From: Geobacter sp. FeAm09
GTDB lineage: Bacteria > Desulfobacterota > Desulfuromonadia > Geobacterales > Pseudopelobacteraceae
DNA: 64,000 nt
Direction: 5' to 3'
Assembly (NCBI RefSeq): GCF_008330225.1
Contig: NZ_CP042466.1
Span: forward strand, 372,001-436,000
Shown: piece after piece, positions 1 through 64,000 of the stretch
Numbering within the stretch: position 1 is the stretch's first letter
Layout: each line of letters opens with the position of its first letter
Notes under the pieces: generated by a model
Database searches by the model: none
What the model was told of the DNA's origin: nothing
The model's input: only the letters and a program-made list of their open reading frames with translations
Made by a program: the position numbers and the translations under genes

Positions 1-2
1 AG

Positions 3-671
3 GCCGCCATCGGCAGGCGGGCCGAGCAGACCATGCTGGCAAGCCTGGGCACCAATACCCACAAGGGGTATCTCTTTCTGAGCGGTCTGCTGCTCGTGGC
101 CGCCTGGCATGCCCCGGCGGCCGACGAACGGAGCTTTCGGGACCGGGTCGCCGCCCTGGCCGGGGACTTCTTCGCCGCCCAGGGGGAGCAGGCCACCCAT
201 GGGCAGCAGCAGAGGGCTCTGCACGGTGCGGGAGGGATCGTGCGGGAGGCCATGAACGGCCTGCCGGCGCTCTTCGACGAGGCGGTCCCGGCCTACCTTG
301 CGGCCCTGGAGATCCACGAGCATCCCAAAATGGCCTCGTTCGCCATGCTGGCCCGCCTGATGCAAACCGTGGACGACACCACCACGCTCCACCGGTGCGG
401 CAGCATGGGGCTCTCCCGCATCAGGAGGGATGGCCGGCAGCTTGAGCGGCTCATCGCCATGGGGGAGGAGTGCGAGCCGTTTCTCCAGAGTCTCAACAGG
501 GAGTATATCAGGATGAATCTCACCATGGGGGGGGTGGCCGACATGCTGGGGCTCTCCTACGGCTACCTGCTCGCCTGCGGATGTCTCCTGGGCTTCCCGG
601 AACGGAACACCCCTCTTGAACGCAAAAGCGGCCGCCGGAATCCTTCAGAGGGGTTTTCCGGGGCCGCTTGA
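3..671 (+). CDS. citG: Triphosphoribosyl-dephospho-CoA synthase-like protein (CitG/MdcB family), 5' end cut off by window
   Basis: The reading frame is open to the window edge and the first visible residues already match the family, so the start lies upstream. The GTNTHKG motif near residue 17 of the visible part, the later GG-I-REA stretch and the D-TT-L-RCG segment are typical of CitG/MdcB. These enzymes make the triphosphoribosyl-dephospho-CoA precursor of the acyl-carrier prosthetic group of citrate or malonate (de)carboxylating enzymes. No such carrier protein is in the window, so the partner is unknown. The last 25 or so codons run through an inverted repeat (around 628-670) that also looks like a terminator facing the convergent efpL gene. 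The family call is good; the specific pathway is open. Confidence 0.75.
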   Translation, partial: AAIGRRAEQTMLASLGTNTHKGYLFLSGLLLVAAWHAPAADERSFRDRVAALAGDFFAAQGEQATHGQQQRALHGAGGIVREAMNGLPALFDEAVPAYLAALEIHEHPKMASFAMLARLMQTVDDTTTLHRCGSMGLSRIRRDGRQLERLIAMGEECEPFLQSLNREYIRMNLTMGGVADMLGLSYGYLLACGCLLGFPERNTPLERKSGRRNPSEGFSGAA

Positions 672-680
672 CAGGGTTTT
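627..680. terminator. Inverted repeat/terminator between citG-like gene and efpL
   Basis: AGCGGCCGCCGGA pairs with TCCGGGGCCGCT around a loop of about 17 nt, and T-rich sequence follows on the plus strand (GGGTTTTTC). It overlaps the 3' end of the citG-like frame and lies between convergent genes, so it could act in both directions. Confidence 0.6.
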
Positions 681-695
681 TCTTCCCGTTGTATC

Positions 696-1259
696 TCAGG
701 CCCGCGATATGAACCTGCCGTCGCGGGTATCCACCTTGATCTTCTCCCCGGTTTCCAGGTACGGCGGAACCTGCAGCTTGAGGCCGGTTTCCAGGATGGC
801 TTCCTTGGTCTGGGCCGTGGCGGTGGCGTTCTTGAGCACCGGCGCGGTTTCCGTGACGACCAGTTCCACGGTCATGGGCAGTTCCACGTTGACCAGGCGC
901 CCCTCGAAGAGTCCCAGCACCACCTCGGTCCCCTCCAACAGATACGGGGCCAGCGCCTCGAACGCCTCCTCCGCCACCTCGAACTGCTCGTAGGTTTCCA
1001 GGTCCATGAAGACCCCCTTGGCGCCGTCGGCATAGAGGAACTGGCCCTTGTTGCGGCCGTAGTCGGCCTCGTCCACCTTGTCGCCGGAGCGGAAGGTCTT
1101 GTCCAGCACCTGGGAGGTGATCAGGTTGCGGTAGCGGGTCTTGACCATGGTGTTGGCGCCGCGGGCCGACGGGGACTGGAAGGTGACGTCGAGGATCAGG
1201 CAGGGTGCCCCGTCCAGCTGGATGACGAGCCCCTTTTTGAAATCGGATGTGGTGAACAT
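696..1259 (-). CDS. efpL: Elongation factor P-like protein EfpL (YeiP type)
   Basis: The 187-residue protein has the three-domain EF-P length. The domain I tip reads QSPSARGAN, which matches the YeiP/EfpL subgroup (QSPTARGA in E. coli YeiP). True EF-P has a PGK or PGR tip. EfpL binds ribosomes stalled on proline-containing and other difficult sequences and helps peptide bond formation. The arginine at the tip is used unmodified in characterised EfpL proteins, and no EF-P modification gene (epmA or earP) is in the window. The start is supported by AAGGAGAG just upstream on the minus strand. The gene is monocistronic and convergent with the citG-like gene. Confidence 0.9.
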   Translation of the reverse strand: MFTTSDFKKGLVIQLDGAPCLILDVTFQSPSARGANTMVKTRYRNLITSQVLDKTFRSGDKVDEADYGRNKGQFLYADGAKGVFMDLETYEQFEVAEEAFEALAPYLLEGTEVVLGLFEGRLVNVELPMTVELVVTETAPVLKNATATAQTKEAILETGLKLQVPPYLETGEKIKVDTRDGRFISRA

Positions 1260-1311
1260 GGTACTCTCCTTATTAAATAAAATTGGAAATCTGTTTTATT
1301 CAAAAATCAAC

Positions 1312-1449
1312 ATCTGCCGCAGAGACACGGAGACCCAGAGGTTCACAGAGAAAAGCGAAACGTCATTGGGTAAACCAAAATGAGGCTTCGTTGTTTTTTG
1401 TCTGTCTTGCTTCTGGTTTTCTCTGAGTCTCTGTGTCTCCGTGGCAGAT
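1312..1449. repeat. Imperfect inverted repeat of the CTCTGTGTCTCCGTGG type
   Basis: The left arm (about 1312-1354) and right arm (about 1417-1449) are diverged reverse complements built on CAGAGACACGGAGA / CTCTGTGTCTCCGTGG, with about 60 nt between. This oligomer family recurs between genes in many environmental bacterial genomes. It fills the space between efpL and queF, both on the minus strand. No coding capacity or transposase is linked to it. Confidence 0.7.
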
Positions 1450-1456
1450 TTTAAGT

Positions 1457-1888
1457 TTATTCCTTACGGTACTCGGCCGTGGGCCAGAAGGGGATGCCGC
1501 CCCGGGGGGTGAATTCGCCCCGCACCGTCAGCCAGGCCGGTTCGAGCAGCTTGACCAGATCGTTGCAGATGCGGTTCACGCTGGCCTCGTGGAATTCGCC
1601 GTGCATGCGGAAGGAACCCAGGTAGAGCTTGAGGCTCTTGCTTTCGACGCACAGCCGGTCCGGTTGGTAGTCGATGACGATCTTGGCGAAGTCCGGCTGC
1701 CCGGTCATGGGACAGAGGCAGGTGAACTCGGGGCATTCGATGTGCAGCGTGCCCACGGCCCCGGCCGGGTTCATGTCCGGTTGGGCAAAGGGGCTGGGGA
1801 ATGATTCCAGCAGCCCGGCGTCGGGCCGGTCGTAGCGGTAGGCCGTTGCCCCGGCTCCCAGTGATTTCAGATTCTCGTGAAGCGCCAT
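1457..1888 (-). CDS. queF: NADPH-dependent 7-cyano-7-deazaguanine reductase (QueF, short form)
   Basis: This enzyme reduces preQ0 to preQ1 in queuosine biosynthesis. At 143 residues it is the single-domain (B. subtilis type) form. Diagnostic features are the CPEFTCLCPMTGQPDFA segment, which carries the catalytic cysteine that forms a thioimide with the nitrile and the acid residue that follows, then ESKSLKLY (NADPH site) and the FHE motif. A GGGAGATAT ribosome site precedes the start. It stands alone here, without other queuosine genes. I looked for a preQ1 riboswitch upstream and saw no convincing one. Confidence 0.95.
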   Translation of the reverse strand: MALHENLKSLGAGATAYRYDRPDAGLLESFPSPFAQPDMNPAGAVGTLHIECPEFTCLCPMTGQPDFAKIVIDYQPDRLCVESKSLKLYLGSFRMHGEFHEASVNRICNDLVKLLEPAWLTVRGEFTPRGGIPFWPTAEYRKE

Positions 1889-2157
1889 AACTCATATCTC
1901 CCTTGCGATCGGTCCAAAACGAGCGCCACAATACCATTACGCGGTGTTTCAGGCAACCCTTTGCACTACTTCCTCCGGGGCCCGCGGTGGTGGTGTTGCC
2001 CAGGGGATATTATACCGGCCCACGCCGAAATTGCGCTGGAAAATACACCAGATTGGCCGCGAATGCAAAACAGTATGTCTAACCGGATAAACAGCGTGTA
2101 TACTTACGGGGATACGACCCCCGAAGCGGCACCACGTCCTCGGGGGATGGAGCGTTG

Positions 2158-4830
2158 ATGGACGTCATAACCACCCACACCAATGCCGATTTCGACTGCC
2201 TGGGCGCCATGGCCGCCGCGGCCCGGCTCTATCCGGGAGCCCTCATCGCCTTTCCCGGTTCCCAGGAAAAGGCGGTGCGCGATTTTTTGGCCGTGCGCCC
2301 CGAGTACCTCTCCGGCGTCGTCCGCGCCAAGGATATCGATCTGGACGGGGTTACCCGCCTGATCGTCGTCGATTGCCAGCATCGCGAGCGCATCGGCCGC
2401 TTTGCCGGCCTCCTGGACCGCCCCGGCATGGAGATTCACATCTATGACCACCACCCGGTCACGGAACAGAGCATCCGGCCGACCGGCGGCCTGATCTGTC
2501 CCGGCGGCTCGTCGTCCACCATCCTGGGCGGGCTCCTGATGGAGCAGGCCGTCGAACTCACCCCGGAAGAGGCCACCCTGATCATGCTCGGCATTCACGA
2601 GGATACCGGCCGCCTGCTGTTCGCCTCGACCACGCGGGACGACTATCGCGTGGCGGCCTGGCTCATGGAGCGGGGCGCGCGGGTGAACGTGGTGGCCGAG
2701 GCGCTCTCCCAGGAGTTGAGCAGCCAGCAGATGGGGCTTTTGAAACGGCTGCTGACCACGCTCAAGACCACGGCCATCAACGGGGTCAACATCTCCATCG
2801 CCCATGCAGCGAGCGATCAGTACGTAGGGGATATCGCTGCCCTGGCCCACCTGATGCGGGACATGGAGAACCTGGACACCCTCTTCGTGGTGGTCGCCAT
2901 GGAGAGCCGCGTCTACCTGGTGGCGCGCAGCCGCATCCTGGAGGTGAACGTGGGTGAGATCCTGCGCCGCTTCCACGGGGGCGGCCACGCCACCGCCGCC
3001 TCGGCCGTGGTGCGGGACCAGACGCTGCACCAGGTGTTGCAGCGCCTGGAGGAACAGTTGCGGGTCGAGGTCAGCCCCCGGTTCTGCGCCGGCGACATCA
3101 TGTCCGCGCCGGTCAAGACCATGCCGGAGGGCGTCACCATCGCTGAGGCCCGTGACCTGTTGACCCGCTACAACTGCAACGCCATGCCGGTCATGTCCGC
3201 AGGGCGGATGACCGGGATCATCTCCCGCAAGATCGTGGAAAAGGCGCTTTACCACGATCTGGGTGCAGCCCCGGCCGCCGACTTCATGCACACCGAATTC
3301 ATGCGTGCCTCTCCCGCCACCCCCATCGCCGACATCCAGGCGTACATGGTGGAGGGGAACCGCCGTTTCGTGCCGGTGTTCAAAGGAGACGAGCTTGCGG
3401 GCGCGGTGACGCGCACCGACCTGCTGCGCCACATGTACGGCGGCCGGCGGGGCGAGCCCGGCGCCCTCTACGATGTGGGCGCCCTCGGCTTCTCCCCCAA
3501 AAAGCGCTCCGTCGCCGGGCTTCTGGGCAAGCGGCTTCCCGCGGCCGCCGGCCGGCTCCTCCACGACCTGGGGGCCACCGGCGACGACCTGGGGCTGGCG
3601 GTGTATGCCGTGGGCGGCTTCGTGCGCGATCTGCTGCTGGGGGTGGCAAATTTGGACATGGACGTCACGGTGGAGGGGGACGGCATCTTCTTTGCGGAAC
3701 AGTTCGCGGCCCGCCACGGCTGCCGGGTCCGCAGCCACCGGGCCTTCAGCACGGCGGTGGTGATCTTCCCGGACGGGGGCAAGATCGACGTGGCCAGCAC
3801 CCGCCTGGAATACTACGAATCCCCCGGCGTGCTCCCCACGGTGGAACGTTCCTCGCTGCGCCACGACCTGTACCGGCGGGACTTCACCATCAATACCCTG
3901 GCGGTGTGCCTCAACGACGCGTCGTTCGGGCGTCTGACCGATTACTTCGGCGGCCAGCAGGATCTCCAGGAACGGCTGGTCAGGGTGCTGCACAACCTCT
4001 CCTTCGTGGAGGACCCGACCCGGGTCTTCCGGGCGATCCGTTTCGAACAGCGCCTCGGTTTCCATATCGCCCCCCACACCGAGAACCTGATCCGCAGCGC
4101 GGTGCGGATGAACGTTCTGGACCGGGTCGGCGGCCTGCGCCTCTTGAACGAGCTGATCCAGATCCTGCGGGAAAAGGAGCCGGCCGGGGCTATTGCCCGC
4201 ATGGCCGGTTTCGGCCTGCTGCCGTTCGTCCACCCCGCCCTCAAGCTGCTCCCCGAGACCAGGCGGGTCGTGGACGAAACCGGACGGGTCCTGGCCTGGT
4301 TCCGCCTGTTGTACTTGCCGGACGCCTGCGAACAGTGGCAGGTCTATTTCCTGGCCTTGGGGGACCGGCTCACCAACGACGAGTTTCATGACGCCTGCCG
4401 CCGGCTGGCGGTGCCGGGCCGGATCTCGGCCAGGGTCTTCAGTCACCGCCGCCAGGCGCTGAGCACCCTGGATGCCATTCAACGCCGCCTGCGGCGCAAT
4501 CCCGAGGTGCGCAACAGCGAGATCTACGCCTGGTTTCACGGGCTGCCGCTGGAGATGCTCCTGTACCTGGCCGCGCGCGCCAACCGCGAGGAGGTCCGGC
4601 GCTTCGTCTCCCACTACGTCTCCCGCCTGCGCCAGGTCCGCTGTTCCCTTGACGGGAACGGGCTGGCGGCCCTGGGGCTGGCCCCGGGCCCCCGGTTTCG
4701 CACGATCATGGAGCGGCTGCTGGTGGCGCGCCTCGACGGCACCGTTGCCGACGACGAGCAGGAACGGGCCCTGGCGCTGCTGCTTATTGCGTCAGATGAC
4801 GGGAGTGGTGTTGCAAAAACGCATCACTGA
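2158..4830 (+). CDS. A-adding tRNA nucleotidyltransferase with N-terminal DHH/DHHA1 and CBS domains
   Basis: This 890-residue protein has three parts. Residues 1-300 are a DHH phosphoesterase-like domain (N-terminal THTNADFD, DHH at about 97-99, GGGH near 276). Residues 311-425 hold two CBS domains. From about 480 on it is a class II nucleotidyltransferase head with GGFVRD, DMDVTVEGD (metal-binding DxD) and the RRDFTINTLA motif. Aquifex and Geobacter-type bacteria use such large proteins as the A-adding half of split CCA addition to tRNA. A TTG lies just upstream, but ATG at 2158 is preferred. No CC-adding partner is in the window. CCA-adding versus A-adding specificity cannot be read directly from the sequence. 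Confidence 0.88.
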   Translation: MDVITTHTNADFDCLGAMAAAARLYPGALIAFPGSQEKAVRDFLAVRPEYLSGVVRAKDIDLDGVTRLIVVDCQHRERIGRFAGLLDRPGMEIHIYDHHPVTEQSIRPTGGLICPGGSSSTILGGLLMEQAVELTPEEATLIMLGIHEDTGRLLFASTTRDDYRVAAWLMERGARVNVVAEALSQELSSQQMGLLKRLLTTLKTTAINGVNISIAHAASDQYVGDIAALAHLMRDMENLDTLFVVVAMESRVYLVARSRILEVNVGEILRRFHGGGHATAASAVVRDQTLHQVLQRLEEQLRVEVSPRFCAGDIMSAPVKTMPEGVTIAEARDLLTRYNCNAMPVMSAGRMTGIISRKIVEKALYHDLGAAPAADFMHTEFMRASPATPIADIQAYMVEGNRRFVPVFKGDELAGAVTRTDLLRHMYGGRRGEPGALYDVGALGFSPKKRSVAGLLGKRLPAAAGRLLHDLGATGDDLGLAVYAVGGFVRDLLLGVANLDMDVTVEGDGIFFAEQFAARHGCRVRSHRAFSTAVVIFPDGGKIDVASTRLEYYESPGVLPTVERSSLRHDLYRRDFTINTLAVCLNDASFGRLTDYFGGQQDLQERLVRVLHNLSFVEDPTRVFRAIRFEQRLGFHIAPHTENLIRSAVRMNVLDRVGGLRLLNELIQILREKEPAGAIARMAGFGLLPFVHPALKLLPETRRVVDETGRVLAWFRLLYLPDACEQWQVYFLALGDRLTNDEFHDACRRLAVPGRISARVFSHRRQALSTLDAIQRRLRRNPEVRNSEIYAWFHGLPLEMLLYLAARANREEVRRFVSHYVSRLRQVRCSLDGNGLAALGLAPGPRFRTIMERLLVARLDGTVADDEQERALALLLIASDDGSGVAKTHH

Positions 4831-4996
4831 GCGATGGCTACGGCAGCGACATGTCCCGGTTTTCTGCCGGGGCATGTCGCCGGTATTCCCCTAACTTGCC
4901 GTAAATGCGATTCATTACGAATGATGGGGGCGCGGTGCGCTTATTTGGCGCTATCCTTGCATTTAAATAAAACCAAATCCATCCCGAGGGTACTGC

Positions 4997-5389
4997 ATGA
5001 AATCAATGGCGCGTCTCATCTCCCTGCTCACCTGCTGTGCCGTTCTGGCTACGGCGACCTCGGCCCTTGCCGGCGACAACGCCTTCCGCGAGGTGTTCGA
5101 GGACGCCTTTTACGGTGGTGCTGCGGGGGCGCTGGTGGGCGCCGCCTTGATGGCTTTTGCCAAGAAACCGGCCGATCATCTGGATTACATGGCCTATGGG
5201 GCCGCTTCCGGCGTTCTGGTCGGTTCCGCCTATGGCCTGGTGAAATCGACCCGCTCCCTGGCCCGGATGGATAACGGCAGCATAAAGTTCGCCCTGCCCA
5301 CCGTCCTCCCCGACCTGGGCGAGTCGCCCGCCACCCGCCAGACGACCATCACCTGGCGGGCCGAACTGTTGCGCGGGACCTTCTGGTAA
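4997..5389 (+). CDS. Exported glycine-rich hypothetical protein
   Basis: The 130-residue protein has a classical signal peptide: positive start, hydrophobic run, cleavage after ALA near residue 25. A hydrophobic glycine/alanine-rich segment follows (YGGAAGALVGAALMAF and YGAASGVLVGSAYGLV) that resembles glycine-zipper membrane segments. The C-terminus (about 35 residues) is polar. GAGGG precedes the ATG, and an internal ATG three codons later is a weaker alternative. It is followed by a strong terminator, so it appears monocistronic. Function unknown; an envelope location is the only supported inference. Confidence 0.7.
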   Translation: MKSMARLISLLTCCAVLATATSALAGDNAFREVFEDAFYGGAAGALVGAALMAFAKKPADHLDYMAYGAASGVLVGSAYGLVKSTRSLARMDNGSIKFALPTVLPDLGESPATRQTTITWRAELLRGTFW

Positions 5390-5428
5390 TGGCCCGCTGA
5401 CGCGGCACGGCATGGCTCTCGGAAACCG

Positions 5429-5463
5429 ACGCCTGTTGCAAAATTGCAACAGGCGTTTTTTTT
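5429..5463 (+). terminator. Rho-independent terminator
   Basis: ACGCCTGTTGCA pairs with TGCAACAGGCGT across a very short loop and is followed directly by a run of eight T. It closes the glycine-rich hypothetical gene. Confidence 0.9.
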
Positions 5464-5521
5464 CTTTGCGTCCCCCGGCAGGTTGTGCATAAATACCACG
5501 AAAAAAATCAGGGGGGTGTAA

Positions 5522-5836
5522 ATGTCGCAATTTTCGAACGTCTCGGTAGTCAAAAAGGCCAATATCTATTTCGACGGCAAAGTGGTCAGCAGAACGGTGC
5601 TGTTCCCCGACGGCAGCAAAAAGACCCTGGGGGTCATGCAACCGGGCGAGTACGAGTTTTCCACCGGAGCGGCCGAAGAGATGGAGATCCTGGCCGGCGA
5701 ATTGGAGTGGCAGGTGAAGGGTGAGCAGGAGTGGCAGAGGGTTTCGGCCGACCAGGCCTTCAACGTGCCCGCCCACTCCACGTTCCTGATGCGGCTGGAA
5801 ACGGTTGTGGATTATTGCTGCTCATTTTTGCCGTAG
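5522..5836 (+). CDS. ppnP: Pyrimidine/purine nucleoside phosphorylase PpnP (DUF1255)
   Basis: The 104-residue single-domain cupin-fold protein matches the PpnP/DUF1255 family, with ANIYFDGKVVSRTV near the start, the GVMQPGEYEF strand, and FNVPAHSTF with VVDYCCSF at the end. Characterised members phosphorolyse a broad set of nucleosides to base and ribose-1-phosphate. Its position directly before upp and uraA fits a nucleobase salvage cluster. A G-rich ribosome site (GGGGGGTGTAA) precedes the ATG. Confidence 0.9.
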   Translation: MSQFSNVSVVKKANIYFDGKVVSRTVLFPDGSKKTLGVMQPGEYEFSTGAAEEMEILAGELEWQVKGEQEWQRVSADQAFNVPAHSTFLMRLETVVDYCCSFLP

Positions 5837-5887
5837 CCGCTCATCGCGGCGCCCCTAAGGGGAACCCCAACGCAGAGGAACACCCAC

Positions 5888-6517
5888 ATGAGCGTCCATG
5901 AAGTCAATCACCCCATGGTGAAACACAAGATCGGCCTGATGCGCGAGGCCGGCATCAGTACCAAGAAGTTCCGCGAACTGACGGCGGAGATCGCCTCTCT
6001 GCTCTCCTACGAGGCCTGCCGTGACTTTCCCCTGGAGGGCAAGACCATCGAAGGATGGGACGGCAGTCCGGTGCAGATCCAGCAGATCAAGGGGAAAAAG
6101 GTCACGGTGGTGCCTATCCTGCGGGCCGGGATCGGCATGCTCAACGGGGTTCTGGACATGATCCCCAACGCCAAGGTGAGTGTGGTGGGCCTTGCCCGCA
6201 ACGAGGAGACCCTGGAGGCCCATACCTACTATGAAAAGTTCGTCGGCCGCCTGGACGAGCGTCTGGCCCTGATCATCGATCCCATGCTGGCCACCGGCGG
6301 CTCCCTGGACGCCACCATCGTCATGCTGAAGAACAACGGCTGCCGGCAGATCCGCGTGCTCTCGCTGGTGGCTGCGCCGGAAGGGCTCGCCCGCATCTCG
6401 GCGGCCCATCCCGAAGTGGATGTCTACGTGGCGGCCATCGACGAGCGGCTCAACCAGAGCGGCTATATCCTGCCCGGGTTGGGGGACGCCGGCGACAAGA
6501 TCTTCGGCACGAAGTGA
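5888..6517 (+). CDS. upp: Uracil phosphoribosyltransferase
   Basis: The enzyme makes UMP from uracil and PRPP in the cytoplasm. The 209-residue length is standard. The PRPP-binding loop [10 protein letters not shown] lies near residues 131-140, and the uracil-binding C-terminal [13 protein letters not shown](I/L)FGT signature is intact. It lies 51 nt after ppnP and 45 nt before uraA on the same strand, so the three probably form one salvage operon. Confidence 0.97.
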
Positions 6518-6562
6518 CAGGCCCCTCTCTCATTCTTTCTATCCCGTCAAAGGAGTAGCCGC

Positions 6563-7819
6563 ATGTCCCATTCCCCAGAACCGGTCTGGCGCCAGGCGCT
6601 GGCCGGCGCTCAAATCCTCTTCGTCGCCTTCGGCGCCCTGGTGCTGGTGCCGATACTTACCGGCATGAGCCCCAGCATGGCCCTCTTGGGCTCCGGCATC
6701 GGCACGCTGCTCTTCCAGGCCTGCACCAAGCGCACGGTTCCCATCTATCTCGGCTCGTCCTTCGCCTTCATCGCCCCGATCATCTACAGCATCCAGACCT
6801 GGGGCTTCCCGGCGACGCTCTGCGGGCTCTTTGCCGCCGGTTGGCTGTACCTGGCCCTGAGTGCGGTCATCTACCTCAAGGGGGTCGGCTTCATCCACAG
6901 GATCATGCCGCCGGTGGTGGTGGGGCCGATCATCATGATCATCGGCCTGGGATTGGCCGGCGTGGCGGTGAACATGGCCATGGGCAAGACCGGCGACGGC
7001 AAGGCGGTGCTGATGGATTACTCCACCGCCCTCCTGATCGCAGGCGCCTCCCTGGCCACCACGGCGCTGGTGGCGACCAAGGCCAAGGGCATCTTCCGGC
7101 TCCTGCCGATCCTCTCCGGCGTGGCGGTGGGGTATGGCATTTCCGTCTCCCTGGGGCTGGTGGATTTCAGCAAGATCGCCGCGGCCCCCTGGATCGCCCT
7201 TCCCCATCTGGTGGCCCCCCAATGGAACTGGTCCGCGGTGCTGTTCATGATTCCGGTCGCCCTGGCTCCGGCCATCGAGCACGTGGGGGATATCGTCGCC
7301 ATCGGGGCCGTCACGGGGCACGACTACACGGAACGCCCCGGCCTGCACCGCACCATGCTGGGGGACGGCCTGGCGGTCTGCTGCGCCGCACTCATCGGCG
7401 GGCCGCCGGTGACCACCTACGCCGAGGTGACCGGGGCGGTGATGATCACCCGCAACTATAACCCGGTCATCATGACCTGGGCGGCCTGCTTCGCCATCCT
7501 GATGGCCTTTTTCGGCAAGTTCAACGCCATCCTGCAATCCATTCCCGCCCCGGTCATGGGGGGCATCATGATGCTGTTGTTCGGGAGCATCGCCTCCGTG
7601 GGCCTCAATACGCTGATCCACGCCCGGGTCAACATGCACCACCCGCGCAACCTCATCATTGTCTCGCTGGTGCTGGTGTTCGGCATCGGCGGCCTGACGA
7701 TCCAACTGGGCGGTTTCAATCTGCACGGGGTCAGCCTGTGCGGCATCGCCGCGATCCTGCTGAATCTCATCCTGCCCCGCGACAAGGAACACGATCCTGA
7801 ACAGCAGCACGCTTCCTGA
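6563..7819 (+). CDS. uraA: Uracil/xanthine permease, NCS2 family
   Basis: This 418-residue membrane protein of the NAT/NCS2 fold imports uracil with protons. Features are the N-terminal AGAQILFVAFGALVLVPILTG, the PAIEHVGDI motif of helix 8 (glutamate for uracil binding), and the GGPPVTTYAEVTGAV segment. AAAGGAG precedes the ATG. Linkage to upp supports uracil as substrate. A GC-rich hairpin without T tract (7872-7907) lies downstream. Confidence 0.95.
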   Translation: MSHSPEPVWRQALAGAQILFVAFGALVLVPILTGMSPSMALLGSGIGTLLFQACTKRTVPIYLGSSFAFIAPIIYSIQTWGFPATLCGLFAAGWLYLALSAVIYLKGVGFIHRIMPPVVVGPIIMIIGLGLAGVAVNMAMGKTGDGKAVLMDYSTALLIAGASLATTALVATKAKGIFRLLPILSGVAVGYGISVSLGLVDFSKIAAAPWIALPHLVAPQWNWSAVLFMIPVALAPAIEHVGDIVAIGAVTGHDYTERPGLHRTMLGDGLAVCCAALIGGPPVTTYAEVTGAVMITRNYNPVIMTWAACFAILMAFFGKFNAILQSIPAPVMGGIMMLLFGSIASVGLNTLIHARVNMHHPRNLIIVSLVLVFGIGGLTIQLGGFNLHGVSLCGIAAILLNLILPRDKEHDPEQQHAS

Positions 7820-7871
7820 TCGCGGGGTACGTGCAGAAAAGGACCCGCGTAGAACATCCCGACAACACGTT

Positions 7872-7907
7872 CCTCCCCCCGGAGGCCCTTGAGGGCCGCC
7901 GGGGGAG
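7872..7907 (+). terminator. Hairpin downstream of uraA (no U tract)
   Basis: TCCCCCCGGAGGCCC and GGGCCGCCGGGGGA form a long GC-rich stem 50 nt after uraA. There is no T run, so it may be a Rho-dependent end, an mRNA 3' protector, or a weak terminator. Confidence 0.5.
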
Positions 7908-8109
7908 GATTCACCCCCCGGCACCCTCGCCGCATCATAAGGCGTCCCCATCTCCTGCAGAGCATCCCCGTAGATCTTCCATCCATACCACAGCCGCACT
8001 GGCAGGCCCGCTCTCCACGGAGCCGGGGCGCCGGCATGCCCACTCCGGGCCGCCCTTCCGAATGCTCGCCGCAACGATACAATTCTTCCCCGGCTCACCT
8101 TCCCGTACC

Positions 8110-8224
8110 TTTTCAAATTGAGAAGCAGCTTGTCAAAACAAGAACGTTTTTGACGTAATTTCACAAAAAAAATAAGCTATTTCAATGTGTTGTGCATATA
8201 TTTTTACATGGCACATTCGTTGCT
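8110..8224 (+). promoter_or_regulatory. P1: tandem activator sites plus sigma-54 promoter for the 8.5-kb molybdoenzyme
   Basis: Activator site 1 is TTTTCAAATTGAGAA (8110-8124). Site 2 is TTGTCAAAACAAGAA (8130-8144), 20 bp downstream. The -24/-12 element is TGGCACATTCGTTGCT (8209-8224), with GG and GC separated by exactly 10 bp. The distance from the end of site 2 to GG is 66 bp. The start of transcription should be near 8235, giving an unusually long leader of about 250 nt before the gene. Confidence 0.88.
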
Positions 8225-8489
8225 AACACTCTTGTCAGCCATTCTCGGATAACCGGTCCGGGGCTTAGTGGCCGAAGCCGACATCAGGATACTGTGGATA
8301 AACCGATAGCCATTACTCTGCCCCATAACGTCTGCATGATGTTTGCTGTTGAAGCTATAAGGGATGATCAGAAGGACTTTGAGCATCTATCACCATATGG
8401 GAGGGGCAATAAAAAGAAAGGAGGTGCAAGAAAAAGAGACGTGCAGGGTTTTGTAGTTAAATATTACTAAAGAAGGGATGGGTGAAACG

Positions 8490-10748
8490 ATGAAAAAAGA
8501 ATGGAAAGTACAAAATGAAGATGGATCCTATACCGTCAGGACTTGCGGCTGGTCGCCGCCGGGTGACCATCCGGTTGGGTGCGGTATGTTTCTGCACGTC
8601 AAGAACGGCAGGCTGGAAAAGGTAGAGGGCGACCCCGAACATCCGATCACCAACGGCAGGCTCTGTGTCCGTTGTCTGACCTTGCCGGAGTACGTGCATC
8701 ATCCTTCTCGTATTACCTCCCCTATGAAAAGGGAATTCAAGGATCGCGGTAAGGACAAGTGGACCAAGATCTCCTGGGAAGAGGCATGGGATATCATCGT
8801 TCCCAAGGTCAAGCAGCTGAAAGCCGACCATGGGGCGGAATCCATCATCGTCTTCGGTGGTACCGGCCGCGAAGCGTGCTTGTACTATTACCCGCTCGGT
8901 TTTGCTTCACTCGGAACTCCCAACGTATGCTATCCCCTCAGCGGCTGGTCCTGCTACGGCCCCCGTTGCGCCATCACCGACTACATCCTCGGCGCCGGCT
9001 ACCCTGAGATCGATAACGCCGGTTACTATCCGGACCGTTATGACAACCCCGCATATACGTTGCCTAAATATATCATGGCATGGGGCAAGAACCCCCTCAT
9101 GTCGAACCCGGACGGCTTCTTCGGCCACTCCTACATCGACATGATGAAACGCGGCACCGAGCTGATCTGCATCGACCCGCGCATCACCTGGCTCGGTTCC
9201 CGGGCCAAATATGTCTGCCAGCTCCGTCCCGGTACGGATACCGCCCTTGCCCTGGGCTTCCTCAACGTCATCATCAACGAAGACCTGTATGACCATGACT
9301 TCGTCGATAACTGGACCTACGGCTTCGACGAGTTGAAAGAGCGTGTTCAGGAATATCCGCCCGAGAAAGTCGCGGAAATCACCTGGGTGCCGAAAGAAAA
9401 GATCATCGAAGTCGCCCGTCAGTTCGCGACCAGCAAGCCCTCCACCATCCAGTGGGGTCTGGCCGTGGACGAAAACCCGAACGGCGTCCAGCTGGGCCAC
9501 TGCATCCTGACCCTGGCCGCCATCACGGGCAACCTGGACGTTCCGGGCGGCATCACCCTCGGACCCCCGGCCGCCCTGCTCGGCAAGTGGCGCGTGGAAA
9601 CCCGCCGCAACCTGTCCGACGAGCTCTGGGACAAGCGTATCGGCGCCAAGGAATGGCCGGCACTCAGCACGGCTCTGGCCACCACCCATCCGGACGAAAC
9701 CCTGGATACCCTGGAAACGGACAAACCGTACAAACTGCGCATGGGCTGGTTCAACAGCAGTAACTTCATCACCCCGACCTGTTCCGTTGCGCCGCAGCGG
9801 TGGCACAAGGCCCTCCAGAAGCTCGAATTCTGCGTTGTGCAGGATTGCTTCATGACGCCGACCGCCATGGCATTCGGCGATATCTTCCTGCCGCTGCCGA
9901 CCTTTGCCGAGCATGACGGCGTCGTCATCACCCACTTCGGCCGTAACTCCGTGTTCCTCGGCGCCATCAACGAAGCGCTGCGCGTCGGCGACACCAAGTC
10001 CGACATCGAGGTCTGCATCGAGCTCGGCAAGAAGCTGCACCCGGATATGTGGCCGTTCGATGACGTGCCCGACTTCTTCACCAAGCAGATCCAGCCCGAA
10101 CTGGGCATCAGCTTCGACGACCTGCGGGAACTGGGCGTATACCAGCCGGCATACACCTACCGCAAGTTCGAAACGGGCGGTCTCCGTTCCGACGGCGAGC
10201 CGGGCTTCAACACGGTTACCGGCATGGTGGAACTGACCTCGACCCTGTTCGAAGCATGGGGCGACGATGCACTCCCCTACTTCAAAGAGCCGCCCTACAG
10301 CCCGATCAGCACGCCGGAGCTGTTCAGCCAGTACCCGCTGGTGCTTACCACCGGCGCACGTAAATTCACCTCGTTCCACTCCGAGCACCGGCATGTCGCC
10401 ACGCTGCGTGAGATCGATCCCGGCCCCATCGTCGAGATGCACCCGGATACCGCCAAGAACCTGGGCATCATCGAAGGCGATAGCGTCATGCTCGAGAACC
10501 CGTTCGGCAAATGCAAGATGAAGGCAAAGGTCACCCCGACCATCCATCCGAAGGTCGTTCACGCCACCCACGGCTGGTGGTTCCCTGAGAAAGAGGCCGA
10601 AGAGCCCAGTCTGTATGGTGTTTGGGAAGCCAACATCAACACCCTGGTGCCGCACAAACATATCGGGAAACTTGGTTTTGGCGCTCCGCTCAAACAGATG
10701 ATCTGCAAGGCTTACCGGGTGGATTCTGATTACACCTTTAGCCTGTAG
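8490..10748 (+). CDS. Molybdopterin (bis-MGD) oxidoreductase, catechol dehydroxylase/acetylene hydratase-like catalytic subunit
   Basis: This 752-residue DMSO reductase superfamily protein has no Tat signal and is therefore probably cytoplasmic. The N-terminal Fe-S region is odd: C19, H27, C31 and C59 replace the usual C-x2-C-x3-C-x27-C, so His may stand in for the second Cys. Candidate metal-ligand cysteines are C155 or C160 in GWSCYGPRC. A C-terminal pterin domain (LTTGARKFTSFHSEHRH, HGWWFPE) is present. It resembles enzymes of anaerobes that remove phenolic hydroxyls, and more distantly acetylene hydratase. It is followed by a two-cluster ferredoxin and driven by sigma-54 promoter P1. The start at 8490 has GGTGA at good spacing; ATG at 8478 is possible but abuts its ribosome site. 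The substrate is not determinable. Confidence 0.82.
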   Translation: MKKEWKVQNEDGSYTVRTCGWSPPGDHPVGCGMFLHVKNGRLEKVEGDPEHPITNGRLCVRCLTLPEYVHHPSRITSPMKREFKDRGKDKWTKISWEEAWDIIVPKVKQLKADHGAESIIVFGGTGREACLYYYPLGFASLGTPNVCYPLSGWSCYGPRCAITDYILGAGYPEIDNAGYYPDRYDNPAYTLPKYIMAWGKNPLMSNPDGFFGHSYIDMMKRGTELICIDPRITWLGSRAKYVCQLRPGTDTALALGFLNVIINEDLYDHDFVDNWTYGFDELKERVQEYPPEKVAEITWVPKEKIIEVARQFATSKPSTIQWGLAVDENPNGVQLGHCILTLAAITGNLDVPGGITLGPPAALLGKWRVETRRNLSDELWDKRIGAKEWPALSTALATTHPDETLDTLETDKPYKLRMGWFNSSNFITPTCSVAPQRWHKALQKLEFCVVQDCFMTPTAMAFGDIFLPLPTFAEHDGVVITHFGRNSVFLGAINEALRVGDTKSDIEVCIELGKKLHPDMWPFDDVPDFFTKQIQPELGISFDDLRELGVYQPAYTYRKFETGGLRSDGEPGFNTVTGMVELTSTLFEAWGDDALPYFKEPPYSPISTPELFSQYPLVLTTGARKFTSFHSEHRHVATLREIDPGPIVEMHPDTAKNLGIIEGDSVMLENPFGKCKMKAKVTPTIHPKVVHATHGWWFPEKEAEEPSLYGVWEANINTLVPHKHIGKLGFGAPLKQMICKAYRVDSDYTFSL

Positions 10749-10760
10749 TTGCTCGGTAAT

Positions 10761-10786
10761 ACCCCCCCCGTGCTGCCGGGGGGGTA
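10761..10786 (+). other. GC hairpin between molybdoenzyme and its ferredoxin gene
   Basis: ACCCCCCC pairs with GGGGGGGT around a loop of about ten nucleotides (CGTGCTGCCG), with no T tract. Its position within an operon suggests mRNA stabilisation or partial attenuation that sets the subunit ratio. Confidence 0.5.
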
Positions 10787-10822
10787 ACTTAACAGAAATA
10801 ATTGAGACTGGAGGCAAAACAA

Positions 10823-11161
10823 ATGTCTAAGCGCAACGGATTGTTGATAGATTACCAATACTGCACAGGCTGCCACAGCTGTGAAGTTTCCTGCAAAAAC
10901 GAGCACAAGATTCCGCGTGGCCAATGGGGCATCAAGATGACCGAGGTTGGCCCCTTCCAGATCACCGCCGATAAGTGGGAATGGAACTACGTCGCCGTTC
11001 CGACCCAGCTCTGCGACCTCTGCGCCGACCGGGTCGCCGAAGGCAAAGTGCCCTCGTGCGTTCTCCACTGCCTGGGCGGATGCATGGAATACGGCACGGT
11101 TGACGAACTTGCCAAGAAGATGCAGGAAAAAGGCAAAAAAGTCGCCCTCTTTGCGCCCTAA
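10823..11161 (+). CDS. Small [4Fe-4S] ferredoxin-like electron transfer subunit
   Basis: The 112-residue protein has two cysteine groups: CTGCHSCEVSC near residues 12-22 and CDLCADRV-x6-C-x3-C near 59-78. These fit two [4Fe-4S] clusters as in truncated DMSO-reductase beta subunits. It lies in the P1 operon, 74 nt after the molybdoenzyme, with GGAGG before ATG. It would pass electrons between a donor and the catalytic subunit. No membrane anchor is encoded with it, unlike the 19.4-kb complex, so this pair may be soluble. Confidence 0.82.
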   Translation: MSKRNGLLIDYQYCTGCHSCEVSCKNEHKIPRGQWGIKMTEVGPFQITADKWEWNYVAVPTQLCDLCADRVAEGKVPSCVLHCLGGCMEYGTVDELAKKMQEKGKKVALFAP

Positions 11162-11200
11162 GCGCAGGAGAAGTACGGTATAGTGCAGGATGTAACACAA

Positions 11201-11229
11201 GAGCCCCTCTGGATATGAGGGGCTCCTTT
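11201..11229 (+). terminator. Rho-independent terminator of the P1 operon
   Basis: GAGCCCCTC pairs with GAGGGGCTC with a short loop, followed by CTTT and A-rich sequence. It lies 40 nt after the ferredoxin gene, before the convergent Cys-rich gene. Confidence 0.75.
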
Positions 11230-11249
11230 AAAAAGAACGCGCGGTTGTG

Positions 11250-11528
11250 TCAATCGTTATTGTCGTCCAGCGGGGTGTGATACTTGCACGCTTCGATTGG
11301 CGCCCCCTTCTCGACGGCCTTTTTATGCTTGTTGCAGGGGGTGGCGCACATCTTCCCGATATAGAGGCACATGACCGGTGTGGGCTTCGGCAGCTCCGGC
11401 AAGACGGTGCCGCACCGTTTGCAGGTCTTCAGTTCGGGAAAGCAGTAGGTGTTGCAGGTAGGGCATTTGAACGGTTTTGGTTTTGGCGGCTTGCAGCCGC
11501 CGCAATAAGGATTGCATGACCAGCACAT
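11250..11528 (-). CDS. Cysteine-rich zinc-ribbon-like small protein
   Basis: This 92-residue protein has many cysteines: an N-terminal CWSCNPYCGGC cluster, then CPTC-x4-C-x4-CKRC (a zinc-ribbon or rubredoxin-like pair), and later C residues in MCLYIGKMCATPC. A proline/lysine-rich hinge (KPPKPKPF) separates the parts. ATG at 11528 is chosen because AAAGG lies 7 nt upstream; an ATG seven codons further out lacks a ribosome site. It may bind metal or Fe-S clusters. No named family recognised. The CDGSH protein at 35.2 kb has a similar CPNC/CPFC ribbon. Confidence 0.65.
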   Translation of the reverse strand: MCWSCNPYCGGCKPPKPKPFKCPTCNTYCFPELKTCKRCGTVLPELPKPTPVMCLYIGKMCATPCNKHKKAVEKGAPIEACKYHTPLDDNND

Positions 11529-11846
11529 AGTACTACCTTTCGAGATCAATTTGATTTATGAAGTTTCGGTTGATAAATATTATTTTGCAGCTATTTTACC
11601 GTCTACATATTACGTATTATAGGTATGCTTATAATGTGAGTCAACAGCTTATGGTAAAATAGTTGACTAGCTGCAGCTGTTATGTATAATAAATCAACTC
11701 AACTTATGCAGATTAAGTCAACATGTTTTATTTTTTTGTAAACTGATCTGTCAATAATACATCAAAAGCCTTATTGCAAGTTTGGTGTTATTGAAGGTCG
11801 GGCTTTCTGCAAAGTTGGGAAATTAAACCGAAAAGGAGATGGGAAA
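11529..11846. other. AT-rich intergenic region with repeated GTCAAC/AGTTGAC elements
   Basis: These 318 nt lie between a minus-strand and a plus-strand small gene, so the region should hold divergent promoters. The sequence GTCAAC or its complement occurs several times (near 11639, 11663, 11693 and 11717), suggesting a binding-site array. I found neither a GG-N10-GC sigma-54 element nor the paired activator motif of the P1-P8 set here. Confidence 0.35.
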
Positions 11847-12053
11847 ATGGCTGACGATCAAACGACAAACGTACCACCGCGCAAGAAGATTGAAAAACCC
11901 CTCAATCCGCTGGCCGCAAAACCGGGCCAGAAGTATGACTCCGTAAAATTTCAGCCTACCAAAGAATATGATGGCGGGAAGCTGAAGGACAGTGGCGACA
12001 AGACGATCGGCGGGATCGACGTCGTCGAGGAAGCTGCGAAACAAAAGCAGTAG
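11847..12053 (+). CDS. Small basic hypothetical protein (family A)
   Basis: This 68-residue polar, lysine/proline-rich protein has no signal peptide or membrane segment and is probably mostly unstructured. A strong ribosome site (AAAAGGAG) precedes the ATG. Its first half, with MAD-Q, the basic PRKK stretch and the PLAAKPGQKYDS box, is shared with the 30-residue peptide encoded at 14989-15081, which makes a conserved small protein family likely. A hairpin (ATGCCATCC...GGCAT, about 12062-12081) follows. Function unknown. Confidence 0.6.
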   Translation: MADDQTTNVPPRKKIEKPLNPLAAKPGQKYDSVKFQPTKEYDGGKLKDSGDKTIGGIDVVEEAAKQKQ

Positions 12054-12313
12054 TGAGGGCGCATGCCATCCATGATGGCATATCCATCGGCTTCAGGTTT
12101 AGTTGCTGCTGTAATATAGATTTTGCACAATGCAATGCAGCCTATTGGTTGATTGGTCGCGTTCCCAGCCGGCATCCGGTCTCTGCGGAGACACGTTGAG
12201 GGTGCGGTGGGTAATGCGGCGGTCATGATAGGCTGCATTTGTTTTTGCCGGCTTTTCCCGTGCTTGCATCCTGGCGTCCCCGTCGCTTCTTGTCCCCGCC
12301 CCGTTTCCCCGAT

Positions 12314-12428
12314 TTATCGTTTTGAGAAAGACACTGTCAAAACAAGAATCACGAAAAACGCTCGTTAATGATATCCGTAACAATTAGGCAGAGTTGGGCG
12401 AATTTTACGTACTGGTATATTCGTTGCA
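12314..12428 (+). promoter_or_regulatory. P2: tandem activator sites plus sigma-54 promoter for the DUF2064 cassette
   Basis: Site 1 is TTATCGTTTTGAGAA (12314-12328). Site 2 is CTGTCAAAACAAGAA (12334-12348), 20 bp apart. The promoter is TGGTATATTCGTTGCA (12413-12428), with GG and GC 10 bp apart. The gap from site 2 to GG is 66 bp, identical to P1. The expected transcript start is near 12440, about 175 nt before the first gene. Confidence 0.85.
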
Positions 12429-12614
12429 TTTGCCTGTGCAGCGGCATGTGTTGGCCTGGCAGTGCCCACCCGGCAGCAGGAGTGCGGCGGCAGCCCGCCC
12501 CGTTACGGCACGGAAGGGCGCCCATCCTTTGACGGCACGACCGGATTGATTTCACGGTACCGGTGAGATACCATATTGCAGGAGAAATTCTTACTACAGG
12601 AAAGGATGGCACCA

Positions 12615-12938
12615 ATGTTCACAACGAAATTCGAGGGTAACGACCTTACGATCAATATCGAGGAAACGGCGCAAAAGGCGCTGCTGGCGAAAGGCATTAA
12701 CCCGGTCGAGGTTTCCCGGCTGATCGAGAGTTTCGCCGGCAAGATGCTTTCCTCGAAAAAAGACGAACAGCTTCAGATATCCAACGCCGATACGGGCGCC
12801 AGTTTTGGGCTTGACGTGAAGTGGGAATCGGATACCAAGGCAACGGTTGAGGTGTCGATCATCAATCTCGACAATCTTACCCTTGACGGAAAACCGAAAG
12901 CCAAGGTCAACCTGGCAGAGCTTGCCGCAAAAGAATAG
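12615..12938 (+). CDS. Small hypothetical protein (family B), first gene of P2 operon
   Basis: This 107-residue acidic cytoplasmic protein has no cysteine, signal or membrane segment. It is clearly paralogous to the protein at 13953-14240: both share V-RL-ESF-K-L-K, then GAS-LD-WESD and a valine-rich strand. An AGGAAAGGA ribosome site supports this start; ATG at 12606 is an alternative. The two copies flank a DUF2064 glycosyltransferase. It could be a helix-then-beta binding module. No known family recognised. Confidence 0.65.
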   Translation: MFTTKFEGNDLTINIEETAQKALLAKGINPVEVSRLIESFAGKMLSSKKDEQLQISNADTGASFGLDVKWESDTKATVEVSIINLDNLTLDGKPKAKVNLAELAAKE

Positions 12939-13041
12939 CAAGGCGCACTGATGCAGTGTCTCGGCGGTTTGATCTGAAGATGCGGTGCCCTGATGGCATA
13001 AGGCGTGGCGCGGAAATCGACTGGTACGGGGGTGGCGGGCA

Positions 13042-13872
13042 GTGGTAAACGCGGTTGTGGTATTCACGAAGGTCCCCAAGGCCGGCGAAACAAAGACGCG
13101 GCTGACTACGGAGCGGGGCGGGGTTCTGGCTCCTGAGGATGCCAGGGATTTCTATGAGGCCTGCCTGCTGGATGTGCTCGACAGTTGCATGGCAGCGGCA
13201 TGCAGCGATGTGTACGTGTGCCACAACTCGGATGGGGACGGCGCCTATCTGCGGCAGATGCTGGACAAGGTTGCCGACCCCCGCGCCATAAAGGAGGTTT
13301 TCCCCGATAGGGGGGGCACCTTCGACAAGGGGATGCAGTATGCCGTGGATTATATCCTGAAAGGCGAAGGGGCAGGCCGGCGGGCCGATGCGGTCCTGAT
13401 CGTCGGGGGCGATATGCCTTCGCTGCAGCCGGCTACGGTCCGGGAGGCATTTCGAAAACTCGAGCGCCTGGCGTCCCGAGGCGCCGGATCGGGAGACGGC
13501 GCGCCTGGCCGGCGCATAGGACCGGCCATGGTTGTCTCCGCCGATCAGGAGTGCGGTTTCAACCTTCTGGGCTATACCTGGTCAACGCCCTTCGATTTTG
13601 ATGGCGTATTTTACAATCAGGATGGCGTCACTGCGCTGGACATGGTTTCATACAAGGCAAAGGACCGGGGAATCCCCCTCGGTATCCTGGAAATCGTTCC
13701 GGATATCGATGTTGTCGTGGATTTTGCCGGTTTCATCTCCGTGGTGAAAACCATGCAGCTGGCGGCGAGGTACGACTCGGCCATTTCGTTGCCCGCACGA
13801 ACCATTCAAGCCCTGGAGGCGCTGGGGCTCGAGGCTTCCGCCCCGGTACCCGACGGATACCGGGCGGCGTGA
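13042..13872 (+). CDS. DUF2064 (TIGR04282-type) glycosyltransferase-like protein
   Basis: The 276-residue protein has the nucleotide-sugar-transferase-like N-terminus VVVFTKVPKAGETKTRL, a later VGGDMPSLQPATV (the metal/nucleotide-binding region of the GT-A fold) and a GV-FYNQDGVTALDM stretch. This family is described as a glycosyltransferase of arsenosugar-type biosynthesis and is distantly MobA/CofC-like. The start is GTG after a G-rich ribosome site. It lies in the P2 operon between two related small proteins. A paralogue is at 63279-64000 with the same DGD/GGD, VGGD(M/I)P and VFYNQDG motifs. The substrate is unknown; a role linked to the molybdoenzyme regulon is only inferred from the promoter. 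Confidence 0.78.
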   Translation: MVNAVVVFTKVPKAGETKTRLTTERGGVLAPEDARDFYEACLLDVLDSCMAAACSDVYVCHNSDGDGAYLRQMLDKVADPRAIKEVFPDRGGTFDKGMQYAVDYILKGEGAGRRADAVLIVGGDMPSLQPATVREAFRKLERLASRGAGSGDGAPGRRIGPAMVVSADQECGFNLLGYTWSTPFDFDGVFYNQDGVTALDMVSYKAKDRGIPLGILEIVPDIDVVVDFAGFISVVKTMQLAARYDSAISLPARTIQALEALGLEASAPVPDGYRAA

Positions 13873-13952
13873 CGAGGGCGCAAGCAGCAACCGCCCGCAA
13901 CATTCTTCACCGGCAGAACGATTGATACCATGAGAAAGGAAGGACTATCACG

Positions 13953-14240
13953 ATGGAACAGACAAAATACGATTGCGGCAACCTGAGGGTTGTGATGGAG
14001 GACGCTTTGGTAGCCAGCCTCACGGACCGGGGGGTTATGGTCGATGAAGTCAAGCGGTTGGTCGAAAGTTTCGGGAACAAGCTGCTGATGACGAAAGCCG
14101 CCGGCGAGATCGACTTTACCAACAAGACTTCGGGCGCCAGCATGAAGCTCGACATGCAGTGGGAGTCCGACATATCGGCTGTGGTGTATGTCAAGGAAGT
14201 GAACATGGAAGGCAAGAAGCGCGAAGTCGCCGTGAATTGA
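13953..14240 (+). CDS. Small hypothetical protein (family B), second copy
   Basis: This 95-residue protein is paralogous to the one at 12615-12938 through VDEVKRLVESFGNK, then SGAS-KLDMQWESD and a C-terminal beta-like stretch. AAAGGAAGG precedes the ATG. It is the last gene of the P2 unit and is followed by a long hairpin. Having both copies around one glycosyltransferase suggests they form a complex or serve as its acceptors, but nothing in the sequence proves this. Confidence 0.65.
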   Translation: MEQTKYDCGNLRVVMEDALVASLTDRGVMVDEVKRLVESFGNKLLMTKAAGEIDFTNKTSGASMKLDMQWESDISAVVYVKEVNMEGKKREVAVN

Positions 14241-14300
14241 TGTCCGGCTGCGGGCCGGCCCGGTTTGTGGCTGGTCCCGACACCCTGGGGTAGCGGCGTC

Positions 14301-14332
14301 GCCGGCGGTATGGTGTTCTTCATGCCGCCGGC
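14301..14332 (+). terminator. Hairpin at the end of the P2 operon
   Basis: GCCGGCGGTATG pairs with CATGCCGCCGGC around an 8-nt loop. No T tract follows, so it may be a Rho-assisted end or an mRNA protector. The rest of 14241-14675 shows no convincing gene. Confidence 0.5.
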
Positions 14333-14675
14333 GGCCGGTGGCCCCTTTGGCCTGTGCCCGGTGAGGATTGCAGAAGACGCAGGGTACCCGGTACCGTGCG
14401 GGATGCTGTGATGCTGCTTGAACCATCTGCAGGCCATGCCTTCTCTGCAATCGCGCCAACCCCCACCCGTTTTCGATCTCCACGGTCTGGCCGTCCGCTG
14501 CACGAGCGGTGGGTCACGTCCTTCCCCGGCAGCGGACAAACCGCTACCCTTCCCCTGTGCGTCTCACCTCTATCCCGCTGTATCCCCGTTCTCCCGACGA
14601 TTTTTTGTTTCCCGTTTTTCCTGCGTATCCCGCAGCGGCAATAATAGTGTCATCAATATGTTGTCCTCCCGTGTC

Positions 14676-14790
14676 TTTTCAAATTGAGAGATGCCTTATC
14701 ATATAAAGAACATTTACGGGGATTTGATCCGTATAAATTTAATAAAATCGGCATGTTGAATGCTGTTTTGTGCGTGGCATATTCGTTGCA
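14676..14790 (+). promoter_or_regulatory. P3: tandem activator sites plus sigma-54 promoter for a 30-residue peptide gene
   Basis: Site 1 is TTTTCAAATTGAGAG (14676-14690). Site 2 is TTATCATATAAAGAA (14696-14710), 20 bp apart. The promoter is TGGCATATTCGTTGCA (14775-14790), with site 2 to GG at 66 bp. The first open frame downstream with a good ribosome site is the small peptide at 14989. Confidence 0.87.
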
Positions 14791-14988
14791 CTAAAAATTG
14801 CAATCCAAGGTGGCTGTCCTCTTTGGAGGTAGTTTGGAAGTCAGCCGACAGTAGATATGTGGCGGGGTGCAGTCTAACGTGTGCCGCCAGCAAGGTTAGT
14901 GACCATAAGGCCTCTCATATAAACGTTTTGAACAGAAGCAAGCCGCCTACAGAGGTTGAGTAATCAAACTGAAAAGGAGGTGACGAGA

Positions 14989-15081
14989 ATGGCTGACAAC
15001 CAAAAAAGAAAGGAGCCACGACACAAAAAAACTATCAGCCCATTAACCCGGAAGTACGGCCAGAAGTATGGTTCGACGTGA
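14989..15081 (+). CDS. 30-residue basic peptide (family A, short form)
   Basis: ATG follows a near-perfect ribosome site, AAAAGGAGGTGA. The product, rich in lysine and arginine, ends in LTRKYGQKYGST. It matches the start and the KPGQKYDS box of the 68-residue protein at 11847. The upstream bases are also similar (AACTGAAAAGGAGGTGA versus AACCGAAAAGGAGATGG), so this is a real paralogue rather than chance. It may be naturally short or a truncated copy. It is the only gene clearly in the P3 unit before the TetR gene. Confidence 0.6.
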   Translation: MADNQKRKEPRHKKTISPLTRKYGQKYGST

Positions 15082-15202
15082 TACGGGCAGGCCGGGTGAC
15101 GCCAAGCGGCAAGACTGGGCGTTCCGGTAAAAGAATGAACTGAAAGCTGATACATACGGCTGGCAACATGTTTAATGACTTCACGCCCTACATTTTTATT
15201 CG

Positions 15203-15235
15203 TTTGGTACCATTGAAACTATATTGGTACCATAA
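15203..15235. promoter_or_regulatory. Paired GGTACC operator before the TetR gene
   Basis: Two TTGGTACCAT elements (15204-15213 and 15224-15233) are each centred on the palindrome GGTACC. They lie 20 bp apart, 16 nt before the GTG start of the TetR-family gene. The position is typical of an autoregulatory operator. Confidence 0.6.
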
Positions 15236-15250
15236 AGTTAGGGGGTAGCA

Positions 15251-15841
15251 GTGCGGGATGTGATTGTGATTAAGGCGTTGCAACAAATCAACGAGCAGGG
15301 ACTCAAGTTTACAACGGCCGGACTGGCGCAAAAATTGGGAGTAAGCAAAAGGGCGCTCTATCAACATTTCAATTCCAAGGAGGATCTTTTGGGAGCGGTC
15401 TTCGATTCAATTCTCAATGACCTGCGGCAGCAGATCAGCCGTATCGCTCTTGATGAACACCTGGACTCCGTCGAAAAGTTGAAAGCTTTGATGTTGGCAT
15501 CACCGAAGGCACTGGGGCCCCTCACTGAACAGGTTCTCAACGATGTCAGAAGATTTATGCCGAACCAGTGGGAAAAATTCGAAAAATATTTTGAGGATAA
15601 ATGGGAAAAGATTGAACTCGTGATTAACCAGGGAGTTGAAAGAGGTTTGTTCAGACCGGTAAATCTCACTATCTTGCAGAAGATATATATGGGTACCGTT
15701 GAAAAACTGTCTGACTTCAACTTTCTCATGCAGAACAACAGTACATTGCGAAATGCTATTACCGAAACTGCCGAAATATTGATTTACGGTATTATGGCCC
15801 CGGATTGCCGGGATACTCACCCTTCAGCGCAAGCCCTGTGA
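15251..15841 (+). CDS. TetR/AcrR family transcriptional regulator
   Basis: The 196-residue protein has the N-terminal TetR helix-turn-helix (TTAGLAQKLGVSKRALYQHFNSKEDLL, about residues 17-43) and a divergent all-helical ligand domain. It starts with GTG after AGGGGGT. The paired GGTACC sites just upstream are the likely operator. The next gene encodes an aromatic-acid-type MFS carrier, which this regulator may control; no second GGTACC pair was noticed before that gene, so co-transcription or another site is possible. The ligand is unknown. Confidence 0.85.
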   Translation: MRDVIVIKALQQINEQGLKFTTAGLAQKLGVSKRALYQHFNSKEDLLGAVFDSILNDLRQQISRIALDEHLDSVEKLKALMLASPKALGPLTEQVLNDVRRFMPNQWEKFEKYFEDKWEKIELVINQGVERGLFRPVNLTILQKIYMGTVEKLSDFNFLMQNNSTLRNAITETAEILIYGIMAPDCRDTHPSAQAL

Positions 15842-16066
15842 GGGCAGGTTGGCTTGCCTGGAGCGGAAATACGCAGGGGTTTTACGGGCCAGTCGTGTCC
15901 TGCGGAATATTCACAGGCAATCCGTTTTCAGGAAACATGTTTTATGCAATCGGCAGCCGGCGCCCGTGTGCGACTGGCTGCAACACCGACAGGCAGTGAT
16001 TGTTGTTGGCTTCAGCAATTTGAATAATGGCAAGGAATTCGATTCCCACTCTCAAGGAGGTCAGGT

Positions 16067-17413
16067 ATGAGTAGAACTGTTGACGTTAATGAGGTATTCG
16101 ACAACATTCCTTTTTCACCGTATCAAATCGCGGTCTGCGCGCTCTGTTTCTGTATCGTGTTTCTCGACGGCTTCGACTTGACGGTCATCGGGGTGGCGCT
16201 GCCCAAAATCGCCGAGCATCTCCACGCCAAACCGAGCGAGCTGGGCCTGGCGCTGAGCGCCGGCCAGTTGGGTCCCATGATCGGCGCTGTTTTCCTCGGC
16301 ATGCTGGCCGACAAGGTGGGGCGTAAAAAGACCATGTTCTGCTCCGCTCTCGTGTTCGGCTTCTTTACCTATATGACGGCACACATCAACACCGTCGAGG
16401 AGTTGGCCCTGTATCGCTTCCTCGCCGGTCTCGGCATGGGCGGCGCCATCCCCAACGCCCTGGCCTTCGGCAGCGAGTACGCGCCGGCCAGGGTCCGCGC
16501 CGGCCTCTCCCTGTACATGTGGGCCGGCATGCCCACCGGCTCGACGATAGCGGCCTTTGCCGCCTCGTACCTGCTGCCGAACTACGGCTGGCAGTCTGTC
16601 TTCTATGTGGGCGGCATTGCGCCGGTCGTCATCGCCGTGGCGGTACTGTTCCTGCTCCCCGAATCCCTGCACCATCTGGTCAGGACCGGCACCGACAAGG
16701 CCATCGCCCGGGCGCGGGTGATCCTGGCGCGGATCGATAAGAATACGCCGGTAACCGCGGACGTCCAGCTTACGGTCGTCAGCCAGAGCAAGGAAAAGGG
16801 CGGTTCCATCAAATCGCTGTTCACTGGCGATCGTCTGCTGACCACACTCTTGTTGTGGGCCCTGTTCTTCATGAGCTTCTACCTCCTCTGGATCCTCTTC
16901 TCCTGGGTTCCCACCCTGCTCAAGAAGAGCGGCGCCACGGTGCAGCAGTACAGCATCGGTTTTGCCTTCATCCACTTCGGTTCCGTCATCGCCTGCCTCT
17001 GCATCGGCAAGCTGATGTCCACGTTCAATAAGCTGAACGTCGTGAAAAGCCTTTTCATCGGCGCCTTCATCGCCATGCTCGCCTTCGGCTATTTCTCGCA
17101 GGGGTATCCGTTCGTCATCGTTCTGCTGGTCTCCATCTTCACCGGTATGCTGGTGAACGGCGGCAACTCTTCGCTCATGGGCATGGCATCGGCCGTGTAT
17201 CCTTCGGAAATCCGCGCCACAGGGATCGGCTGGGCATATGGCCTCGGCAAGATCGGTTCTCTCGTTGCCCCGGCCGTTGGCGGTTTCTACTTGGCCCGCA
17301 ACTGGAGCGTCTTCAAGATCTGCGCTGTCAATGGGACGAGCGCCCTGGTGATCGCCGTGTTCGTCGTGATTCTGCAGCGGCATATGAGGTCGTCCGCCTC
17401 TGGCGAGGTGTAA
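16067..17413 (+). CDS. MFS transporter, aromatic acid:H+ symporter (AAHS) type
   Basis: The 448-residue carrier has 12 predicted helices. The AAHS signature is clear: FCIVFLDGFDLTVIGVALP in helix 1, with the DG-D charged pair needed for aromatic acid uptake, and LGMLADKVGRKK between helices 2 and 3. RF-AGLGMGGAIPNA in helix 4 also fits. Relatives (PcaK, BenK and similar) import benzoates and other aromatic acids with protons. AAGGAGGT precedes the ATG. It follows the TetR gene and ends in a strong terminator. It has no paired activator site of its own. Confidence 0.88.
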   Translation: MSRTVDVNEVFDNIPFSPYQIAVCALCFCIVFLDGFDLTVIGVALPKIAEHLHAKPSELGLALSAGQLGPMIGAVFLGMLADKVGRKKTMFCSALVFGFFTYMTAHINTVEELALYRFLAGLGMGGAIPNALAFGSEYAPARVRAGLSLYMWAGMPTGSTIAAFAASYLLPNYGWQSVFYVGGIAPVVIAVAVLFLLPESLHHLVRTGTDKAIARARVILARIDKNTPVTADVQLTVVSQSKEKGGSIKSLFTGDRLLTTLLLWALFFMSFYLLWILFSWVPTLLKKSGATVQQYSIGFAFIHFGSVIACLCIGKLMSTFNKLNVVKSLFIGAFIAMLAFGYFSQGYPFVIVLLVSIFTGMLVNGGNSSLMGMASAVYPSEIRATGIGWAYGLGKIGSLVAPAVGGFYLARNWSVFKICAVNGTSALVIAVFVVILQRHMRSSASGEV

Positions 17414-17553
17414 CCTCGGAGCTTGCGCCCGGGCGAGCCCGGTGGCGTTCCGTTTGCCGGCCTGCCGTTTAATCGGCACCGGCCATGAACGCTGGCCGGC
17501 CAGGGAGGCATTGCCGCTTCCGCGCGCCTCGGCATGACATGCCCCATGACGCA

Positions 17554-17597
17554 CGAAAGGGTCCTGCAATCGTAATGGTTGCAGGACCCTTTTTTTG
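17554..17597 (+). terminator. Rho-independent terminator after the AAHS carrier
   Basis: AAAGGGTCCTGCAA pairs with TTGCAGGACCCTTT with a short loop, followed by a T run. This is one of the strongest terminators in the window and separates the carrier gene from the P4 unit. Confidence 0.92.
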
Positions 17598-17769
17598 TGC
17601 CTGTCCACGTTTTGCCCCGAGGGCAGGCCACTGGCTTCCCGCTCACGGCTTCAGGCCGAGGCCGTTTCCCCGCACTGATTCTGCAACTTGTGCCACGAAA
17701 CAAGGCGCTCCCAACACCCTCAGCTACAGTCCCCCCTTGGTTATGGCCAGGTGTCGGCTTTTGCCGGTG

Positions 17770-17908
17770 ATCTCTAATTGAAAAACGGATTCCCATTCTG
17801 TTCTCAAAATGAGAGTGGGCTGGGAATAAAATTAAACGGGTGAAATTGTATAAACTCAGCAATTAAGCCATGTTAGCTTTGTGTAAACGTCTTGGCCCAC
17901 TTGTTGCT
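17770..17908 (+). promoter_or_regulatory. P4: sigma-54 promoter with activator sites in altered spacing
   Basis: The promoter is TGGCCCACTTGTTGCT (17893-17908), with GG and GC 10 bp apart. A good activator site, TTCTCAAAATGAGAG, lies at 17801-17815, and a weaker one, ATCTCTAATTGAAAA, at 17770-17784. The sites are about 31 bp apart and the second ends 79 bp before GG. This differs from the 20/66 geometry of the other units by roughly one helical turn each. It drives the 18.1-23.1 kb operon. Confidence 0.78.
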
Positions 17909-18073
17909 ATGGGATAGCAACACCACATTATACGGGCTGGAAAAGCCGATCGCGGCCTGATTCGTATCGGAGGGGAAAACGAATCGGCAATCGCCGTGGG
18001 TGCGATTGCCTGAAATATCTGATGGAGGTCGGTATGGTTTTTCATTATTCGCGGATTGAGGAGGTAGTGAAGG

Positions 18074-19336
18074 ATGAACAATGATTCACAAAGGTGGGTG
18101 TCGCTGATCGCTTGTATGATCGCGAGTATGTGTGCCGGGTTTGCATACGCCTGGAGCGTTTTCATGAAACCGCTGATCACCATGTTTCACTGGTCGCCGG
18201 CCGATGTTTCCCTCTCGTTTACCCTGATCATGTCGACGGCAGCCTCGACGGCAATCTTCGCGGGCAAGGCCCTGGAGTATGTCACGCCTCGCCAGCTGCT
18301 ACTCTTCGGCGGCGTGCTGTTCGGGGCCTCCATCGCGTCTCTCGGGTACATTCAATCCTTGAGCCAGCTCTACATCTGTGCCGTTCTGGCCGGCGTCGGG
18401 CTGGGAACGGTATACCCCGGTGCCACCATGACCAACACGGTGCGCTTCTTTCCCGACAAACGCGGGATGGCCTCCGGCCTGCTGACGGCCGGCTATGGTT
18501 CCGGCCCCATTGTCTGGGCGCCGGTATCCGCTATCTTGATAAACCAATACGGCATCCTTTCTGCGCTGAAAATACTGGGAGTCGTCTTTCTTGTGATCAT
18601 TAGCGTAATGTCTCGCCTGCTGAAAATCGCTCCCGAAGGCTACTGTCCTACGGGTTGGACACCCCCTGTCACGAGCGGTCAGGCCTCGGCCTCGGAAAAC
18701 AAGAACTGGAAGGCGATGATGCAGACCCCGACCTTCTATGTGCTCGCCTGCATCTTCATCCTCGGGACGACCTCCGGGATGATGGCGGTCGGGCACGCCT
18801 CCCCGATCGTGCAGGAGATACTGAAGGTTACCCCCCAGGGCGCGAGCGTTCTGGTCGGCTACCTGGCGGTGGGCATGGTCGTCGGCAAGGTCTTCTGGGG
18901 AGTGGTATCGGACAAGATCGGCCGCTATCCGGTGTTTGTCGTCCTGAACCTGCTGGCCGGAGGCGCCATGGTCGGCATGGCAACCATCACCACCTACATC
19001 CCGTTCGCCATCGCCATCACGGTGACGGGCCTTTGCTACGGCGGTTTTCTCTCCCTGATGGCCCCTGTTACCGCCGACGCCTTTGGCCCCAAATACCTGG
19101 GCATCAACTTCGGGATCATGTTCCTGACCATCGCCATCGCAGCCTATGTGGGGCCGCTGTTGGCGTCGGTGGTCAAACAGGCGAATCATGGTGATTACAC
19201 CAAGGCCTTTATTATCGGCGCAGTAATCAACCTGGCGGGTCTGCTCCTGGTCGGCGGCTTCATGCTGCTGCGGAAAAAGAGCGTTCCGGACGAAAAGATA
19301 GCAACGGCATGCGCAGAATCTTCGGAGAGTGTTTAG
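18074..19336 (+). CDS. MFS transporter, oxalate/formate antiporter (OFA) family
   Basis: The 420-residue carrier has 12 helices. Family features are the N-terminal W-x4-CMIASMCAGFAYAWSVF segment, FFPDKRGMASGLLTAGYGSG in helices 4-5, and the cytoplasmic central loop (PEGYCPTGW), a signature of OFA proteins. Members exchange or import small carboxylates, including oxalate, formate and lactate. It is the first gene of the P4 operon and is followed after 51 nt by a molybdoenzyme, so it may import that enzyme's substrate or export its product. GGAGGT precedes the ATG. Confidence 0.87.
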   Translation: MNNDSQRWVSLIACMIASMCAGFAYAWSVFMKPLITMFHWSPADVSLSFTLIMSTAASTAIFAGKALEYVTPRQLLLFGGVLFGASIASLGYIQSLSQLYICAVLAGVGLGTVYPGATMTNTVRFFPDKRGMASGLLTAGYGSGPIVWAPVSAILINQYGILSALKILGVVFLVIISVMSRLLKIAPEGYCPTGWTPPVTSGQASASENKNWKAMMQTPTFYVLACIFILGTTSGMMAVGHASPIVQEILKVTPQGASVLVGYLAVGMVVGKVFWGVVSDKIGRYPVFVVLNLLAGGAMVGMATITTYIPFAIAITVTGLCYGGFLSLMAPVTADAFGPKYLGINFGIMFLTIAIAAYVGPLLASVVKQANHGDYTKAFIIGAVINLAGLLLVGGFMLLRKKSVPDEKIATACAESSESV

Positions 19337-19387
19337 TCAAGAAAGCGAAAGGCATATCCGATCCAACAATGCCTGAAAGGTGACAAG

Positions 19388-21628
19388 ATGAGTAAAAAAA
19401 TCGATTTGGAACAAGAGGGTGTGGAAGTAAAGAAGTCGGCCTGTTACTTCTGCCACCAGAACTGCGGCGTGCTGGCCTACGTCAAGGACGGCAAGGTGCT
19501 TGCGATCGAGGGCGATCCCGATTTCCCCACCAACCAGGGCGGCCTGTGCTGCCGGGGGAACATCGCCCTGCAGCACCTGAACCACCCGGAGCGGGTGAAC
19601 TATCCGCTCAAGCGCGTCGGTAAGCGTGGTGAGGGAAAATGGGAGCAGATCCCCTGGGACCAGGCAATCCAGGAGATCGCCGCCAAGCTGAACCAGATCA
19701 AGGGGGAGTTCGGGGCGGAAGCCGTGGCCACTGCCGGCGGGACGCAACGCACCGATGACTGGGCGCGTCGGCGTTTCATGAACCTGTTCGGCAGCCCGAA
19801 CGGTTTCCATAACTCCCACCTGTGCTGGATTCCGACCTTTATGGTGGAAACGGCCATCTACGGCTGGTGCCCGTTCGAGCTGGACATGGGCACGAGCCGC
19901 TGCCTGATCCTCTGGGGACAGAACCCCGGCGCCGCCGGTATGCCGGAGATGCACCACATAACCGAATTCCAGTCCAAGGGGATGAAGGTTATCGTCATCG
20001 ACCCGCGCTACAGCGAAACGGCCGCCAAGGCCGACCTCTGGCTGCCGCTCCGTCCCGGTTCCGACCTGGCCCTGGCCCTGGCCTGGATCAACGTCATCAT
20101 TTTCGAAGGCCTGTACGACCAGGAATTCGTGGCCAACTGCTGCGAAGGCTTCGGCGAGTTGGCCGACCATGTGGAGCAATTCACGCCGGAATGGGCAGCG
20201 CCCCTGACCTGGCTGACGCCGGAGCAGATCCGGGCCGGCGCCTACATGTATGCCATGAACAAGCCCGGCAATATCCAATGGGGCACCTCCGTGGACCAGA
20301 TCGGCAAGCCCGCCGGCTCCACCATGCATGCCCGGGCGCTCCTGCGCGCCATCACCGGCAACCTGGACGCCCCCGGCTCTGACCTTCTGACCGGTCCCAG
20401 CCCCGACTTCATCACCGATGAGGAGATGGAAGCCAACGACCAGTTGCCCGAGGCCCAGAAAGCCAAGCAGATCGGCTCCGACCGTTACAAGCTGGTCACC
20501 TGGCCCGGCTATACCCGCATTGCCGAAGAGACCAAAAAGGTGTGGGGCAAGGCGCCGACGGCCGAATGGATGTGCGAGGCCCATCCGCCATCAGTATTCC
20601 GGTCGATCCTGAACAAGGAGCCCTACCAGGTCAAGGCCATGCTGGTCTCCGCCACCAACCCGATCAACTCCTACGGCGAAACCAAGCTGGTACTGGATGC
20701 GTTGCGGGCCGTGGATTTCATGGTCACCTGCGACTACTGGATGACGCCGACCGCCGCACTCTCCGACTACGTGCTGCCGATCGCCGGAGCCCTGGAGCGG
20801 CCGACCATCACCAGCAGCTACGGCTGCTCCGACTTCCTGCTCGCTTCGCAACGCGCCATCCAGCCGATGTACGAGCGCCGCAACGACTACAACTTCTGGC
20901 GCGATCTCGGCATCGCCACCGGCCAGAGGGACCAGTGGCCCTGGGAAACCGTGGAGGATGCGTACTACCACCGCATCGCCCCCCTGGGATATGACGTCAG
21001 CACCTACGACGAATTTGTCGAGTTCTACCGTTTCCATTTTCCGGAGCGGGAGTACTTCAAGTACCAGCGGCAGGGATTCGCCACGCCTTCCGGCAAGGTC
21101 GAGCTCTATTCTTCCGTGCTCAAGGACCTGGGCTATCCGCCGTTACCCCCCTATATCGGACCTTCGGAGAACGAGGTTGACGACCCCGAACTGGCCAAGG
21201 AGTTTCCGCTCGTCCTGACGACCGGCGGCGGCTTCATGCCCTATCACCACTCCGAGCACTTCCAGATCAAAGAGGTGCGCTTCCTGCGCCATGAGCCCTA
21301 CATGGACATCAACCCGGCAACGGCTGCCGAGCTGTCCATCAAGGATGGCGACTGGGTCTGGATCGAGACCAAGCGCGGCCGCATCAAGCAAAAGGCCAAC
21401 CTGACCCAGGGGATACACCCGCGCGTCGTGTACACCCAGCGTGGCTGGTGGTACCCGGAGCGGGACATGCGCGATCCGGTACTGGGCGGCTGCCTGGAAT
21501 CGAATACCAACGTGCTGACCAGCACCGCCGATGAACATTGCGACCCCTACAGCGGTTCATGGGCAAACCGTGGCTTGCTCTGCAAGGTTTACAAAGTAAA
21601 TGCTTCCGATTTGAAGGAGGGTAAATAG
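19388..21628 (+). CDS. Molybdopterin oxidoreductase catalytic subunit, acetylene hydratase-like
   Basis: The 746-residue bis-MGD enzyme has a complete [4Fe-4S] motif, C19-x2-C22-x3-C26-x27-C54. C146 in NSHLCWIP aligns with the cysteine that ligates tungsten in Pelobacter acetylene hydratase. Pterin-binding segments are LWGQNPG, VIDPRYSETA and, near the end, TQRGWWYPERD. There is no Tat signal, so a cytoplasmic face is expected although an NrfD anchor follows. The operon order (catalytic, four-cluster Fe-S, NrfD) is that of quinol-linked DMSO-reductase-type complexes, so a respiratory reductase is more likely than a hydratase. Substrate unknown. Confidence 0.85.
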   Translation: MSKKIDLEQEGVEVKKSACYFCHQNCGVLAYVKDGKVLAIEGDPDFPTNQGGLCCRGNIALQHLNHPERVNYPLKRVGKRGEGKWEQIPWDQAIQEIAAKLNQIKGEFGAEAVATAGGTQRTDDWARRRFMNLFGSPNGFHNSHLCWIPTFMVETAIYGWCPFELDMGTSRCLILWGQNPGAAGMPEMHHITEFQSKGMKVIVIDPRYSETAAKADLWLPLRPGSDLALALAWINVIIFEGLYDQEFVANCCEGFGELADHVEQFTPEWAAPLTWLTPEQIRAGAYMYAMNKPGNIQWGTSVDQIGKPAGSTMHARALLRAITGNLDAPGSDLLTGPSPDFITDEEMEANDQLPEAQKAKQIGSDRYKLVTWPGYTRIAEETKKVWGKAPTAEWMCEAHPPSVFRSILNKEPYQVKAMLVSATNPINSYGETKLVLDALRAVDFMVTCDYWMTPTAALSDYVLPIAGALERPTITSSYGCSDFLLASQRAIQPMYERRNDYNFWRDLGIATGQRDQWPWETVEDAYYHRIAPLGYDVSTYDEFVEFYRFHFPEREYFKYQRQGFATPSGKVELYSSVLKDLGYPPLPPYIGPSENEVDDPELAKEFPLVLTTGGGFMPYHHSEHFQIKEVRFLRHEPYMDINPATAAELSIKDGDWVWIETKRGRIKQKANLTQGIHPRVVYTQRGWWYPERDMRDPVLGGCLESNTNVLTSTADEHCDPYSGSWANRGLLCKVYKVNASDLKEGK

Positions 21629-22192
21629 ATGGCACGTTACGCAATGGTTCTGGATACACGGCGTTGCATCGGCTGCCATTCATGTACAGTTGCTTGCAAG
21701 GTACATAATGAGCTCCCGGTGGACATGATCTATAACCCGGTCACGACCGTTGGTCCGACAGGCGTTTACCCCAACCTCCACCAGACGCACATCCCGCTGT
21801 TGTGCATGCACTGCGCCAACGCCCCGTGCGTTGACGCCTGCCCGACGCGCGCCTCGCAGAAGCGTGACGACGGGATCGTTTTCGTCGAAGACCCCAAGTG
21901 TGTCGGCTGTCTGGCCTGCGTCATGGCCTGTCCCTATGGGGCGCGCATCCCCAATCACGAAACCGGGGCGGTACAGAAATGCGACTTCTGCAAGGATCGC
22001 GTCGATGTGGGCAAGAAACCGCACTGCGTCAACACCTGCCACCAGAAGGCCCGCGTCTTCGGTGATCTGGATGACGAAACCAGCGAGGTATACCGGCTGG
22101 TCAACAGCGAGAATGCGGTTCGCCTCCTGGGTGAACTCAATACGGAACCGTACACATTTTACATCTATGGATTGGAGGTGAAGAATCCATGA
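21629..22192 (+). CDS. Four-cluster [4Fe-4S] electron transfer subunit (DmsB/PsrB type)
   Basis: The 187-residue subunit has four cysteine groups typical of DMSO reductase beta subunits: CIGCHSCTVAC (about 14-24), CMHCANAPCVDACP (about 56-69), CVGCLACVMACP (about 91-102), and CDFCKDRV followed by C-x3-C (about 116-136). It starts directly after the stop of the catalytic gene, with GGAGG upstream, and its stop overlaps the NrfD start by 4 nt (ATGA). It carries electrons between the membrane subunit and the molybdoenzyme. Confidence 0.93.
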   Translation: MARYAMVLDTRRCIGCHSCTVACKVHNELPVDMIYNPVTTVGPTGVYPNLHQTHIPLLCMHCANAPCVDACPTRASQKRDDGIVFVEDPKCVGCLACVMACPYGARIPNHETGAVQKCDFCKDRVDVGKKPHCVNTCHQKARVFGDLDDETSEVYRLVNSENAVRLLGELNTEPYTFYIYGLEVKNP

Positions 22193-23133
22193 AAACCAAA
22201 CATCAAGGCTGGGGTTGGATGTTGGCGGTAGACTTCTTCTTTGCGGGCATGGGCGGCGCAATGCTCGTACTCACCGGCATCATAGAGCTGTTTGTGGGAG
22301 AGGGAAGGACCTCCTTGGTCGGTAACGTGATGGGACCGGCTTTCATGGGCATCGGGTGCTGTTTCCTGGTGTTCGAACTGGGACGTCCCTTCCAGTCGTG
22401 GCGCGTGTTCATGAATCCCAAGGCGATCCTGACGGCCGGCGCCTGGATCATGTCCATAGCGATGGTCGTCGGCCTTGCCTACGCCTCGTTTGGCCTCAAT
22501 CCCGCATGGTTCGGCGTGGAGAAGCTCTTCTGGCAGGATATGTTCCTGGTGCGCAAGCTCCTGGCGGTCATAGGCGTATTGACCGGGCTGGTCGTGGCCA
22601 CCTATCCCGGCGTTTTGCTGGCCCGGCATAAGGGGCGTCCCTTCTGGGTAGGGCCGGGCATGATCACGCTCTTCCTCCTCTCTTCCCTCGTTACCGGCGT
22701 ATCGGCGCACTTTTTGAGTGCCCTGGTCATGCGTCCGACCGTCGTACCGGGCATCTGGGGCAATCTGCCGGCGTTTGCCGCCGGGCTCTTGTTCTTCCAG
22801 TTGGTCATATGGTTCGGGTACCTCTGGGTCAAACGCACCGGCGCCACCGAAGCCGAGGCGGTGAGCGCCCAGAGATGGATCAGCGGCGACATCTCCGGAA
22901 GCTTTTTCTTCGTCTTCCTGTTCATCGGGACCCTGGTGCCGCTGGTGTTGTTCCTGCAGCCGGCGCCGCTTCTCCAGGGTGTCGGCGCGTTGCTCGTCCT
23001 GTTGGGCGGCGTCACCATGCGCTGCCTCGTGGTCCGCGCCGGCCAGGACCGGACATGGCTTCCCGGCGAGGTGAAGTACCGGGGGCGCCTGCCCCTGGGC
23101 GACGAGGCGTTTCTCAAAGCCTGGAACAAGTAA
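22189..23133 (+). CDS. NrfD/PsrC-family membrane quinol dehydrogenase subunit
   Basis: The 314-residue integral membrane protein has eight or nine predicted helices, beginning MLAVDFFFAGMGGAMLVLTG. It is of the PsrC/NrfD type, which oxidises or reduces menaquinone and anchors the Fe-S subunit. Translational overlap with the preceding gene shows a tight three-subunit complex. A GC hairpin (CCGGTCCGACG...CGTCGGACCGG) follows at 23142-23179. Confidence 0.92.
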   Translation: MKTKHQGWGWMLAVDFFFAGMGGAMLVLTGIIELFVGEGRTSLVGNVMGPAFMGIGCCFLVFELGRPFQSWRVFMNPKAILTAGAWIMSIAMVVGLAYASFGLNPAWFGVEKLFWQDMFLVRKLLAVIGVLTGLVVATYPGVLLARHKGRPFWVGPGMITLFLLSSLVTGVSAHFLSALVMRPTVVPGIWGNLPAFAAGLLFFQLVIWFGYLWVKRTGATEAEAVSAQRWISGDISGSFFFVFLFIGTLVPLVLFLQPAPLLQGVGALLVLLGGVTMRCLVVRAGQDRTWLPGEVKYRGRLPLGDEAFLKAWNK

Positions 23134-23141
23134 TGGCAAAA

Positions 23142-23179
23142 CCGGTCCGACGCTCAGGCAGGCCTGCGCGTCGGACCGG
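23142..23179 (+). terminator. Hairpin at the end of the P4 operon
   Basis: CCGGTCCGACG pairs with CGTCGGACCGG around a 16-nt loop, 10 nt after nrfD. No T run is present. The remaining sequence up to 23472 contains no convincing gene or sigma-54 element. Confidence 0.55.
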
Positions 23180-23472
23180 CCACGATAAAATAGGCTCTTT
23201 ATGGGAGTCGATGTTCTTTGAAACGGTTTCATCCGCCTCGATGACCTTTGCTTTTGGGTCGTCGAGGCATTTTATCTCCATGGTGCCGCCGCGCCGGAGT
23301 TTCGGCGAATTCAGGGTGCGTTCCGGCAACAGGGAGAAGGGTGTTTTTCCGTTTCGGGCGATGGCCGGAGCCGACCCCGACAGCCGGAATCCTCGCCGGA
23401 AACGGCGTAGCTCCGGCAGCACAAGGCTGTGACAAAGTCGAAAAATCTGCCGCCAGGGAGGGAAACGGTCCC

Positions 23473-25559
23473 ATGTTTACCACCAGCCTTATCCGCAAGG
23501 TGCTTGCCATTATCGGTCTTACCCTCTGCTTTGGTTTTGCCGGAATGGGGCTGCTTACCATCTACCTCCAGTACAATGCCACCATAGACCTGCAAAAGAA
23601 GGCCGCCCAACAGTTAACCGACACCATCGCCCACGACATCCTCGCGCTCATGATGCGGGGGGACTTGAAGGAATACGACGCCTACGCAGGGGATATACGG
23701 AAGCGGGGTACCGTCCTCGACATCAAGCTCTTCGACGCCGACGGCAAGGAACGGGGTGGCGGGGCGCCCAGCGATGATATGAAGCGGGCACTGGGTACGG
23801 GCAGGCAGCTGCATATCCAGGGCACGAAGGATGGGCAGCGGGTAGTGAACGTCGTGTTGCCCCTGGCCAACGAGGAGCGTTGTCGCGGCTGCCACCAGCC
23901 CCGGTCCAGGTACCTGGGCGGCGTGGTCCTCACCTCCTCCATGGAGCCGGGCTTCAGGAGCGCCCTGCGGCTGGCGCTGGTCATGTCGGCGGTGGGAGTA
24001 TCCTTTTTCTGTGCCATACTGGTCGCCCTGTACGTCTGTTTCAAACGGATGGTCGTGGAGCGGATCAGCGGGCTTGGGGCGCAGGTCGCCCTGCTGTCGG
24101 GGGGGATCTCTCCCGGGATATGGCTGTTTCCGGCAGCGACGAGATCAAGCAGCTCGCCATGGGCATCAATACCTTGATCGCCTGGCTGCGCAGCATGATC
24201 ACCACCCTCTACGATCAGGGGGAACATGTCGCCGTCAAGGTCTGTGAGATGGCCAGAACGACCAGGGGTGCGGTGGTTACCGCGGCCACCCAGAAGGAGG
24301 AGTCGGTGGCGGTGGCGGTGGCTGCCGAGGAGATGGCTTCGACCCTGAACGGAGTTGCCAACAACACCCACAATGCGGCCGAATTGGCGTCTTCCGTCGA
24401 TCAGGCCGCCAATAGCGGCATGAACGCCGTGGAGACGGCCTGCCAATGCATGGAAGGGATCAGGGAAAGCGTTGAGGTGACGCGCGGCACCGTGGAGCGT
24501 CTGACCAGTTCGTCGGAGAAGATCGGTGAGATTGCCGGGTTGATAGAGGACATCGCCGACCAGACCAACCTGTTGGCCCTCAATGCGGCCATAGAGGCGG
24601 CCCGGGCCGGCGAACACGGCCGCGGTTTCGCCGTGGTGGCCGACGAAGTCAAGAACCTCTCCGCCAAGACCGCGGCCTCCACCCGTGAGATTGCCAGTAT
24701 CATCGGCGCCATACGCCAGGAGAGTCAGCAGGCCCTCGCCGCCATGCATGAGGAGTACGCCCGGGTTGCCGATGGGGTATCCACGGCCCGGGAAGCGCGG
24801 GATCGCCTGGCGCGTATCCTCGGCTTGGCCGGAGAATCGACCGACATGATCAACCAGATTGCGACGGCAACGGAGGAACAGAGCGTCGTGACGTCGGAGA
24901 TCACCGAAAAGATCCAGCGCATCTCGAACATGGCCCAGGAAGTCAACAGCCAGATGATTGTTACCGACGACACGCTGTTGCAGCTTTCGGAGGTTGCGGA
25001 ACAGATTTTTTCTTCCGTAGGGTATTTCAGTGTCGGTACCTACCATGATGAAAAGCGTGCTGTTGCCACGCAATTCCGCGACCAGGTGGTGGTTGCCCTG
25101 GAGAATGCCCTGGAGAACGGTATGATTGGCATGGATCAGCTCTTTTCGCGGAATTACACCCCCATACCCAACACGGACCCCCAGAAGTATACGACAGCCT
25201 ACGACGCATTGTTCGAGCGGATCATCTCGCCGATCCAGGAAGAGGTGTTCGCCGCCAATCCCGGTCTGGCCACGGCGACCTGCTTTGACGACCGGGGCTA
25301 TCTCCCGTGCCATCTTCTCAAATTCAGCAAGCCGTTGACCGGAAACAAGGAACTTGACCGGGTACAAAACCGTACAAAACTCATCTTCGATGACCGGACC
25401 AGCGTCAGGGCCTGCAAGAACACCGCCCCGTTCCTGCTCCAGACCTTCATGCGCGTATCGGGTGAGATCATCATCGACCTCGCCTGCCCGGTCGTCATTC
25501 ACGGGAGGCATTGGGGCAATGTGCGGATTGGTTACTCTCCCCGCGAGGTGATAAAGTAA
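23473..25559 (+). pseudogene. Methyl-accepting chemotaxis protein with c-type heme sensor, interrupted by a one-base frameshift
   Basis: The intact product would be about 695 residues. Order: TM1 (about 7-29), periplasmic domain carrying C137-RGC-H141 (a c-type heme site like those in Geobacter redox chemoreceptors), TM2 (about 160-185), HAMP, signalling domain with [24 protein letters not shown], then a C-terminal domain of some 170 residues with GYLPCH and [11 protein letters not shown] motifs found at the end of some chemoreceptors. The frame breaks in a seven-G run (24099-24105); one more G restores it. The signalling part is otherwise intact, so a sequencing deletion is likely. It probably senses redox or a heme ligand and steers motility toward acceptors. 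Confidence 0.82.
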
Positions 25560-25589
25560 GGCCGTGCGGCTTCCGGTTTTTATTCGCGG

Positions 25590-25700
25590 GCAGATATGCT
25601 ATTACTAAGGGCCGAAAGGCCATGCGGCAGGAGAACAGCCGCAAAGGTCAGGCCGCTTTCGAGGCGGGGGTGGTGCCTTTCTTCGGGATGCCACCCCGGC
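25590..25700 (+). other. Hairpin-rich leader before the radical SAM gene
   Basis: Three stacked inverted repeats occur in about 110 nt: GGGCCGAAAGGCC, GCGGCAGGAGAACAGCCGC, and GGGGTGG...CCACCCC. I could not match this to a known riboswitch class (GEMM and cobalamin were considered). It could be a structured leader or simply GC-rich spacer. Confidence 0.3.
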
Positions 25701-25746
25701 CGCGCGTATGTCACTTTCATAATCGACAGGTAGGAGATGTGAACCT

Positions 25747-27069
25747 ATGAGTGTTTCTGAAACAAAACCGGATGCCGCACTGCTGAGTACTACGCACAGC
25801 GTCTGCCCGGTCTGTCTGGGGGTCGTTGGTGCCCGGATCGTTGCCGAAGGCAAAACCGTCTATATGAACAAGGAGTGCCCCGAACACGGGAGGTTCAAAA
25901 CCTACCTCTGGCCGGATGTGGAACATTACACCTGGATGAACTCCTTCAAGTTCCCCTTTGTCAAGCCGGAACAGCCTGTGCCGGCATCGCAGGGATGCCC
26001 CCAGGATTGCGGATTGTGCACGTCGCATCTGCGGCATCCGACGCTGGTGGAGATCGAGCTCACGCAGCGGTGCAACCTGCGCTGCCCGGTCTGTTTCATG
26101 GCGGCCGAAGCGGTGCAGGCTGCGGCGCAGCCGGGGCCGGACCTGGCTGCGCTGGAAGCCATGTACCGGGCGATCATGGAAAAAACCGGCCCATCCACCA
26201 GCATTCAGCTTACCGGCGGTGAACCGACCATTCGCAAGGATTTGCCGGATATCGTCCGTCTGGGCAAGCGTGTCGGTTTCGAAGCCATCGAAGTCAATAC
26301 CAACGGCGTGGTGATCGCCCAGCACCCGGAGTTTGTGACGGAGTTGCTCGAAGCGGGAATAAGCGGCATCTACATGCAGTTCGACGGCCTGACCTCCGAG
26401 GTGTATGACAAAATCCGCGGCGGAGACCTGCTGAAGATCAAGCTGCAGGCCATCGAAAACTGCCGAAAAGCCGGCGTCCAGGTCGTTCTTGCTATGACGA
26501 TCATCGAGGGCATCAACCATGACCAGCTTGGCGCGGTGCTGCAGTTCGCTCTGCAAAACCGCGATGTGATTGCCGGCATTGCCTATCAGCCGGCCTTTGG
26601 CTCCGGGCGCTTCGACGTCTCCAACGAACGGCGGCTTACCATGGGGGATGTGGCCAACCTTCTGGCTGAACAGAGCGACGGCATTCTGACTCCCTACGAC
26701 CTGTGGCCCTTGGGCTGTTCCCATCCGACCTGCGATTCTGCAACCTATATCGTTGAAGACCGGGGGCGGTTCAGGCCGCTTACCGGCATGATCACCACCA
26801 AGGAGTACGTGGAGCATTTCGATCCTGCCAGCCCCCAGGGGTCCGTGCTCCCGGATATCGCCGACAAGATGTTTCCCGAACTTGGTCCGGGCCTGTCCAT
26901 TGTCGTGATGAGCTACATGGATGCCATGAACATGGACCTCAAGCGTCTCAAGGAGTGCAGCATGACCGTGGCCGGGCCGAATGGGGAACTGATCCCGTTC
27001 TGCTCATACCAGTTGACGAATATCCATGGCAAGAAGAGGTCGGAGATCGGCTCCGGGAACGCGGCATGA
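25747..27069 (+). CDS. Radical SAM enzyme with N-terminal zinc-ribbon-like region (MJ0619/tetraether-synthase-like)
   Basis: The 440-residue protein has an N-terminal Cys region (CPVC-L, CPEHG, then CPQDCGLC near 83-90) and the radical SAM core CNLRCPVC (about 105-112), with the LTGGEPTIRKDL SAM-binding motif. More cysteines (GCSHPTC, and C in IPFCSYQ) follow. This architecture matches the MJ0619-type group, which includes tetraether lipid synthases and proposed pterin methylases. Its stop overlaps the next molybdoenzyme start by 4 nt, a sign of coupled translation. It may modify the pterin, the enzyme or a lipid; only the family is certain. TAGGAG lies upstream. Confidence 0.82.
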   Translation: MSVSETKPDAALLSTTHSVCPVCLGVVGARIVAEGKTVYMNKECPEHGRFKTYLWPDVEHYTWMNSFKFPFVKPEQPVPASQGCPQDCGLCTSHLRHPTLVEIELTQRCNLRCPVCFMAAEAVQAAAQPGPDLAALEAMYRAIMEKTGPSTSIQLTGGEPTIRKDLPDIVRLGKRVGFEAIEVNTNGVVIAQHPEFVTELLEAGISGIYMQFDGLTSEVYDKIRGGDLLKIKLQAIENCRKAGVQVVLAMTIIEGINHDQLGAVLQFALQNRDVIAGIAYQPAFGSGRFDVSNERRLTMGDVANLLAEQSDGILTPYDLWPLGCSHPTCDSATYIVEDRGRFRPLTGMITTKEYVEHFDPASPQGSVLPDIADKMFPELGPGLSIVVMSYMDAMNMDLKRLKECSMTVAGPNGELIPFCSYQLTNIHGKKRSEIGSGNAA

Positions 27070-29240
27070 AAGAGACGGTAAAGACAAATTGCCGTTTTTG
27101 CGGCTATCAATGTGGACTGATGGCAACGGTTGACGATGGCCGGGTCGTGGCGGTGGAGCCCGACCCGACCCAATACCCCGGCGATGCGACGATCCAGCGC
27201 GGCTGCCACCGGTGGCGTCTCGTGCCCGAGTTCCTGGATCATCCCGAGCGGGTCAACCATCCCCTGAAGCGGGTGGGGGAGCGGGGCAGTGGGAAGTGGG
27301 AGCGCATCACCTGGGACCAGGCCCTGGACGAGATCGCGGGAAAACTGGCCCTGCTCAAGGAACAATTTGGTCCCGAGACCCTGGCGAGCTGCATCGGCGG
27401 CCCTCATGCGGTCTTCTGGCCCCTGCACCGGTTCATGACCCTGTTCGGCAGCCCCAACAACGTGGGCATCGGCCAGATTTGCTGGAATCCGGGCACATTG
27501 ATCAATTCCGTGACCTATGGCTGGACTATCGACAATGAACTCGACCCGCAATTCACCAAGTGCGCCATACTCTGGGGCGTCAATCAGGCCGAGTCGGACA
27601 ACTCGTTGCTCTGGCACCAGATAATGAAGTTCAGCCGTACGGGGAAGCCCCTGGTCGTGATCGACCCGCGGCGCACCCGGACCGCCGAGCGGGCTACCCA
27701 TTGGCTGGCGGTGCGTCCCGGTACGGATGCCGTTCTCGCCATGGGCTTCATCAACGTCATCATAACCGAGCGGCTCTACAATACGGAGTTTGTGGACGCC
27801 TGGTGCCACGGCTTCGACCGTTTGGCGAACCAGGCGGCTCCGTACACCCCGCAGCATGTGGAAGCCATTACCGGAATCAAGGCGGAGGTTGTTGCGGAAG
27901 TTGCCCGCCTTTATGCCGGGAACACGCCGTCGTCCTTGTTCCCCGGGCGTGGTGTGGACCAGATCGGGCGAAACAGCGTCCCGACACACCACGCCTTTGC
28001 GGCATTGCGGGCAATTACCGGGAACCTTGATGCAAAAGGGGCATCGCACCTGACGGAAATGCCGGATTTCATCCCGGAGCTCGACCTTGAGTTGAGCGAG
28101 CAGTTCCCGGAATCGTTGCGCGCCAAACAGCTTGGCGACCTGAAGCTGCAATCCTACGCGACCTACGACCGCATCCGGCAGTTGACCCTGAAACACGGCA
28201 AGCGCCTCCCCATGCGCTACCTGACCTCGGCCCAGCCGAATCTCGTCTGGCGGGCCATGCTGACGGGAAAACCGTATCCCATACGCTCGCTCATCGTCAT
28301 GGCGACCAACCCGCTTCTGACGCAGGCTGACGCCGGTCTGCTGTATGAAGCGCTGAAAAGCCTGGATCTTCTCGTGGTCCTGGAACTGTTCCAGACCCCC
28401 ACATCGATGCTGGCGGACTATGTGCTGCCCAGTGCCGGGGCGCTGGAACGGCCGCTGTTCGAAACAAAGGCCGGCACGTCCAACCTGATCTATGGCGGCG
28501 CAAAAGCCGTGGCGCCGTACTACGAGCGTCGTTCCGACTTCGATTTCTGGAGCGCCCTGGGTCGCCGGCTCGGCCAGGAAGCCCATTGGCCGTGGGAAAG
28601 CTTCGAAGAAAGCCTGGAGGCAACGCTGGCTCCCACGGGGGTAAGTTGGGACTTATTCTGTCAGTATGGCCTGTATAACCTGCCGGAAGAATACGGCAAG
28701 TACGAGCAAATTGATTTCCAGAGCGGCAAGCCTGCCGGATTTGCCACTACCACCGGCAAGGTTGAGCTGTACAATGAACTGCTTGCGGAGATCGGCGGGG
28801 ACCCCCTGCCGTCCCCCAAGCCGCTTGAACAACCGGGGGAGGATTTTCCGCTGCACCTTATCACCGGGGCGCGGTATCAGCCGTTTTACGCCTCCAGCTT
28901 CCGCCAGTTCGGCTCGCTGAGACCGCTTCATCCCGAACCGTGGGCCGAAGTCAGCAGCACTACCGCAACGAAACTGGGGCTTGAGGACGGTTGCCGGGTA
29001 TGGGTCGAGACCGGGCGGGGCAAGGCGCAATTTGTCCTGAAAGTTTCCCAGATGTGCGATAATGTGGTAAGTGTGGAATACGGCTGGTGGTACCCTGAAC
29101 TGCCCGCCTCGGAGCCATCCCTCGGCGGCCTGTGGCTTGCCAATGCCAACGTGCTGACCAATGCCGATTATGAAGCCTCGGACCCGCTGGTCGGCACGGC
29201 GACCTACAACGGCATCCCCTGCCGCGTGCTGGAGATATGA
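27066..29240 (+). CDS. Molybdopterin oxidoreductase catalytic subunit, acetylene hydratase-like (second copy)
   Basis: The 724-residue bis-MGD enzyme starts at the ATG overlapping the radical SAM stop; a longer frame upstream lies inside that gene and is not used. The [4Fe-4S] motif is C9-x2-C12-x3-C16-x30-C47. C139 in GQICWNPG matches the metal-ligand cysteine position. It is similar to the 19.4-kb protein throughout (HPLKRVGERGSGKWERITWDQALDEI, VIDPRRTRTAE, YGWWYPE). No Fe-S or NrfD subunit gene follows, so it may share subunits with the 19.4-kb complex, use a soluble donor, or catalyse a non-redox reaction. Confidence 0.85.
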   Translation: MKETVKTNCRFCGYQCGLMATVDDGRVVAVEPDPTQYPGDATIQRGCHRWRLVPEFLDHPERVNHPLKRVGERGSGKWERITWDQALDEIAGKLALLKEQFGPETLASCIGGPHAVFWPLHRFMTLFGSPNNVGIGQICWNPGTLINSVTYGWTIDNELDPQFTKCAILWGVNQAESDNSLLWHQIMKFSRTGKPLVVIDPRRTRTAERATHWLAVRPGTDAVLAMGFINVIITERLYNTEFVDAWCHGFDRLANQAAPYTPQHVEAITGIKAEVVAEVARLYAGNTPSSLFPGRGVDQIGRNSVPTHHAFAALRAITGNLDAKGASHLTEMPDFIPELDLELSEQFPESLRAKQLGDLKLQSYATYDRIRQLTLKHGKRLPMRYLTSAQPNLVWRAMLTGKPYPIRSLIVMATNPLLTQADAGLLYEALKSLDLLVVLELFQTPTSMLADYVLPSAGALERPLFETKAGTSNLIYGGAKAVAPYYERRSDFDFWSALGRRLGQEAHWPWESFEESLEATLAPTGVSWDLFCQYGLYNLPEEYGKYEQIDFQSGKPAGFATTTGKVELYNELLAEIGGDPLPSPKPLEQPGEDFPLHLITGARYQPFYASSFRQFGSLRPLHPEPWAEVSSTTATKLGLEDGCRVWVETGRGKAQFVLKVSQMCDNVVSVEYGWWYPELPASEPSLGGLWLANANVLTNADYEASDPLVGTATYNGIPCRVLEI

Positions 29241-29322
29241 AAAAGAAGCGCTACCTTCCGCAGCGCCATGCATGGTATTTTACAAGGCCTCCACGACGGG
29301 GCCGGCAAGAGAGTGTGTCTCC

Positions 29323-29952
29323 ATGATAGAAGCAAATGTGCTGTTACTCTTTTTTACGACCTCGCTGCTCCTGTCCCTGTCGCCCGGGCCGGACAACCTG
29401 TTTGTCCTGGCGCAGGCGGCACAGCAGGGGGTGAGGGCCGGGTTTCTGGTTACCTTGGGGCTGTGCGGCGGGCTTGTGGTCCACACCACCGCGGTTACCT
29501 TCGGGCTGGCGGCGGTCTTCGCGGCGTCCGCCACCGCTTTCACCGTCCTGAAGTTCGCCGGCGCCGGGTATCTGCTCTACCTGGCCTGGCAATCGTTCCG
29601 GGCGGGTGCCCAGACCGGGCCGGCGAACAAGGTGGACCAACTGAGCCCGGGCCAGCTCTTCCGACGCGGCATCATCATGAACGTCACCAACCCCAAGGTG
29701 TCCATCTTCTTTCTGGCGTTTCTCCCCCAGTTCGTCGATCCGCACAGGGGGCCACTGGCCGTGCAGTTCCTGCTGCTGGGCTGCCTGTTCATCGTCGCCA
29801 CGATTCTGGTGTTCGGAGCGGTCAGCCTCCTGGCCGGGGCGCTGGGGGACAAGCTCAGGCAATCCGCCCGGGCGCAACTGCTGTTGAACCGCATCGCAGG
29901 TACCATCTTTGCCGGCCTTGCCATCAAGCTGGCCACGGCCCGGCGTTTTTGA
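29323..29952 (+). CDS. LysE/RhtB-family exporter
   Basis: The 209-residue inner membrane protein has about six helices. The family signature is SLSPGPDNLFVLAQA near the start, and the NPKVSIFFLAFLPQFV motif sits mid-protein. Members export amino acids or related small metabolites. It lies 82 nt after the molybdoenzyme and just before moaC on the same strand. The in-frame extension upstream has no good start. Its link to the molybdoenzyme cluster is positional only. Confidence 0.85.
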   Translation: MIEANVLLLFFTTSLLLSLSPGPDNLFVLAQAAQQGVRAGFLVTLGLCGGLVVHTTAVTFGLAAVFAASATAFTVLKFAGAGYLLYLAWQSFRAGAQTGPANKVDQLSPGQLFRRGIIMNVTNPKVSIFFLAFLPQFVDPHRGPLAVQFLLLGCLFIVATILVFGAVSLLAGALGDKLRQSARAQLLLNRIAGTIFAGLAIKLATARRF

Positions 29953-29982
29953 CGCCGCACACTCCAAACACAGGTGAGGACC

Positions 29983-30465
29983 ATGAATTTCAACCATTTC
30001 GATGATCGCGGCAATGCCATTATGGTGGATGTGAGCGGCAAGCAGGAAACCTTACGGACGGCTACGGCCGCGGCGGATGTACACATGTCCGCCAAGGTGC
30101 TTGACGCCATTCTGAACAGCACGGTCGCCAAGGGGGATGTGCTGGGGGTTGCACGCCTGGCCGGCATCATGGCGGCAAAACGGACGCCGGACCTGATCCC
30201 GCTTTCCCATCCGCTCTCCCTCCATTCCGTGGCGGTGGAGTTCGCGCCGGACAGCACCGCGGGCAAGATCGAGGTGCAGTGCACCGTCCGCGCCTTCGAG
30301 CGCACCGGCGTCGAAATGGAAGCCATGACCGGCGCCGCCCTGGCCGCCCTGACCATCTATGACATGTGCAAAGGGACCGACAAGTCCATCAGCATTGGCG
30401 ACATACGGCTTCTGTACAAGGAAGGCGGCAAAAGCGGCGTGTACCGCCGGGAGGAGGGGCAATGA
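29983..30465 (+). CDS. moaC: Cyclic pyranopterin monophosphate synthase MoaC
   Basis: The 160-residue enzyme converts the MoaA product (3',8-cyclo-7,8-dihydro-GTP) to cyclic pyranopterin monophosphate, an early Moco step. Conserved features are MVDVSGK near the start, LIPLSHPL, and GVEMEAMTGA in the active-site region, with D and K residues (YDMCKGTDK) near the end. It starts at ATG after AGGTGAGG; a GTG three codons earlier is less likely. It overlaps mog by 4 nt. Confidence 0.96.
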   Translation: MNFNHFDDRGNAIMVDVSGKQETLRTATAAADVHMSAKVLDAILNSTVAKGDVLGVARLAGIMAAKRTPDLIPLSHPLSLHSVAVEFAPDSTAGKIEVQCTVRAFERTGVEMEAMTGAALAALTIYDMCKGTDKSISIGDIRLLYKEGGKSGVYRREEGQ

Positions 30466-30959
30466 GAGCGGCCATCCTGACCTTGAGCGACAAGGGATCG
30501 CGGGGCGAACGCGTTGACGAGAGCGGGCCGGCCCTGGCCTCATGGCTGGCGGAGCGTGGGGTGACCACGGTGCAGACCGAGGTCATCCCCGACGATCTGG
30601 AGCAAATCGTGGCCGTACTGAGTGCATGGGCCGATGCCGATGCGGCCGACCTGATCCTGACCACGGGGGGCACCGGCGTTTCGCCGCGGGACGTAACCCC
30701 GGAAGCAACCATGAAGGTGGTTGAGCGCCTGATTCCGGGCATCGGTGAACTGATGCGCCTGAAGAGCCTGGAAAAGACCCCCATGGCATCGTTGTCGCGG
30801 GCTCTGGCCGGGATTCGTGGTCAGACGCTGATCATCAACCTGCCGGGGAGCCCCAAGGGAGCACGGGAGAATCTGGAGGCGGTCTGGCCGGTTATCGGCC
30901 ATGCCGTGGAAAAGATTCGTGGCGACGAGAGCGATTGCGGGGGAAAATTTTCCCACTGA
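30462..30959 (+). CDS. mog: Molybdopterin adenylyltransferase (Mog/MoaB type)
   Basis: The 165-residue protein has the MogA/MoaB/CinA fold signature TTGGTGVSPRDVTPEAT and NLPGSPKGARENLE. It adenylates molybdopterin before MoeA inserts metal. It starts in the moaC stop (ATGA overlap) with GGAGGAGG upstream, so MoaC and Mog are translationally coupled. The short intergenic gap to moaC and the preceding molybdoenzyme place Moco supply with enzyme synthesis. Confidence 0.94.
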   Translation: MRAAILTLSDKGSRGERVDESGPALASWLAERGVTTVQTEVIPDDLEQIVAVLSAWADADAADLILTTGGTGVSPRDVTPEATMKVVERLIPGIGELMRLKSLEKTPMASLSRALAGIRGQTLIINLPGSPKGARENLEAVWPVIGHAVEKIRGDESDCGGKFSH

Positions 30960-31037
30960 TCCTGTTCTCTCCTGCTTGCCGGGGAAAAACGGAGGGGGGC
31001 GGACTGGCTGGCCTGGAGGCCCCTTCGGGTCGGTTCG

Positions 31038-31451
31038 TCAGCCCGCAACGGGGGGCAGGCCGACCGCAAACCGGCCGTAATCTGCATCCGATTTGAGAAT
31101 ATGTTCCGATAGCCAGCTCCCAAGGAAGTTCATCACCTCGAGGGACAGGTCCCCCTTTCCCATGTGGAAATTATTCTGGATTTCCACGATCCTGCGGTAG
31201 AACTTGTCGTGTTCCTCGCAGTGCTGACGGAATTGAGGATATTCGTGCAGCCCCATCCGGAGCTCTTCCGCGGCGAAATGGTTCATGGCGTAGTCTATCA
31301 GCATATCGAGGACGATGCCCAGCGCTTCCCTGTCGGAACCGCCCGCGAAATCGTCATAGACCTCATTCAGCAGGCTCACTAAGTGCTTGTGGTGCTCATC
31401 AAATGGTTGCATGCCAAGTTCGAATTTTTTATCCCACTCTATAATAGGCAT
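31038..31451 (-). CDS. Bacteriohemerythrin
   Basis: The 137-residue single-domain hemerythrin carries a full set of di-iron ligands: H20/H21 region (FDEHHKHL), HF-x2-EE (about 58-62), Y-QFRQH-x3-H (about 71-79) and EHI-x3-D near 116-121. Such proteins bind O2 or store and sense it in anaerobes. It lies between the mog gene and the V4R activator, transcribed with the latter's strand. ATG at 31451 is the natural start. Confidence 0.93.
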   Translation of the reverse strand: MPIIEWDKKFELGMQPFDEHHKHLVSLLNEVYDDFAGGSDREALGIVLDMLIDYAMNHFAAEELRMGLHEYPQFRQHCEEHDKFYRRIVEIQNNFHMGKGDLSLEVMNFLGSWLSEHILKSDADYGRFAVGLPPVAG

Positions 31452-31569
31452 TACTCGTTACTCTCCATCTGGTCTCGGATAGTTCAAATCTCTGCACATG
31501 CGAAATCGTTTTTCGCTGCTATTCGGAGGAAACCGGCGGTTTCCGTTCACCATGGCGTGCCGGCGTGCT

Positions 31570-33227
31570 CTATTGCACCGTATCCTGGGCCTCGTATTCC
31601 TTGAGTTTGCGGTAGAGCGTGGCCAGGCCGATGTTCAGCTCGCTGGCGGCCTGGGCCTTGTTGTCCCCCACCGCGTGGAGCACCCCCAGGATGTAGTCCC
31701 GCTCGATCTCCTCCAGGGGACGGATGCAGCCCGACACCACCGGCTTCAGCAGCATGGCCCGCAACTCGCACGGCAGGTCGCTGATGTCGATCTGGCTGTC
31801 CTGGCACATGGCCACGGCGTACTCCACGGCGTTCTGCAACTCCCGCACATTGCCCGGCCAGTCGTAGCGGAGCAGTTGGTCGGCGGCGTTGGGGGTGAAC
31901 CCGGTGATGGGCCGCCCCTGGCCGTGGGCGATCTTGGTAAGGAAGAAACGGGCCAGGGGGAGGATGTCCTCGTTGCGCTCCCGCAGGGGGGGGACCTGCA
32001 GCTCGATCACCCGCAGGCGGTAGTACAGGTCCTGGCGGAAGCGGCCGGCGGTGATCTCGTCCGCCAGGTTGCGGTTGGTGGCCGCCACCACCCGCACGTT
32101 GACGGGGCGGGACTTGTTCTCGCCCACGCGCCGCACCTCGTGCTCCTGCAGGGCGCGCAGCAGCTTGACCTGCATGCCGGGGGACACCTCGCCGATCTCG
32201 TCCAGGAACAGGGTCCCCCGGCGGCCGCCTCGAAGAGCCCGACCCGGTCCTTGTCCGCGCCGGTGAAGGAGCCCTTGGCGTGGCCGAACAGCTCGCTCTC
32301 CAGGAGGGTCTCGGTGAGGGCGCCGCAGTTGACGGCCACGAAGGGGCGGGCGGCCCGGGCGGACTGGTCGTGGATGAAGTGGGCCATGAGCTCCTTGCCC
32401 ACGCCGCTCTCCCCGGTGATCATCACCGCGGAATCGACCTTGGCCACGCGCCAGGCGATATCGACGGCATTGCGCATGGCCTGGCTGCGGGTCATGATGA
32501 GGGGCGGGGTATCGACCCCTTCCAGGAAGGCCAACTGCTTCTGCCGTTTTTTCAGTTTGCTCTCCGTACAGCGGAGCTTGTCGCTCAACTCCTTGAATAA
32601 TGCCGGGAAAGACTCCATTCGATAATAAACCAGGTGGGGCTCGATCTCCGGTCCCCAATTCTCCTTGAAGCGGGCCGTGACGTGGCAGGTGGCGTCCCCC
32701 TTGCCGCAACACTGGTCTTCAATGAAAATAACATCCCGCCCCTCGACGTAGGATGAAAAACCGCTGGCAAAGGCCACCTCCGTCCAGCAGACCGGTTCAT
32801 CCGCTTTTCCGACATGCAACAGGTGCTGCTCTGCTTCGTAGCTGTCATCCCATGAAGAGGATATGAGCGGTTCGTCCCCGTCCCCGTCGGTGCGCGTATT
32901 GTGATGGACCCCGATCAGGCCGGTCAGCGAATGGAGCTTCGAACCGGCGTATCCTTTCGAATCCTTCCATACCTCCGGCATGTTGAGGCGGATGTTCATG
33001 GCCGTGCGCCAGCCGTTGGCATAGCCGAAGCGGGTGAGGATGCTCCGCGCGGCGAACGTCCCCAGGGTATCGATGAGTTCCTTGCGAAGGAGTCCCATGG
33101 CGAACGCATTGAGCAGGATGGCCCTTTCTCCCAACAGCTCGATCACGCCACCTTCGGGATTGAAGGAAAGCAGCTCCCGCAAGTCCAAATCTCCAAGTCT
33201 CATCACATGCCCCCTCTGGGTTGCCAA
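31570..33227 (-). pseudogene. XylR/DmpR-type sigma-54 activator with V4R aromatic-sensing domain, one-base frameshift
   Basis: The intact product would be about 552 residues. Residues 1-120 form the XylR_N domain and about 130-190 the V4R domain with cysteines in EDQCCGKGDATCHV, the region that binds zinc and aromatic effectors in DmpR/PoxR. The AAA+ domain has Walker A GESGVGKE (about 271) and the sigma-54 contact loop GSFTGA (about 317, instead of GAFTGA). A Fis-type HTH ends the protein (AASELNIGLATLYRKL). The frame breaks at a five-C run on the plus strand (32215-32219); one more base restores [11 protein letters not shown]. It lies divergent to porin promoter P5 and is the best candidate regulator of P1-P8. 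Confidence 0.85.
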
Positions 33228-33409
33228 GATAATTTGTCACTTGTTTTGTATACGGTAAATCAATGCATTAGCCACGCAATACGCACACCATATATAAGAA
33301 TATTACTGCTATGCAAAAAGGTGCCCAAAATCGTCATTCAGGTCTATCTGTAGAAATATCAAGCTGTTAGAATTGCATGTGCCGAGTGATGCGGGGTGGC
33401 AGCAAAACC

Positions 33410-33439
33410 AAGGGGCCTAATAAGCCCCTTAATTTTTTT
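33410..33439 (+). terminator. Rho-independent terminator upstream of P5
   Basis: AAGGGGC pairs with GCCCCTT around CTAATAA, followed by AATTTTTTT. Its T tract overlaps the first bases of activator site 1 of P5. It would insulate the porin unit from readthrough. Confidence 0.75.
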
Positions 33440-33549
33440 CATAATGATAAGGGCCATATCAAAACAAGAAAATTATGTCTAGGCAATTATTAAATAGGTT
33501 AAGGAAAACAGATTGTTACATATTTCAATCGAGTGGCATGACTGATGCT
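33436..33549 (+). promoter_or_regulatory. P5: tandem activator sites plus sigma-54 promoter for porin copy 1
   Basis: Site 1 is TTTTCATAATGATAA (33436-33450). Site 2 is ATATCAAAACAAGAA (33456-33470), 20 bp apart. The promoter is TGGCATGACTGATGCT (33534-33549), with GG and GC 10 bp apart and 65 bp from site 2 to GG. The -12 box is slightly weaker (ATGCT). Confidence 0.83.
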
Positions 33550-33690
33550 AATATGTGTGGCAGGTGGAAATACGAATCCTGGTGGACTCGGGGAGGAGGG
33601 GCGGTAAAGCGGATTATATGGATTTCCTGTGCTATGTCTGACCGATTGGCCTTTTGTGCCAATGGGTAAATTCACCATAAGGAGACGAGA

Positions 33691-34887
33691 ATGAAGAGAG
33701 GGATTGTTGGAGTGGTAGCATGTGCGGCGTCGGTGGCGCTGTCTGTACCCGCGTTGGCGGTGGACTTCAGTGGTTACGGTGCGGTCCGGGTTGGTACGTA
33801 CTGGACGCAGAACCAGTATTACAGTGCCACTGCGGGAGCGAGCTATGGCGCTCGGAGGAGCGACAGCGACTTCAGCCTCGACCTGATGGGCGACAGCCTT
33901 GTGGGCGTCCGCGTGAAGGAAGGGGACTTTTCGGCGGTGGCTGAAATGGGCGCTTTCAACCCGAAGGCCGCGAGCTCCGGTCCTGAAGTTCGGTTGCTGT
34001 TTGGTGAATGGGATTTCGGGAAGGGCAAGATTCGCGTGGGTAAAGCGCCCAGCCCGTACGTGTACCGCACGCAGATGACGTGGGACAGCGACGGCGGTAT
34101 GAACGCCTACGGCTCGCTGTGGGACGGCCGTTACGCCCAGATCAAACTGACCATGAACAACGGCTTTTACTTCACCCTGATGCAGCCGCGTGCCGGTGCC
34201 GGCAGCGTCTACACCAGCAACGCCGCTGGTGCCGGCAGCAGCCTTGCGGCCTTCTCCGAGACAGCCAACACCTACGCCACGACGTACACGAACTACAACA
34301 CCATCATGCCGAAGATCGTGACGGGCTACGAAGGCAAACTGTCGAACTGGACCTACGGCGGCGGCGTATCGTACAACCTGTACAACCTTGAGCGTGTCAC
34401 GGCTGCCAACGCCACTCCGATCAAGACGGACATCCACTCGTACCTGGTCTTCTTCCACGGCAAGGTTGACGTAGCACCGGTTGAATTCAGCTACAACCTT
34501 TTCACGGGCCGGAACCTGGGCGACCTGATGAGCTCTGCGGCGAGCGCCTATGTTGCGACCTCTGCGACGTTCAGCACGACGGGCACGGCCTCCTACTATG
34601 ACGTAACGAACGACGCGAACGCGTACACGTACGGTGGCTGGGGCCAGATCGGCTACACGGTGAACCCGAAGCTGAAGATCTATGCGGGCGCGTCCTACGT
34701 ATCTGACGACAACCGCAAGACCCGTGCGGACGAGCGTTTTGCCGCTTTCGTGAACGCGCATTACCAGGTGAGCAAGAACTTCAAGATCGTGCCTGAGATT
34801 GGCTACATGAACGACATGACGAACACGCTTGGCAACAAGGAGCCGCGGACGCTGGAAGCCGGCGCCAAGTGGGAAATGAGCTTCTAG
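33691..34887 (+). CDS. Outer membrane porin, copy 1
   Basis: The 398-residue precursor has a signal peptide (cleavage after ALA, near residue 23) and a beta-barrel pattern of alternating aromatic and polar strands ending in a C-terminal Phe (KWEMSF), the usual signal for outer membrane insertion. It lacks cysteine in the mature part and has glycine/tyrosine-rich strands and Thr/Ser loops. It is identical at protein level to the gene at 44277-45473, with only synonymous DNA differences. A conserved hairpin (ATTGGC...GCCAAT) lies in the leader, then AAGGAGACGAGA. P5 drives it. It probably admits the substrate of the regulon. Confidence 0.85.
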   Translation: MKRGIVGVVACAASVALSVPALAVDFSGYGAVRVGTYWTQNQYYSATAGASYGARRSDSDFSLDLMGDSLVGVRVKEGDFSAVAEMGAFNPKAASSGPEVRLLFGEWDFGKGKIRVGKAPSPYVYRTQMTWDSDGGMNAYGSLWDGRYAQIKLTMNNGFYFTLMQPRAGAGSVYTSNAAGAGSSLAAFSETANTYATTYTNYNTIMPKIVTGYEGKLSNWTYGGGVSYNLYNLERVTAANATPIKTDIHSYLVFFHGKVDVAPVEFSYNLFTGRNLGDLMSSAASAYVATSATFSTTGTASYYDVTNDANAYTYGGWGQIGYTVNPKLKIYAGASYVSDDNRKTRADERFAAFVNAHYQVSKNFKIVPEIGYMNDMTNTLGNKEPRTLEAGAKWEMSF

Positions 34888-34934
34888 TCAACGATAGCTT
34901 CACGAGGCTCGCAACCAGAACCTCCTTCATGTAA

Positions 34935-34963
34935 TGGGGGGGAGAAATCCCCCCGCTTCTTTA
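34935..34963 (+). terminator. Terminator after porin copy 1
   Basis: GGGGGG pairs with CCCCCC around AGAAAT, followed by GCTTCTTT. The second porin copy carries the same hairpin with a better T tract. Confidence 0.8.
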
Positions 34964-35158
34964 TGAACCCGTTTCATCAAAAGGAAGTACTTGTGTCTGT
35001 CTGCATGAGATGTACTATCTGCAAATAATGGAATTCGCTAGTGTCAGGACCTGAATAAGCCAGTTAACAGCCGTTTTTGCATGTTTTATATACAGAAGAA
35101 AGTTAAGATTAACAGCGGATGGTACCATTTCCGCATATCCAAAAGGAGGTAGTAAAAT

Positions 35159-35500
35159 ATGTGTTTTAGACCTGCAGGAGTAAACAAACCCCAAGAGTGC
35201 CCGAATTGCCATAAGAAGCTTGCTTCGATAGGTGGTGTCAAACAGAAGATCTGTCCGTTCTGCAAAACAGATTTGACCGTCGAGCCGAAGGTGGATCCGA
35301 TTGTTCTTGAACTGGAGCCGGGTAATTACCTCCGCTGCACCTGCGGAAAATCGAAAACGATGCCGTTCTGTGATGGCGCCCATGCCGGGAGTGGAGCAAC
35401 TCCCCTTGCTTTCGAGATCACGGAGAAGAAGACGGTAAGTCTGTGCAACTGCGGCAAGACCGCCAACGCTCCTTTCTGCGACGGAAGCCACGCAAAGTAA
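35159..35500 (+). CDS. CDGSH-type iron-sulfur protein with zinc-ribbon start
   Basis: The 113-residue protein starts with a CPNC...CPFC ribbon (about 18-40). Two CDGSH-like motifs follow: CTCGKSKTMPFCDGAH (about 60-75) and CNCGKTANAPFCDGSH (about 96-111), each binding a [2Fe-2S] cluster through three Cys and one His. Such proteins take part in redox or Fe-S transfer. AAAGGAGGTAG precedes the ATG. It stands alone between the porin and mobB and is followed by a perfect 15-bp hairpin. Confidence 0.88.
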   Translation: MCFRPAGVNKPQECPNCHKKLASIGGVKQKICPFCKTDLTVEPKVDPIVLELEPGNYLRCTCGKSKTMPFCDGAHAGSGATPLAFEITEKKTVSLCNCGKTANAPFCDGSHAK

Positions 35501-35578
35501 CGGCTGGACCCGGATAGCGGAAAACTTTCATCTGGAAGCTGGGGATGAAAAACAACGGAAGTAATGTTGTTGGGCTAA

Positions 35579-35614
35579 ACTTAACCAAGGTCGTCTTGGC
35601 GACCTTGGTTAAGT
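35579..35614. other. Perfect 15-bp inverted repeat after the CDGSH gene
   Basis: ACTTAACCAAGGTCG pairs perfectly with CGACCTTGGTTAAGT around TCTTGG. There is no T tract. It may terminate or protect the mRNA, or be a binding site near the start of mobB. Confidence 0.6.
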
Positions 35615-35673
35615 AAACAGCGAATGAGGGCTGTACCATTTCACGCAAGCGCCATCAGGTGCCAGGGGTAACG

Positions 35674-36186
35674 ATGATCGCACATGCCATTTCATTCGTC
35701 GCAAAATCGGGGACCGGCAAGACCACCCTGCTGGAGAAGGTGATTGCCGAACTCAAGAGCCGGGGCTACCGCATCGGCGTCATCAAGCATGATGCCCACC
35801 AGTTCGACATCGACCATCCGGGCAAGGACAGCCACCGCCTCACCCAGGCCGGCGCCGACACCATGCTGATCACCTCCCCGGAGAAGCTGGCCATGATCAA
35901 GAAGCACGAGGCGTCGCCCCCCATCGAAGAGTTGATCGCCGCCTACTTCGGCGATGTGGATCTGGTCCTGACCGAAGGTTTCAAGAAGAGCAGCCTCCCC
36001 AAGATCGAGGTCCATCGCCGGGAGCGGAGCGCAACCCTGCTCTGCCGGGGCGAGGAGCATGACCCCACCCTGCTGGCGGTGGCCAGTGACGAACCCCTGC
36101 AGGTGGACGTGCCGGTGCTGGATCTCAACAACCCGTCCCAGATAGCCGATTTCGTGGCAGAACGGATCATCCATGCAACTGACTGA
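35674..36186 (+). CDS. mobB: Molybdopterin-guanine dinucleotide biosynthesis adaptor MobB
   Basis: The 170-residue P-loop protein has Walker A SGTGKTT (about 13-19), KHDAHQFDIDHPGKDSHR and DLVLTEGFKKSSLPKIE, all typical of MobB. It is a GTP-binding accessory to MobA in MGD synthesis. The ATG follows AGGGG, and a GTG five codons upstream is an alternative. Its 3' end overlaps the moaA start by 14 nt. Confidence 0.94.
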   Translation: MIAHAISFVAKSGTGKTTLLEKVIAELKSRGYRIGVIKHDAHQFDIDHPGKDSHRLTQAGADTMLITSPEKLAMIKKHEASPPIEELIAAYFGDVDLVLTEGFKKSSLPKIEVHRRERSATLLCRGEEHDPTLLAVASDEPLQVDVPVLDLNNPSQIADFVAERIIHATD

Positions 36187-37153
36187 CTCCCTCGGGAGAA
36201 CCATAAACTATCTGCGTCTTTCGGTGACCGACCGCTGCAACATGCGTTGTTCCTACTGCATGCCGGCCGAAGGTGTCGCCCGGAAGTGCCATGACGACGT
36301 CCTGCGCTACGAGGAGTTGCACCTGATCGCCGAAACCGCGGTGGGCCTGGGGATCGAGAAGATCCGCATCACCGGCGGTGAGCCGCTGGTGCGTGCCGGC
36401 ATCGTGGAATTCCTCTCCCGCCTCTCGAACATCGACGGCCTGCGGCACCTGGCGCTGACCACCAACGGGCTGCTGCTGGACAAGATGGCCGCAGATCTGT
36501 ATGAGGCGGGGGTGCAGCGTCTGAACGTCAGCCTGGACTCTCTGAAGAGCGAGACCTTTGCCGCCATCACGCGGGGCGGTGACCTGGACCGGGTCCTGGC
36601 CGGGCTGGATGCGGCGGAGAAGGCCGGTTTCCCGCCGCCCAAGATCAACATGGTGGTCATGCGCGGGGTGAACGACGGGGAGATCCTGGACTTCGCCGAA
36701 CTGACCCGGAGCCGCGGCAACTCGGTGCGTTTCATCGAATACATGCCGGTGATCAAGGAAGAGGGATGGCAGCGCTACTGCATCTCCGGCGAGGAGATCC
36801 TGGAGCGCATCGCGGCCCGGCATACGCTGGAACATGTGTGCAAGGGTGCCTTTGCGGGTCCGTCGCGGGACTTCCGCATCCAGGGAGCCCGGGGCACGCT
36901 GGGGATCATCACCGCCGTTTCGGGTCACTTCTGCGGTGAGTGCAACCGCATCCGGGTGACCTCCACCGGCCAGGGCAAGGGGTGCCTGTTCTCCGATGAA
37001 CAGGTCAACCTGCTTCCCTTCCTGCGGCCGCCGAGCCCGGCAAACCTGGCCCGCGCCCTGCGGGGTATCGTCATGGCCAAGCCGCAGGGGCACCACATCA
37101 CCAACAACGGGTATGAACACCAGAATTTCACGATGGCACAGATTGGAGGATAG
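36173..37153 (+). CDS. moaA: GTP 3',8-cyclase MoaA
   Basis: The 326-residue radical SAM enzyme carries out the first step of Moco synthesis. The N-terminal cluster motif is CNMRCSYC (about 23-30), the SAM motif is ITGGEPLVR, and the C-terminal second cluster binds through CGECNRIR plus a later Cys (KGC). It ends in the -GG tail required for catalysis (QIGG). It overlaps mobB, and the MOSC gene starts 1 nt after its stop. Confidence 0.97.
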   Translation: MQLTDSLGRTINYLRLSVTDRCNMRCSYCMPAEGVARKCHDDVLRYEELHLIAETAVGLGIEKIRITGGEPLVRAGIVEFLSRLSNIDGLRHLALTTNGLLLDKMAADLYEAGVQRLNVSLDSLKSETFAAITRGGDLDRVLAGLDAAEKAGFPPPKINMVVMRGVNDGEILDFAELTRSRGNSVRFIEYMPVIKEEGWQRYCISGEEILERIAARHTLEHVCKGAFAGPSRDFRIQGARGTLGIITAVSGHFCGECNRIRVTSTGQGKGCLFSDEQVNLLPFLRPPSPANLARALRGIVMAKPQGHHITNNGYEHQNFTMAQIGG

Positions 37154-37154
37154 G

Positions 37155-37586
37155 ATGGCACAGGTTGTCGCCGTCTGCATCAGCGAGAAGAAAGGCGAGC
37201 GCAAGACGCCGGTGGCAGAGGTCACCGTGAAGGAGAATCACGGCATCGTGGGGGACGCCCATGCCGGCGACTGGCACCGCCAGGTGAGCCTTCTGGCCGA
37301 GGAGAGCATCGACAAGATGCGGGCCCTGGGGCTGAACGTCACTGCGGGGGATTTCGCGGAGAACATCACCACCAGCGGCATCGAACTGGTGACGTTGCCC
37401 ATCGGGACCCGGCTGCGGGTGGGGGAGACCCTGCTGGAGGTGACCCAGATCGGCAAGGAATGCCACACCCGCTGCGCCATCTACTACCAGGCCGGCGACT
37501 GCGTCATGCCCAAGGAGGGGATCTTCGCCAAGGTCATTACCGGCGGGGCCATTCATCCGGGGGGAGCGGTACAGCGCATCGACTGA
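37155..37586 (+). CDS. MOSC domain protein
   Basis: The 143-residue stand-alone MOSC domain has HGIVGDAHAGDWHRQVSLL near the start, the GDFAENITTSGIEL stretch, and the conserved Cys in IGKECHTRC (about 102-106) that binds sulfur or Moco. Such proteins probably carry sulfur to, or handle, metal-pterin centres. It is coupled to moaA (1-nt gap, GGAGGATAGG). Placement in the mobB-moaA-MOSC operon is common in Geobacter relatives. Confidence 0.88.
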   Translation: MAQVVAVCISEKKGERKTPVAEVTVKENHGIVGDAHAGDWHRQVSLLAEESIDKMRALGLNVTAGDFAENITTSGIELVTLPIGTRLRVGETLLEVTQIGKECHTRCAIYYQAGDCVMPKEGIFAKVITGGAIHPGGAVQRID

Positions 37587-37788
37587 CCTCGGGGCCGTGG
37601 GGCCTGCCGTCTTGCCCCCGTCCTCACGGGAAGGGAACCCCGGAAGGCGCCCACGCAATCCCGCGGCCTGCACGGGCTGTGACTGTACACAGAAGAGTAC
37701 CACCATCAACATCAGGACGCAGGCAATCCACCGTGTCCACTATTGACGCCTGACCTCGCGGGCAGGAATCACCACAAGGAGAACATAG

Positions 37789-38070
37789 ATGGCTACAGCA
37801 AGTGCACGTCACATTCTGGTCAAGACAAAAGAAGAATGTGAAAATCTGAAAGCGAAGATCGAGGCAGGCGCCGATTTCGGAGCGGTTGCCGAGGAGCACT
37901 CCCTGTGCCCCTCAAAAAGGAAGGGCGGCGCACTGGGGGAATTCCGCCCCGGTCAGATGGTCAGGGAGTTCGACCAGGTAGTCTTTTCGGGAGAAGTCGG
38001 CAAGGTTCTCGGCCCGGTGGAGACCCAATTCGGCTATCATCTTATCGAGATCACCAGCCGTACCGAATAA
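37789..38070 (+). CDS. ppiC: Parvulin-type peptidyl-prolyl isomerase (PpiC-like)
   Basis: The 93-residue single-domain parvulin has ARHILVKT (start), FGAVAEEHSLCPS, GGALGEFRPGQM and TQFGYHLIEI (end). It has no signal peptide, so it is cytoplasmic, like E. coli PpiC. AAGGAG precedes the ATG. It is followed by a hairpin and convergent to the large activator gene. Confidence 0.93.
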   Translation: MATASARHILVKTKEECENLKAKIEAGADFGAVAEEHSLCPSKRKGGALGEFRPGQMVREFDQVVFSGEVGKVLGPVETQFGYHLIEITSRTE

Positions 38071-38096
38071 ATCTGAGCATATGCAATGACGTTTGC

Positions 38097-38133
38097 ACTG
38101 ATTCGGGGCAGTCGTCAGGCTGTCCCGAATCAG
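38097..38133. terminator. Hairpin between ppiC and the convergent activator gene
   Basis: CTGATTCGGGGCAG pairs with CTGTCCCGAATCAG (one mismatch) around TCGTCAGG. It could end both converging transcripts; no clear T tract is present. Confidence 0.6.
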
Positions 38134-38239
38134 GTCCCGGACTGTCTGTCGCCGGGGCATGTGCGGCGATGGTCTTGCCCTTGACAATCGGGTAGTGACG
38201 ACCTTGCAGGCAGTTGAGGTGGCCGCATTTTTGTCTTTC

Positions 38240-41200
38240 CTATGTCCGGCTGATGCCCAGCTTTTTCATGCGGGCAAACAGCGTCGTCGGCTTCAGTCCA
38301 AGGATGAGCGCTGCGCCTTTTGGACCGGTAACCCGCCAGCGCGTGGCGTTCAGGACCTTTTCGATATGCTCCCGCTCAACGTCCACCATTGGTGCCAAAA
38401 AGGAATCCCCCCCGGCCAGCGAGCCTCCCGCGGCCTGCTCAATCCCCGAAAAATGGGTTTTACCATCGGTGCACAGGACGACGGCCCGCTCCACCGAATG
38501 CTTCAACTCCCGAACATTGCCCGGCCAGGTGTAATTCATCAGCTTGCGCAGCTCGTCGGCGGGGATATGCCCCGGCTTTTTGCGCATCTTGCGGCTGGAC
38601 AGGACGAGGAAATGCTGGGCCAGGGGGCGGATATCCTCCAGCCTCTCGCGCAGCGGCGGCACCTGGATCGGGAAGACGTTCAGCCGGTAGTACAGGTCCT
38701 GGCGGAACGTCCCCTTTTCCACCTCCCGCGCCAGGTCCTTGTTGGTGGCCGCCACCACCCGGAAGTCGGAACGGATCGCTTTCGAGCTCCCAAGCCGCTC
38801 GAAGCTCCCCTCCTGGAGGACGCGCAGCAGCCTCACCTGGACGTGCAGCGGCAGGTCGCCGATCTCGTCCAGGAAGATGGTCCCGCCGTGGGCCAACTCG
38901 AAACGCCCCTTGTACAGGTCCCCGGCCCCGGTGAAGGCCCCCTTTTCGTGGCCGAAGAGTTCGCTGACGAAGAGCTCGGCCGGGATGGCCGCCAAGTTGA
39001 CCGGGATGAAGGGGCCGTCCTTGCGGTTGCTCAGGTTGTGGATGGCCTTGGCGACGAGTTCCTTGCCCACGCCGGTTTCGCCCATGACCAGCACCGAGCT
39101 GTCCGTGGGCGCCACCTGGCGGATCGCCTCCTTGACCGTGGTGATCCCCGTGGAGGTGCCGACGATGGTCTCGATGGGGTTGTCGATCCCCATCTCCCGC
39201 TTGTAGAAGACCGCCTCGTCCTGATAGCGGTCCTTCAGTTCCCGGATCGCCTCGTAGGCCTCGATGTTGGACAGCCCTACCGCCATCTGGCTGCACAGAA
39301 GCCGCAGATAGAGAAGCTGGTTTTCGGAGAATCTCCCCCCTGTGAACCGGTTGTCGAGATACAGATACCCCTGGACCGTATCATACAGTTTCGCCGGCAT
39401 GCAGATGAGGGACGTGATGCCGTCCCGGGCCAACCCTTCATCCGTGACGGCGCCCTCTTCGCCCGGCCCCGGCACGAGCCGTTCCGATGCCGTCCGGGCC
39501 GCCCGGGCTACGACCTCCTTGATCCGTTGGAACTGTTTGGTCGTGAAGAACAGCGGATCGATATTCCTGCTGGCCACGACCCGTGGCTCCCGGTCCGGCT
39601 CCGTGCTGAAGAAGGCCCCGCGGGTGGTCATGGTGAAATCCAGCGCCGCGCTGATCACCTGATTGATGAACGGTGTTTTTTCCCTGATATTTCCCAAGGA
39701 CTCGTTAATGGCGATGATCCTGTTAATCGCAATCTCATTCCGTTTTTCAAGAGGCAGAATTGTCAGCAGTTCCTGGGGGAAAAGTTTTTTGTCGATCTTG
39801 GAGAAGATGAGCCACGCCTTTTCCAGGTAGCTCTGGGCGTTCTTCAGGTCGTCCCGCTTCAAGCTGGCGCGTCCCAGGGCGATGCGGGTCCGGGCCAGCT
39901 CGATCTCGGCGCCGGCCCGCTCCAGAAGACTCTCGCTCCCGTGCAGGTCCGCCAACACCCTTTCACACGGCTCGTGCCGCTCCAGGCTGCGCAGGGCCCG
40001 GTAGCGCAGGCCGACCCCCTTCATGTAGATGTCGTGTCCCCTGAGGACCCGCTCCACCTCCCCGTCGTAATTCATCTCTTCATGGATGAACCCCTGTTTT
40101 TCCAGGGCGTCCATGTATTCGAAGCTCCAGGGGAGCTTCTGCTGAACAAAGCCGCCGTACCGGGCGTATTCCGTGGCCTTTACGTGGTAATCGAACGCCT
40201 CCCGGTACTTGCCCTCGCCGCACAGGAAATAGGCGCGGAGAAGGCAGAGTTCGCGCAGCTGGTAGTGTCCAAGCAGTTCATTCGGCAGCGTGAGCATGGC
40301 GTCGACGTAGGCCTTCGCCTCGTCGAGCCTGCGGATCTCGAGCAGCGACACGATGAGCATCCGGTCCACGAACACCACCAGCCGCCGGGACATGATGTTG
40401 AGCAGGTTGGTCTTGAGACGCACCGCCTCGATCATCCCCAACCCCTGGGCCGCCCGGCCGGAGATGACGTAGCTCAGCCCCAGCGCAGCCCCGGCCCACA
40501 GCGACGGCTTGTCGTCCCCGAAGGTCTCCAGCTTCTCCACCGACTCCTCGTAGCGCCGGACCCCCTCCGCCACTTCGCCCCGCCAGCGGTGGATCTCGCA
40601 CTGCCACATGGCCGCCATCTTGATCATCCGCTTGTCGGCCAGCCTTTCGGCCAGCTTCATGGTCGCGGAAACATAGTGGGCCGCCTTTTTGATGTCGCCC
40701 TGCAGGAGCAGGCGCCAGATCAGCTCGAACTGCGCCCGCGCCAGGAACTGCCACTGCCGGTAGCGCCGGGCCACCGCGCAGGCCTCGAACACCTGGGAGA
40801 CGATCTCGTCCACCGGGATCCATTGCCCCGTGGTTTCGATCTTCCCCATGAAACCGGACAGGTAGAACTCCGCATTGCCGGCGTTCAGGCCGGCAGCGGC
40901 AACGGTGCGCACCAGGTAGTCGTAATAGGCCAGCGCCTTGTCCGGCTGGTCGGTCTGGAGGAAGAAGTCGGCGGCGTTTCTCACGTAGCTCAGCCCTTGT
41001 GGGCATTCGCCGTTTTCCAGGTACAGTTTCGCCAGGGCGAGGTCCTTGTCGTGCCCCTCGTCGAGGAATTGATGGTAGGTCCTGATCATGGCGCACACGG
41101 CTTCCCGCATGGCCTCCTCCGGGACGTATTCCCGGATCTGTTCCCCCAGTTGGCTTTCACAGAGGAAATAGGTGCCCTTGGGGCATTCCTTTTTCTCGCA

Positions 41201-41371
41201 GACGACCTTTTTCTTTTTGAGCTTGTCCATCACCGTGAGTATTTCCACGGGGGAGCGCGCCGACAACACGCAGAGCAGGTCGATGGAGACCGGTGAAATG
41301 CCCTGGACCAGATACAGCAGGACATCTCTCTCCCATTCTTCCATCTCAAACCATAATTTGCGTAATTCCAT
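38240..41371 (-). CDS. Large sigma-54 activator with TPR-like and GAF domains
   Basis: The 1043-residue protein has an N-terminal winged-helix-like segment (about 10-70), a long helical repeat region (about 100-550), a GAF domain (about 577-700), and an AAA+ domain with Walker A GETGVGKE (about 763), the GAFTGA loop (about 810) and FLDEIGDLP. The Fis-type HTH is at the C-terminus (AALILGLKPTTLFARMKKL). The FhlA-like layout with helical repeats suggests a ligand or protein-sensing activator. It is divergent from the flavoprotein/cytochrome genes, whose promoter is sigma-54 type. GGAAAGGA precedes the ATG. Confidence 0.92.
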   Translation of the reverse strand: MELRKLWFEMEEWERDVLLYLVQGISPVSIDLLCVLSARSPVEILTVMDKLKKKKVVCEKKECPKGTYFLCESQLGEQIREYVPEEAMREAVCAMIRTYHQFLDEGHDKDLALAKLYLENGECPQGLSYVRNAADFFLQTDQPDKALAYYDYLVRTVAAAGLNAGNAEFYLSGFMGKIETTGQWIPVDEIVSQVFEACAVARRYRQWQFLARAQFELIWRLLLQGDIKKAAHYVSATMKLAERLADKRMIKMAAMWQCEIHRWRGEVAEGVRRYEESVEKLETFGDDKPSLWAGAALGLSYVISGRAAQGLGMIEAVRLKTNLLNIMSRRLVVFVDRMLIVSLLEIRRLDEAKAYVDAMLTLPNELLGHYQLRELCLLRAYFLCGEGKYREAFDYHVKATEYARYGGFVQQKLPWSFEYMDALEKQGFIHEEMNYDGEVERVLRGHDIYMKGVGLRYRALRSLERHEPCERVLADLHGSESLLERAGAEIELARTRIALGRASLKRDDLKNAQSYLEKAWLIFSKIDKKLFPQELLTILPLEKRNEIAINRIIAINESLGNIREKTPFINQVISAALDFTMTTRGAFFSTEPDREPRVVASRNIDPLFFTTKQFQRIKEVVARAARTASERLVPGPGEEGAVTDEGLARDGITSLICMPAKLYDTVQGYLYLDNRFTGGRFSENQLLYLRLLCSQMAVGLSNIEAYEAIRELKDRYQDEAVFYKREMGIDNPIETIVGTSTGITTVKEAIRQVAPTDSSVLVMGETGVGKELVAKAIHNLSNRKDGPFIPVNLAAIPAELFVSELFGHEKGAFTGAGDLYKGRFELAHGGTIFLDEIGDLPLHVQVRLLRVLQEGSFERLGSSKAIRSDFRVVAATNKDLAREVEKGTFRQDLYYRLNVFPIQVPPLRERLEDIRPLAQHFLVLSSRKMRKKPGHIPADELRKLMNYTWPGNVRELKHSVERAVVLCTDGKTHFSGIEQAAGGSLAGGDSFLAPMVDVEREHIEKVLNATRWRVTGPKGAALILGLKPTTLFARMKKLGISRT

Positions 41372-41460
41372 TCAATCTTTTCCTTTCCGGCCCGACCCCG
41401 AAAAGAACGCTTTCCGTGGAGCGGCAAATGAAAGAGGGTAATTTATATTATGTTACGGTT

Positions 41461-41557
41461 TTTACAATATATTGTGAAATTTTGTTTATTGTAAACGATA
41501 TTTAATTTTAATGCAAAGTAATATCAATATGTTGTATTTGCGGGCACAGACGTTGCT
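41461..41557 (+). promoter_or_regulatory. P9: sigma-54 promoter with a different palindromic activator site
   Basis: The -24/-12 element is GGGCACAGACGTTGCT (41542-41557), GG and GC 10 bp apart. Upstream lies ACAATATATTGT (41464-41475), a perfect palindrome within TTTACAATATATTGTGAAA. A related half (TTTATTGTAAAC, 41485-41496) lies about 20 bp further on. These differ from the P1-P8 motif and sit between the large activator gene and its likely target operon. The transcript start is expected near 41568, leaving a long leader. Confidence 0.75.
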
Positions 41558-41881
41558 TTATATTGCTGTCGCTTCTGCTTTTGCCGCAGCTGCCTTCTTT
41601 GGTCAAGCAATCGTGTCTGAAGAAAAGTACAGACGGTTTATTAGTAATGATTTATTTTATTGATATACTGTCTACTGGCCGGGAGCATCGGGAAAGCGGA
41701 AGCTGCCAGGGCATACGGAAGGAGCGGGGCAAGGTTTGTGATGGTTTTACCACTGGCTGCAGGTGCTTTGCCGGCATGTGGCCGCACTGTATGCAGTCGT
41801 AACCCGTCAGTTTTGCAGCAGCATAACCAGAGTGAGGAGGGCAGTTTGATGGTTGAAGACAACTCAGAGGAGGTAAGAGGA

Positions 41882-43567
41882 ATGGCTCACGACACAACGA
41901 ACGAGGAGAGTGGTATGGATCAGTACACTAAGCATGTGCTCGAACAGGGCATCTCACGGCGGAGCTTCCTGTCCCGCACGGCAATGGGCGCCGCCGGCGC
42001 CGGCTTGCTGGGTCTCGGCGGTTTTGCCGCGAAGGATGCTGAGGCGGCGGTGGAAAAAGGCGGGCAGTTCGCCAAGAGTTCGGACGGTGGCGCGACGCTC
42101 AATTTCATGCCGAAGCCGAAGCCGATCACGGACAAGGAGATCGCGCATACGGTGACGTTCGACGTCGTGGTGGTCGGTGCGGGCGCCGCGGGTGTCCCGG
42201 CGGCGCTCTCCGCCGCCGAGAACGGCGCGAAGGTTGCGGTGGTCCAGAAGCACCCCATGCCGATTTCCCAGGGCAATACCGGTTCCGGCATCGATCTGGC
42301 AAAGAGCGACAAGGCCGGCGTGGAGGCACTGGTGGCACGGCTCATCGCCGACAGCGCCCACCGCTGCAGCCCGTCGCTCATCAGGCAGTGGGCCTACAAC
42401 TCCGGGGAGGCGGTCAAATGGGTCATCGATCGCGCCAAACAGGCCGGCTCGCCGGTCGTGGACCAGGGAAGCGGCCCCCAGGTTGCCATCCGCAAGGTCA
42501 ACGGCTACACCCTGAATTACGTCACCTCGTTCTTCGGTCCGAAGCCCTATACCACGGGCGACGGCATGCGCCACCTGGCCAAGACCGCCGAGAAGGCCGG
42601 GGTCAAGTTTTTCTTCAACATGCCGGCCGTGCAGTTGGTCCAGACCAAGTCCGGTGAAGTGATCGGCGTGATTGCCAAGGGGCGGGACGGCAAATACACG
42701 AAGTTTTTGGCCAAGAAGGGCGTCATCCTGGCGACCGGCGACTACCAGAACAACAAGGCCATGTGCGAATACTTCATCCCCGACCTGAAGAACTTCGGGC
42801 GCAAGCAGATGGACCGCACCGGCGACGGTTTTGCCATGGCCTACTGGGCGGGCGGCGTGATCGAGCCCATCGGCCACACCAAGATGCTGCACGACTTCGA
42901 CGCCGGTCCGGCCACCATGTGCGACATGCCGTTTCTGGCCGTCGACCGCCAGGGGAAACGGTTCGTCAACGAGACCGTGGAGATGTCGCTGCTCAACAAC
43001 TACCTGCGCGATGAAAAGAACGCCGGCCACTACTCGCAGGTCTTCGATTCGGACTACATGACCCAGGCCGCGACCTGGCCGGGCAAGCTGGTTCCGCCCG
43101 AAGGGCTGAAGAACTACATGCCCGACGTTCCGGGCCCCAAGAAAGGGGTCTTCCCGTCGCTTATCAACACCCACGTGGCGGACACGCTGGAAGAGCTGGC
43201 CAAGAAGCTGGAAGTCGACCCGGCCACGTTCGTTGCGACGGTCAAACGCTACAACGAGGTGGTTGCCTCCGGCCAGGACAGCGATTTCGGCAAGCCCGCC
43301 GACCGCCTGGTCCCGGTCCTGAAGGCCCCGTTCTACGGCATCCATCGCCGGGTGCGCGTCTCCACGATCTGCTCCGGCATGCTGATCAACGACGACCACC
43401 AGGCCCTCAATGCCGACGGCAAGCCGATCAAGGGGCTGTATGTGATCGGCAACCTGGGCGGCGGCTTCTACGGCGGGGTGGACTATCCGCTCACCGTCTT
43501 CGGGCTCTCCCTGGGGCGTTGCTACACCTTCGGCTACCTGACCGGAAAGCACGTGGCGAAGCTGTAG
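41882..43567 (+). CDS. Tat-exported FAD oxidoreductase (flavocytochrome c/fumarate reductase superfamily)
   Basis: This 561-residue flavoprotein (from ATG 41882) has a twin-arginine signal, SRRSFLS (about 25-31), then AMGAAGAGLLGLGGFAA. The FAD-binding motif DVVVVGAGAAG lies near 94-104 and GNLGGGFYGGVDYP near the end. It belongs to the FAD_binding_2 group with fumarate, urocanate and methacrylate reductases, but the fumarate-binding His and Arg residues are not conserved: HHTMGG becomes RVSTICSG and NRLGGN becomes VDYPLTV. Thus another substrate is likely. Three starts with good ribosome sites exist (41849, 41882, 41915). It pairs with the cytochrome that follows and is divergent from the TPR activator. 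Confidence 0.85.
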   Translation: MAHDTTNEESGMDQYTKHVLEQGISRRSFLSRTAMGAAGAGLLGLGGFAAKDAEAAVEKGGQFAKSSDGGATLNFMPKPKPITDKEIAHTVTFDVVVVGAGAAGVPAALSAAENGAKVAVVQKHPMPISQGNTGSGIDLAKSDKAGVEALVARLIADSAHRCSPSLIRQWAYNSGEAVKWVIDRAKQAGSPVVDQGSGPQVAIRKVNGYTLNYVTSFFGPKPYTTGDGMRHLAKTAEKAGVKFFFNMPAVQLVQTKSGEVIGVIAKGRDGKYTKFLAKKGVILATGDYQNNKAMCEYFIPDLKNFGRKQMDRTGDGFAMAYWAGGVIEPIGHTKMLHDFDAGPATMCDMPFLAVDRQGKRFVNETVEMSLLNNYLRDEKNAGHYSQVFDSDYMTQAATWPGKLVPPEGLKNYMPDVPGPKKGVFPSLINTHVADTLEELAKKLEVDPATFVATVKRYNEVVASGQDSDFGKPADRLVPVLKAPFYGIHRRVRVSTICSGMLINDDHQALNADGKPIKGLYVIGNLGGGFYGGVDYPLTVFGLSLGRCYTFGYLTGKHVAKL

Positions 43568-43649
43568 TCCGGAAGCATCCTGAAAGATCGGGAACGGCTG
43601 CTGCCGTTCCCGGCACCACTAAAGTCACCTATTTACGAGAGGAGAAAAG

Positions 43650-44039
43650 ATGAAGAACAAAACCATACAAACGTTCTTGTGTGCCATTTCACTGGTTGTG
43701 CTTCTGGGGGGGCTTTTGACGGCGGGGGCCTTTGCCGCGACTGCGCCGAAGGCGAAAGACGGCGAGTTGGGCAAACTGCATGCGCAAAAGGGCGTCAAAT
43801 GCGCCCAGTGCCACGGCAAAGCCAAGACCCCCGGCGCGGTGCCGATGGCAACGTGCGTGAGCTGCCACGGAGAGACGGCAAAACTGGCCCAGAAGACGGC
43901 CAACGTCCAGCCGCGCAACCCGCATGAGAACCGCCACTACGGTACGGAAGGCGATTGCAACCTGTGCCACCACCAGCACAAGAAGTCGGAGAATTTCTGT
44001 CTCCCCTGCCATGAACGGTTCGACTTCATTGTTCCATAA
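43650..44039 (+). CDS. Periplasmic tetraheme cytochrome c
   Basis: The 129-residue precursor has a signal peptide (cleavage after FAA, about residue 30). Four CxxCH sites are at C51-H55, C69-H73, C103-H107 and C117-H121. Size and heme spacing fit the tetraheme domain of flavocytochrome c or the separate cytochrome of methacrylate reductase from Geobacter. It lies 82 nt after the flavoprotein, so the pair is a split flavocytochrome in which the cytochrome supplies electrons in the periplasm. Confidence 0.93.
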   Translation: MKNKTIQTFLCAISLVVLLGGLLTAGAFAATAPKAKDGELGKLHAQKGVKCAQCHGKAKTPGAVPMATCVSCHGETAKLAQKTANVQPRNPHENRHYGTEGDCNLCHHQHKKSENFCLPCHERFDFIVP

Positions 44040-44130
44040 ACCTGACGAGCCCCTGGGGAGAGCTTGACCGCCCCGCGGCATGCTGACGTTGTCACCCCGC
44101 TGCTTGCGGCGGGGTGATCCGTTCGTCACT

Positions 44131-44189
44131 ACCCGATGTGGCTCTCACCGCGCGGACACGGTTGTTGTGCCCGTGTCCGCGCATCGGGT
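44131..44189. other. Nested inverted repeat upstream of porin copy 2
   Basis: Outer arms ACCCGAT...ATCGGGT enclose CGCGGACACGG...CCGTGTCCGCG. No T tract follows. It could be a terminator after the cytochrome gene or a processing element; if leaky, porin copy 2 would be read from P9. No -24/-12 element was found between 44040 and 44276. Confidence 0.6.
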
Positions 44190-44276
44190 AATAGGCAACA
44201 ATGAATTAAGTTCGTGTTTTATATGACCCGATTGGCCTTTTTTGCCAATGGGTAAATTCACCATAAGGAGACGAGA

Positions 44277-45473
44277 ATGAAGAGAGGGATTGTTGGAGTG
44301 GTAGCATGTGCGGCGTCGGTGGCGCTGTCTGTACCCGCGTTGGCGGTGGACTTCAGTGGTTACGGTGCGGTCCGGGTTGGTACGTACTGGACGCAGAACC
44401 AGTATTACAGTGCCACTGCGGGAGCGAGCTATGGCGCTCGGAGGAGCGACAGCGACTTCAGCCTCGACCTGATGGGCGACAGCCTTGTGGGCGTCCGCGT
44501 GAAGGAAGGGGACTTTTCGGCGGTGGCTGAAATGGGCGCTTTCAACCCGAAGGCCGCGAGCTCCGGCCCTGAAGTTCGGTTGCTGTTCGGTGAGTGGGAT
44601 TTCGGGAAGGGCAAGATCCGCGTGGGTAAAGCGCCCAGCCCGTACGTGTACCGCACGCAGATGACGTGGGACAGCGACGGCGGTATGAACGCCTACGGCT
44701 CGCTGTGGGACGGCCGTTACGCCCAGATCAAACTGACCATGAACAACGGCTTTTACTTCACCCTGATGCAGCCGCGTGCCGGTGCCGGCAGCGTCTACAC
44801 CAGCAACGCCGCTGGTGCCGGCAGCAGCCTTGCGGCCTTCTCCGAGACAGCCAACACCTACGCCACGACGTACACGAACTACAACACCATCATGCCGAAG
44901 ATCGTGACGGGCTACGAAGGCAAACTGTCGAACTGGACCTACGGCGGCGGCGTATCGTACAACCTGTACAACCTTGAGCGTGTCACGGCTGCCAACGCCA
45001 CTCCGATCAAGACGGACATCCACTCGTACCTGGTCTTCTTCCACGGGAAGGTGGATGTAGCGCCGGTTGAATTCAGCTACAACCTTTTCACGGGCCGGAA
45101 CCTGGGCGACCTGATGAGCTCTGCGGCGAGCGCCTATGTTGCGACCTCTGCGACGTTCAGCACGACGGGCACGGCCTCCTACTATGACGTAACGAACGAC
45201 GCGAACGCGTACACGTACGGTGGCTGGGGCCAGATCGGCTACACGGTGAACCCGAAACTGAAGATCTACGCCGGCGCATCCTACGTATCTGACGACAACC
45301 GCAAGACCCGTGCGGACGAGCGTTTTGCCGCTTTCGTGAACGCGCATTACCAGGTGAGCAAGAACTTCAAGATCGTGCCTGAGATCGGCTACATGAACGA
45401 CATGACGAACACGCTTGGCAACAAGGAGCCGCGGACGCTGGAAGCCGGCGCCAAGTGGGAAATGAGCTTCTAG
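44277..45473 (+). CDS. Outer membrane porin, copy 2 (identical protein)
   Basis: The 398-residue protein is residue-for-residue the same as copy 1 (33691-34887). About a dozen DNA differences were noticed, all synonymous. The homology extends about 50 nt upstream (ATTGGC...GCCAAT hairpin, AAGGAGACGAGA) and about 70 nt downstream including the terminator. Unlike copy 1, no P1-type activator sites lie upstream; it follows the flavoprotein/cytochrome genes and may depend on P9 or its own promoter. Confidence 0.85.
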   Translation: MKRGIVGVVACAASVALSVPALAVDFSGYGAVRVGTYWTQNQYYSATAGASYGARRSDSDFSLDLMGDSLVGVRVKEGDFSAVAEMGAFNPKAASSGPEVRLLFGEWDFGKGKIRVGKAPSPYVYRTQMTWDSDGGMNAYGSLWDGRYAQIKLTMNNGFYFTLMQPRAGAGSVYTSNAAGAGSSLAAFSETANTYATTYTNYNTIMPKIVTGYEGKLSNWTYGGGVSYNLYNLERVTAANATPIKTDIHSYLVFFHGKVDVAPVEFSYNLFTGRNLGDLMSSAASAYVATSATFSTTGTASYYDVTNDANAYTYGGWGQIGYTVNPKLKIYAGASYVSDDNRKTRADERFAAFVNAHYQVSKNFKIVPEIGYMNDMTNTLGNKEPRTLEAGAKWEMSF

Positions 45474-45519
45474 TCAACGACAGCTTCACAAGGCTCACAA
45501 ACGAGCCTCCTTCATGTAA

Positions 45520-45549
45520 TGGGGGGGAGAAATCCCCCCGATTTTTTTA
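45520..45549 (+). terminator. Terminator after porin copy 2
   Basis: GGGGGG pairs with CCCCCC around AGAAAT, followed by GATTTTTTT. It is the same hairpin as after copy 1 with a longer T tract. Confidence 0.9.
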
Positions 45550-45742
45550 TCCGGCACATAAGGATGTGGTTGTTTGCCGTAAAGACGGGACACCTGTCCG
45601 GTGAGCTTGGCGCCTTGGCCGCCCGGTCCAGGCTCCCCGGGAGGGGGGAGTGCCCTGCGTTTCGACCTTTACGCCCGGTCCGTCATGTGATAGAGAAATC
45701 ATGAAGCACTAACTGACCACGTTGTCCAGGAGGAGCATAGGT

Positions 45743-47428
45743 ATGTTACGCACGCTACGGGCCACTTCCTTTCTACTCGCGCTGTTCCTGTCTGTCACCG
45801 TCCTGAACGCCTCGGCGGCCTTTGATGAGGCGCTGGTGCGTGATTTTGCCCCGCTTTCCGGCTACGTCATCCAACCGGCCGGGAACGAGTTCATCATCGA
45901 TCTCGATGCGCGGCAGCAGATTGCCGTCGGCGATATTTTCAGCGTGGTGACCCCCGGTGAAAAGATCATTCATCCGGTGACCAAGGAAGTGCTCGGCACC
46001 CAGGACACCGTGAAAGGTATCTTGCAGGTCACCCGCATCAAGGCGGGCTATTCCTATTGCCGCCCCCTCGGGGCCGTATCCGGCATCAGAAACGGGGATG
46101 TCATCCGCCGGTTCCAGAATATCGATGTGGATTTCTGGGACTATACCGGCCAAGGGGAGCCGTTGTTCAAAGAACTGCAGACGACCCTGCCCCATCTCCC
46201 GTGGCAGGGATACGCGGCATCCCAAAAGAGCAGACCAGCAACCCCCGCCCTTCCTGCGGGGAAATCTCCCGCCCTCTACTTTGTCCTCACCAGCCAGGGG
46301 CTGGAAGTACGCTCCCCTGACTTTGAAATAATCCATGCCTATCCGACCCCCGGCACGCAGCAGGCGCGAATCAGCACTGTCACGGCCAACGCGCCGGCAG
46401 CCGAGAAGAGCGAAAGCGCCATGATCAGCCGCGTCTTCGATTCCGGTACGGAAACCTACTGGACCAGCCCTCCCATGAAAGGTACGCCGGTGGGTGTGGA
46501 GACAGGGGATTTCGACGGGGACGGCAAGCAGGAGGTTGCCGTGGCTTTTGGCGACAGGGTGGAGATCTATCGCCTGGCCGGCGGAAATTATCAGCAGTTG
46601 GCCACGATCCCCCTCGGTGTCGCCATGAGGGCCTATCACTTGGATGGCTTCGATCTGAAAGGAAACGGCCGCCCGCAACTCTTTGTCTCGGCCGTTACCG
46701 ATGCCGGAAATCTTTCGGGGGTCATGATAGAATCGCAGGATGGTCGGTACCGCATAGCCCGGAAAGGGATTCCCTGGCACATGCGCAGCCTCATGCTGCC
46801 GGGAGAGGGGCCCATTCTGCTTGCCCAGGAGATGGGGGTCCAGGGACGCGAGTTTTCCGGGCCGGTATTCCGGGTCAGGCTGGCGGGCACCGAACTTGCC
46901 AAAGGTGGGGCAGCCGAGGTGCCTGCCAAGGCAAACCTGTATGATTTTACCCCGTTCCGCTTCAAAGACCGGAAGCTGTTCGCCTGCCTGGGAGCTGACG
47001 GCTATCTGAATATCGTCGCGCCGGACGGCCAGGTCGTTGGCAGCAGCGTGGACAAAATGGGGGGAAGCGAGTCCTACCTGGAGATGACCGAGGATGTCCA
47101 GAGCGGCGGGGAAAGCCGGATTTCGTACCTGCCGTCCCGCATCGTGGTGAACGAAAACGGGGAGATTGTGGTCCCGGTCAACACCGGTTTCAGTCTGCTT
47201 TCCCGGGTAAGGATGTTCTCGAAATCGGAGATGAAGGCCATGACATGGGATGGTTCGACCCTGCGTGATGCCTGGCATTCGATACAGGAAAAGAGCTACC
47301 TGGCCGACTTCCGCCTGGCGGATGCGAACAACGGGGGAAGCAAGGCGCTTGTAACCGTTGTGGCGTTTCCCGATTACAATCCCCTTGCGGCCCGCAGGGC
47401 TGCGCTCCATATCTACAAGCTGCCCTGA
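45743..47428 (+). CDS. Exported FG-GAP/VCBS-repeat-like protein
   Basis: The 561-residue protein has a signal peptide (cleavage after ASA, about residue 25). An N-terminal region (about 30-140) recalls the C-terminal domain of flagellar FlgT (NEFIIDLDARQQIAVGDIFSV). Beta-propeller-like repeats follow, one with the calcium-binding GDFDGDGKQE motif (about 254-263) and a degenerate second. AGGAGGAG precedes the ATG; the in-frame TTG upstream is rejected. It ends in a strong terminator. Surface or periplasmic location is likely; a role in adhesion, cell envelope or lipoprotein assembly cannot be told apart. Confidence 0.7.
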   Translation: MLRTLRATSFLLALFLSVTVLNASAAFDEALVRDFAPLSGYVIQPAGNEFIIDLDARQQIAVGDIFSVVTPGEKIIHPVTKEVLGTQDTVKGILQVTRIKAGYSYCRPLGAVSGIRNGDVIRRFQNIDVDFWDYTGQGEPLFKELQTTLPHLPWQGYAASQKSRPATPALPAGKSPALYFVLTSQGLEVRSPDFEIIHAYPTPGTQQARISTVTANAPAAEKSESAMISRVFDSGTETYWTSPPMKGTPVGVETGDFDGDGKQEVAVAFGDRVEIYRLAGGNYQQLATIPLGVAMRAYHLDGFDLKGNGRPQLFVSAVTDAGNLSGVMIESQDGRYRIARKGIPWHMRSLMLPGEGPILLAQEMGVQGREFSGPVFRVRLAGTELAKGGAAEVPAKANLYDFTPFRFKDRKLFACLGADGYLNIVAPDGQVVGSSVDKMGGSESYLEMTEDVQSGGESRISYLPSRIVVNENGEIVVPVNTGFSLLSRVRMFSKSEMKAMTWDGSTLRDAWHSIQEKSYLADFRLADANNGGSKALVTVVAFPDYNPLAARRAALHIYKLP

Positions 47429-47451
47429 CGACCGGCAGCAAGGGATGCATG

Positions 47452-47483
47452 AAAAAGCCCGGCTCGATGTGCCGGGCTTTTTT
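47452..47483 (+). terminator. Rho-independent terminator after the FG-GAP-like gene
   Basis: AAAAAGCCCGGC pairs with GCCGGGCTTTTTT around TCGATGT. It is a textbook terminator and insulates P6, which begins 20 nt later. Confidence 0.93.
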
Positions 47484-47503
47484 GTTTGAAAGGGGGCTTG
47501 TAT

Positions 47504-47616
47504 TTTCCAAATTGATACACGACTTATCAAAACAAGAAGCCTTTGAGCGGCTTTTGTAAATAAATGCAATAATTCATGATGGTTATTGGTGCGTATTCAA
47601 TGGCATGCTCGCTGCA
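47504..47616 (+). promoter_or_regulatory. P6: tandem activator sites plus sigma-54 promoter for hemerythrin/mobA
   Basis: Site 1 is TTTCCAAATTGATAC (47504-47518). Site 2 is TTATCAAAACAAGAA (47524-47538), 20 bp apart. The promoter is TGGCATGCTCGCTGCA (47601-47616), with 64 bp from site 2 to GG. The expected transcript start is near 47628, about 260 nt before the hemerythrin gene. Confidence 0.86.
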
Positions 47617-47888
47617 ATCTGAAACAGCGTCTCACTCGAAAAGCTGACCCGAGACGGTTGCAAGCGCAGAACCCGGGGCCGCCGAACCCCTTTCTGCGTG
47701 CATGGAGCCCGTGGAGTGACCCTCCCTCCTCCACGGGTGTTCTTGACACATGGATGATTCGGCAGTCAAGGTGCGGCGCCATGCCGTATCGAAACGCCAC
47801 CGGAAACGGTCTGTCCGGGTACGAGGGAGGCCCGGCATGGGAACCGGGCTGTCTGCCGGCGGGTCTCTGATGAAAAAGGACACGGATT

Positions 47889-48317
47889 ATGGAACTGCAC
47901 ACCTACGGACAATGCAGCAGTCCCCTTCCCGGCATGATGGTTGACCCGTTGCCGCTGGGCGCGAGAAAGCTGGCCTGCGACAGCCGGTACCGGAGCATCA
48001 TCGGCCAACTGGATGCCATGATCGGACTGGTTCGCCGGGAACCGGGCCGCAACCTGGTGCTTGAAGTGGATCATCTTCTGGAGGCCATGATGGATCATAT
48101 CGGCTCCGAGAACAGTTACATGGAGTTGGTGGGGTTCCCCCAGGCCGTACAGCACGGTCTGCACCACCAGACCATCTGCATCACCACCGCCGAGTTGCGG
48201 CATCGCTTCAGCAAAGGGCAGAGCGTGCTGCCCGACGAGTTGGCCGCTATCCGCCTGCTCTGGATGGAACACATCCAGGTCCATGACCGCGCCTTTGCGG
48301 AATTTCTGGTTTCCTAG
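47889..48317 (+). CDS. Hemerythrin-like protein, divergent
   Basis: The 142-residue protein shows a partial hemerythrin ligand set: H-x3-E (about 65-73), H-x3-HH (about 88-94), W-x2-HI-x3-D near the end (about 122-131). The first helix lacks the usual ligand His (GQLDAMIGLV instead of H-x3-L), so metal binding may be altered. AAAGGA lies before the ATG. It is the first gene of the P6 unit, preceding mobA, which fits protection of oxygen-sensitive Mo enzymes or redox sensing. Confidence 0.75.
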   Translation: MELHTYGQCSSPLPGMMVDPLPLGARKLACDSRYRSIIGQLDAMIGLVRREPGRNLVLEVDHLLEAMMDHIGSENSYMELVGFPQAVQHGLHHQTICITTAELRHRFSKGQSVLPDELAAIRLLWMEHIQVHDRAFAEFLVS

Positions 48318-48482
48318 GGCTGGCGCCCCGGACCAGGGAACACCCGTGGTTGCTCAGCTCATTTTTCGCGAGAAACAAAGAGCCAAATAGGTTACTATGC
48401 GGCTGCTTCGAAAACTTATCGGCAGATATCCTGGGTCGTGCCAAACCATCGGTTTGTGGCACCCGGGTCGCCAGGAGACATA

Positions 48483-49112
48483 ATGGACAGACCCTCCCGC
48501 GGGCAGGAGATTCGAGGGCCGCTTGAAGGCATAACCGGTGTGATTCTGGCCGGCGGCGCATCCAGTCGCATGGGCAGGAACAAGGCCCTGCTGACGCTGG
48601 ACGGCATGCCGCTGATCGAGAAGATCCACCGCACCATGGCCCAACTCTTCCGGGATGTGGTGCTGGTTACCAATACGCCGGAGGTGTATGCCTTTCTGCC
48701 GTGCCGCACGGTGGCTGACGTCTATCCCGGTTTTGGTTCCATTGCCGGCCTGCATGCAGGCCTTGCGGCCAGTTCCGATGAATGGATATTTGTTACGGCG
48801 TGTGACGCCCCCTTCATCAACCCGGAAGTGATACGAATGATGGCCGCCGTCTCCCCGGGGCATGATGCGGTGGTGCCGATCAGCGAGGGGGGCAAGGAAC
48901 CATTGCATGCCCTGTACGGGCGGCGCTGCCTGGCGGAGGTGGAGCACCTCATCCGGCAGGGTGACCGGAAACTTTTGATTCTGTTGGATCGTGTGCGGAC
49001 GAGATACGTCACATCGGAAGAACTTGCATCCATCCCCGGAGCGGAACGTTCGTTTTGCAATGTGAATACGCCGGACGAGTACGCTGCCATGGTGGGGATG
49101 CGGAGGCCCTGA
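48483..49112 (+). CDS. mobA: Molybdenum cofactor guanylyltransferase MobA
   Basis: The 209-residue enzyme transfers GMP to Mo-molybdopterin, giving the MGD cofactor used by the three bis-MGD enzymes. The GT-A motif ILAGGASSRMGRNKALL lies near residues 21-37, followed by DVYPGFGSIAGLHAGL and TACDAPFINP (metal-binding D). CAGGAG precedes the ATG. It may be co-transcribed from P6, linking cofactor maturation to the regulon. Confidence 0.93.
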   Translation: MDRPSRGQEIRGPLEGITGVILAGGASSRMGRNKALLTLDGMPLIEKIHRTMAQLFRDVVLVTNTPEVYAFLPCRTVADVYPGFGSIAGLHAGLAASSDEWIFVTACDAPFINPEVIRMMAAVSPGHDAVVPISEGGKEPLHALYGRRCLAEVEHLIRQGDRKLLILLDRVRTRYVTSEELASIPGAERSFCNVNTPDEYAAMVGMRRP

Positions 49113-49250
49113 ACCCGTCGGCCTTGATGGCGCGCCCCGCCGTCGAATAACGAGGCACACAGATGTGACCCGTCTGTGGCGATGGCCCCAGATGCAATTT
49201 GTTTGACCTATCGATATATAATAATGTATATAGCGAAATGGGTAGAATCT

Positions 49251-49391
49251 CTCCGACCAGCATCACCCAAGGCGCTGTGAGCTATGGTGGTCGGGTGTGG
49301 GCGTCGCCGGAAACAGCGCCGCCTCCCTGGTTTGGAAAGGAGCGGACACTACGGCGCAAAGGCCGACGGGTGTGGTGCTCCGTCGGTTTTT
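49251..49391 (+). promoter_or_regulatory. Molybdenum cofactor (Moco) riboswitch with intrinsic terminator
   Basis: The leader of moeA has the hallmark features of the Moco RNA: CTCC (49251) able to pair with GGAG (49339), P2 stem CCGACCA (49253-49259) with TGGTCGG (49288-49294), a GGCG...GGAAA...CGCC hairpin, then the conserved CGCCGCCTCCC followed by TGGAAAGGAG. A terminator hairpin follows (CCGACGG 49363-49369, CCGTCGG 49380-49386, T5). Presence of the extra stem favours Moco over tungsten-cofactor recognition. It should switch off moeA when cofactor is abundant. Confidence 0.85.
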
Positions 49392-49475
49392 GTATTGTAA
49401 GGCAATGGCGGCCGGTGGTGGTATCCCTTCCAGAGAATGAAGCCGTGCCGGACAATCCCACCAAGGAGAACGACT

Positions 49476-50759
49476 ATGACAAATTACGACAAAGCGCGAT
49501 CCAGTATCCTTGAGAAGATCAATGTACTGGAAGCCGTGGAGCAGCCCCTGATGGACTGCATCGGCCAGGTTTTGGCGGAGGACGTTTATTCGGAATACGA
49601 TCTGCCCCAGGTGGACTCTTCCGCGCCGGACGGCTACGCGGTAAGGTCCGTCGATATCATGCGCGCCAGTAAGGCGAATCCCGCCATACTGCAGATCATC
49701 GAGACGGTCAGGGCCGGAAGCCTGCCGAAAAAGAAGATCCGCAGCGGTACGGCGGCGAGAATCATGACCGGATCGGCACTGCCCAAGGGGGCGGATTGTG
49801 TCGTACGGTTTGAAGACACGGATGAACCGGCAGACAAGAACGGCCCCAACAGCGGCAACCCTTCCGAGGTAAAGGTCTATCTCAGGGTTGCACCGGGAAG
49901 CAATATCCGGAAAGCGGGGAGCACGATTGCGAAAGGCGCCCTGGTGCTGCCGAAGGGGGCACTTATCGGCCCGGCCCAAATATCTGCGCTCACGGCAAAC
50001 GGAAAAAACCGGATCCGGGTGGTCCGGCGTCCGGTCATTGCGGTCATCTCCACCGGCGACGAATTGATCGCCGCCGGTCGGAGACTGTCCCCCGGCAAGG
50101 CCTACGATTGCAATAGCGCCGCAATCGCTTCGCTCATTTCCCACTACGGCGGCATACCGATGGTGCTGGGGATTGCCCGCGACAACGAAGAGTCGGTTTC
50201 GGCCATGATGAGAAAGGGGGCCATGGCGGATGCGATCATCACCAGCGGCGGCGTTTCCAAGGGGGACTATGACCTGATCCGGCTGGTGATAGGCAAAATA
50301 GGCGAGTTGCATTTTTCCCGGATCAAGATGGGGCCCGGCGCCTCTTTTGCCTTCGGCCAGACGCACGGGACCCTCGAGGGAGGCACAGGCGGTCCCATCC
50401 CGGTATTCGCCCTGGCCGGCCCCCCGTCCGGCTGCCTGATCAATTTTGAAACCCTGGTGCGGCCGGCCTTGCTCAAGATGCTCGGCTATACGAAGATCAA
50501 ACATGCGACGGTCAAGGCGACCGCCCTGGATTCATTGCCGGACCGGAAAGCGATAGCATTCGTAAAATGGAGCAAGCTTCACGATTCCCGCGGCGAATAC
50601 CGGGTCAAGCTGAATTGCTCCGAGGAAACGGGAACGCTGGCATCCATGGCAATGGCCAATTCGCTCACCATCATCCCGGAAGGGGCGAAGGTCGAGGCCG
50701 GCGACCGGATCCAGGTCCTGCCACTGGACTGGTGTCTCGGCCCCGTTCACCAAGACTGA
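49476..50759 (+). CDS. moeA: Molybdopterin molybdenumtransferase MoeA
   Basis: The 427-residue enzyme inserts molybdate (or tungstate) into adenylated molybdopterin. Conserved stretches are VDSSAPDGYAVRS (about 47-59, with the catalytic Asp), GTAARIMTGSALPKGADCVVRFED, STGDELI, TSGGVSKGDYD and ALAGPPSGCLINFE near the C-terminal domain. AAGGAG precedes the ATG. It is controlled by the Moco riboswitch just upstream. The P6 unit may read into it when the terminator is open. Confidence 0.93.
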   Translation: MTNYDKARSSILEKINVLEAVEQPLMDCIGQVLAEDVYSEYDLPQVDSSAPDGYAVRSVDIMRASKANPAILQIIETVRAGSLPKKKIRSGTAARIMTGSALPKGADCVVRFEDTDEPADKNGPNSGNPSEVKVYLRVAPGSNIRKAGSTIAKGALVLPKGALIGPAQISALTANGKNRIRVVRRPVIAVISTGDELIAAGRRLSPGKAYDCNSAAIASLISHYGGIPMVLGIARDNEESVSAMMRKGAMADAIITSGGVSKGDYDLIRLVIGKIGELHFSRIKMGPGASFAFGQTHGTLEGGTGGPIPVFALAGPPSGCLINFETLVRPALLKMLGYTKIKHATVKATALDSLPDRKAIAFVKWSKLHDSRGEYRVKLNCSEETGTLASMAMANSLTIIPEGAKVEAGDRIQVLPLDWCLGPVHQD

Positions 50760-50795
50760 GGAAAGGCGAAAGCCGCCGTGGCACGACGTGGCGTT

Positions 50796-50908
50796 TTATC
50801 AATTTGATAAGCCCTGTGTCAAAAGAAGAACCATTCCGGCGGGTCGCGGCCGCCGGGTAAAGGATTCAGGCCCTTTGGGCTCCTGTCGATAATGGCACAT
50901 TCGTTGCT
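50796..50908 (+). promoter_or_regulatory. P7: tandem activator sites plus sigma-54 promoter for the NuoEFG-like operon
   Basis: Site 1, TTATCAATTTGATAA (50796-50810), is a perfect palindrome about a central T and the best symmetric form of the motif. Site 2 is GTGTCAAAAGAAGAA (50816-50830), 20 bp apart. The promoter is TGGCACATTCGTTGCT (50893-50908), 64 bp from site 2 to GG. This -24/-12 box is identical to that of P1. The leader is very short (about 22 nt). Confidence 0.88.
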
Positions 50909-50940
50909 GCCCGTTACAGGGCAAGGATCGGATGTGACCC

Positions 50941-52125
50941 ATGGAATCACGAGAGCATACCGCTGCCAGGCTGCTGCTGGTCGCCTGCACCATCAGTTTC
51001 GTCAGTTACCTCGGTTCGTACATGCGCTTGCCGATTGTGCCGCTGTTTGCCGCGTCCCTGGGCGCCGATGCGGTCCAGGTCGGGATGATCAATGGCGCCT
51101 TCATGCTCATGGCGGCCGCCCTCTCCATACCGTCGGGTCTCATTTCCGACCGGCTGGGCCGTCGTCCCCCCCTCCTGGGCGGTCTGCTCATCCTTACCGG
51201 CTCGTCGCTCCTGCTTTACTGGAGCAACAGCCCGCTGCAGATCGCCTTTATCTATCTGGCCTTCGGCGTAGGGCTGTCAACCCTCTCGCCGTCACTCATG
51301 GCCTCCGTGGCCGACGTCACCACCCCTGCAGCGTTGGGACGTGCCTATGGCTGGTATACCATGGCGATGTACACCGGCATGGCCCTCGGGCCTGCCGTCG
51401 GAGGTTTCCTGGGCACCGCCCTGGGGCTGCGGATGGTGTTCCCCGTGGCGGGGGGACTTATCTTTGCCATGTTTTTCGTGGCGCTCTGTCTGCTCCCCCG
51501 GCATGCCGGCCACCGTCGTGGTGGGAGCTCCCCCGCCATCCGGCCCGCGCTGAGGGTGCTTTGGGCCAACCGCCCCTTCGCCGCCTGCCTCGTCGCCACC
51601 CTGGGAAGCAGCCTGGGGTACGGGATGTTCGTCACCTTTATGCCGCTCGCCATGAAGGGGCAGGGGATGACCACAACGCACGTGGGGTTCGTGTTCGCGA
51701 TCCAGACCCTGGCCAATGCCCTGTCCCGCTACCCGTCGGGATGGCTGTGCGACCGGGTTGCCGACAGGGGGCGGCTCGTGGCCGGCGGCCTGGCCCTGTT
51801 CTTCCTGGCCCTGGCCGCCTTCGGGCCCTGCACCTCCGTGGGGCCGCTCATGGCGGTCGCCGCGCTGATGGGAGGCAGCATGGGGGTCGCCTATACGGTC
51901 ATCTGCGCGCTCATTGCCGACGTTGTGCCCCGGGAAGTGCGCGGGCTTGCCATGGGGTGCTACAACACCTGCGTCTATTCCGGCATGATGCTGAGTTCGG
52001 CCGGCATGGGGCCGATCGTCCGGGCAGAAGGGTTCAGGGCCGGTTTTTTCGTTATCGGGGCTGTGGGAGTCGTGGTACTGTTCCTGTTCACGGCGGTGTA
52101 CCGCGGCCATCCTGCGGCCCGCTGA
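50941..52125 (+). CDS. MFS transporter
   Basis: The 394-residue carrier has 12 helices and resembles drug/sugar MFS members (LGADAVQVGMINGAFMLMAAALSIPSG; SDRLGRRPPLL loop between helices 2 and 3). AAGGATCGGATG upstream is a modest ribosome site. It is the first gene of the P7 operon and probably moves a substrate or product of the pathway. It is unlike the AAHS and OFA carriers, so the regulon has three different carriers. Confidence 0.85.
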   Translation: MESREHTAARLLLVACTISFVSYLGSYMRLPIVPLFAASLGADAVQVGMINGAFMLMAAALSIPSGLISDRLGRRPPLLGGLLILTGSSLLLYWSNSPLQIAFIYLAFGVGLSTLSPSLMASVADVTTPAALGRAYGWYTMAMYTGMALGPAVGGFLGTALGLRMVFPVAGGLIFAMFFVALCLLPRHAGHRRGGSSPAIRPALRVLWANRPFAACLVATLGSSLGYGMFVTFMPLAMKGQGMTTTHVGFVFAIQTLANALSRYPSGWLCDRVADRGRLVAGGLALFFLALAAFGPCTSVGPLMAVAALMGGSMGVAYTVICALIADVVPREVRGLAMGCYNTCVYSGMMLSSAGMGPIVRAEGFRAGFFVIGAVGVVVLFLFTAVYRGHPAAR

Positions 52126-52215
52126 ATGCTTTTCCGCACATTGCGGCTGTTCCCGGGGACCGCAAATGAGCGGTTGGCTGAAGGAGTGCCGGGAAAAGCG
52201 AGAGGAGGGACGTGT

Positions 52216-53196
52216 ATGAAGAACATCTGCATCTATGGCGCCGGGGCGGTGGGCGGGTTCATAGGCGCCCAATTGGCCCGCGCGGGTTTCGCCGTCGGCG
52301 TGGTCGATCAGGGGGCCACGCTGACGGCCCTGCAGCAGCACGGACTCAGGCTGCATACCGATAATGAGACCTTCACGGTGGCGGTCAATGCGGTGGCCGA
52401 ACCGGAGGCCCTCGGCATACAGGACCTGGTCATCATCGCCGTCAAGGCGACCGCCATGGGGGCCATTGCCCGGCGGATCGCCCCGTTGATCGGCCCCCAG
52501 ACCATGGTCATGACCGCCATGAATGGCGTGCCGTGGTGGTTTTTCAACGGCTTCGGCGGTGACTTTTCGGGGATGAGCCTCGAATCCGTGGACCCCCAGG
52601 GGACGATTGCCGCGGCCATACCTGCGGGCAACGTCGTGGGAGGGGTCGTCCACGGCAGTTTTGCGCTGTTCGAGCCCGGCTACGTGAAGCATGTTTTCGG
52701 CAACACGCTCATTATCGGCGAGCCCGACGGGACCCTGTCGGAGCGTATCCGTTCCCTGGAGCAGCTGCTCACGGCGGCGGGGCTCCATATCGTCGTCTCC
52801 CGGAATATCCAGCAGGACATCTGGTTCAAGCTCTGGGGAAACATGACCATGAACCCTGTTTCGGCACTTACCGGCGCAACCTGCGACAGGATCCTCGACG
52901 ACCCCCTGGTCAACCGGTTTTGCCTGCGGGTCATGGAGGAGGCGGCACAGATCGGCAGGGTCATCGGCTGCCCGGTGGAGCAGAACGGGGAGGAGCGGAA
53001 CGGGGTCACCCGCAAGTTGGGCGCCTTCAAGACCTCCATGCTCCAAGACGTGGAGGCCGGCCGGGCTGTGGAACTGGATGCCCTGATCGGTTCGGTCCGT
53101 GAAATAGGCCAGAAGATCGGCATGCAAACGCCGAATATCGATGCCCTTTTAGGGCTTGCGCGGCTCCATGCGTCGGTGCGGGGCTTATACCGATAG
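52216..53196 (+). CDS. 2-dehydropantoate 2-reductase family oxidoreductase
   Basis: The 326-residue protein has a Rossmann N-terminus (ICIYGAGAVGGFIGAQLARAG, with the NADP motif GAGAVG about 7-12), VIIAVKATAM, the catalytic-lysine region KLWGNMTMNPVSALTGAT (K about 201) and ApbA/PanE C-terminal helices. Family members reduce ketopantoate; many relatives act on other 2-keto or 3-keto acids in degradation operons. Its place between an MFS carrier and a NuoEFG-like module under P7 argues for a catabolic substrate rather than pantothenate synthesis. GGAGGGACGTGT precedes the ATG. Confidence 0.85.
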   Translation: MKNICIYGAGAVGGFIGAQLARAGFAVGVVDQGATLTALQQHGLRLHTDNETFTVAVNAVAEPEALGIQDLVIIAVKATAMGAIARRIAPLIGPQTMVMTAMNGVPWWFFNGFGGDFSGMSLESVDPQGTIAAAIPAGNVVGGVVHGSFALFEPGYVKHVFGNTLIIGEPDGTLSERIRSLEQLLTAAGLHIVVSRNIQQDIWFKLWGNMTMNPVSALTGATCDRILDDPLVNRFCLRVMEEAAQIGRVIGCPVEQNGEERNGVTRKLGAFKTSMLQDVEAGRAVELDALIGSVREIGQKIGMQTPNIDALLGLARLHASVRGLYR

Positions 53197-53239
53197 CGGC
53201 CGCCCCCATCCCCGCGAACAACTCCAATGAGGAAGGCAG

Positions 53240-53734
53240 ATGTCAGATCCTGAAGATACCGGCGTACCGCCCTGCTTGTCCGAAATCATCCGGGATCTGC
53301 CCGAGATCGAACAACAGCTTGTCAATATCCTCAACGGCTTGCAGGAGAAAAACGGCCACATCCCGGAAGAGGAGCTGCGGAGCCTGGCACTGCTGACCCG
53401 GCAACCGGAATCCGCCTTGCACGCCCTGGTCGGTTTTTTCGATTCCTTTCGCACCTGCCCCCTGGGGAGGAACCATCTGTCCGTCTGTTACGGCACCGCC
53501 TGCTATGCCCGGGGCGCCGACCTGGTCTACGACCGGCTGGCCGGCGAAGTGGAACTCGATGCCGACGGCACCTCCACCGACGGTTTCATCACCCTGGACA
53601 AGGTGCAGTGCGTCGGGGCATGCAGCCTGGCACCGGTGATACGTGTCAATGGCAAGCTCGAAGGGCCGGTGAAATCGCATCGGATGTCTGCCCGGCTGCG
53701 GGAGCTGAAGAAGGACGATGTCCTCCCCGACTGA
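53240..53734 (+). CDS. NuoE-like thioredoxin-fold [2Fe-2S] subunit
   Basis: The 164-residue subunit carries four cysteine ligands for a [2Fe-2S] cluster, in CYGTACYARGA (about 82-92) and CVGACSLAPV (about 119-128). It matches NuoE/HndA/HoxE proteins. ATG follows GAGGAAGGCAG. The end overlaps the NuoF-like gene by 17 nt. It is the small electron-relay subunit of the NAD(H)-linked complex encoded by the next two genes. Confidence 0.93.
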   Translation: MSDPEDTGVPPCLSEIIRDLPEIEQQLVNILNGLQEKNGHIPEEELRSLALLTRQPESALHALVGFFDSFRTCPLGRNHLSVCYGTACYARGADLVYDRLAGEVELDADGTSTDGFITLDKVQCVGACSLAPVIRVNGKLEGPVKSHRMSARLRELKKDDVLPD

Positions 53735-55754
53735 GAAAACCGCGGCCGGCGGCGGGGTATATCGCGGCGTGCAGCGGGGGACCGGGCAGGAGAGCACCCC
53801 GTCCGCCCGCCCCCGTGCTGCGGAAGAGATCGCGCAGCTCCTGGCCGCCCGGGCCGGTTTGCGGAATATCCCCCCCGTGCTCGTGGAACTGGCCCAACAG
53901 GGGCACCGGCTCCTCTGCCCAACCACCATGTCCCGGATCGGCGTGGGCGCAGCCACCTGCGGCCTGGCGGCCGGAGCCGGCGAGCGCTTGGCCCTGCTGG
54001 CCGCCCGCCCCGATTTCAAAGACAGGGTCGTGGTACGCCATGTGGGGTGCCTCGGTGCCTGCTTCGGGGAGCCGCTGGTGGATGTCCGCACCCCGGACGG
54101 CCGGCATTACCTCTTCGGCAGGGTCGGCAGCCACCTGCATTGGCCCATCATCCGCACGGCCCAGATGGGGACGTTGCAGAAGGGGGCCTGGCTGGTCATG
54201 CGTGAGCGGGAGCCGGGTCTGCTCACCGGCTATGAGGACCTGGAAGTCGAAACGGTCATCGACGGCAATTTCGCCGCCTTTTTCGAACATCAGACGCGGC
54301 GCGTCAGCGGCAACTGCGGCCTCATCGACCCCACCAGCCTGCCCGAGTACGTCGCCGCCGGCGGGTATTTCGCTTTTGCGAAGGCGTTGCTGGAACTCAG
54401 TCCCTCCCGGGTGATCGCCGAGGTCACCGCCTCGGGGCTGCGCGGCCGGGGGGGCGGCGGTTTCAGGACCGGCCACAAGTGGGAGAGCGCGGCCGCCGGC
54501 GCCGACCGGCAGCGGATCGTCATCGCCAACGGGGACGAAGGCGACCCCGGCGCCTACATGGACCGGACCCTCCTGGAAAGCGACCCCCACCGGGTCCTGG
54601 AGGGGATCATGCTGGCCGCCTATGCCGTCGGCGCCGACCAGGCCCACATCTTTGTGCGCCGCGAGTATCCGCTGTCGGTGGAGCGCCTGCGGCGGGCGAT
54701 CGCCGATGCCCGGGCCGCCGGGCTCCTGGGGGGGAACATCCTGGGAACGGACTTCTCGCTCCGGATCGGCATCACCCAAAGCGCGGGGGCGTTCGTCTGC
54801 GGAGAGGAAACCTCCCTGCTCCGGGTCATGGAAGGACATCGCGGCGAACCCGCGCCCCGCCCGCCGTACCCGGCCCAGAGCGGTTACCGCGGCCATCCGA
54901 CGGTGATCAACAACGTGGAGACCCTGGCCAATGTACCCTGGATAATCGCCCGCGGCGCCGACGACTTCCGTGGGGCGGGCAACGGCGACAGTCCGGGGAC
55001 CAAGATCTTCTGCCTGACCGGCGACATACCAAACGCCGGCTTCATCGAGATCCCCCTCGGTACGGGCGCCCGGACCGTCGTGGAGGGGATCGGCGGCGCA
55101 GCGCCCGGCAACGTCAATGCATTGCAGATCGGCGGCCCCTCCGGCGGTATCGTGCCCTACGACGATTTTCCCCTGGATTTCTCTGCGGTTGCCTCCGTGG
55201 GCGCCATGATCGGTTCCGGCGGCCTGGTCGTACTGGATGCAACCCGCTGCCTGGTGGACCTTGTCCATCATCTGGTCAGCTTCATGGCTGCCGAATCGTG
55301 CGGTCAATGCCTGCTGTGCCGGGACGGCCTGGCCACGCTGGAAGGGATGCTGGCGCGTCTCACCGCCAACAGGGGGACCCCGGACACGATCGAAAGGATG
55401 GAGGAGTTGGCCCATGCCATCCCGGACCTCTCGCGGTGCGGGCTGGGGCGCTCGGCGGTCAATCCGCTGCTGACGACGCTCCGCCATTTTCGGGGAGACT
55501 ATGCCGCACACCTTGACGGGGTTTGCCCCGCCGCTTCCTGCAAGGCTTTGATCCGGTTGGAGATTATTCCCTCCCTCTGCACGGACTGCCTCGGCTGCTA
55601 CGAGGCGTGCCCGGTCAATGCGGTAAAATTGCACCCGGGCACGAGGGGGGCGGCCCGCTATTCCTTTGACGACGATCTCTGCGTCCGCTGCAGGATCTGC
55701 GTTGAAATCTGCCCCCATGGCTGCATCGTCGCCGTCCCCCGGGGGAAGCCATGA
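53718..55754 (+). CDS. NuoF/HndC-like NAD(H)-binding FMN subunit
   Basis: The 678-residue subunit has an extra N-terminal thioredoxin-like [2Fe-2S] domain (GVGAATCGLAAG...HVGCLGACFGEPL), then the NuoF core with LRGRGGGGFRTGHKW (NADH/FMN) and NGDEGDPGAYMDR, the [4Fe-4S] motif SCGQCLLCRDG, and C-terminal twin ferredoxin clusters CTDCLGCYEACP and CVRCRICVEICP. The layout matches HndC and related electron-bifurcating or ferredoxin-linked enzymes rather than plain complex I. It overlaps both neighbours (17 nt before, 4 nt after). Confidence 0.93.
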   Translation: MSSPTEKTAAGGGVYRGVQRGTGQESTPSARPRAAEEIAQLLAARAGLRNIPPVLVELAQQGHRLLCPTTMSRIGVGAATCGLAAGAGERLALLAARPDFKDRVVVRHVGCLGACFGEPLVDVRTPDGRHYLFGRVGSHLHWPIIRTAQMGTLQKGAWLVMREREPGLLTGYEDLEVETVIDGNFAAFFEHQTRRVSGNCGLIDPTSLPEYVAAGGYFAFAKALLELSPSRVIAEVTASGLRGRGGGGFRTGHKWESAAAGADRQRIVIANGDEGDPGAYMDRTLLESDPHRVLEGIMLAAYAVGADQAHIFVRREYPLSVERLRRAIADARAAGLLGGNILGTDFSLRIGITQSAGAFVCGEETSLLRVMEGHRGEPAPRPPYPAQSGYRGHPTVINNVETLANVPWIIARGADDFRGAGNGDSPGTKIFCLTGDIPNAGFIEIPLGTGARTVVEGIGGAAPGNVNALQIGGPSGGIVPYDDFPLDFSAVASVGAMIGSGGLVVLDATRCLVDLVHHLVSFMAAESCGQCLLCRDGLATLEGMLARLTANRGTPDTIERMEELAHAIPDLSRCGLGRSAVNPLLTTLRHFRGDYAAHLDGVCPAASCKALIRLEIIPSLCTDCLGCYEACPVNAVKLHPGTRGAARYSFDDDLCVRCRICVEICPHGCIVAVPRGKP

Positions 55755-56446
55755 CGGAGCCGCGCATCCGGATAACGGTGGATGGCCAGCCGCTCCAGGT
55801 CGAGCCCGCTCTCCCCCTGCTGACGGCCCTCAGGGCACTGGGCTTCCCCATACCGGGACTCTGCCACCATCCCCGCACGGGGGAGCAGGGACGGTGCAGC
55901 CTGTGCATCGTCGAGGTGCGTGACCGGGATGGCTGGCGGGCGGAGCATGCCTGTCTGCTCCGTTGTGAGCCGGGGCTCACCGTAAGGACGGTTTCGCCTC
56001 ATATCCACCAGCTGCGCTCCTGGGCCGCCCGGCTGTTGTTGGCGCGCGGTCCCTTTAACGAACCGGCCGTCGAGGTGATGCTGCGGGCAGTGCTGGCGGC
56101 GGCGGAAAAGGGGGACAACGGGGGACAATACCCCGATGCCGCGCTGCCACCCCTTTCCGCTGACGGCACTGACGCCGCCACTCCGGCAATGCCGCCCGGC
56201 TGCATTCTCTGCGGGCGGTGCATCGGCATGTGCACCGGCATCGGCAAGAACAAACTGGCATTCCTGGGCAGGGGTAAACGGCTCAGAATCGGGTATGTCC
56301 ACGGCCCGTCGGATACCGGGGCATGCGGCACCTGCCACGCCTGCCGTGGCGTCTGCCCCACCGGTTTCATCCGTTCCAATGGCCAGGCTGCTTTTAGCGC
56401 ACGGCTTTACCGCAGGCGTGGGGTGCCCCGGAACAACGGGGATTGA
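55751..56446 (+). CDS. NuoG/HoxU-like Fe-S subunit (short)
   Basis: The 231-residue subunit has an N-terminal [2Fe-2S] ferredoxin domain (ALGFPIPGLCHHP, GRCSLCIVEV), a His/Cys cluster region, and two ferredoxin-like [4Fe-4S] groups (CILCGRCIGMC and CGTCHACRGVCPTG). It lacks the large catalytic C-terminal domain of NuoG or hydrogenase, so it resembles HoxU or the N-terminal part of HndD. With NuoE- and NuoF-like partners it forms an NAD(H) diaphorase module, perhaps tied to ferredoxin or a quinone-independent partner. ATGA overlap with the previous gene. Confidence 0.87.
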   Translation: MTEPRIRITVDGQPLQVEPALPLLTALRALGFPIPGLCHHPRTGEQGRCSLCIVEVRDRDGWRAEHACLLRCEPGLTVRTVSPHIHQLRSWAARLLLARGPFNEPAVEVMLRAVLAAAEKGDNGGQYPDAALPPLSADGTDAATPAMPPGCILCGRCIGMCTGIGKNKLAFLGRGKRLRIGYVHGPSDTGACGTCHACRGVCPTGFIRSNGQAAFSARLYRRRGVPRNNGD

Positions 56447-56542
56447 GCGGGTACGAACTCAATTCCTCCCCTCGAGCCGACGTCTGCCGGTCCCCGGTGA
56501 AATATCCAACAATCTCGAAACTTTCCTGATAATTTCGTAAAC

Positions 56543-56657
56543 ATTTCAAATTGAGAAACGCCTTATCATAAAAAGAGCATCCCTATCGGTTTCCGATAGA
56601 CAAATCGTGCGATTTCAGGCTGTTGTATCCATGTCCCCCTATGGCACATTCGCTGCA
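56543..56657 (+). promoter_or_regulatory. P8: tandem activator sites plus sigma-54 promoter for a chemoreceptor
   Basis: Site 1 is ATTTCAAATTGAGAA (56543-56557). Site 2 is TTATCATAAAAAGAG (56563-56577), 20 bp apart. The promoter is TGGCACATTCGCTGCA (56642-56657), 66 bp from site 2 to GG. The transcript start is expected near 56669, about 300 nt before the chemoreceptor ATG. Confidence 0.87.
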
Positions 56658-56965
56658 ACTGACAAGCGCACGAGCAGGTAAGTTGGTGCCGGCAACCGCC
56701 ATGACGAAGCACGGCGCACGGCGTGTCCTGCCCATGCGTGGTGTGACGACGGAAAACGTCACGGTTGTGGGGACCTCCTTTCGCGTTTACTTCGCCCATT
56801 GCCCCGATTTCCCTTCCCTTGACGACCGGCAGGTTTGCCTTGACACTCCGCGGCCACGGAACCGGCATGCCGGGAGGTCGTCGCATGGTCGGGGGCCTTT
56901 CCGTTTGGCCGGTGATTTATACCGCCCCCGGTTGTGGGGCTATTCTGCTGAATTCGGAGGTAGTG

Positions 56966-58594
56966 ATGTCTGTGCATAAGAATGCCCGGGTAGGGACGAA
57001 GCTTTTTGCCGGTTTCCTGTTTCTGGCCGTTATCGCAACGGCGGTTAATGTGGTGAATGCGCTGCGCTTGTCCCACATCAAGGGGATGCAGCAGCAATTG
57101 TACGCACAGGACATCAAGCCGATGAAAGACCTGGTCGATCTGACCGAAGCCTTCCAGAAGATGCGGGTGGCCACCCGGGACGTCACCATCGCCCAGACCC
57201 CGGAAGCCAAGCAGAAGGGGAGCGCCCTCCGGAGAGACAGCTTCAAGGCCGCAAACGACGCATTGATCGCCATTGCCGCCAGCTCCAGCGAAGCGAAAGA
57301 CGCCGCGGAGGAGTTGCGGAAGTCGATCACCCAGTACAATACCCTTCTTGACAAGATCTACGAGATGATCGTCGCGGGCAGGGCCGCCGAGGCGGATGCC
57401 TACGGCAGAACACCCGAATCGATCCAGATCGTGAAGAACTGCACGGAGCAGTTGAAGGCGCTGACCGCCGCCAGGATCGCCCACGGCAACAAGGGGACCG
57501 AGGCGGCCATCGCCATCACCGATTCGGCGCTGATCCTGTCCATGGTCTGCACCGTGGTCATGCTGGCGATTGCCTTTGTCTTCGGCGTGGTGAGCACCCG
57601 CCTGATCACCCGGCCGGTGCACAGGCTGGTGCAGCAGGCGGAAAAGATCGCCGCCGGCGACCTGACGGTGAAGATCCAGCAGGAATCCCGGGACGAGATC
57701 GGCGTGCTGGCCGCCTCCTTCGCCACCATGACCGAGAGCCTGCGCGACACCCTCCAGAGGGTCAACGACACCTCGATCCAGGTGGCGACCGCGTCGAACC
57801 AGCTCCAGTCCACATCGGAACAGATCGCCACCGGGGCGGAGGAGGTTTCCGGCCAGGCCCAGACCGTGGCGACCGCCAGTGAGGAGTTGTCGGCCACCTC
57901 CGGCGACATCGCCCAGAACTGCCACGCTGCGGCCCAGGGGTCCCGGCAGGCGACCGGCGCGGCCCAGACCGGTGCCGAGGTGGTGGCGCAGACGGTGAGC
58001 GTCATGACCCGCATCGCCGAGCGGGTCACCGCGACGGCCCAGAGCGTGGAAGGGCTCGGCGCCCGGTCGGACCAGATCGGCGCCATTGTGGGGACCATCG
58101 AGGACATCGCCGACCAGACCAACCTGCTGGCCCTGAATGCGGCCATCGAAGCGGCCCGGGCCGGGGAGCAGGGACGCGGTTTCGCGGTTGTCGCCGATGA
58201 GGTGCGGGCCCTGGCCGAACGCACCACCACGGCGACCAAGGAGATCGGCGCCATGATCAAGGCGATCCAGACGGAGACCAAGGGGGCGGTGGCCGTGATG
58301 CAGGAGGGGGTCCGGGAGGTCCGGCAGGGTACGGAAGAGGCCTCCAGATCAGGCGCTGCCATCCAGGAGATCCTGGACCAGATCAATACCGTCACCATGC
58401 AGGTGAGCCAGATCGCCACGGCGGCGGAAGAGCAGTCGGCCACCACTTCGGAGATCACCAACAACATCCACCAGATCTCCGATGTGGTCCACCACACGGC
58501 CCGGGGCTCCCAGCAATCGGCCGCCGCCGCCGGGCAGCTCGCCCGGTTGTCGGACGACCTCCGTTCCCTGGTCAGGCAGTTCCGGTTGGCATAG
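56966..58594 (+). CDS. Methyl-accepting chemotaxis protein, four-helix-bundle sensor
   Basis: The 542-residue receptor has TM1 (about 12-32), a periplasmic 4HB_MCP domain (about 34-185), TM2 (about 188-210), HAMP (about 212-265) and a signalling domain with [37 protein letters not shown]. It ends without a pentapeptide tether. ATG 56966 follows GGAGG. It is driven by P8, so cells would make this receptor together with uptake and metabolism genes of the regulon; 4HB receptors often sense small aromatic or organic acids. A terminator follows. Confidence 0.92.
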
Positions 58595-58649
58595 CAGGGG
58601 GCGTCTTTGCTAGCCCCATGAGCGGTATCAGGCGTACCGGAAGAACGGA

Positions 58650-58679
58650 ACGGCGGCCGGAAAGCCGCCGTCTCTTTTT
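58650..58679 (+). terminator. Rho-independent terminator after the chemoreceptor
   Basis: ACGGCGGC pairs with GCCGCCGT around CGGAAA, followed by CTCTTTTT. It lies 56 nt after the stop. Confidence 0.9.
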
Positions 58680-58764
58680 GACGACGACTGGTGGCGACAC
58701 GACGGCGTCGCATGAACGGAAAGGTGCTTCGGCACGATACGAGCGAGGAGGAGGCAGTGCAGCA

Positions 58765-59289
58765 ATGATTTCACAACAGTTGATCATCTCCGGAGTGAAC
58801 GGCCAGGGGATTCTCTTCATCACCCGGCTTTTGGCGGAGACCGCCATTGCCAAGGGGTTGCCGGTAATGACCTCCGAGACCCACGGCGCGGCTCAGGTCG
58901 ATGGTGTCGTCATCTCCCACCTCAAGGTGGGGGCGTTCTCCAACCGGCTGGTGCGTCCGGGTAGAGCCGATGGCCTGATCGCCCTCAAGCCGGGCAACGT
59001 GGAGCTCCACGGCTCCTTTCTGAAACCGGACGGGTGGATAACGGCCAATGCCGGGGCCGCCGTTCCCCCCGCGGAAGCGGCGACCGTCAACGCCGACACC
59101 CTGGCCGTGCAATTGGGCAACCCCCAGGCGGTCAATCTGATCGTCCTCGGCCGCGCCCTCTCCACGGGGCGTCTTTTCTGCACGGCAGAGGAACTGGCCA
59201 GGACCATCCGGCGGAAACTGCAGGACAAACCCGCCCTGCTGGAAGAGGCCCTGGCGGCCTTGGACGCGGGGGCCGCCGCGGCCTGCTGA
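58765..59289 (+). CDS. 2-oxoacid:ferredoxin oxidoreductase gamma subunit (KorC/PorC/IorB-like), orphan
   Basis: The 174-residue protein has the gamma-domain signature ISGVNGQGILFITRLLAETAI and TSETHGAAQVDGVVISHLKVG. This domain joins alpha and beta subunits in pyruvate, 2-oxoglutarate or indolepyruvate:ferredoxin oxidoreductases. No alpha or beta gene is beside it here, so it either partners with a distant enzyme or has another role. GGAGGAGG lies upstream and a terminator separates it from the chemoreceptor; no sigma-54 element was seen just before it. Confidence 0.85.
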   Translation: MISQQLIISGVNGQGILFITRLLAETAIAKGLPVMTSETHGAAQVDGVVISHLKVGAFSNRLVRPGRADGLIALKPGNVELHGSFLKPDGWITANAGAAVPPAEAATVNADTLAVQLGNPQAVNLIVLGRALSTGRLFCTAEELARTIRRKLQDKPALLEEALAALDAGAAAAC

Positions 59290-59312
59290 CGGAATTTTTT
59301 ACCGGCGTGCGT

Positions 59313-59978
59313 CTACACCTGTACGATGCACGCCGGGCTGTCGAAACGCGGATTGTTGATCAGGTCGGGCACCTTATGCGCCTGGAGCAATTCCGGAGGG
59401 TAGGGGTGGTAGAGGTGGCGGAACTCTTCCGGCTCCTGCCTGTTGTGGTCCAGCCAGAAGGAATAGCCGTCGGGGGCCAGGATCACCGGCATGCGGTCAT
59501 GGATCGCCTCCATGGACGTGTTGGCGGAGGTGGTGAGGATGCAGACGCTTTGCAGCATATCCCCTTCGGGGGTTCGCCACTGCTCCCATATCCCGGCAAA
59601 CCCCATGGGCGAGTCATCCACCGGGTGGATGTAGTACGGCTGCTTGCCCCCCTCGGCCTGCTGCCACTCGTAGAAGCCGGACGCCGGGACAATGCAGCGC
59701 TGGTGCCTGATCGCATGGCGGAACGCCGGCTTCTCGTGGACGGTCTCGCACCTGGCGTTGATCATGTGGCGGCCCAGATCCCTCCCCCTGGACCATGACG
59801 GTATGAGTCCCCATGTCATTTCGTCAAGCCTGTTGCGCCCATCGCCCGTCCGCCGGACGACATTCACCGCCTGGGTCGGCGCAATGTTATAGCGCGGTTC
59901 CAGGTCCGCCGGGGCGGTCACATGGAATATGGCCGCGAGGGTTTCCGGAGAGAGGATGGAAGTGAATCGTCCGCACAT
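59313..59978 (-). CDS. SRAP/HMCES family abasic-site processing protein (YedK-like)
   Basis: The 221-residue protein begins MCGRFT, with Cys2 as the catalytic residue that must be exposed after Met removal; this decides the start over an ATG four codons upstream. Other signature parts are NIAPTQAVNVV, WGLIPSW, NARCETVHEKPAFR, CIVPASGFYEW and ILTTSAN. It forms a thiazolidine crosslink with abasic sites in single-stranded DNA. It stands alone on the minus strand. Confidence 0.94.
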   Translation of the reverse strand: MCGRFTSILSPETLAAIFHVTAPADLEPRYNIAPTQAVNVVRRTGDGRNRLDEMTWGLIPSWSRGRDLGRHMINARCETVHEKPAFRHAIRHQRCIVPASGFYEWQQAEGGKQPYYIHPVDDSPMGFAGIWEQWRTPEGDMLQSVCILTTSANTSMEAIHDRMPVILAPDGYSFWLDHNRQEPEEFRHLYHPYPPELLQAHKVPDLINNPRFDSPACIVQV

Positions 59979-60304
59979 ATGGCCAGTCATTGCTCCGTTC
60001 CGAATATCTTGGCTCGTCTCTGCATAAATTCTACCCGCTATTTCAGAAATTCATACCAGTCGTTGCTCAAATTGCACCGCAATCGGTCCAACACGAAGAA
60101 AAAACAAGGGAAAAGGTTTCTTGCAGGAGTGTGGGCTCGTTGGTGGGGGATCGGTGCACGGGGCGAAAAAATGCGCCCGGTTGCCGCCAGGCCCGTGTCG
60201 TTTCCAGGGCATGCGGCGGCGGGCGGGTGATGCCGCTTTCACATCAAGGCACCGGTTTCGTCCCTGATCTGAAAGCGGCCTCATGAGCCAATCGGCAGGG
60301 CGTC
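59979..60304. other. Intergenic region without a recognised gene
   Basis: About 326 nt between the SRAP gene start and the flavin reductase stop. I see no coding frame with a good ribosome site, no sigma-54 element and no activator motif. It should hold the SRAP promoter on the minus strand. Confidence 0.5.
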
Positions 60305-60924
60305 CTAGGCCTGCATCTCCTGCAGCTTGCTTCGGATCTGTTCGCGCTCGGGTTCATCGATCAGTTCCAATCCCGGCGCGTAGGCCTGCCCCAGGCAGTC
60401 TCCCAGGGCGTAATAGGCCCTGTCGCCGGAACTGCCGATGAGCGGGTCGATCTTCCCGGCAACCGGCAAGCCATTCTCGCCAAGTACTCCCTCGTCGGAT
60501 TTCACATCGATGATCTGGCCGATGAACTGGGTATGGGAACCGATCTCAATGGAGTAGAGCATCCGGCATTCCATGACCAGCGGGAACTCGTCCACATAGG
60601 GGGCGTCCACCAGATCGCTCTTTACGGCGGTCAGTCCGGCCGCCGGAAATTTTTCGACGTCGGCACCGGAAACGATGCCCAGATAGTCTGTTGCTGCAAG
60701 ATGCTCCCTGGAGGGGACACTGATTGTGAAGGCGTTGTGTTCCAGGATATTGGCGTGGGTCAACCGCGTCGACTGGATGGAGATTGCCACGCAGGGGGGC
60801 ATGGTGCAGCAGATCCCCCCCAGGAGGCAACCATGATATTGGGCCGCCCGTCGGGACCGTAGCTGCCGATCACCCATACGGGCGAGGGCACCGCCAGCGG
60901 CTTGGGGCCAAGGGAATTCTTCAT
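60305..60924 (-). pseudogene. Flavin reductase/flavoredoxin-like protein, one-base frameshift
   Basis: The restored product would be about 206 residues: MKNSLGPKPLAVPSPVWVIGSY at the start, then NIMVASWGG, directly joined to ICCTMPPCVAISI in another frame. These are typical of FMN-binding flavin reductase-like (flavoredoxin) proteins. The break lies in a seven-C run on the plus strand (60815-60821); one more base restores the frame. AAAGGA lies before the ATG. It follows the metallo-beta-lactamase gene by 20 nt in a minus-strand operon. Sequencing error is likely. Confidence 0.8.
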
Positions 60925-60944
60925 GTCGTTTGGTCCTTTCTCTG

Positions 60945-61739
60945 TCAAAGGGTAATCTTCATGCCGTCATGGGCCGCCAGCACATTGGGGTGCCGTGAGA
61001 CCGTCTCCTGCAACTCCCCGGCGGTGACCGGCCGGCTGTAGTGGATCGACATATGGGTAAGCACCGTCGTCCCTGCCCCCACCTCCCTGCCCAGGCCGAT
61101 GGCCTCATCCACCGACATGTGGCTGTGGGGAAACCAGTTGTCCCCATGGAACGTGGCATCGCAGACCAGCCAATCCACACCCGCCACTGCCCCTGCGGTT
61201 TCGGCCGGCAGACCGGCGGTGTCGGGAAAATAGGCGAGCCGCTTTCCGGCCGAGGCCACCAGAAAGCCCGCGGTCTCTATGCCGTGATTGGCGGGGAGCG
61301 GGGTAATGGTGACGCCGTCGAAGGGGTGCGGTTCGTTGAACCGCCAGGCGGTTACGGCAAATACCTCGTCCAGGTCGGGAAACGCCCTTGCGAACTGCTC
61401 CACGGCCGTGGGGGGCAGATAGAGCGGTATCGGCTCTTTCCGCTGCAGCTTGACATAGTATTCCAGTTCGCCGATCCCGCCGAAATGGTCGTAATGCCAG
61501 TGGGTGAGAAATACGCGGTCGATGGCTTTGATTTGCTCCCGGACCAATTGGGCCCGCAGGTCGGGCGGGGTGTCCAGGAGGATCTGCGTCTGCCCGGCGG
61601 TGACGAGCGCCCCGCTCCGGGTCCTGGCATGGGCCGGGTTCTCCCGGGCGTCCCGGCATCCCGCGCAATCGCAGAAAAAGGACGGTGCCCCCGGTCCCGC
61701 GCCGGACCCCATGATCCTGAAGGTCGCACCGCCGCTCAT
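60945..61739 (-). CDS. Metallo-beta-lactamase fold hydrolase, PhnP-like
   Basis: The 264-residue hydrolase carries the metal motif THWHYDH (about 114-120), a later H in TFHGDNW and TH, and a Cys-containing N-terminal site (CDC-x2-C, about 23-28) like the structural zinc of PhnP-type phosphodiesterases. PhnP relatives cleave cyclic phosphates of ribose; the exact substrate here is unknown. Its ATG overlaps the GNAT stop by 4 nt, so translation is coupled. Confidence 0.8.
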   Translation of the reverse strand: MSGGATFRIMGSGAGPGAPSFFCDCAGCRDARENPAHARTRSGALVTAGQTQILLDTPPDLRAQLVREQIKAIDRVFLTHWHYDHFGGIGELEYYVKLQRKEPIPLYLPPTAVEQFARAFPDLDEVFAVTAWRFNEPHPFDGVTITPLPANHGIETAGFLVASAGKRLAYFPDTAGLPAETAGAVAGVDWLVCDATFHGDNWFPHSHMSVDEAIGLGREVGAGTTVLTHMSIHYSRPVTAGELQETVSRHPNVLAAHDGMKITL

Positions 61740-62272
61740 GGGGCGCCCCCACCGGCGGCGCATTCGGGCCCGTTGTGCGCCACGCATCCGGCATACCTCA
61801 TGGGTACCGGGTTGCAGTTGTCCCGGTCCGGGCATTCGCGGCACTGCTCGTCGAACGGGGCCGCCAAGTCGCTAAAAGCGCAGGTCACAAAACCGTTTTT
61901 CCGGTAAAACCCCGAGCTTTTCCCCTTTGCCGCCGTCGTGACCGTATAGGCCCCGATGGGTGCCGACGTGCCGTTGCGGGAGTAGCGCCACGGCTGTCCG
62001 ATCAGCTCCCTGAGCAGGATGCTGCCGGCGCCGTGGCTGCGTGCGCTCCCCTTGACCGCAAACACCAGCAGGTGAAACTCCGCCTCGCCGGTTTGGGTCA
62101 GCATGCCCCCGCCGATGATCTCGCCGGCCTCTTGTATCAGGACGTGCTCCTGCATCTCTCCGGCAATATCCATGTTCTCGTCCAGGAAGATGCCCCGCAG
62201 TTCGGTCTCGTCCTCGTCTGTCGCAAACACGATGTCATACACGCAGGTATCCTCCCTGTCCGGTGCCGTCAT
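61736..62272 (-). CDS. GNAT-like acetyltransferase with C-terminal cysteine cluster
   Basis: The 178-residue protein has a plausible GNAT core (EIIGGGMLTQTGEAEFHLLVFAV, then RSHGAGSILLREL as acetyl-CoA loop, GFYRKNGF). A cysteine group follows at the C-terminus (CRECPDRDNCNP and later C). Its start overlaps the DUF169-ferredoxin stop (ATGA). The acceptor is unknown. The longer frame upstream lies within that gene and is not used. Confidence 0.65.
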   Translation of the reverse strand: MTAPDREDTCVYDIVFATDEDETELRGIFLDENMDIAGEMQEHVLIQEAGEIIGGGMLTQTGEAEFHLLVFAVKGSARSHGAGSILLRELIGQPWRYSRNGTSAPIGAYTVTTAAKGKSSGFYRKNGFVTCAFSDLAAPFDEQCRECPDRDNCNPVPMRYAGCVAHNGPECAAGGGAP

Positions 62273-63239
62273 TTCTGCCGCAGTTCCAGTTGGATCGCCT
62301 TTTGCGGGCATTGGCCGACACAGGTATAACAGGTGCAGCATTTTTCGGGCGCGGCCGCCACGGCCTTCCCGCCCCCTACCGTGGTCCGCATCTCGAGCAC
62401 CGCCTCCGGGCAGAAGGCCACGCACAGGCCGCAGCCGTTGCAGCGCTCATCGTCGATGTGCACCTGTACGCTGTAGTCTTCGGGATGTTCCGATGGCCTG
62501 ACATTGTCCATGACCGGCGGCATGTAGATCTTGCGGCGCGCCTCCGGGATGCTCTTGACCGCCAGTTTTTCCAGCGACGCCACAAGGGCGGGGAGTTGGT
62601 GGTACGGGACGGAAAGGTAGGCCTCGAAATCGTTGATGTCGCTGATGGCCCGGGCCCCGTAGCAGCCGAAGGAGATATTCATCTTTTGGCTTTTCATGAC
62701 CTGCACGGTCAGGTCGGCGCAGGTGGAGTTGTACCCCGAGGTATGGAACACCTGCCGTTCACCGCTGCCGTAGCTGGAGGCGCAGCAGAGCCACATGATC
62801 TGCTCGGGATAGATGGTGAAGATCACCACGTCCGGTTCGAACCGGGCATCCTCCAGGGGGGCGACGACCGATGCCCGATACGCCCCCGCCTCGAACTCCG
62901 GCCGTGAGGCGATCATCTTCTGCGCGATTTCGATGTTGGGCAGCTTCTTGAACAGCAGGTACAGTTCGCCGGAGCGCAGTTTGGGCGACATGGGAACCAG
63001 CCCCATGATCGCGGAGCCGTCGGGGCAGGCGTGTTTGCTGGGGGCATATAGATGCTGTTCCCCCGTCTGGCGGCCGTTATGGCCTGGCAGTGCCGGAGGG
63101 GCAGGGAGGGCTCTGCAACGCCCTCCGGTGCCTCTTCGCCCGGTTTCAAAAGCTTTACGGCAACGGGCGACCAGCGGAGCGTCAGCAGTCTTTTACATGA
63201 TTCGGCAAGTTCGCTATTGTTCACGGACATCTCCCTCAT
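62269..63239 (-). pseudogene. DUF169 protein fused to a two-cluster ferredoxin, one-base frameshift
   Basis: The restored protein would be about 323 residues. The N-terminal DUF169-type part (LRWSPVAVKLL, HCQAITAARRG) continues in the second frame as IMGLVPMSPKLRSGELYLLFKKLPN, and FGCYGARA. The C-terminus has two ferredoxin clusters (CNGCGLCVAFCPEA and CCTCYTCVGQCPQKA). The break is in a five-G run on the plus strand (63040-63044); one extra base gives a smooth IYMPPSKHACPDGSAIMGL junction. ATG 63239 or, three codons in, 63230 is the start. It is the first gene of a four-gene minus-strand operon. Function unknown. Confidence 0.78.
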
Positions 63240-63278
63240 CGGCGGTCTCTTCCCGGTTCTTTCCCCGCAGGGCGCTGT

Positions 63279-64000
63279 CTACCGCTGCGGCGGCTGGGCC
63301 GTGCTCTCCAGCCCGATCTCCTCGAGTATCCCGATGGTATGTGCCGGGACCAGGATGTTTTCGTCATTGGCGGCGGCCAGTTTCAGCGCCTTTACCACCG
63401 GGATCATGCTCGCCAGGTCAACGGGGATATCCACATCCGGGACCGCTTCGACGACCCCCAGCGGCAGGTTCTTGCCGCTCGCCTTGGCCACCAGCATGTC
63501 CAGCGCCGTTATCCCGTCCTGGTTGTAGAATACGCCCTTGAAATCGAAGGGTGTGGTGTAGGTGTACCCCACGATGGAGAACCCGCCCTCCTGGCAGGCC
63601 CCTTCCACCACGGCCGCCCCAAGGGGCTGGTCTGCAGCATTGTCCTTTTTTGCCGCCAGCCCGGCCTTGCTGCCGGCAAGTCGTCCCAGTTTCGCGACCG
63701 CGTCCCGGATGATGTACGGCTGGAGGGTGGGGATATCCCCGCCGACGATGAGAATGCTGTCGGCCGCCCGGTCCGGGGCGCCGTCCTTCAGGATGTAGTC
63801 GGCGGCATACTGCATGCAGTCATCGAAGTTCCCGGCCTTGTCGGCATAAACTTCCTTGATCTGCGAGCGGTCCGAGACCTTCGCCAGCAAGGCCTCCAGG
63901 TAGTCGGCATCGCCCCCGTTGTTGTAGCAGATCCGTACCTCGCCGCTCTTTGCCGCGATACAGACATTTATCACGTCCAGGAGGCACCCTTCGTACAGCG
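63279..64000 (-). CDS. DUF2064 glycosyltransferase-like protein (second copy), 5' end beyond window
   Basis: The frame is open to the window end, and the codons upstream of the first GTG still match the paralogue at 13042-13872 (YEGCLLDVI versus YEACLLDVL), so the true start lies outside. Shared motifs are NNGGDADYLEALL, YAADYILKDG, VGGDIPTLQPYIIRDA, TPFDFKGVFYNQDGITALDM and VPDVDIPVDLASMI. Same family and likely same activity as the P2 copy. It lies apart from the P1-P8 set as far as visible here. Confidence 0.78.
   Translation of the reverse strand, partial: LYEGCLLDVINVCIAAKSGEVRICYNNGGDADYLEALLAKVSDRSQIKEVYADKAGNFDDCMQYAADYILKDGAPDRAADSILIVGGDIPTLQPYIIRDAVAKLGRLAGSKAGLAAKKDNAADQPLGAAVVEGACQEGGFSIVGYTYTTPFDFKGVFYNQDGITALDMLVAKASGKNLPLGVVEAVPDVDIPVDLASMIPVVKALKLAAANDENILVPAHTIGILEEIGLESTAQPPQR

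Follow-up and report, generated by a model that had tools for sequence, protein, structure and literature searches.

A radical SAM gene that overlaps an acetylene-hydratase-like molybdoenzyme gene in Geobacter sp. FeAm09 belongs to a co-inherited gene set, apparently an unstudied pathway

MJ0619 carried a pterin methylase annotation before it was shown to be a tetraether synthase, GDGT-MAS, which joins membrane lipids of archaea to one another; the structural study of this protein does not corroborate the pterin methylase label (PMC9433317). Membrane-spanning lipids of bacteria, the proposed products of Tes homologues, serve as climate proxies (PMC8941075). For a further family, TrsS, mention in the literature searched was limited to one table row. 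Acetylene hydratase of Pelobacter acetylenicus (2E7Z) is the best PDB match, at nearly full length, of the two molybdoenzymes described below as MopB1 and MopB2. Titles and the openings of abstracts on DUF169/DUF2064, modified molybdopterin, arsenosugar, acetylene hydratase and DVU1551/DVU1559 gave no description of the gene set reported here.

The DNA analysed is a stretch of 64,000 nt from Geobacter sp. FeAm09 (termed the window). It carries a forward-strand gene at positions 25747–27069 for a radical SAM protein of 440 amino acids (rSAM, P0001), followed on the same strand, at positions 27066–29240, by a gene for an acetylene-hydratase-like Mo/W-bis-MGD-type enzyme of 724 amino acids (MopB2, P0002). 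The MopB2 open reading frame is read from the ATG at 27066, and the two genes share the sequence ATGA (27066–27069). The 4-nt overlap of a radical SAM gene with a bis-MGD-type gene, from which the original prediction started, is thus present.

The radical SAM protein compared with GDGT-MAS, Tes and TrsS

In a family scan, rSAM matches the Radical_SAM domain and a zinc ribbon of the HMPTM type (PF23545). The protein belongs to the radical SAM superfamily by its PF04055 score (82 bits), by its fold and by a CX3CX2C motif in which C109, C113 and C116 are invariant. A PDB sequence search gives 7tol/7tom (GDGT-MAS, i.e. MJ0619) as the best match, with E = 5.5e-81. In a fold comparison the rSAM model aligns with GDGT-MAS over 393 residues (Z 42.6), and the next row is MoaA with Z 20.3. 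Sequence and fold therefore agree with the earlier description of the protein as MJ0619-like. That description also spoke of a group containing tetraether synthases and proposed pterin methylases; the relation to MJ0619 stands, but both labels belong to one protein, MJ0619. A pterin methylase by descent from MJ0619 is disfavoured, since the MJ0619 structural study gives no corroboration for it (PMC9433317).

The similarity to GDGT-MAS/Tes (NF045702, 7TOL/7TOM) covers the whole fold, the rubredoxin site, the residues of the N- and C-terminal auxiliary clusters and the CX3CX2C motif. The rubredoxin site (C20 C23 C44 H47), the residues C84 C88 C91 H94 and the residues C329 M388 C404 C419 are invariant in 45 of 45 aligned sequences; C329, C404 and C419 are putative cluster ligands. 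The alignments were made of chosen members, one with 37 + 8 sequences and another with 23. Met388 is the equivalent of the labile Met439 of GDGT-MAS. As judged from its sequence, rSAM would have the features that characterize Tes/GDGT-MAS, i.e. a rubredoxin site and two auxiliary clusters with a labile Met. There are differences as well: Val408 of rSAM stands where GDGT-MAS has Tyr459, and the stretch before the Met439 region, ~67 residues in GDGT-MAS, is ~26 residues in rSAM, about 40 shorter, as taken from alignment ends beside a weak segment (4 bits) and not from coordinates. The shorter stretch concerns the second hydrophobic lipid pocket of GDGT-MAS.

With the Tes model NF045702, rSAM scores 347.8 bits, below the cut-off of 450, and seven other members of its group score 297–347. 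The best-scoring family model is that of TrsS (NF045646), with 395.5 bits against a cut-off of 490; seven other members of the group give 334–399 bits, and three TrsS controls 639–674. A tree was made from chosen members, 38 of the rSAM group and 14 TrsS, with a single Tes row. All 14 TrsS sequences fall on one side of a branch with support 100/99, and the 38 of the rSAM group on one side of another (98/99). By cut-off and tree, rSAM is neither a plain Tes member nor a TrsS member. The original prediction left room for membership in the tetraether synthase clade, and no clear membership was found. The protein is placed in a group of its own beside TrsS and GDGT-MAS/Tes. With MoaA as outgroup the root lands inside the rSAM group, a position made unreliable by the outgroup end branch of 10; the group may thus not be a strict clade.

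Molybdoenzymes, nucleotidyltransferases and other genes of the set

The genes of the set are split in the window between 8–31 kb and 60–64 kb. MopB2 displays the Fe4S4, Molybdopterin and dinucleotide-binding domains of molybdopterin oxidoreductases (family scan). A second acetylene-hydratase-like Mo/W enzyme, MopB1 (19388–21628, forward), differs from acetylene hydratase in adjoining genes for a 4Fe-4S dicluster electron-transfer subunit (FeS; 21629–22192, forward) and an NrfD-type membrane subunit (22189–23133, forward). In alignments, both MopB1 and MopB2 have a Cys at the position which we take to be that of the metal ligand; at what is presumably the catalytic Asp13 of acetylene hydratase, MopB2 has Gly and MopB1 has His. 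Because of this Gly, MopB2 is not considered to be an acetylene hydratase proper. An MFS transporter gene upstream of MopB1 (18074–19336, forward) is present in some relatives, and a third Mo/W enzyme, MopB3 (8478–10748, forward), with a small Fe-S protein beside it (FeS17; 10802–11158, forward), adjoins the set in some relatives. Forward-strand cofactor genes in the window are MoaC- and MogA-like genes (29974–30959; named by eye, without a family-library scan) and mobB with moaA (35659–37153).

A DUF2064/CofC-like nucleotidyltransferase is encoded twice, by NTP4a (13042–13872, forward) and by NTP4b (63279–64000, reverse), which extends past the window end to ~64106. NTP4 belongs to DUF2064 (PF09837; 60.5 bits, gathering score 25.8) and falls outside TIGR04282 (63.5 bits, curated cut-off 134). 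The top fold match of the NTP4 model is 3cgx (Z 25.8), a putative nucleotide-diphospho-sugar transferase, to which it is closer than to the CofC/FbiD-type enzymes that follow at Z 20–21. The latter guanylyltransferases (7P97, and Rv2983 and MM2497, which we take to be of the same type) resemble NTP4 in fold and in the KTR and GGD motifs, but sequence identity is 16%–20%, and other F420 genes were not recognised among the recurrent neighbours of the set. MobA is not among the best 50 fold rows for the NTP4 model, an absence that excludes nothing.

The remaining genes are on the reverse strand: a DUF169 + ferredoxin protein (62269–63265, with a one-base frame shift near 63035; its intact stretch 62272–63006 served as search query), a GNAT-type protein with a Cys-rich C-terminus (61736–62425), a PhnP-like metallo-beta-lactamase-fold hydrolase (MBL; 60945–61844) and, adjoining the MBL gene, a flavin-reductase-like protein (60305–60877). 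The DUF169 and GNAT names come from relatives in locus L041 and the MBL name from one in L038; these relatives were family-scanned, and the window genes match them or genes of the same genomes. MoaC, MogA, LysE, MOSC, the sigma-54 gene c14 and the neighbours in L156 were named by eye. Open reading frames that resemble the flavin-reductase-like gene, again by eye, lie between DUF169 and GNAT in L041 and L062.

Co-occurrence and gene neighbourhood

At the cut-offs used, the rSAM group, MopB2, NTP4 (E of 1e-20 or less), DUF169-ferredoxin and MBL have an identical distribution among 195 genomes of the class, being found in 13 of them; directly below the rSAM group the score drops from 388 to 289 bits. 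The 13 genomes all belong to one class and should not be read as so many independent events. GNAT is present in 12 of the 13, two of them by short weak matches, and was located in the thirteenth (G184) by tblastn. MopB1 is present in 11. A search of G084 and G184 gave no MopB1, and a different MopB-FeS stands there instead; MopB1 is therefore disfavoured as an obligate partner. Genomes with isolated members of the set were not seen among the 195 at these cut-offs, except that G044, G052, G076 and G160 have weak, partial matches to NTP4 (E = 6e-9 to 9e-11), which were left uncounted. None of the set members was found in three other genomes of the window's genus. In a second sample, 296 genomes of the phylum of Gordonibacter, this rSAM is present in 2, both with NTP4; the other 19 matching genomes show the radical SAM part only. 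The cut-offs were set after the scores had been seen, and the candidates scored per genome numbered at most 8 (rSAM), 5 (MopB1, MopB2), 12 (NTP4), 14 (DUF169) and 12 (MBL), with 3 in the second sample, so that absences are softer than presences. The set is also found in Bacillota, Chloroflexota and Coriobacteriia, and its members occur in named isolates, e.g. Desulfosporosinus, Adlercreutzia and Ellagibacter (80 of 129 relatives were kept for the host survey). Since the genes of the set cross phyla together, linkage could keep them joined for a while.

The neighbourhood survey used 92 rSAM loci, of which 89 are distinct; L049, L056 and L060 were dropped, being on the same contigs as L034, L039 and L040. 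Within 11 kb, MopB2 is present in 69 of the 89, NTP4 in 69, and MopB1 or MopB2 in 76; where at least 5 kb is available on both sides, MopB1 or MopB2 is found in 46 of 47. Genomes were searched for 14 loci without MopB2 in view: nine have MopB2 at 59% or more (several partial) and five do not, one of the five having N runs at the locus and the other four being MAGs. The divergence of rSAM parallels that of MopB2 over 69 loci (Mantel r = 0.92), a value that includes shared ancestry and many Coriobacteriia. In 21 of the 89 loci (the window is outside the 89), the rSAM gene immediately precedes MopB2 in the same orientation, with less than 400 bases between matches, and gene order varies elsewhere, e.g. 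MopB2-NTP4-rSAM in Coriobacteriia. Three of 13 inspected loci of the rSAM group within the class (the window, G082 and G141) show the exact overlap of 4 nt. The pairing is therefore not peculiar to one genome, as the original prediction required, though the exact overlap is local.

The recurrent neighbours of the rSAM group are Mo/W enzymes, which sets the group apart from GDGT-MAS/Tes. Inspected TrsS loci also carry a molybdoenzyme and a nucleotidyltransferase, but the TrsS locus L044 has a xanthine-oxidase-family aldehyde oxidoreductase (NF045668) and a DVU_1553 ligase. The recurrent neighbours of the rSAM group differ from the NF045668/DVU_155x genes (model search for these families in part of the loci), and MopB1 or MopB2 matches were found in none of five TrsS-type control loci.

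A possible pathway and the alternatives

The set, which is inherited together with two molybdenum-type enzymes as one block, looks like an unstudied pathway. It is read as a dedicated one that probably makes a small molecule or a cofactor for Mo/W enzymes of the acetylene hydratase type. The term pathway is used by guilt by association, from the observed shared presence, neighbourhood, parallel divergence, fold and conservation of ligand residues. The preferred reading, with a probability of about 0.4, is that rSAM works, by GDGT-MAS-like chemistry, within a conserved pathway of several genes that makes or converts a compound for MopB2. The set would consist of MBL, MopB1, FeS, NrfD, a CCG protein, rSAM, MopB2, the nucleotidyltransferase, DUF169/ferredoxin and GNAT, often with the flavin reductase. 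In rSAM an adenosyl radical may abstract a hydrogen atom from an unactivated sp3 carbon, the resulting radical of the substrate may be held on the C-terminal [4Fe-4S] cluster with its labile Met388, and a C-C or C-S bond would then form. A small phosphorylated or nucleotide-activated intermediate would be a likelier substrate than a lipid pair. Together with the CofC-like nucleotidyltransferase, MBL, GNAT and DUF169-ferredoxin, rSAM would build or convert what MopB2 needs or acts on, while MopB1-FeS-NrfD, or the other MopB-FeS pair in G084 and G184, would tie the pathway to membrane electron transfer. The compound may be a special Mo/W cofactor, a separate coenzyme or a respiratory substrate.

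A narrower form of the proposal, in which the set makes a new coenzyme or modified Mo/W cofactor, with C-C or C-S bond formation by rSAM, nucleotide attachment by the CofC-like protein and dependent acetylene-hydratase-type enzymes in four bacterial phyla, is put forward as a doubtful one. If correct, it would give the GDGT-MAS-type radical SAM fold a small-molecule, non-lipid role, and we know of no earlier one. The co-inherited list is short (rSAM, MopB2, CofC-like nucleotidyltransferase, DUF169-ferredoxin, PhnP-like hydrolase and GNAT) and can be tested as a unit; it opens the role of acetylene-hydratase-like enzymes and of DUF2064 and DUF169 proteins to testing.

The alternative that survives best, though it is itself on the unlikely side, takes the whole set as serving the catabolism or respiration of an external substrate, e.g. 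a phenolic or an organic acid. Here rSAM would act on the substrate and, with MopB2, change its carbon skeleton, and MopB1-FeS-NrfD would exchange electrons with the quinone pool. The MopB1-FeS-NrfD and CCG electron-transfer genes are consistent with this, as are the MFS transporter gene that precedes MopB1 here and in several relatives, an XylR_N/V4R sigma-54 regulator near the window's set (a sigma-54-regulator-like gene, by eye, is present in 10 loci) and the hosts, which include many gut MAGs, as judged by record title, and many Eggerthellaceae. Acetylene-hydratase-related catechol dehydroxylases are known in the Eggerthellaceae (PMC7028382). However, a CofC-like nucleotidyltransferase and a GNAT protein are unusual in catabolism, and transporters and regulators are inconstant across loci. 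It should be noted that the regulators and the MFS transporter beside the set in some genomes suit catabolism or respiration as much as biosynthesis.

A maturation or cofactor-modification role had been proposed from the coupling of the two genes. The association with molybdoenzymes is genuine and recurs, but nothing observed shows that rSAM modifies a pterin or matures the enzyme, and the two-gene rSAM-MopB maturation pair is disfavoured because the co-inherited set is larger than rSAM and MopB2. That rSAM, with NTP4, modifies the molybdopterin cofactor or matures MopB2 is improbable. The strict co-occurrence of rSAM with MopB2 and the nucleotidyltransferase would agree with it, as would matches to moaA, moaC, mogA and mobB (10, 9, 8 and 3 of the 92 loci) and the molybdoenzyme and MocA-like nucleotidyltransferase of the TrsS locus L044. 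The TrsS-locus aldehyde oxidoreductase, however, is close to the solved 1dgj, 1sij and 1vlb, whose cofactor we take to be the ordinary cytosine dinucleotide; the NTP4 fold rows noted above are of the CofC/FbiD type; and the genome has separate MobA-like candidates. The MJ0619 pocket is hydrophobic, and the pterin methylase claim for this protein is, as stated, uncorroborated (PMC9433317).

It is most improbable that rSAM is a bacterial synthase of membrane-spanning lipids that merely stands beside molybdenum genes. The GDGT-MAS fold, the matching metal-ligand residues and the lipid products proposed for bacterial Tes homologues (PMC8941075) would suit such a function, but rSAM scores under the Tes cut-off, lies apart from Tes in the tree (with its single Tes row) and has the shorter stretch before the Met388 region. 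No lipid gene was recognised among the genes recurring around the rSAM group, unlike the surroundings of two other Tes-like genes in G048, which adjoin acyl-carrier-protein-like and dehydrogenase-like genes (by eye). As the rSAM group occurs with molybdoenzymes and without a recognised lipid gene, it would be premature, until more evidence is available, to class all bacterial relatives of Tes as lipid synthases.

An accidental association of genes that hitchhike on a mobile island of molybdenum genes, which the patchy and phylum-crossing distribution of the set would fit, is hardly credible: the set persists despite differing gene orders, and in five genomes rSAM and MopB2 lie more than 20 kb apart or on separate contigs with the other members retained.

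The gene pair within a larger unit

The radical SAM gene (rSAM) is an open reading frame at window positions 25747–27069 (+) and encodes 440 residues with Radical_SAM and HMPTM zinc ribbon domains (Pfam). As stated in the original prediction, it overlaps by 4 nt the gene of a bis-MGD-type enzyme (MopB2), which displays three molybdopterin-enzyme domains (Pfam). The MopB2 start is located at the rSAM stop codon, in ATGA at 27066–27069, and the gene ends at 29240. The window (G000:C1:372001–436000) is part of a genome present as a single contig of 4.10 Mb.

The rSAM-MopB2 pair forms the central part of a larger unit, whose members in the window are not contiguous and are spread over several blocks from 8.5 to 64.1 kb. 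The Mo/W enzyme MopB3 with its small Fe-S protein FeS17, and the nucleotidyltransferase copy NTP4a, are found at 8.5–13.9 kb; MFS-MopB1-FeS-NrfD-rSAM-MopB2, with MoaC- and MogA-like genes, at 18–31 kb (FeS and NrfD are genes next to that of the enzyme MopB1); mobB-moaA at 35.7–37.2 kb; MobA-like and moeA genes at 48.4–50.8 kb; and, on the minus strand, the second copy NTP4b, DUF169-ferredoxin, GNAT, a PhnP-like hydrolase (MBL) and flavin reductase at 60.3–64.1 kb. No match to the further set member CCG was seen in the window.

Several other loci in the window may be noted. In the DUF169-ferredoxin gene (62269–63265, −) a run of C near 63035 carries a shift of one base that breaks the frame, and the open frame at this region is longer in four family relatives (323–379 versus 307 residues); the cause may be an assembly error or decay of the gene. 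In the XylR_N/V4R sigma-54 regulator (31570–33227, −) the sigma-54 domain match ends early, at 95 of 168 positions, and seems to be continued in an overlapping open reading frame in another frame. Two porin-like genes, named by eye (33691–34887 and 44277–45473, +; 398 codons each), are identical in all 75 residues compared and are likely a recent duplication. Positions 41660–44039 (+) encode an FAD-binding reductase-like protein and, after it, a cytochrome c3-type protein; these may form an additional respiratory reductase.

Partner proteins and the possible function of the set

NTP4 is a DUF2064 protein. Its model (mean pLDDT 93.1) has as nearest fold the putative nucleotide-diphospho-sugar transferase 3cgx (Z = 25.8), and also resembles 3-phospho-D-glycerate guanylyltransferase (7p97, Z = 21.4), MM2497 (Z = 21.0) and Rv2983 (Z = 20.2). 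By analogy, this suggests that NTP4 may transfer a nucleotide to a phosphorylated acid. NTP4 is probably not the MobA of this genome; MobA-like candidates are present at 48531–49082 and elsewhere, below the family cut-off, which 12 of 13 matching control genomes likewise miss. The MBL relative scores 123 bits as GPMC-system hydrolase (cut-off 360) and 113 bits as PhnP (cut-off 272), the DUF169 relative is an uncharacterised domain joined to a ferredoxin, and the CCG relative gives a partial match to the dicluster protein family NF045663 (147 bits, cut-off 530).

The reading we favor, with a probability of about 0.4, is that the set constitutes a dedicated small-molecule pathway serving Mo/W enzymes. 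Among the open-access papers listed in literature searches, none appears, from its title and the beginning of its abstract, to describe the set. A catabolic or respiratory pathway is a tentative second choice. The most similar solved structure to both MopB1 (445 bits) and MopB2 (341 bits) is acetylene hydratase; at the position of its catalytic Asp13, MopB1 has His and MopB2 has Gly.

Direct modification of the molybdenum cofactor or enzyme is an unlikely explanation. The original prediction had proposed such a cofactor or maturation role; a molybdenum link does exist, but the proposal was too narrow as to what that link is. It had also invoked a pterin methylase precedent in the family. Pterin methylase was the original annotation of MJ0619, the tetraether synthase Tes (GDGT-MAS), but was not corroborated by the authors of the structural study, and the protein binds two lipids (PMC9433317). 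Thus the family-based pterin argument loses its basis.

Family and active site of the radical SAM protein

rSAM scores 395 bits against the NCBIfam model of TrsS (cut-off 490) and 348 bits against that of Tes (cut-off 450), and is therefore claimed by neither. Seven other members of the rSAM group show the same pattern, while three TrsS controls reach 639–674 bits on the TrsS model. A PDB sequence search finds GDGT-MAS (7tol, E-value = 5.5e-81) and then MoaA (2.1e-13). Likewise, the rSAM model (mean pLDDT 88.6, built on a 45-sequence alignment) matches 7tom with Z = 42.6 over 393 residues at 35% identity, the next protein being MoaA (Z = 20.3).

In a tree of 56 rows, one branch (support 98/99) separates the 38 rSAM-group members from all other rows, and another (100/99) does so for the 14 TrsS sequences. 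Neither group includes MJ0619 or two Tes-like proteins of G048, which are on long branches and in unsure places. Rooting on MoaA (end branch 10) puts the root among the rSAM members, which are therefore termed a group and not a proven clade. Close to the G048 genes (L156, 8108–13329, −) are others that by eye resemble acyl-carrier-protein and short-chain-dehydrogenase genes; the locus is a candidate bacterial membrane-spanning-lipid locus.

The alignment places C9, C12, C33 and H36 of GDGT-MAS at rSAM C20, C23, C44 and H47; C73, C77, C80 and H83 at C84, C88, C91 and H94; C98, C102 and C105 at C109, C113 and C116; and Met439 at M388. The ligand aligned as H83 is given in the paper as "a conserved histidine" (PMC9433317). 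None of these twelve rSAM residues varies across the 45 sequences aligned, and the same holds for C329, C404 and C419. Judged from these residues, rSAM seems to retain what is needed to activate sp3 C-H bonds with a radical-storing cluster. Tyr459 is replaced by Val408, which says little, since Tyr459 variants of GDGT-MAS retained activity (PMC9433317). The stretch that separates two matched segments, of which one scores weakly (4 bits), is about 26 residues long in rSAM and about 67 in GDGT-MAS; the shortening may remove the second lipid pocket. The substrate probably differs from that of GDGT-MAS, and a lipid role for rSAM is very improbable.

The TrsS-type control loci L044–L048 (35%–37% relatives) show no match to MopB1, MopB2, FeS or NrfD. 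Three neighbors in L044 were scanned against families. One is an aldehyde oxidoreductase of the molybdenum type (NF045668, 1659 bits), for which 1dgj and 1sij are the nearest solved structures; the other two score as DVU_1551 nucleotidyltransferase (431 bits) and DVU_1553 ligase (478 bits). The related TrsS family therefore also accompanies a molybdoenzyme, of another family. L045 and L048 were judged alike by eye, and in all three loci a xanthine-oxidase-family aldehyde oxidoreductase with a MocA-like nucleotidyltransferase forms a parallel to the present set. NCBI names TrsS a (seleno)protein family; in the TrsS-type genes of L015, L018, L019, L025 and L027 a Cys codon directly precedes the 3′ TGA, which may be read as selenocysteine.

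Distribution and co-divergence of the set

Relatives of rSAM (E ≤ 1e-30) are present in 37 of 195 class genomes, and the rSAM group (at least 42% identity and 388 bits; next match 289 bits) in 13. The identical 13 genomes (G000, G082, G033, G048, G141, G184, G084, G107, G122, G126, G140, G169 and G175) carry MopB2 (E ≤ 1e-170), NTP4 (E ≤ 1e-20; weak partial matches in four more), DUF169-ferredoxin (E ≤ 1e-12) and MBL (E ≤ 1e-40). GNAT matches occur in 12 of the 13, only short and weak ones in G126 and G084, and tblastn adds the thirteenth, G184. MopB1 is present in 11; G084 and G184 have a different MopB with an FeS gene in its place. The set members are absent from three other genomes of the window's genus (G019, G074, G166), absences being less sure than presences as few candidates were scored per genome (5 for MopB1 and MopB2). 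The co-occurrence is given without a p-value because the genomes share ancestry. rSAM and MopB2 are 21 to 66 kb apart in G107, G122, G140 and G175, and on separate contigs in G169. An accidental association is highly improbable.

Beyond the class, the best 80 of 129 relatives are from Bacillota (Peptococcaceae, Desulfosporosinus, Selenomonadales, Gracilibacteraceae), Chloroflexota and many Coriobacteriia, e.g. Gordonibacter, Adlercreutzia and Ellagibacter. With the 12 class stretches L032–L043 these give 92 loci, 89 of them distinct. Within 11 kb of rSAM in these 89, many of which are cut by contig ends, are MopB2 (69), NTP4 (69), FeS (60), DUF169 (57), NrfD (56), GNAT (56), MopB1 (47), CCG (45) and MBL (31). 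Where at least 5 kb is available on both sides, MopB1 or MopB2 is present in 46 of 47 loci (exception L076). In Coriobacteriia the genes often run MopB1-FeS-NrfD-CCG-MopB2-NTP4-rSAM-DUF169-GNAT.

Whole-genome searches of 19 genomes found MopB2 in 14 at 49% identity or more, several in part only, and did not find it in G196, G200, G204, G207 and G209. Fourteen of the 19 had been picked for a locus lacking MopB2, and nine of these have it, five not. In G204 (Gordonibacter pamelaeae) the expected MopB2 stretch holds 1,248 N. Among 296 sampled genomes of its phylum (up to three candidates scored per genome), the rSAM group is present in two, which are 84%–85% identical to the query and each also have NTP4; in the remaining 19 genomes with a match at E ≤ 1e-15 it is confined to the radical SAM part (27%–41%).

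Protein distances of rSAM correlate with those of MopB2 (r = 0.92, 69 loci), NTP4 (0.87, 69), MopB1 (0.87, 47) and DUF169 (0.77, 57), values that include shared ancestry and were reached by none of 999 permutations.
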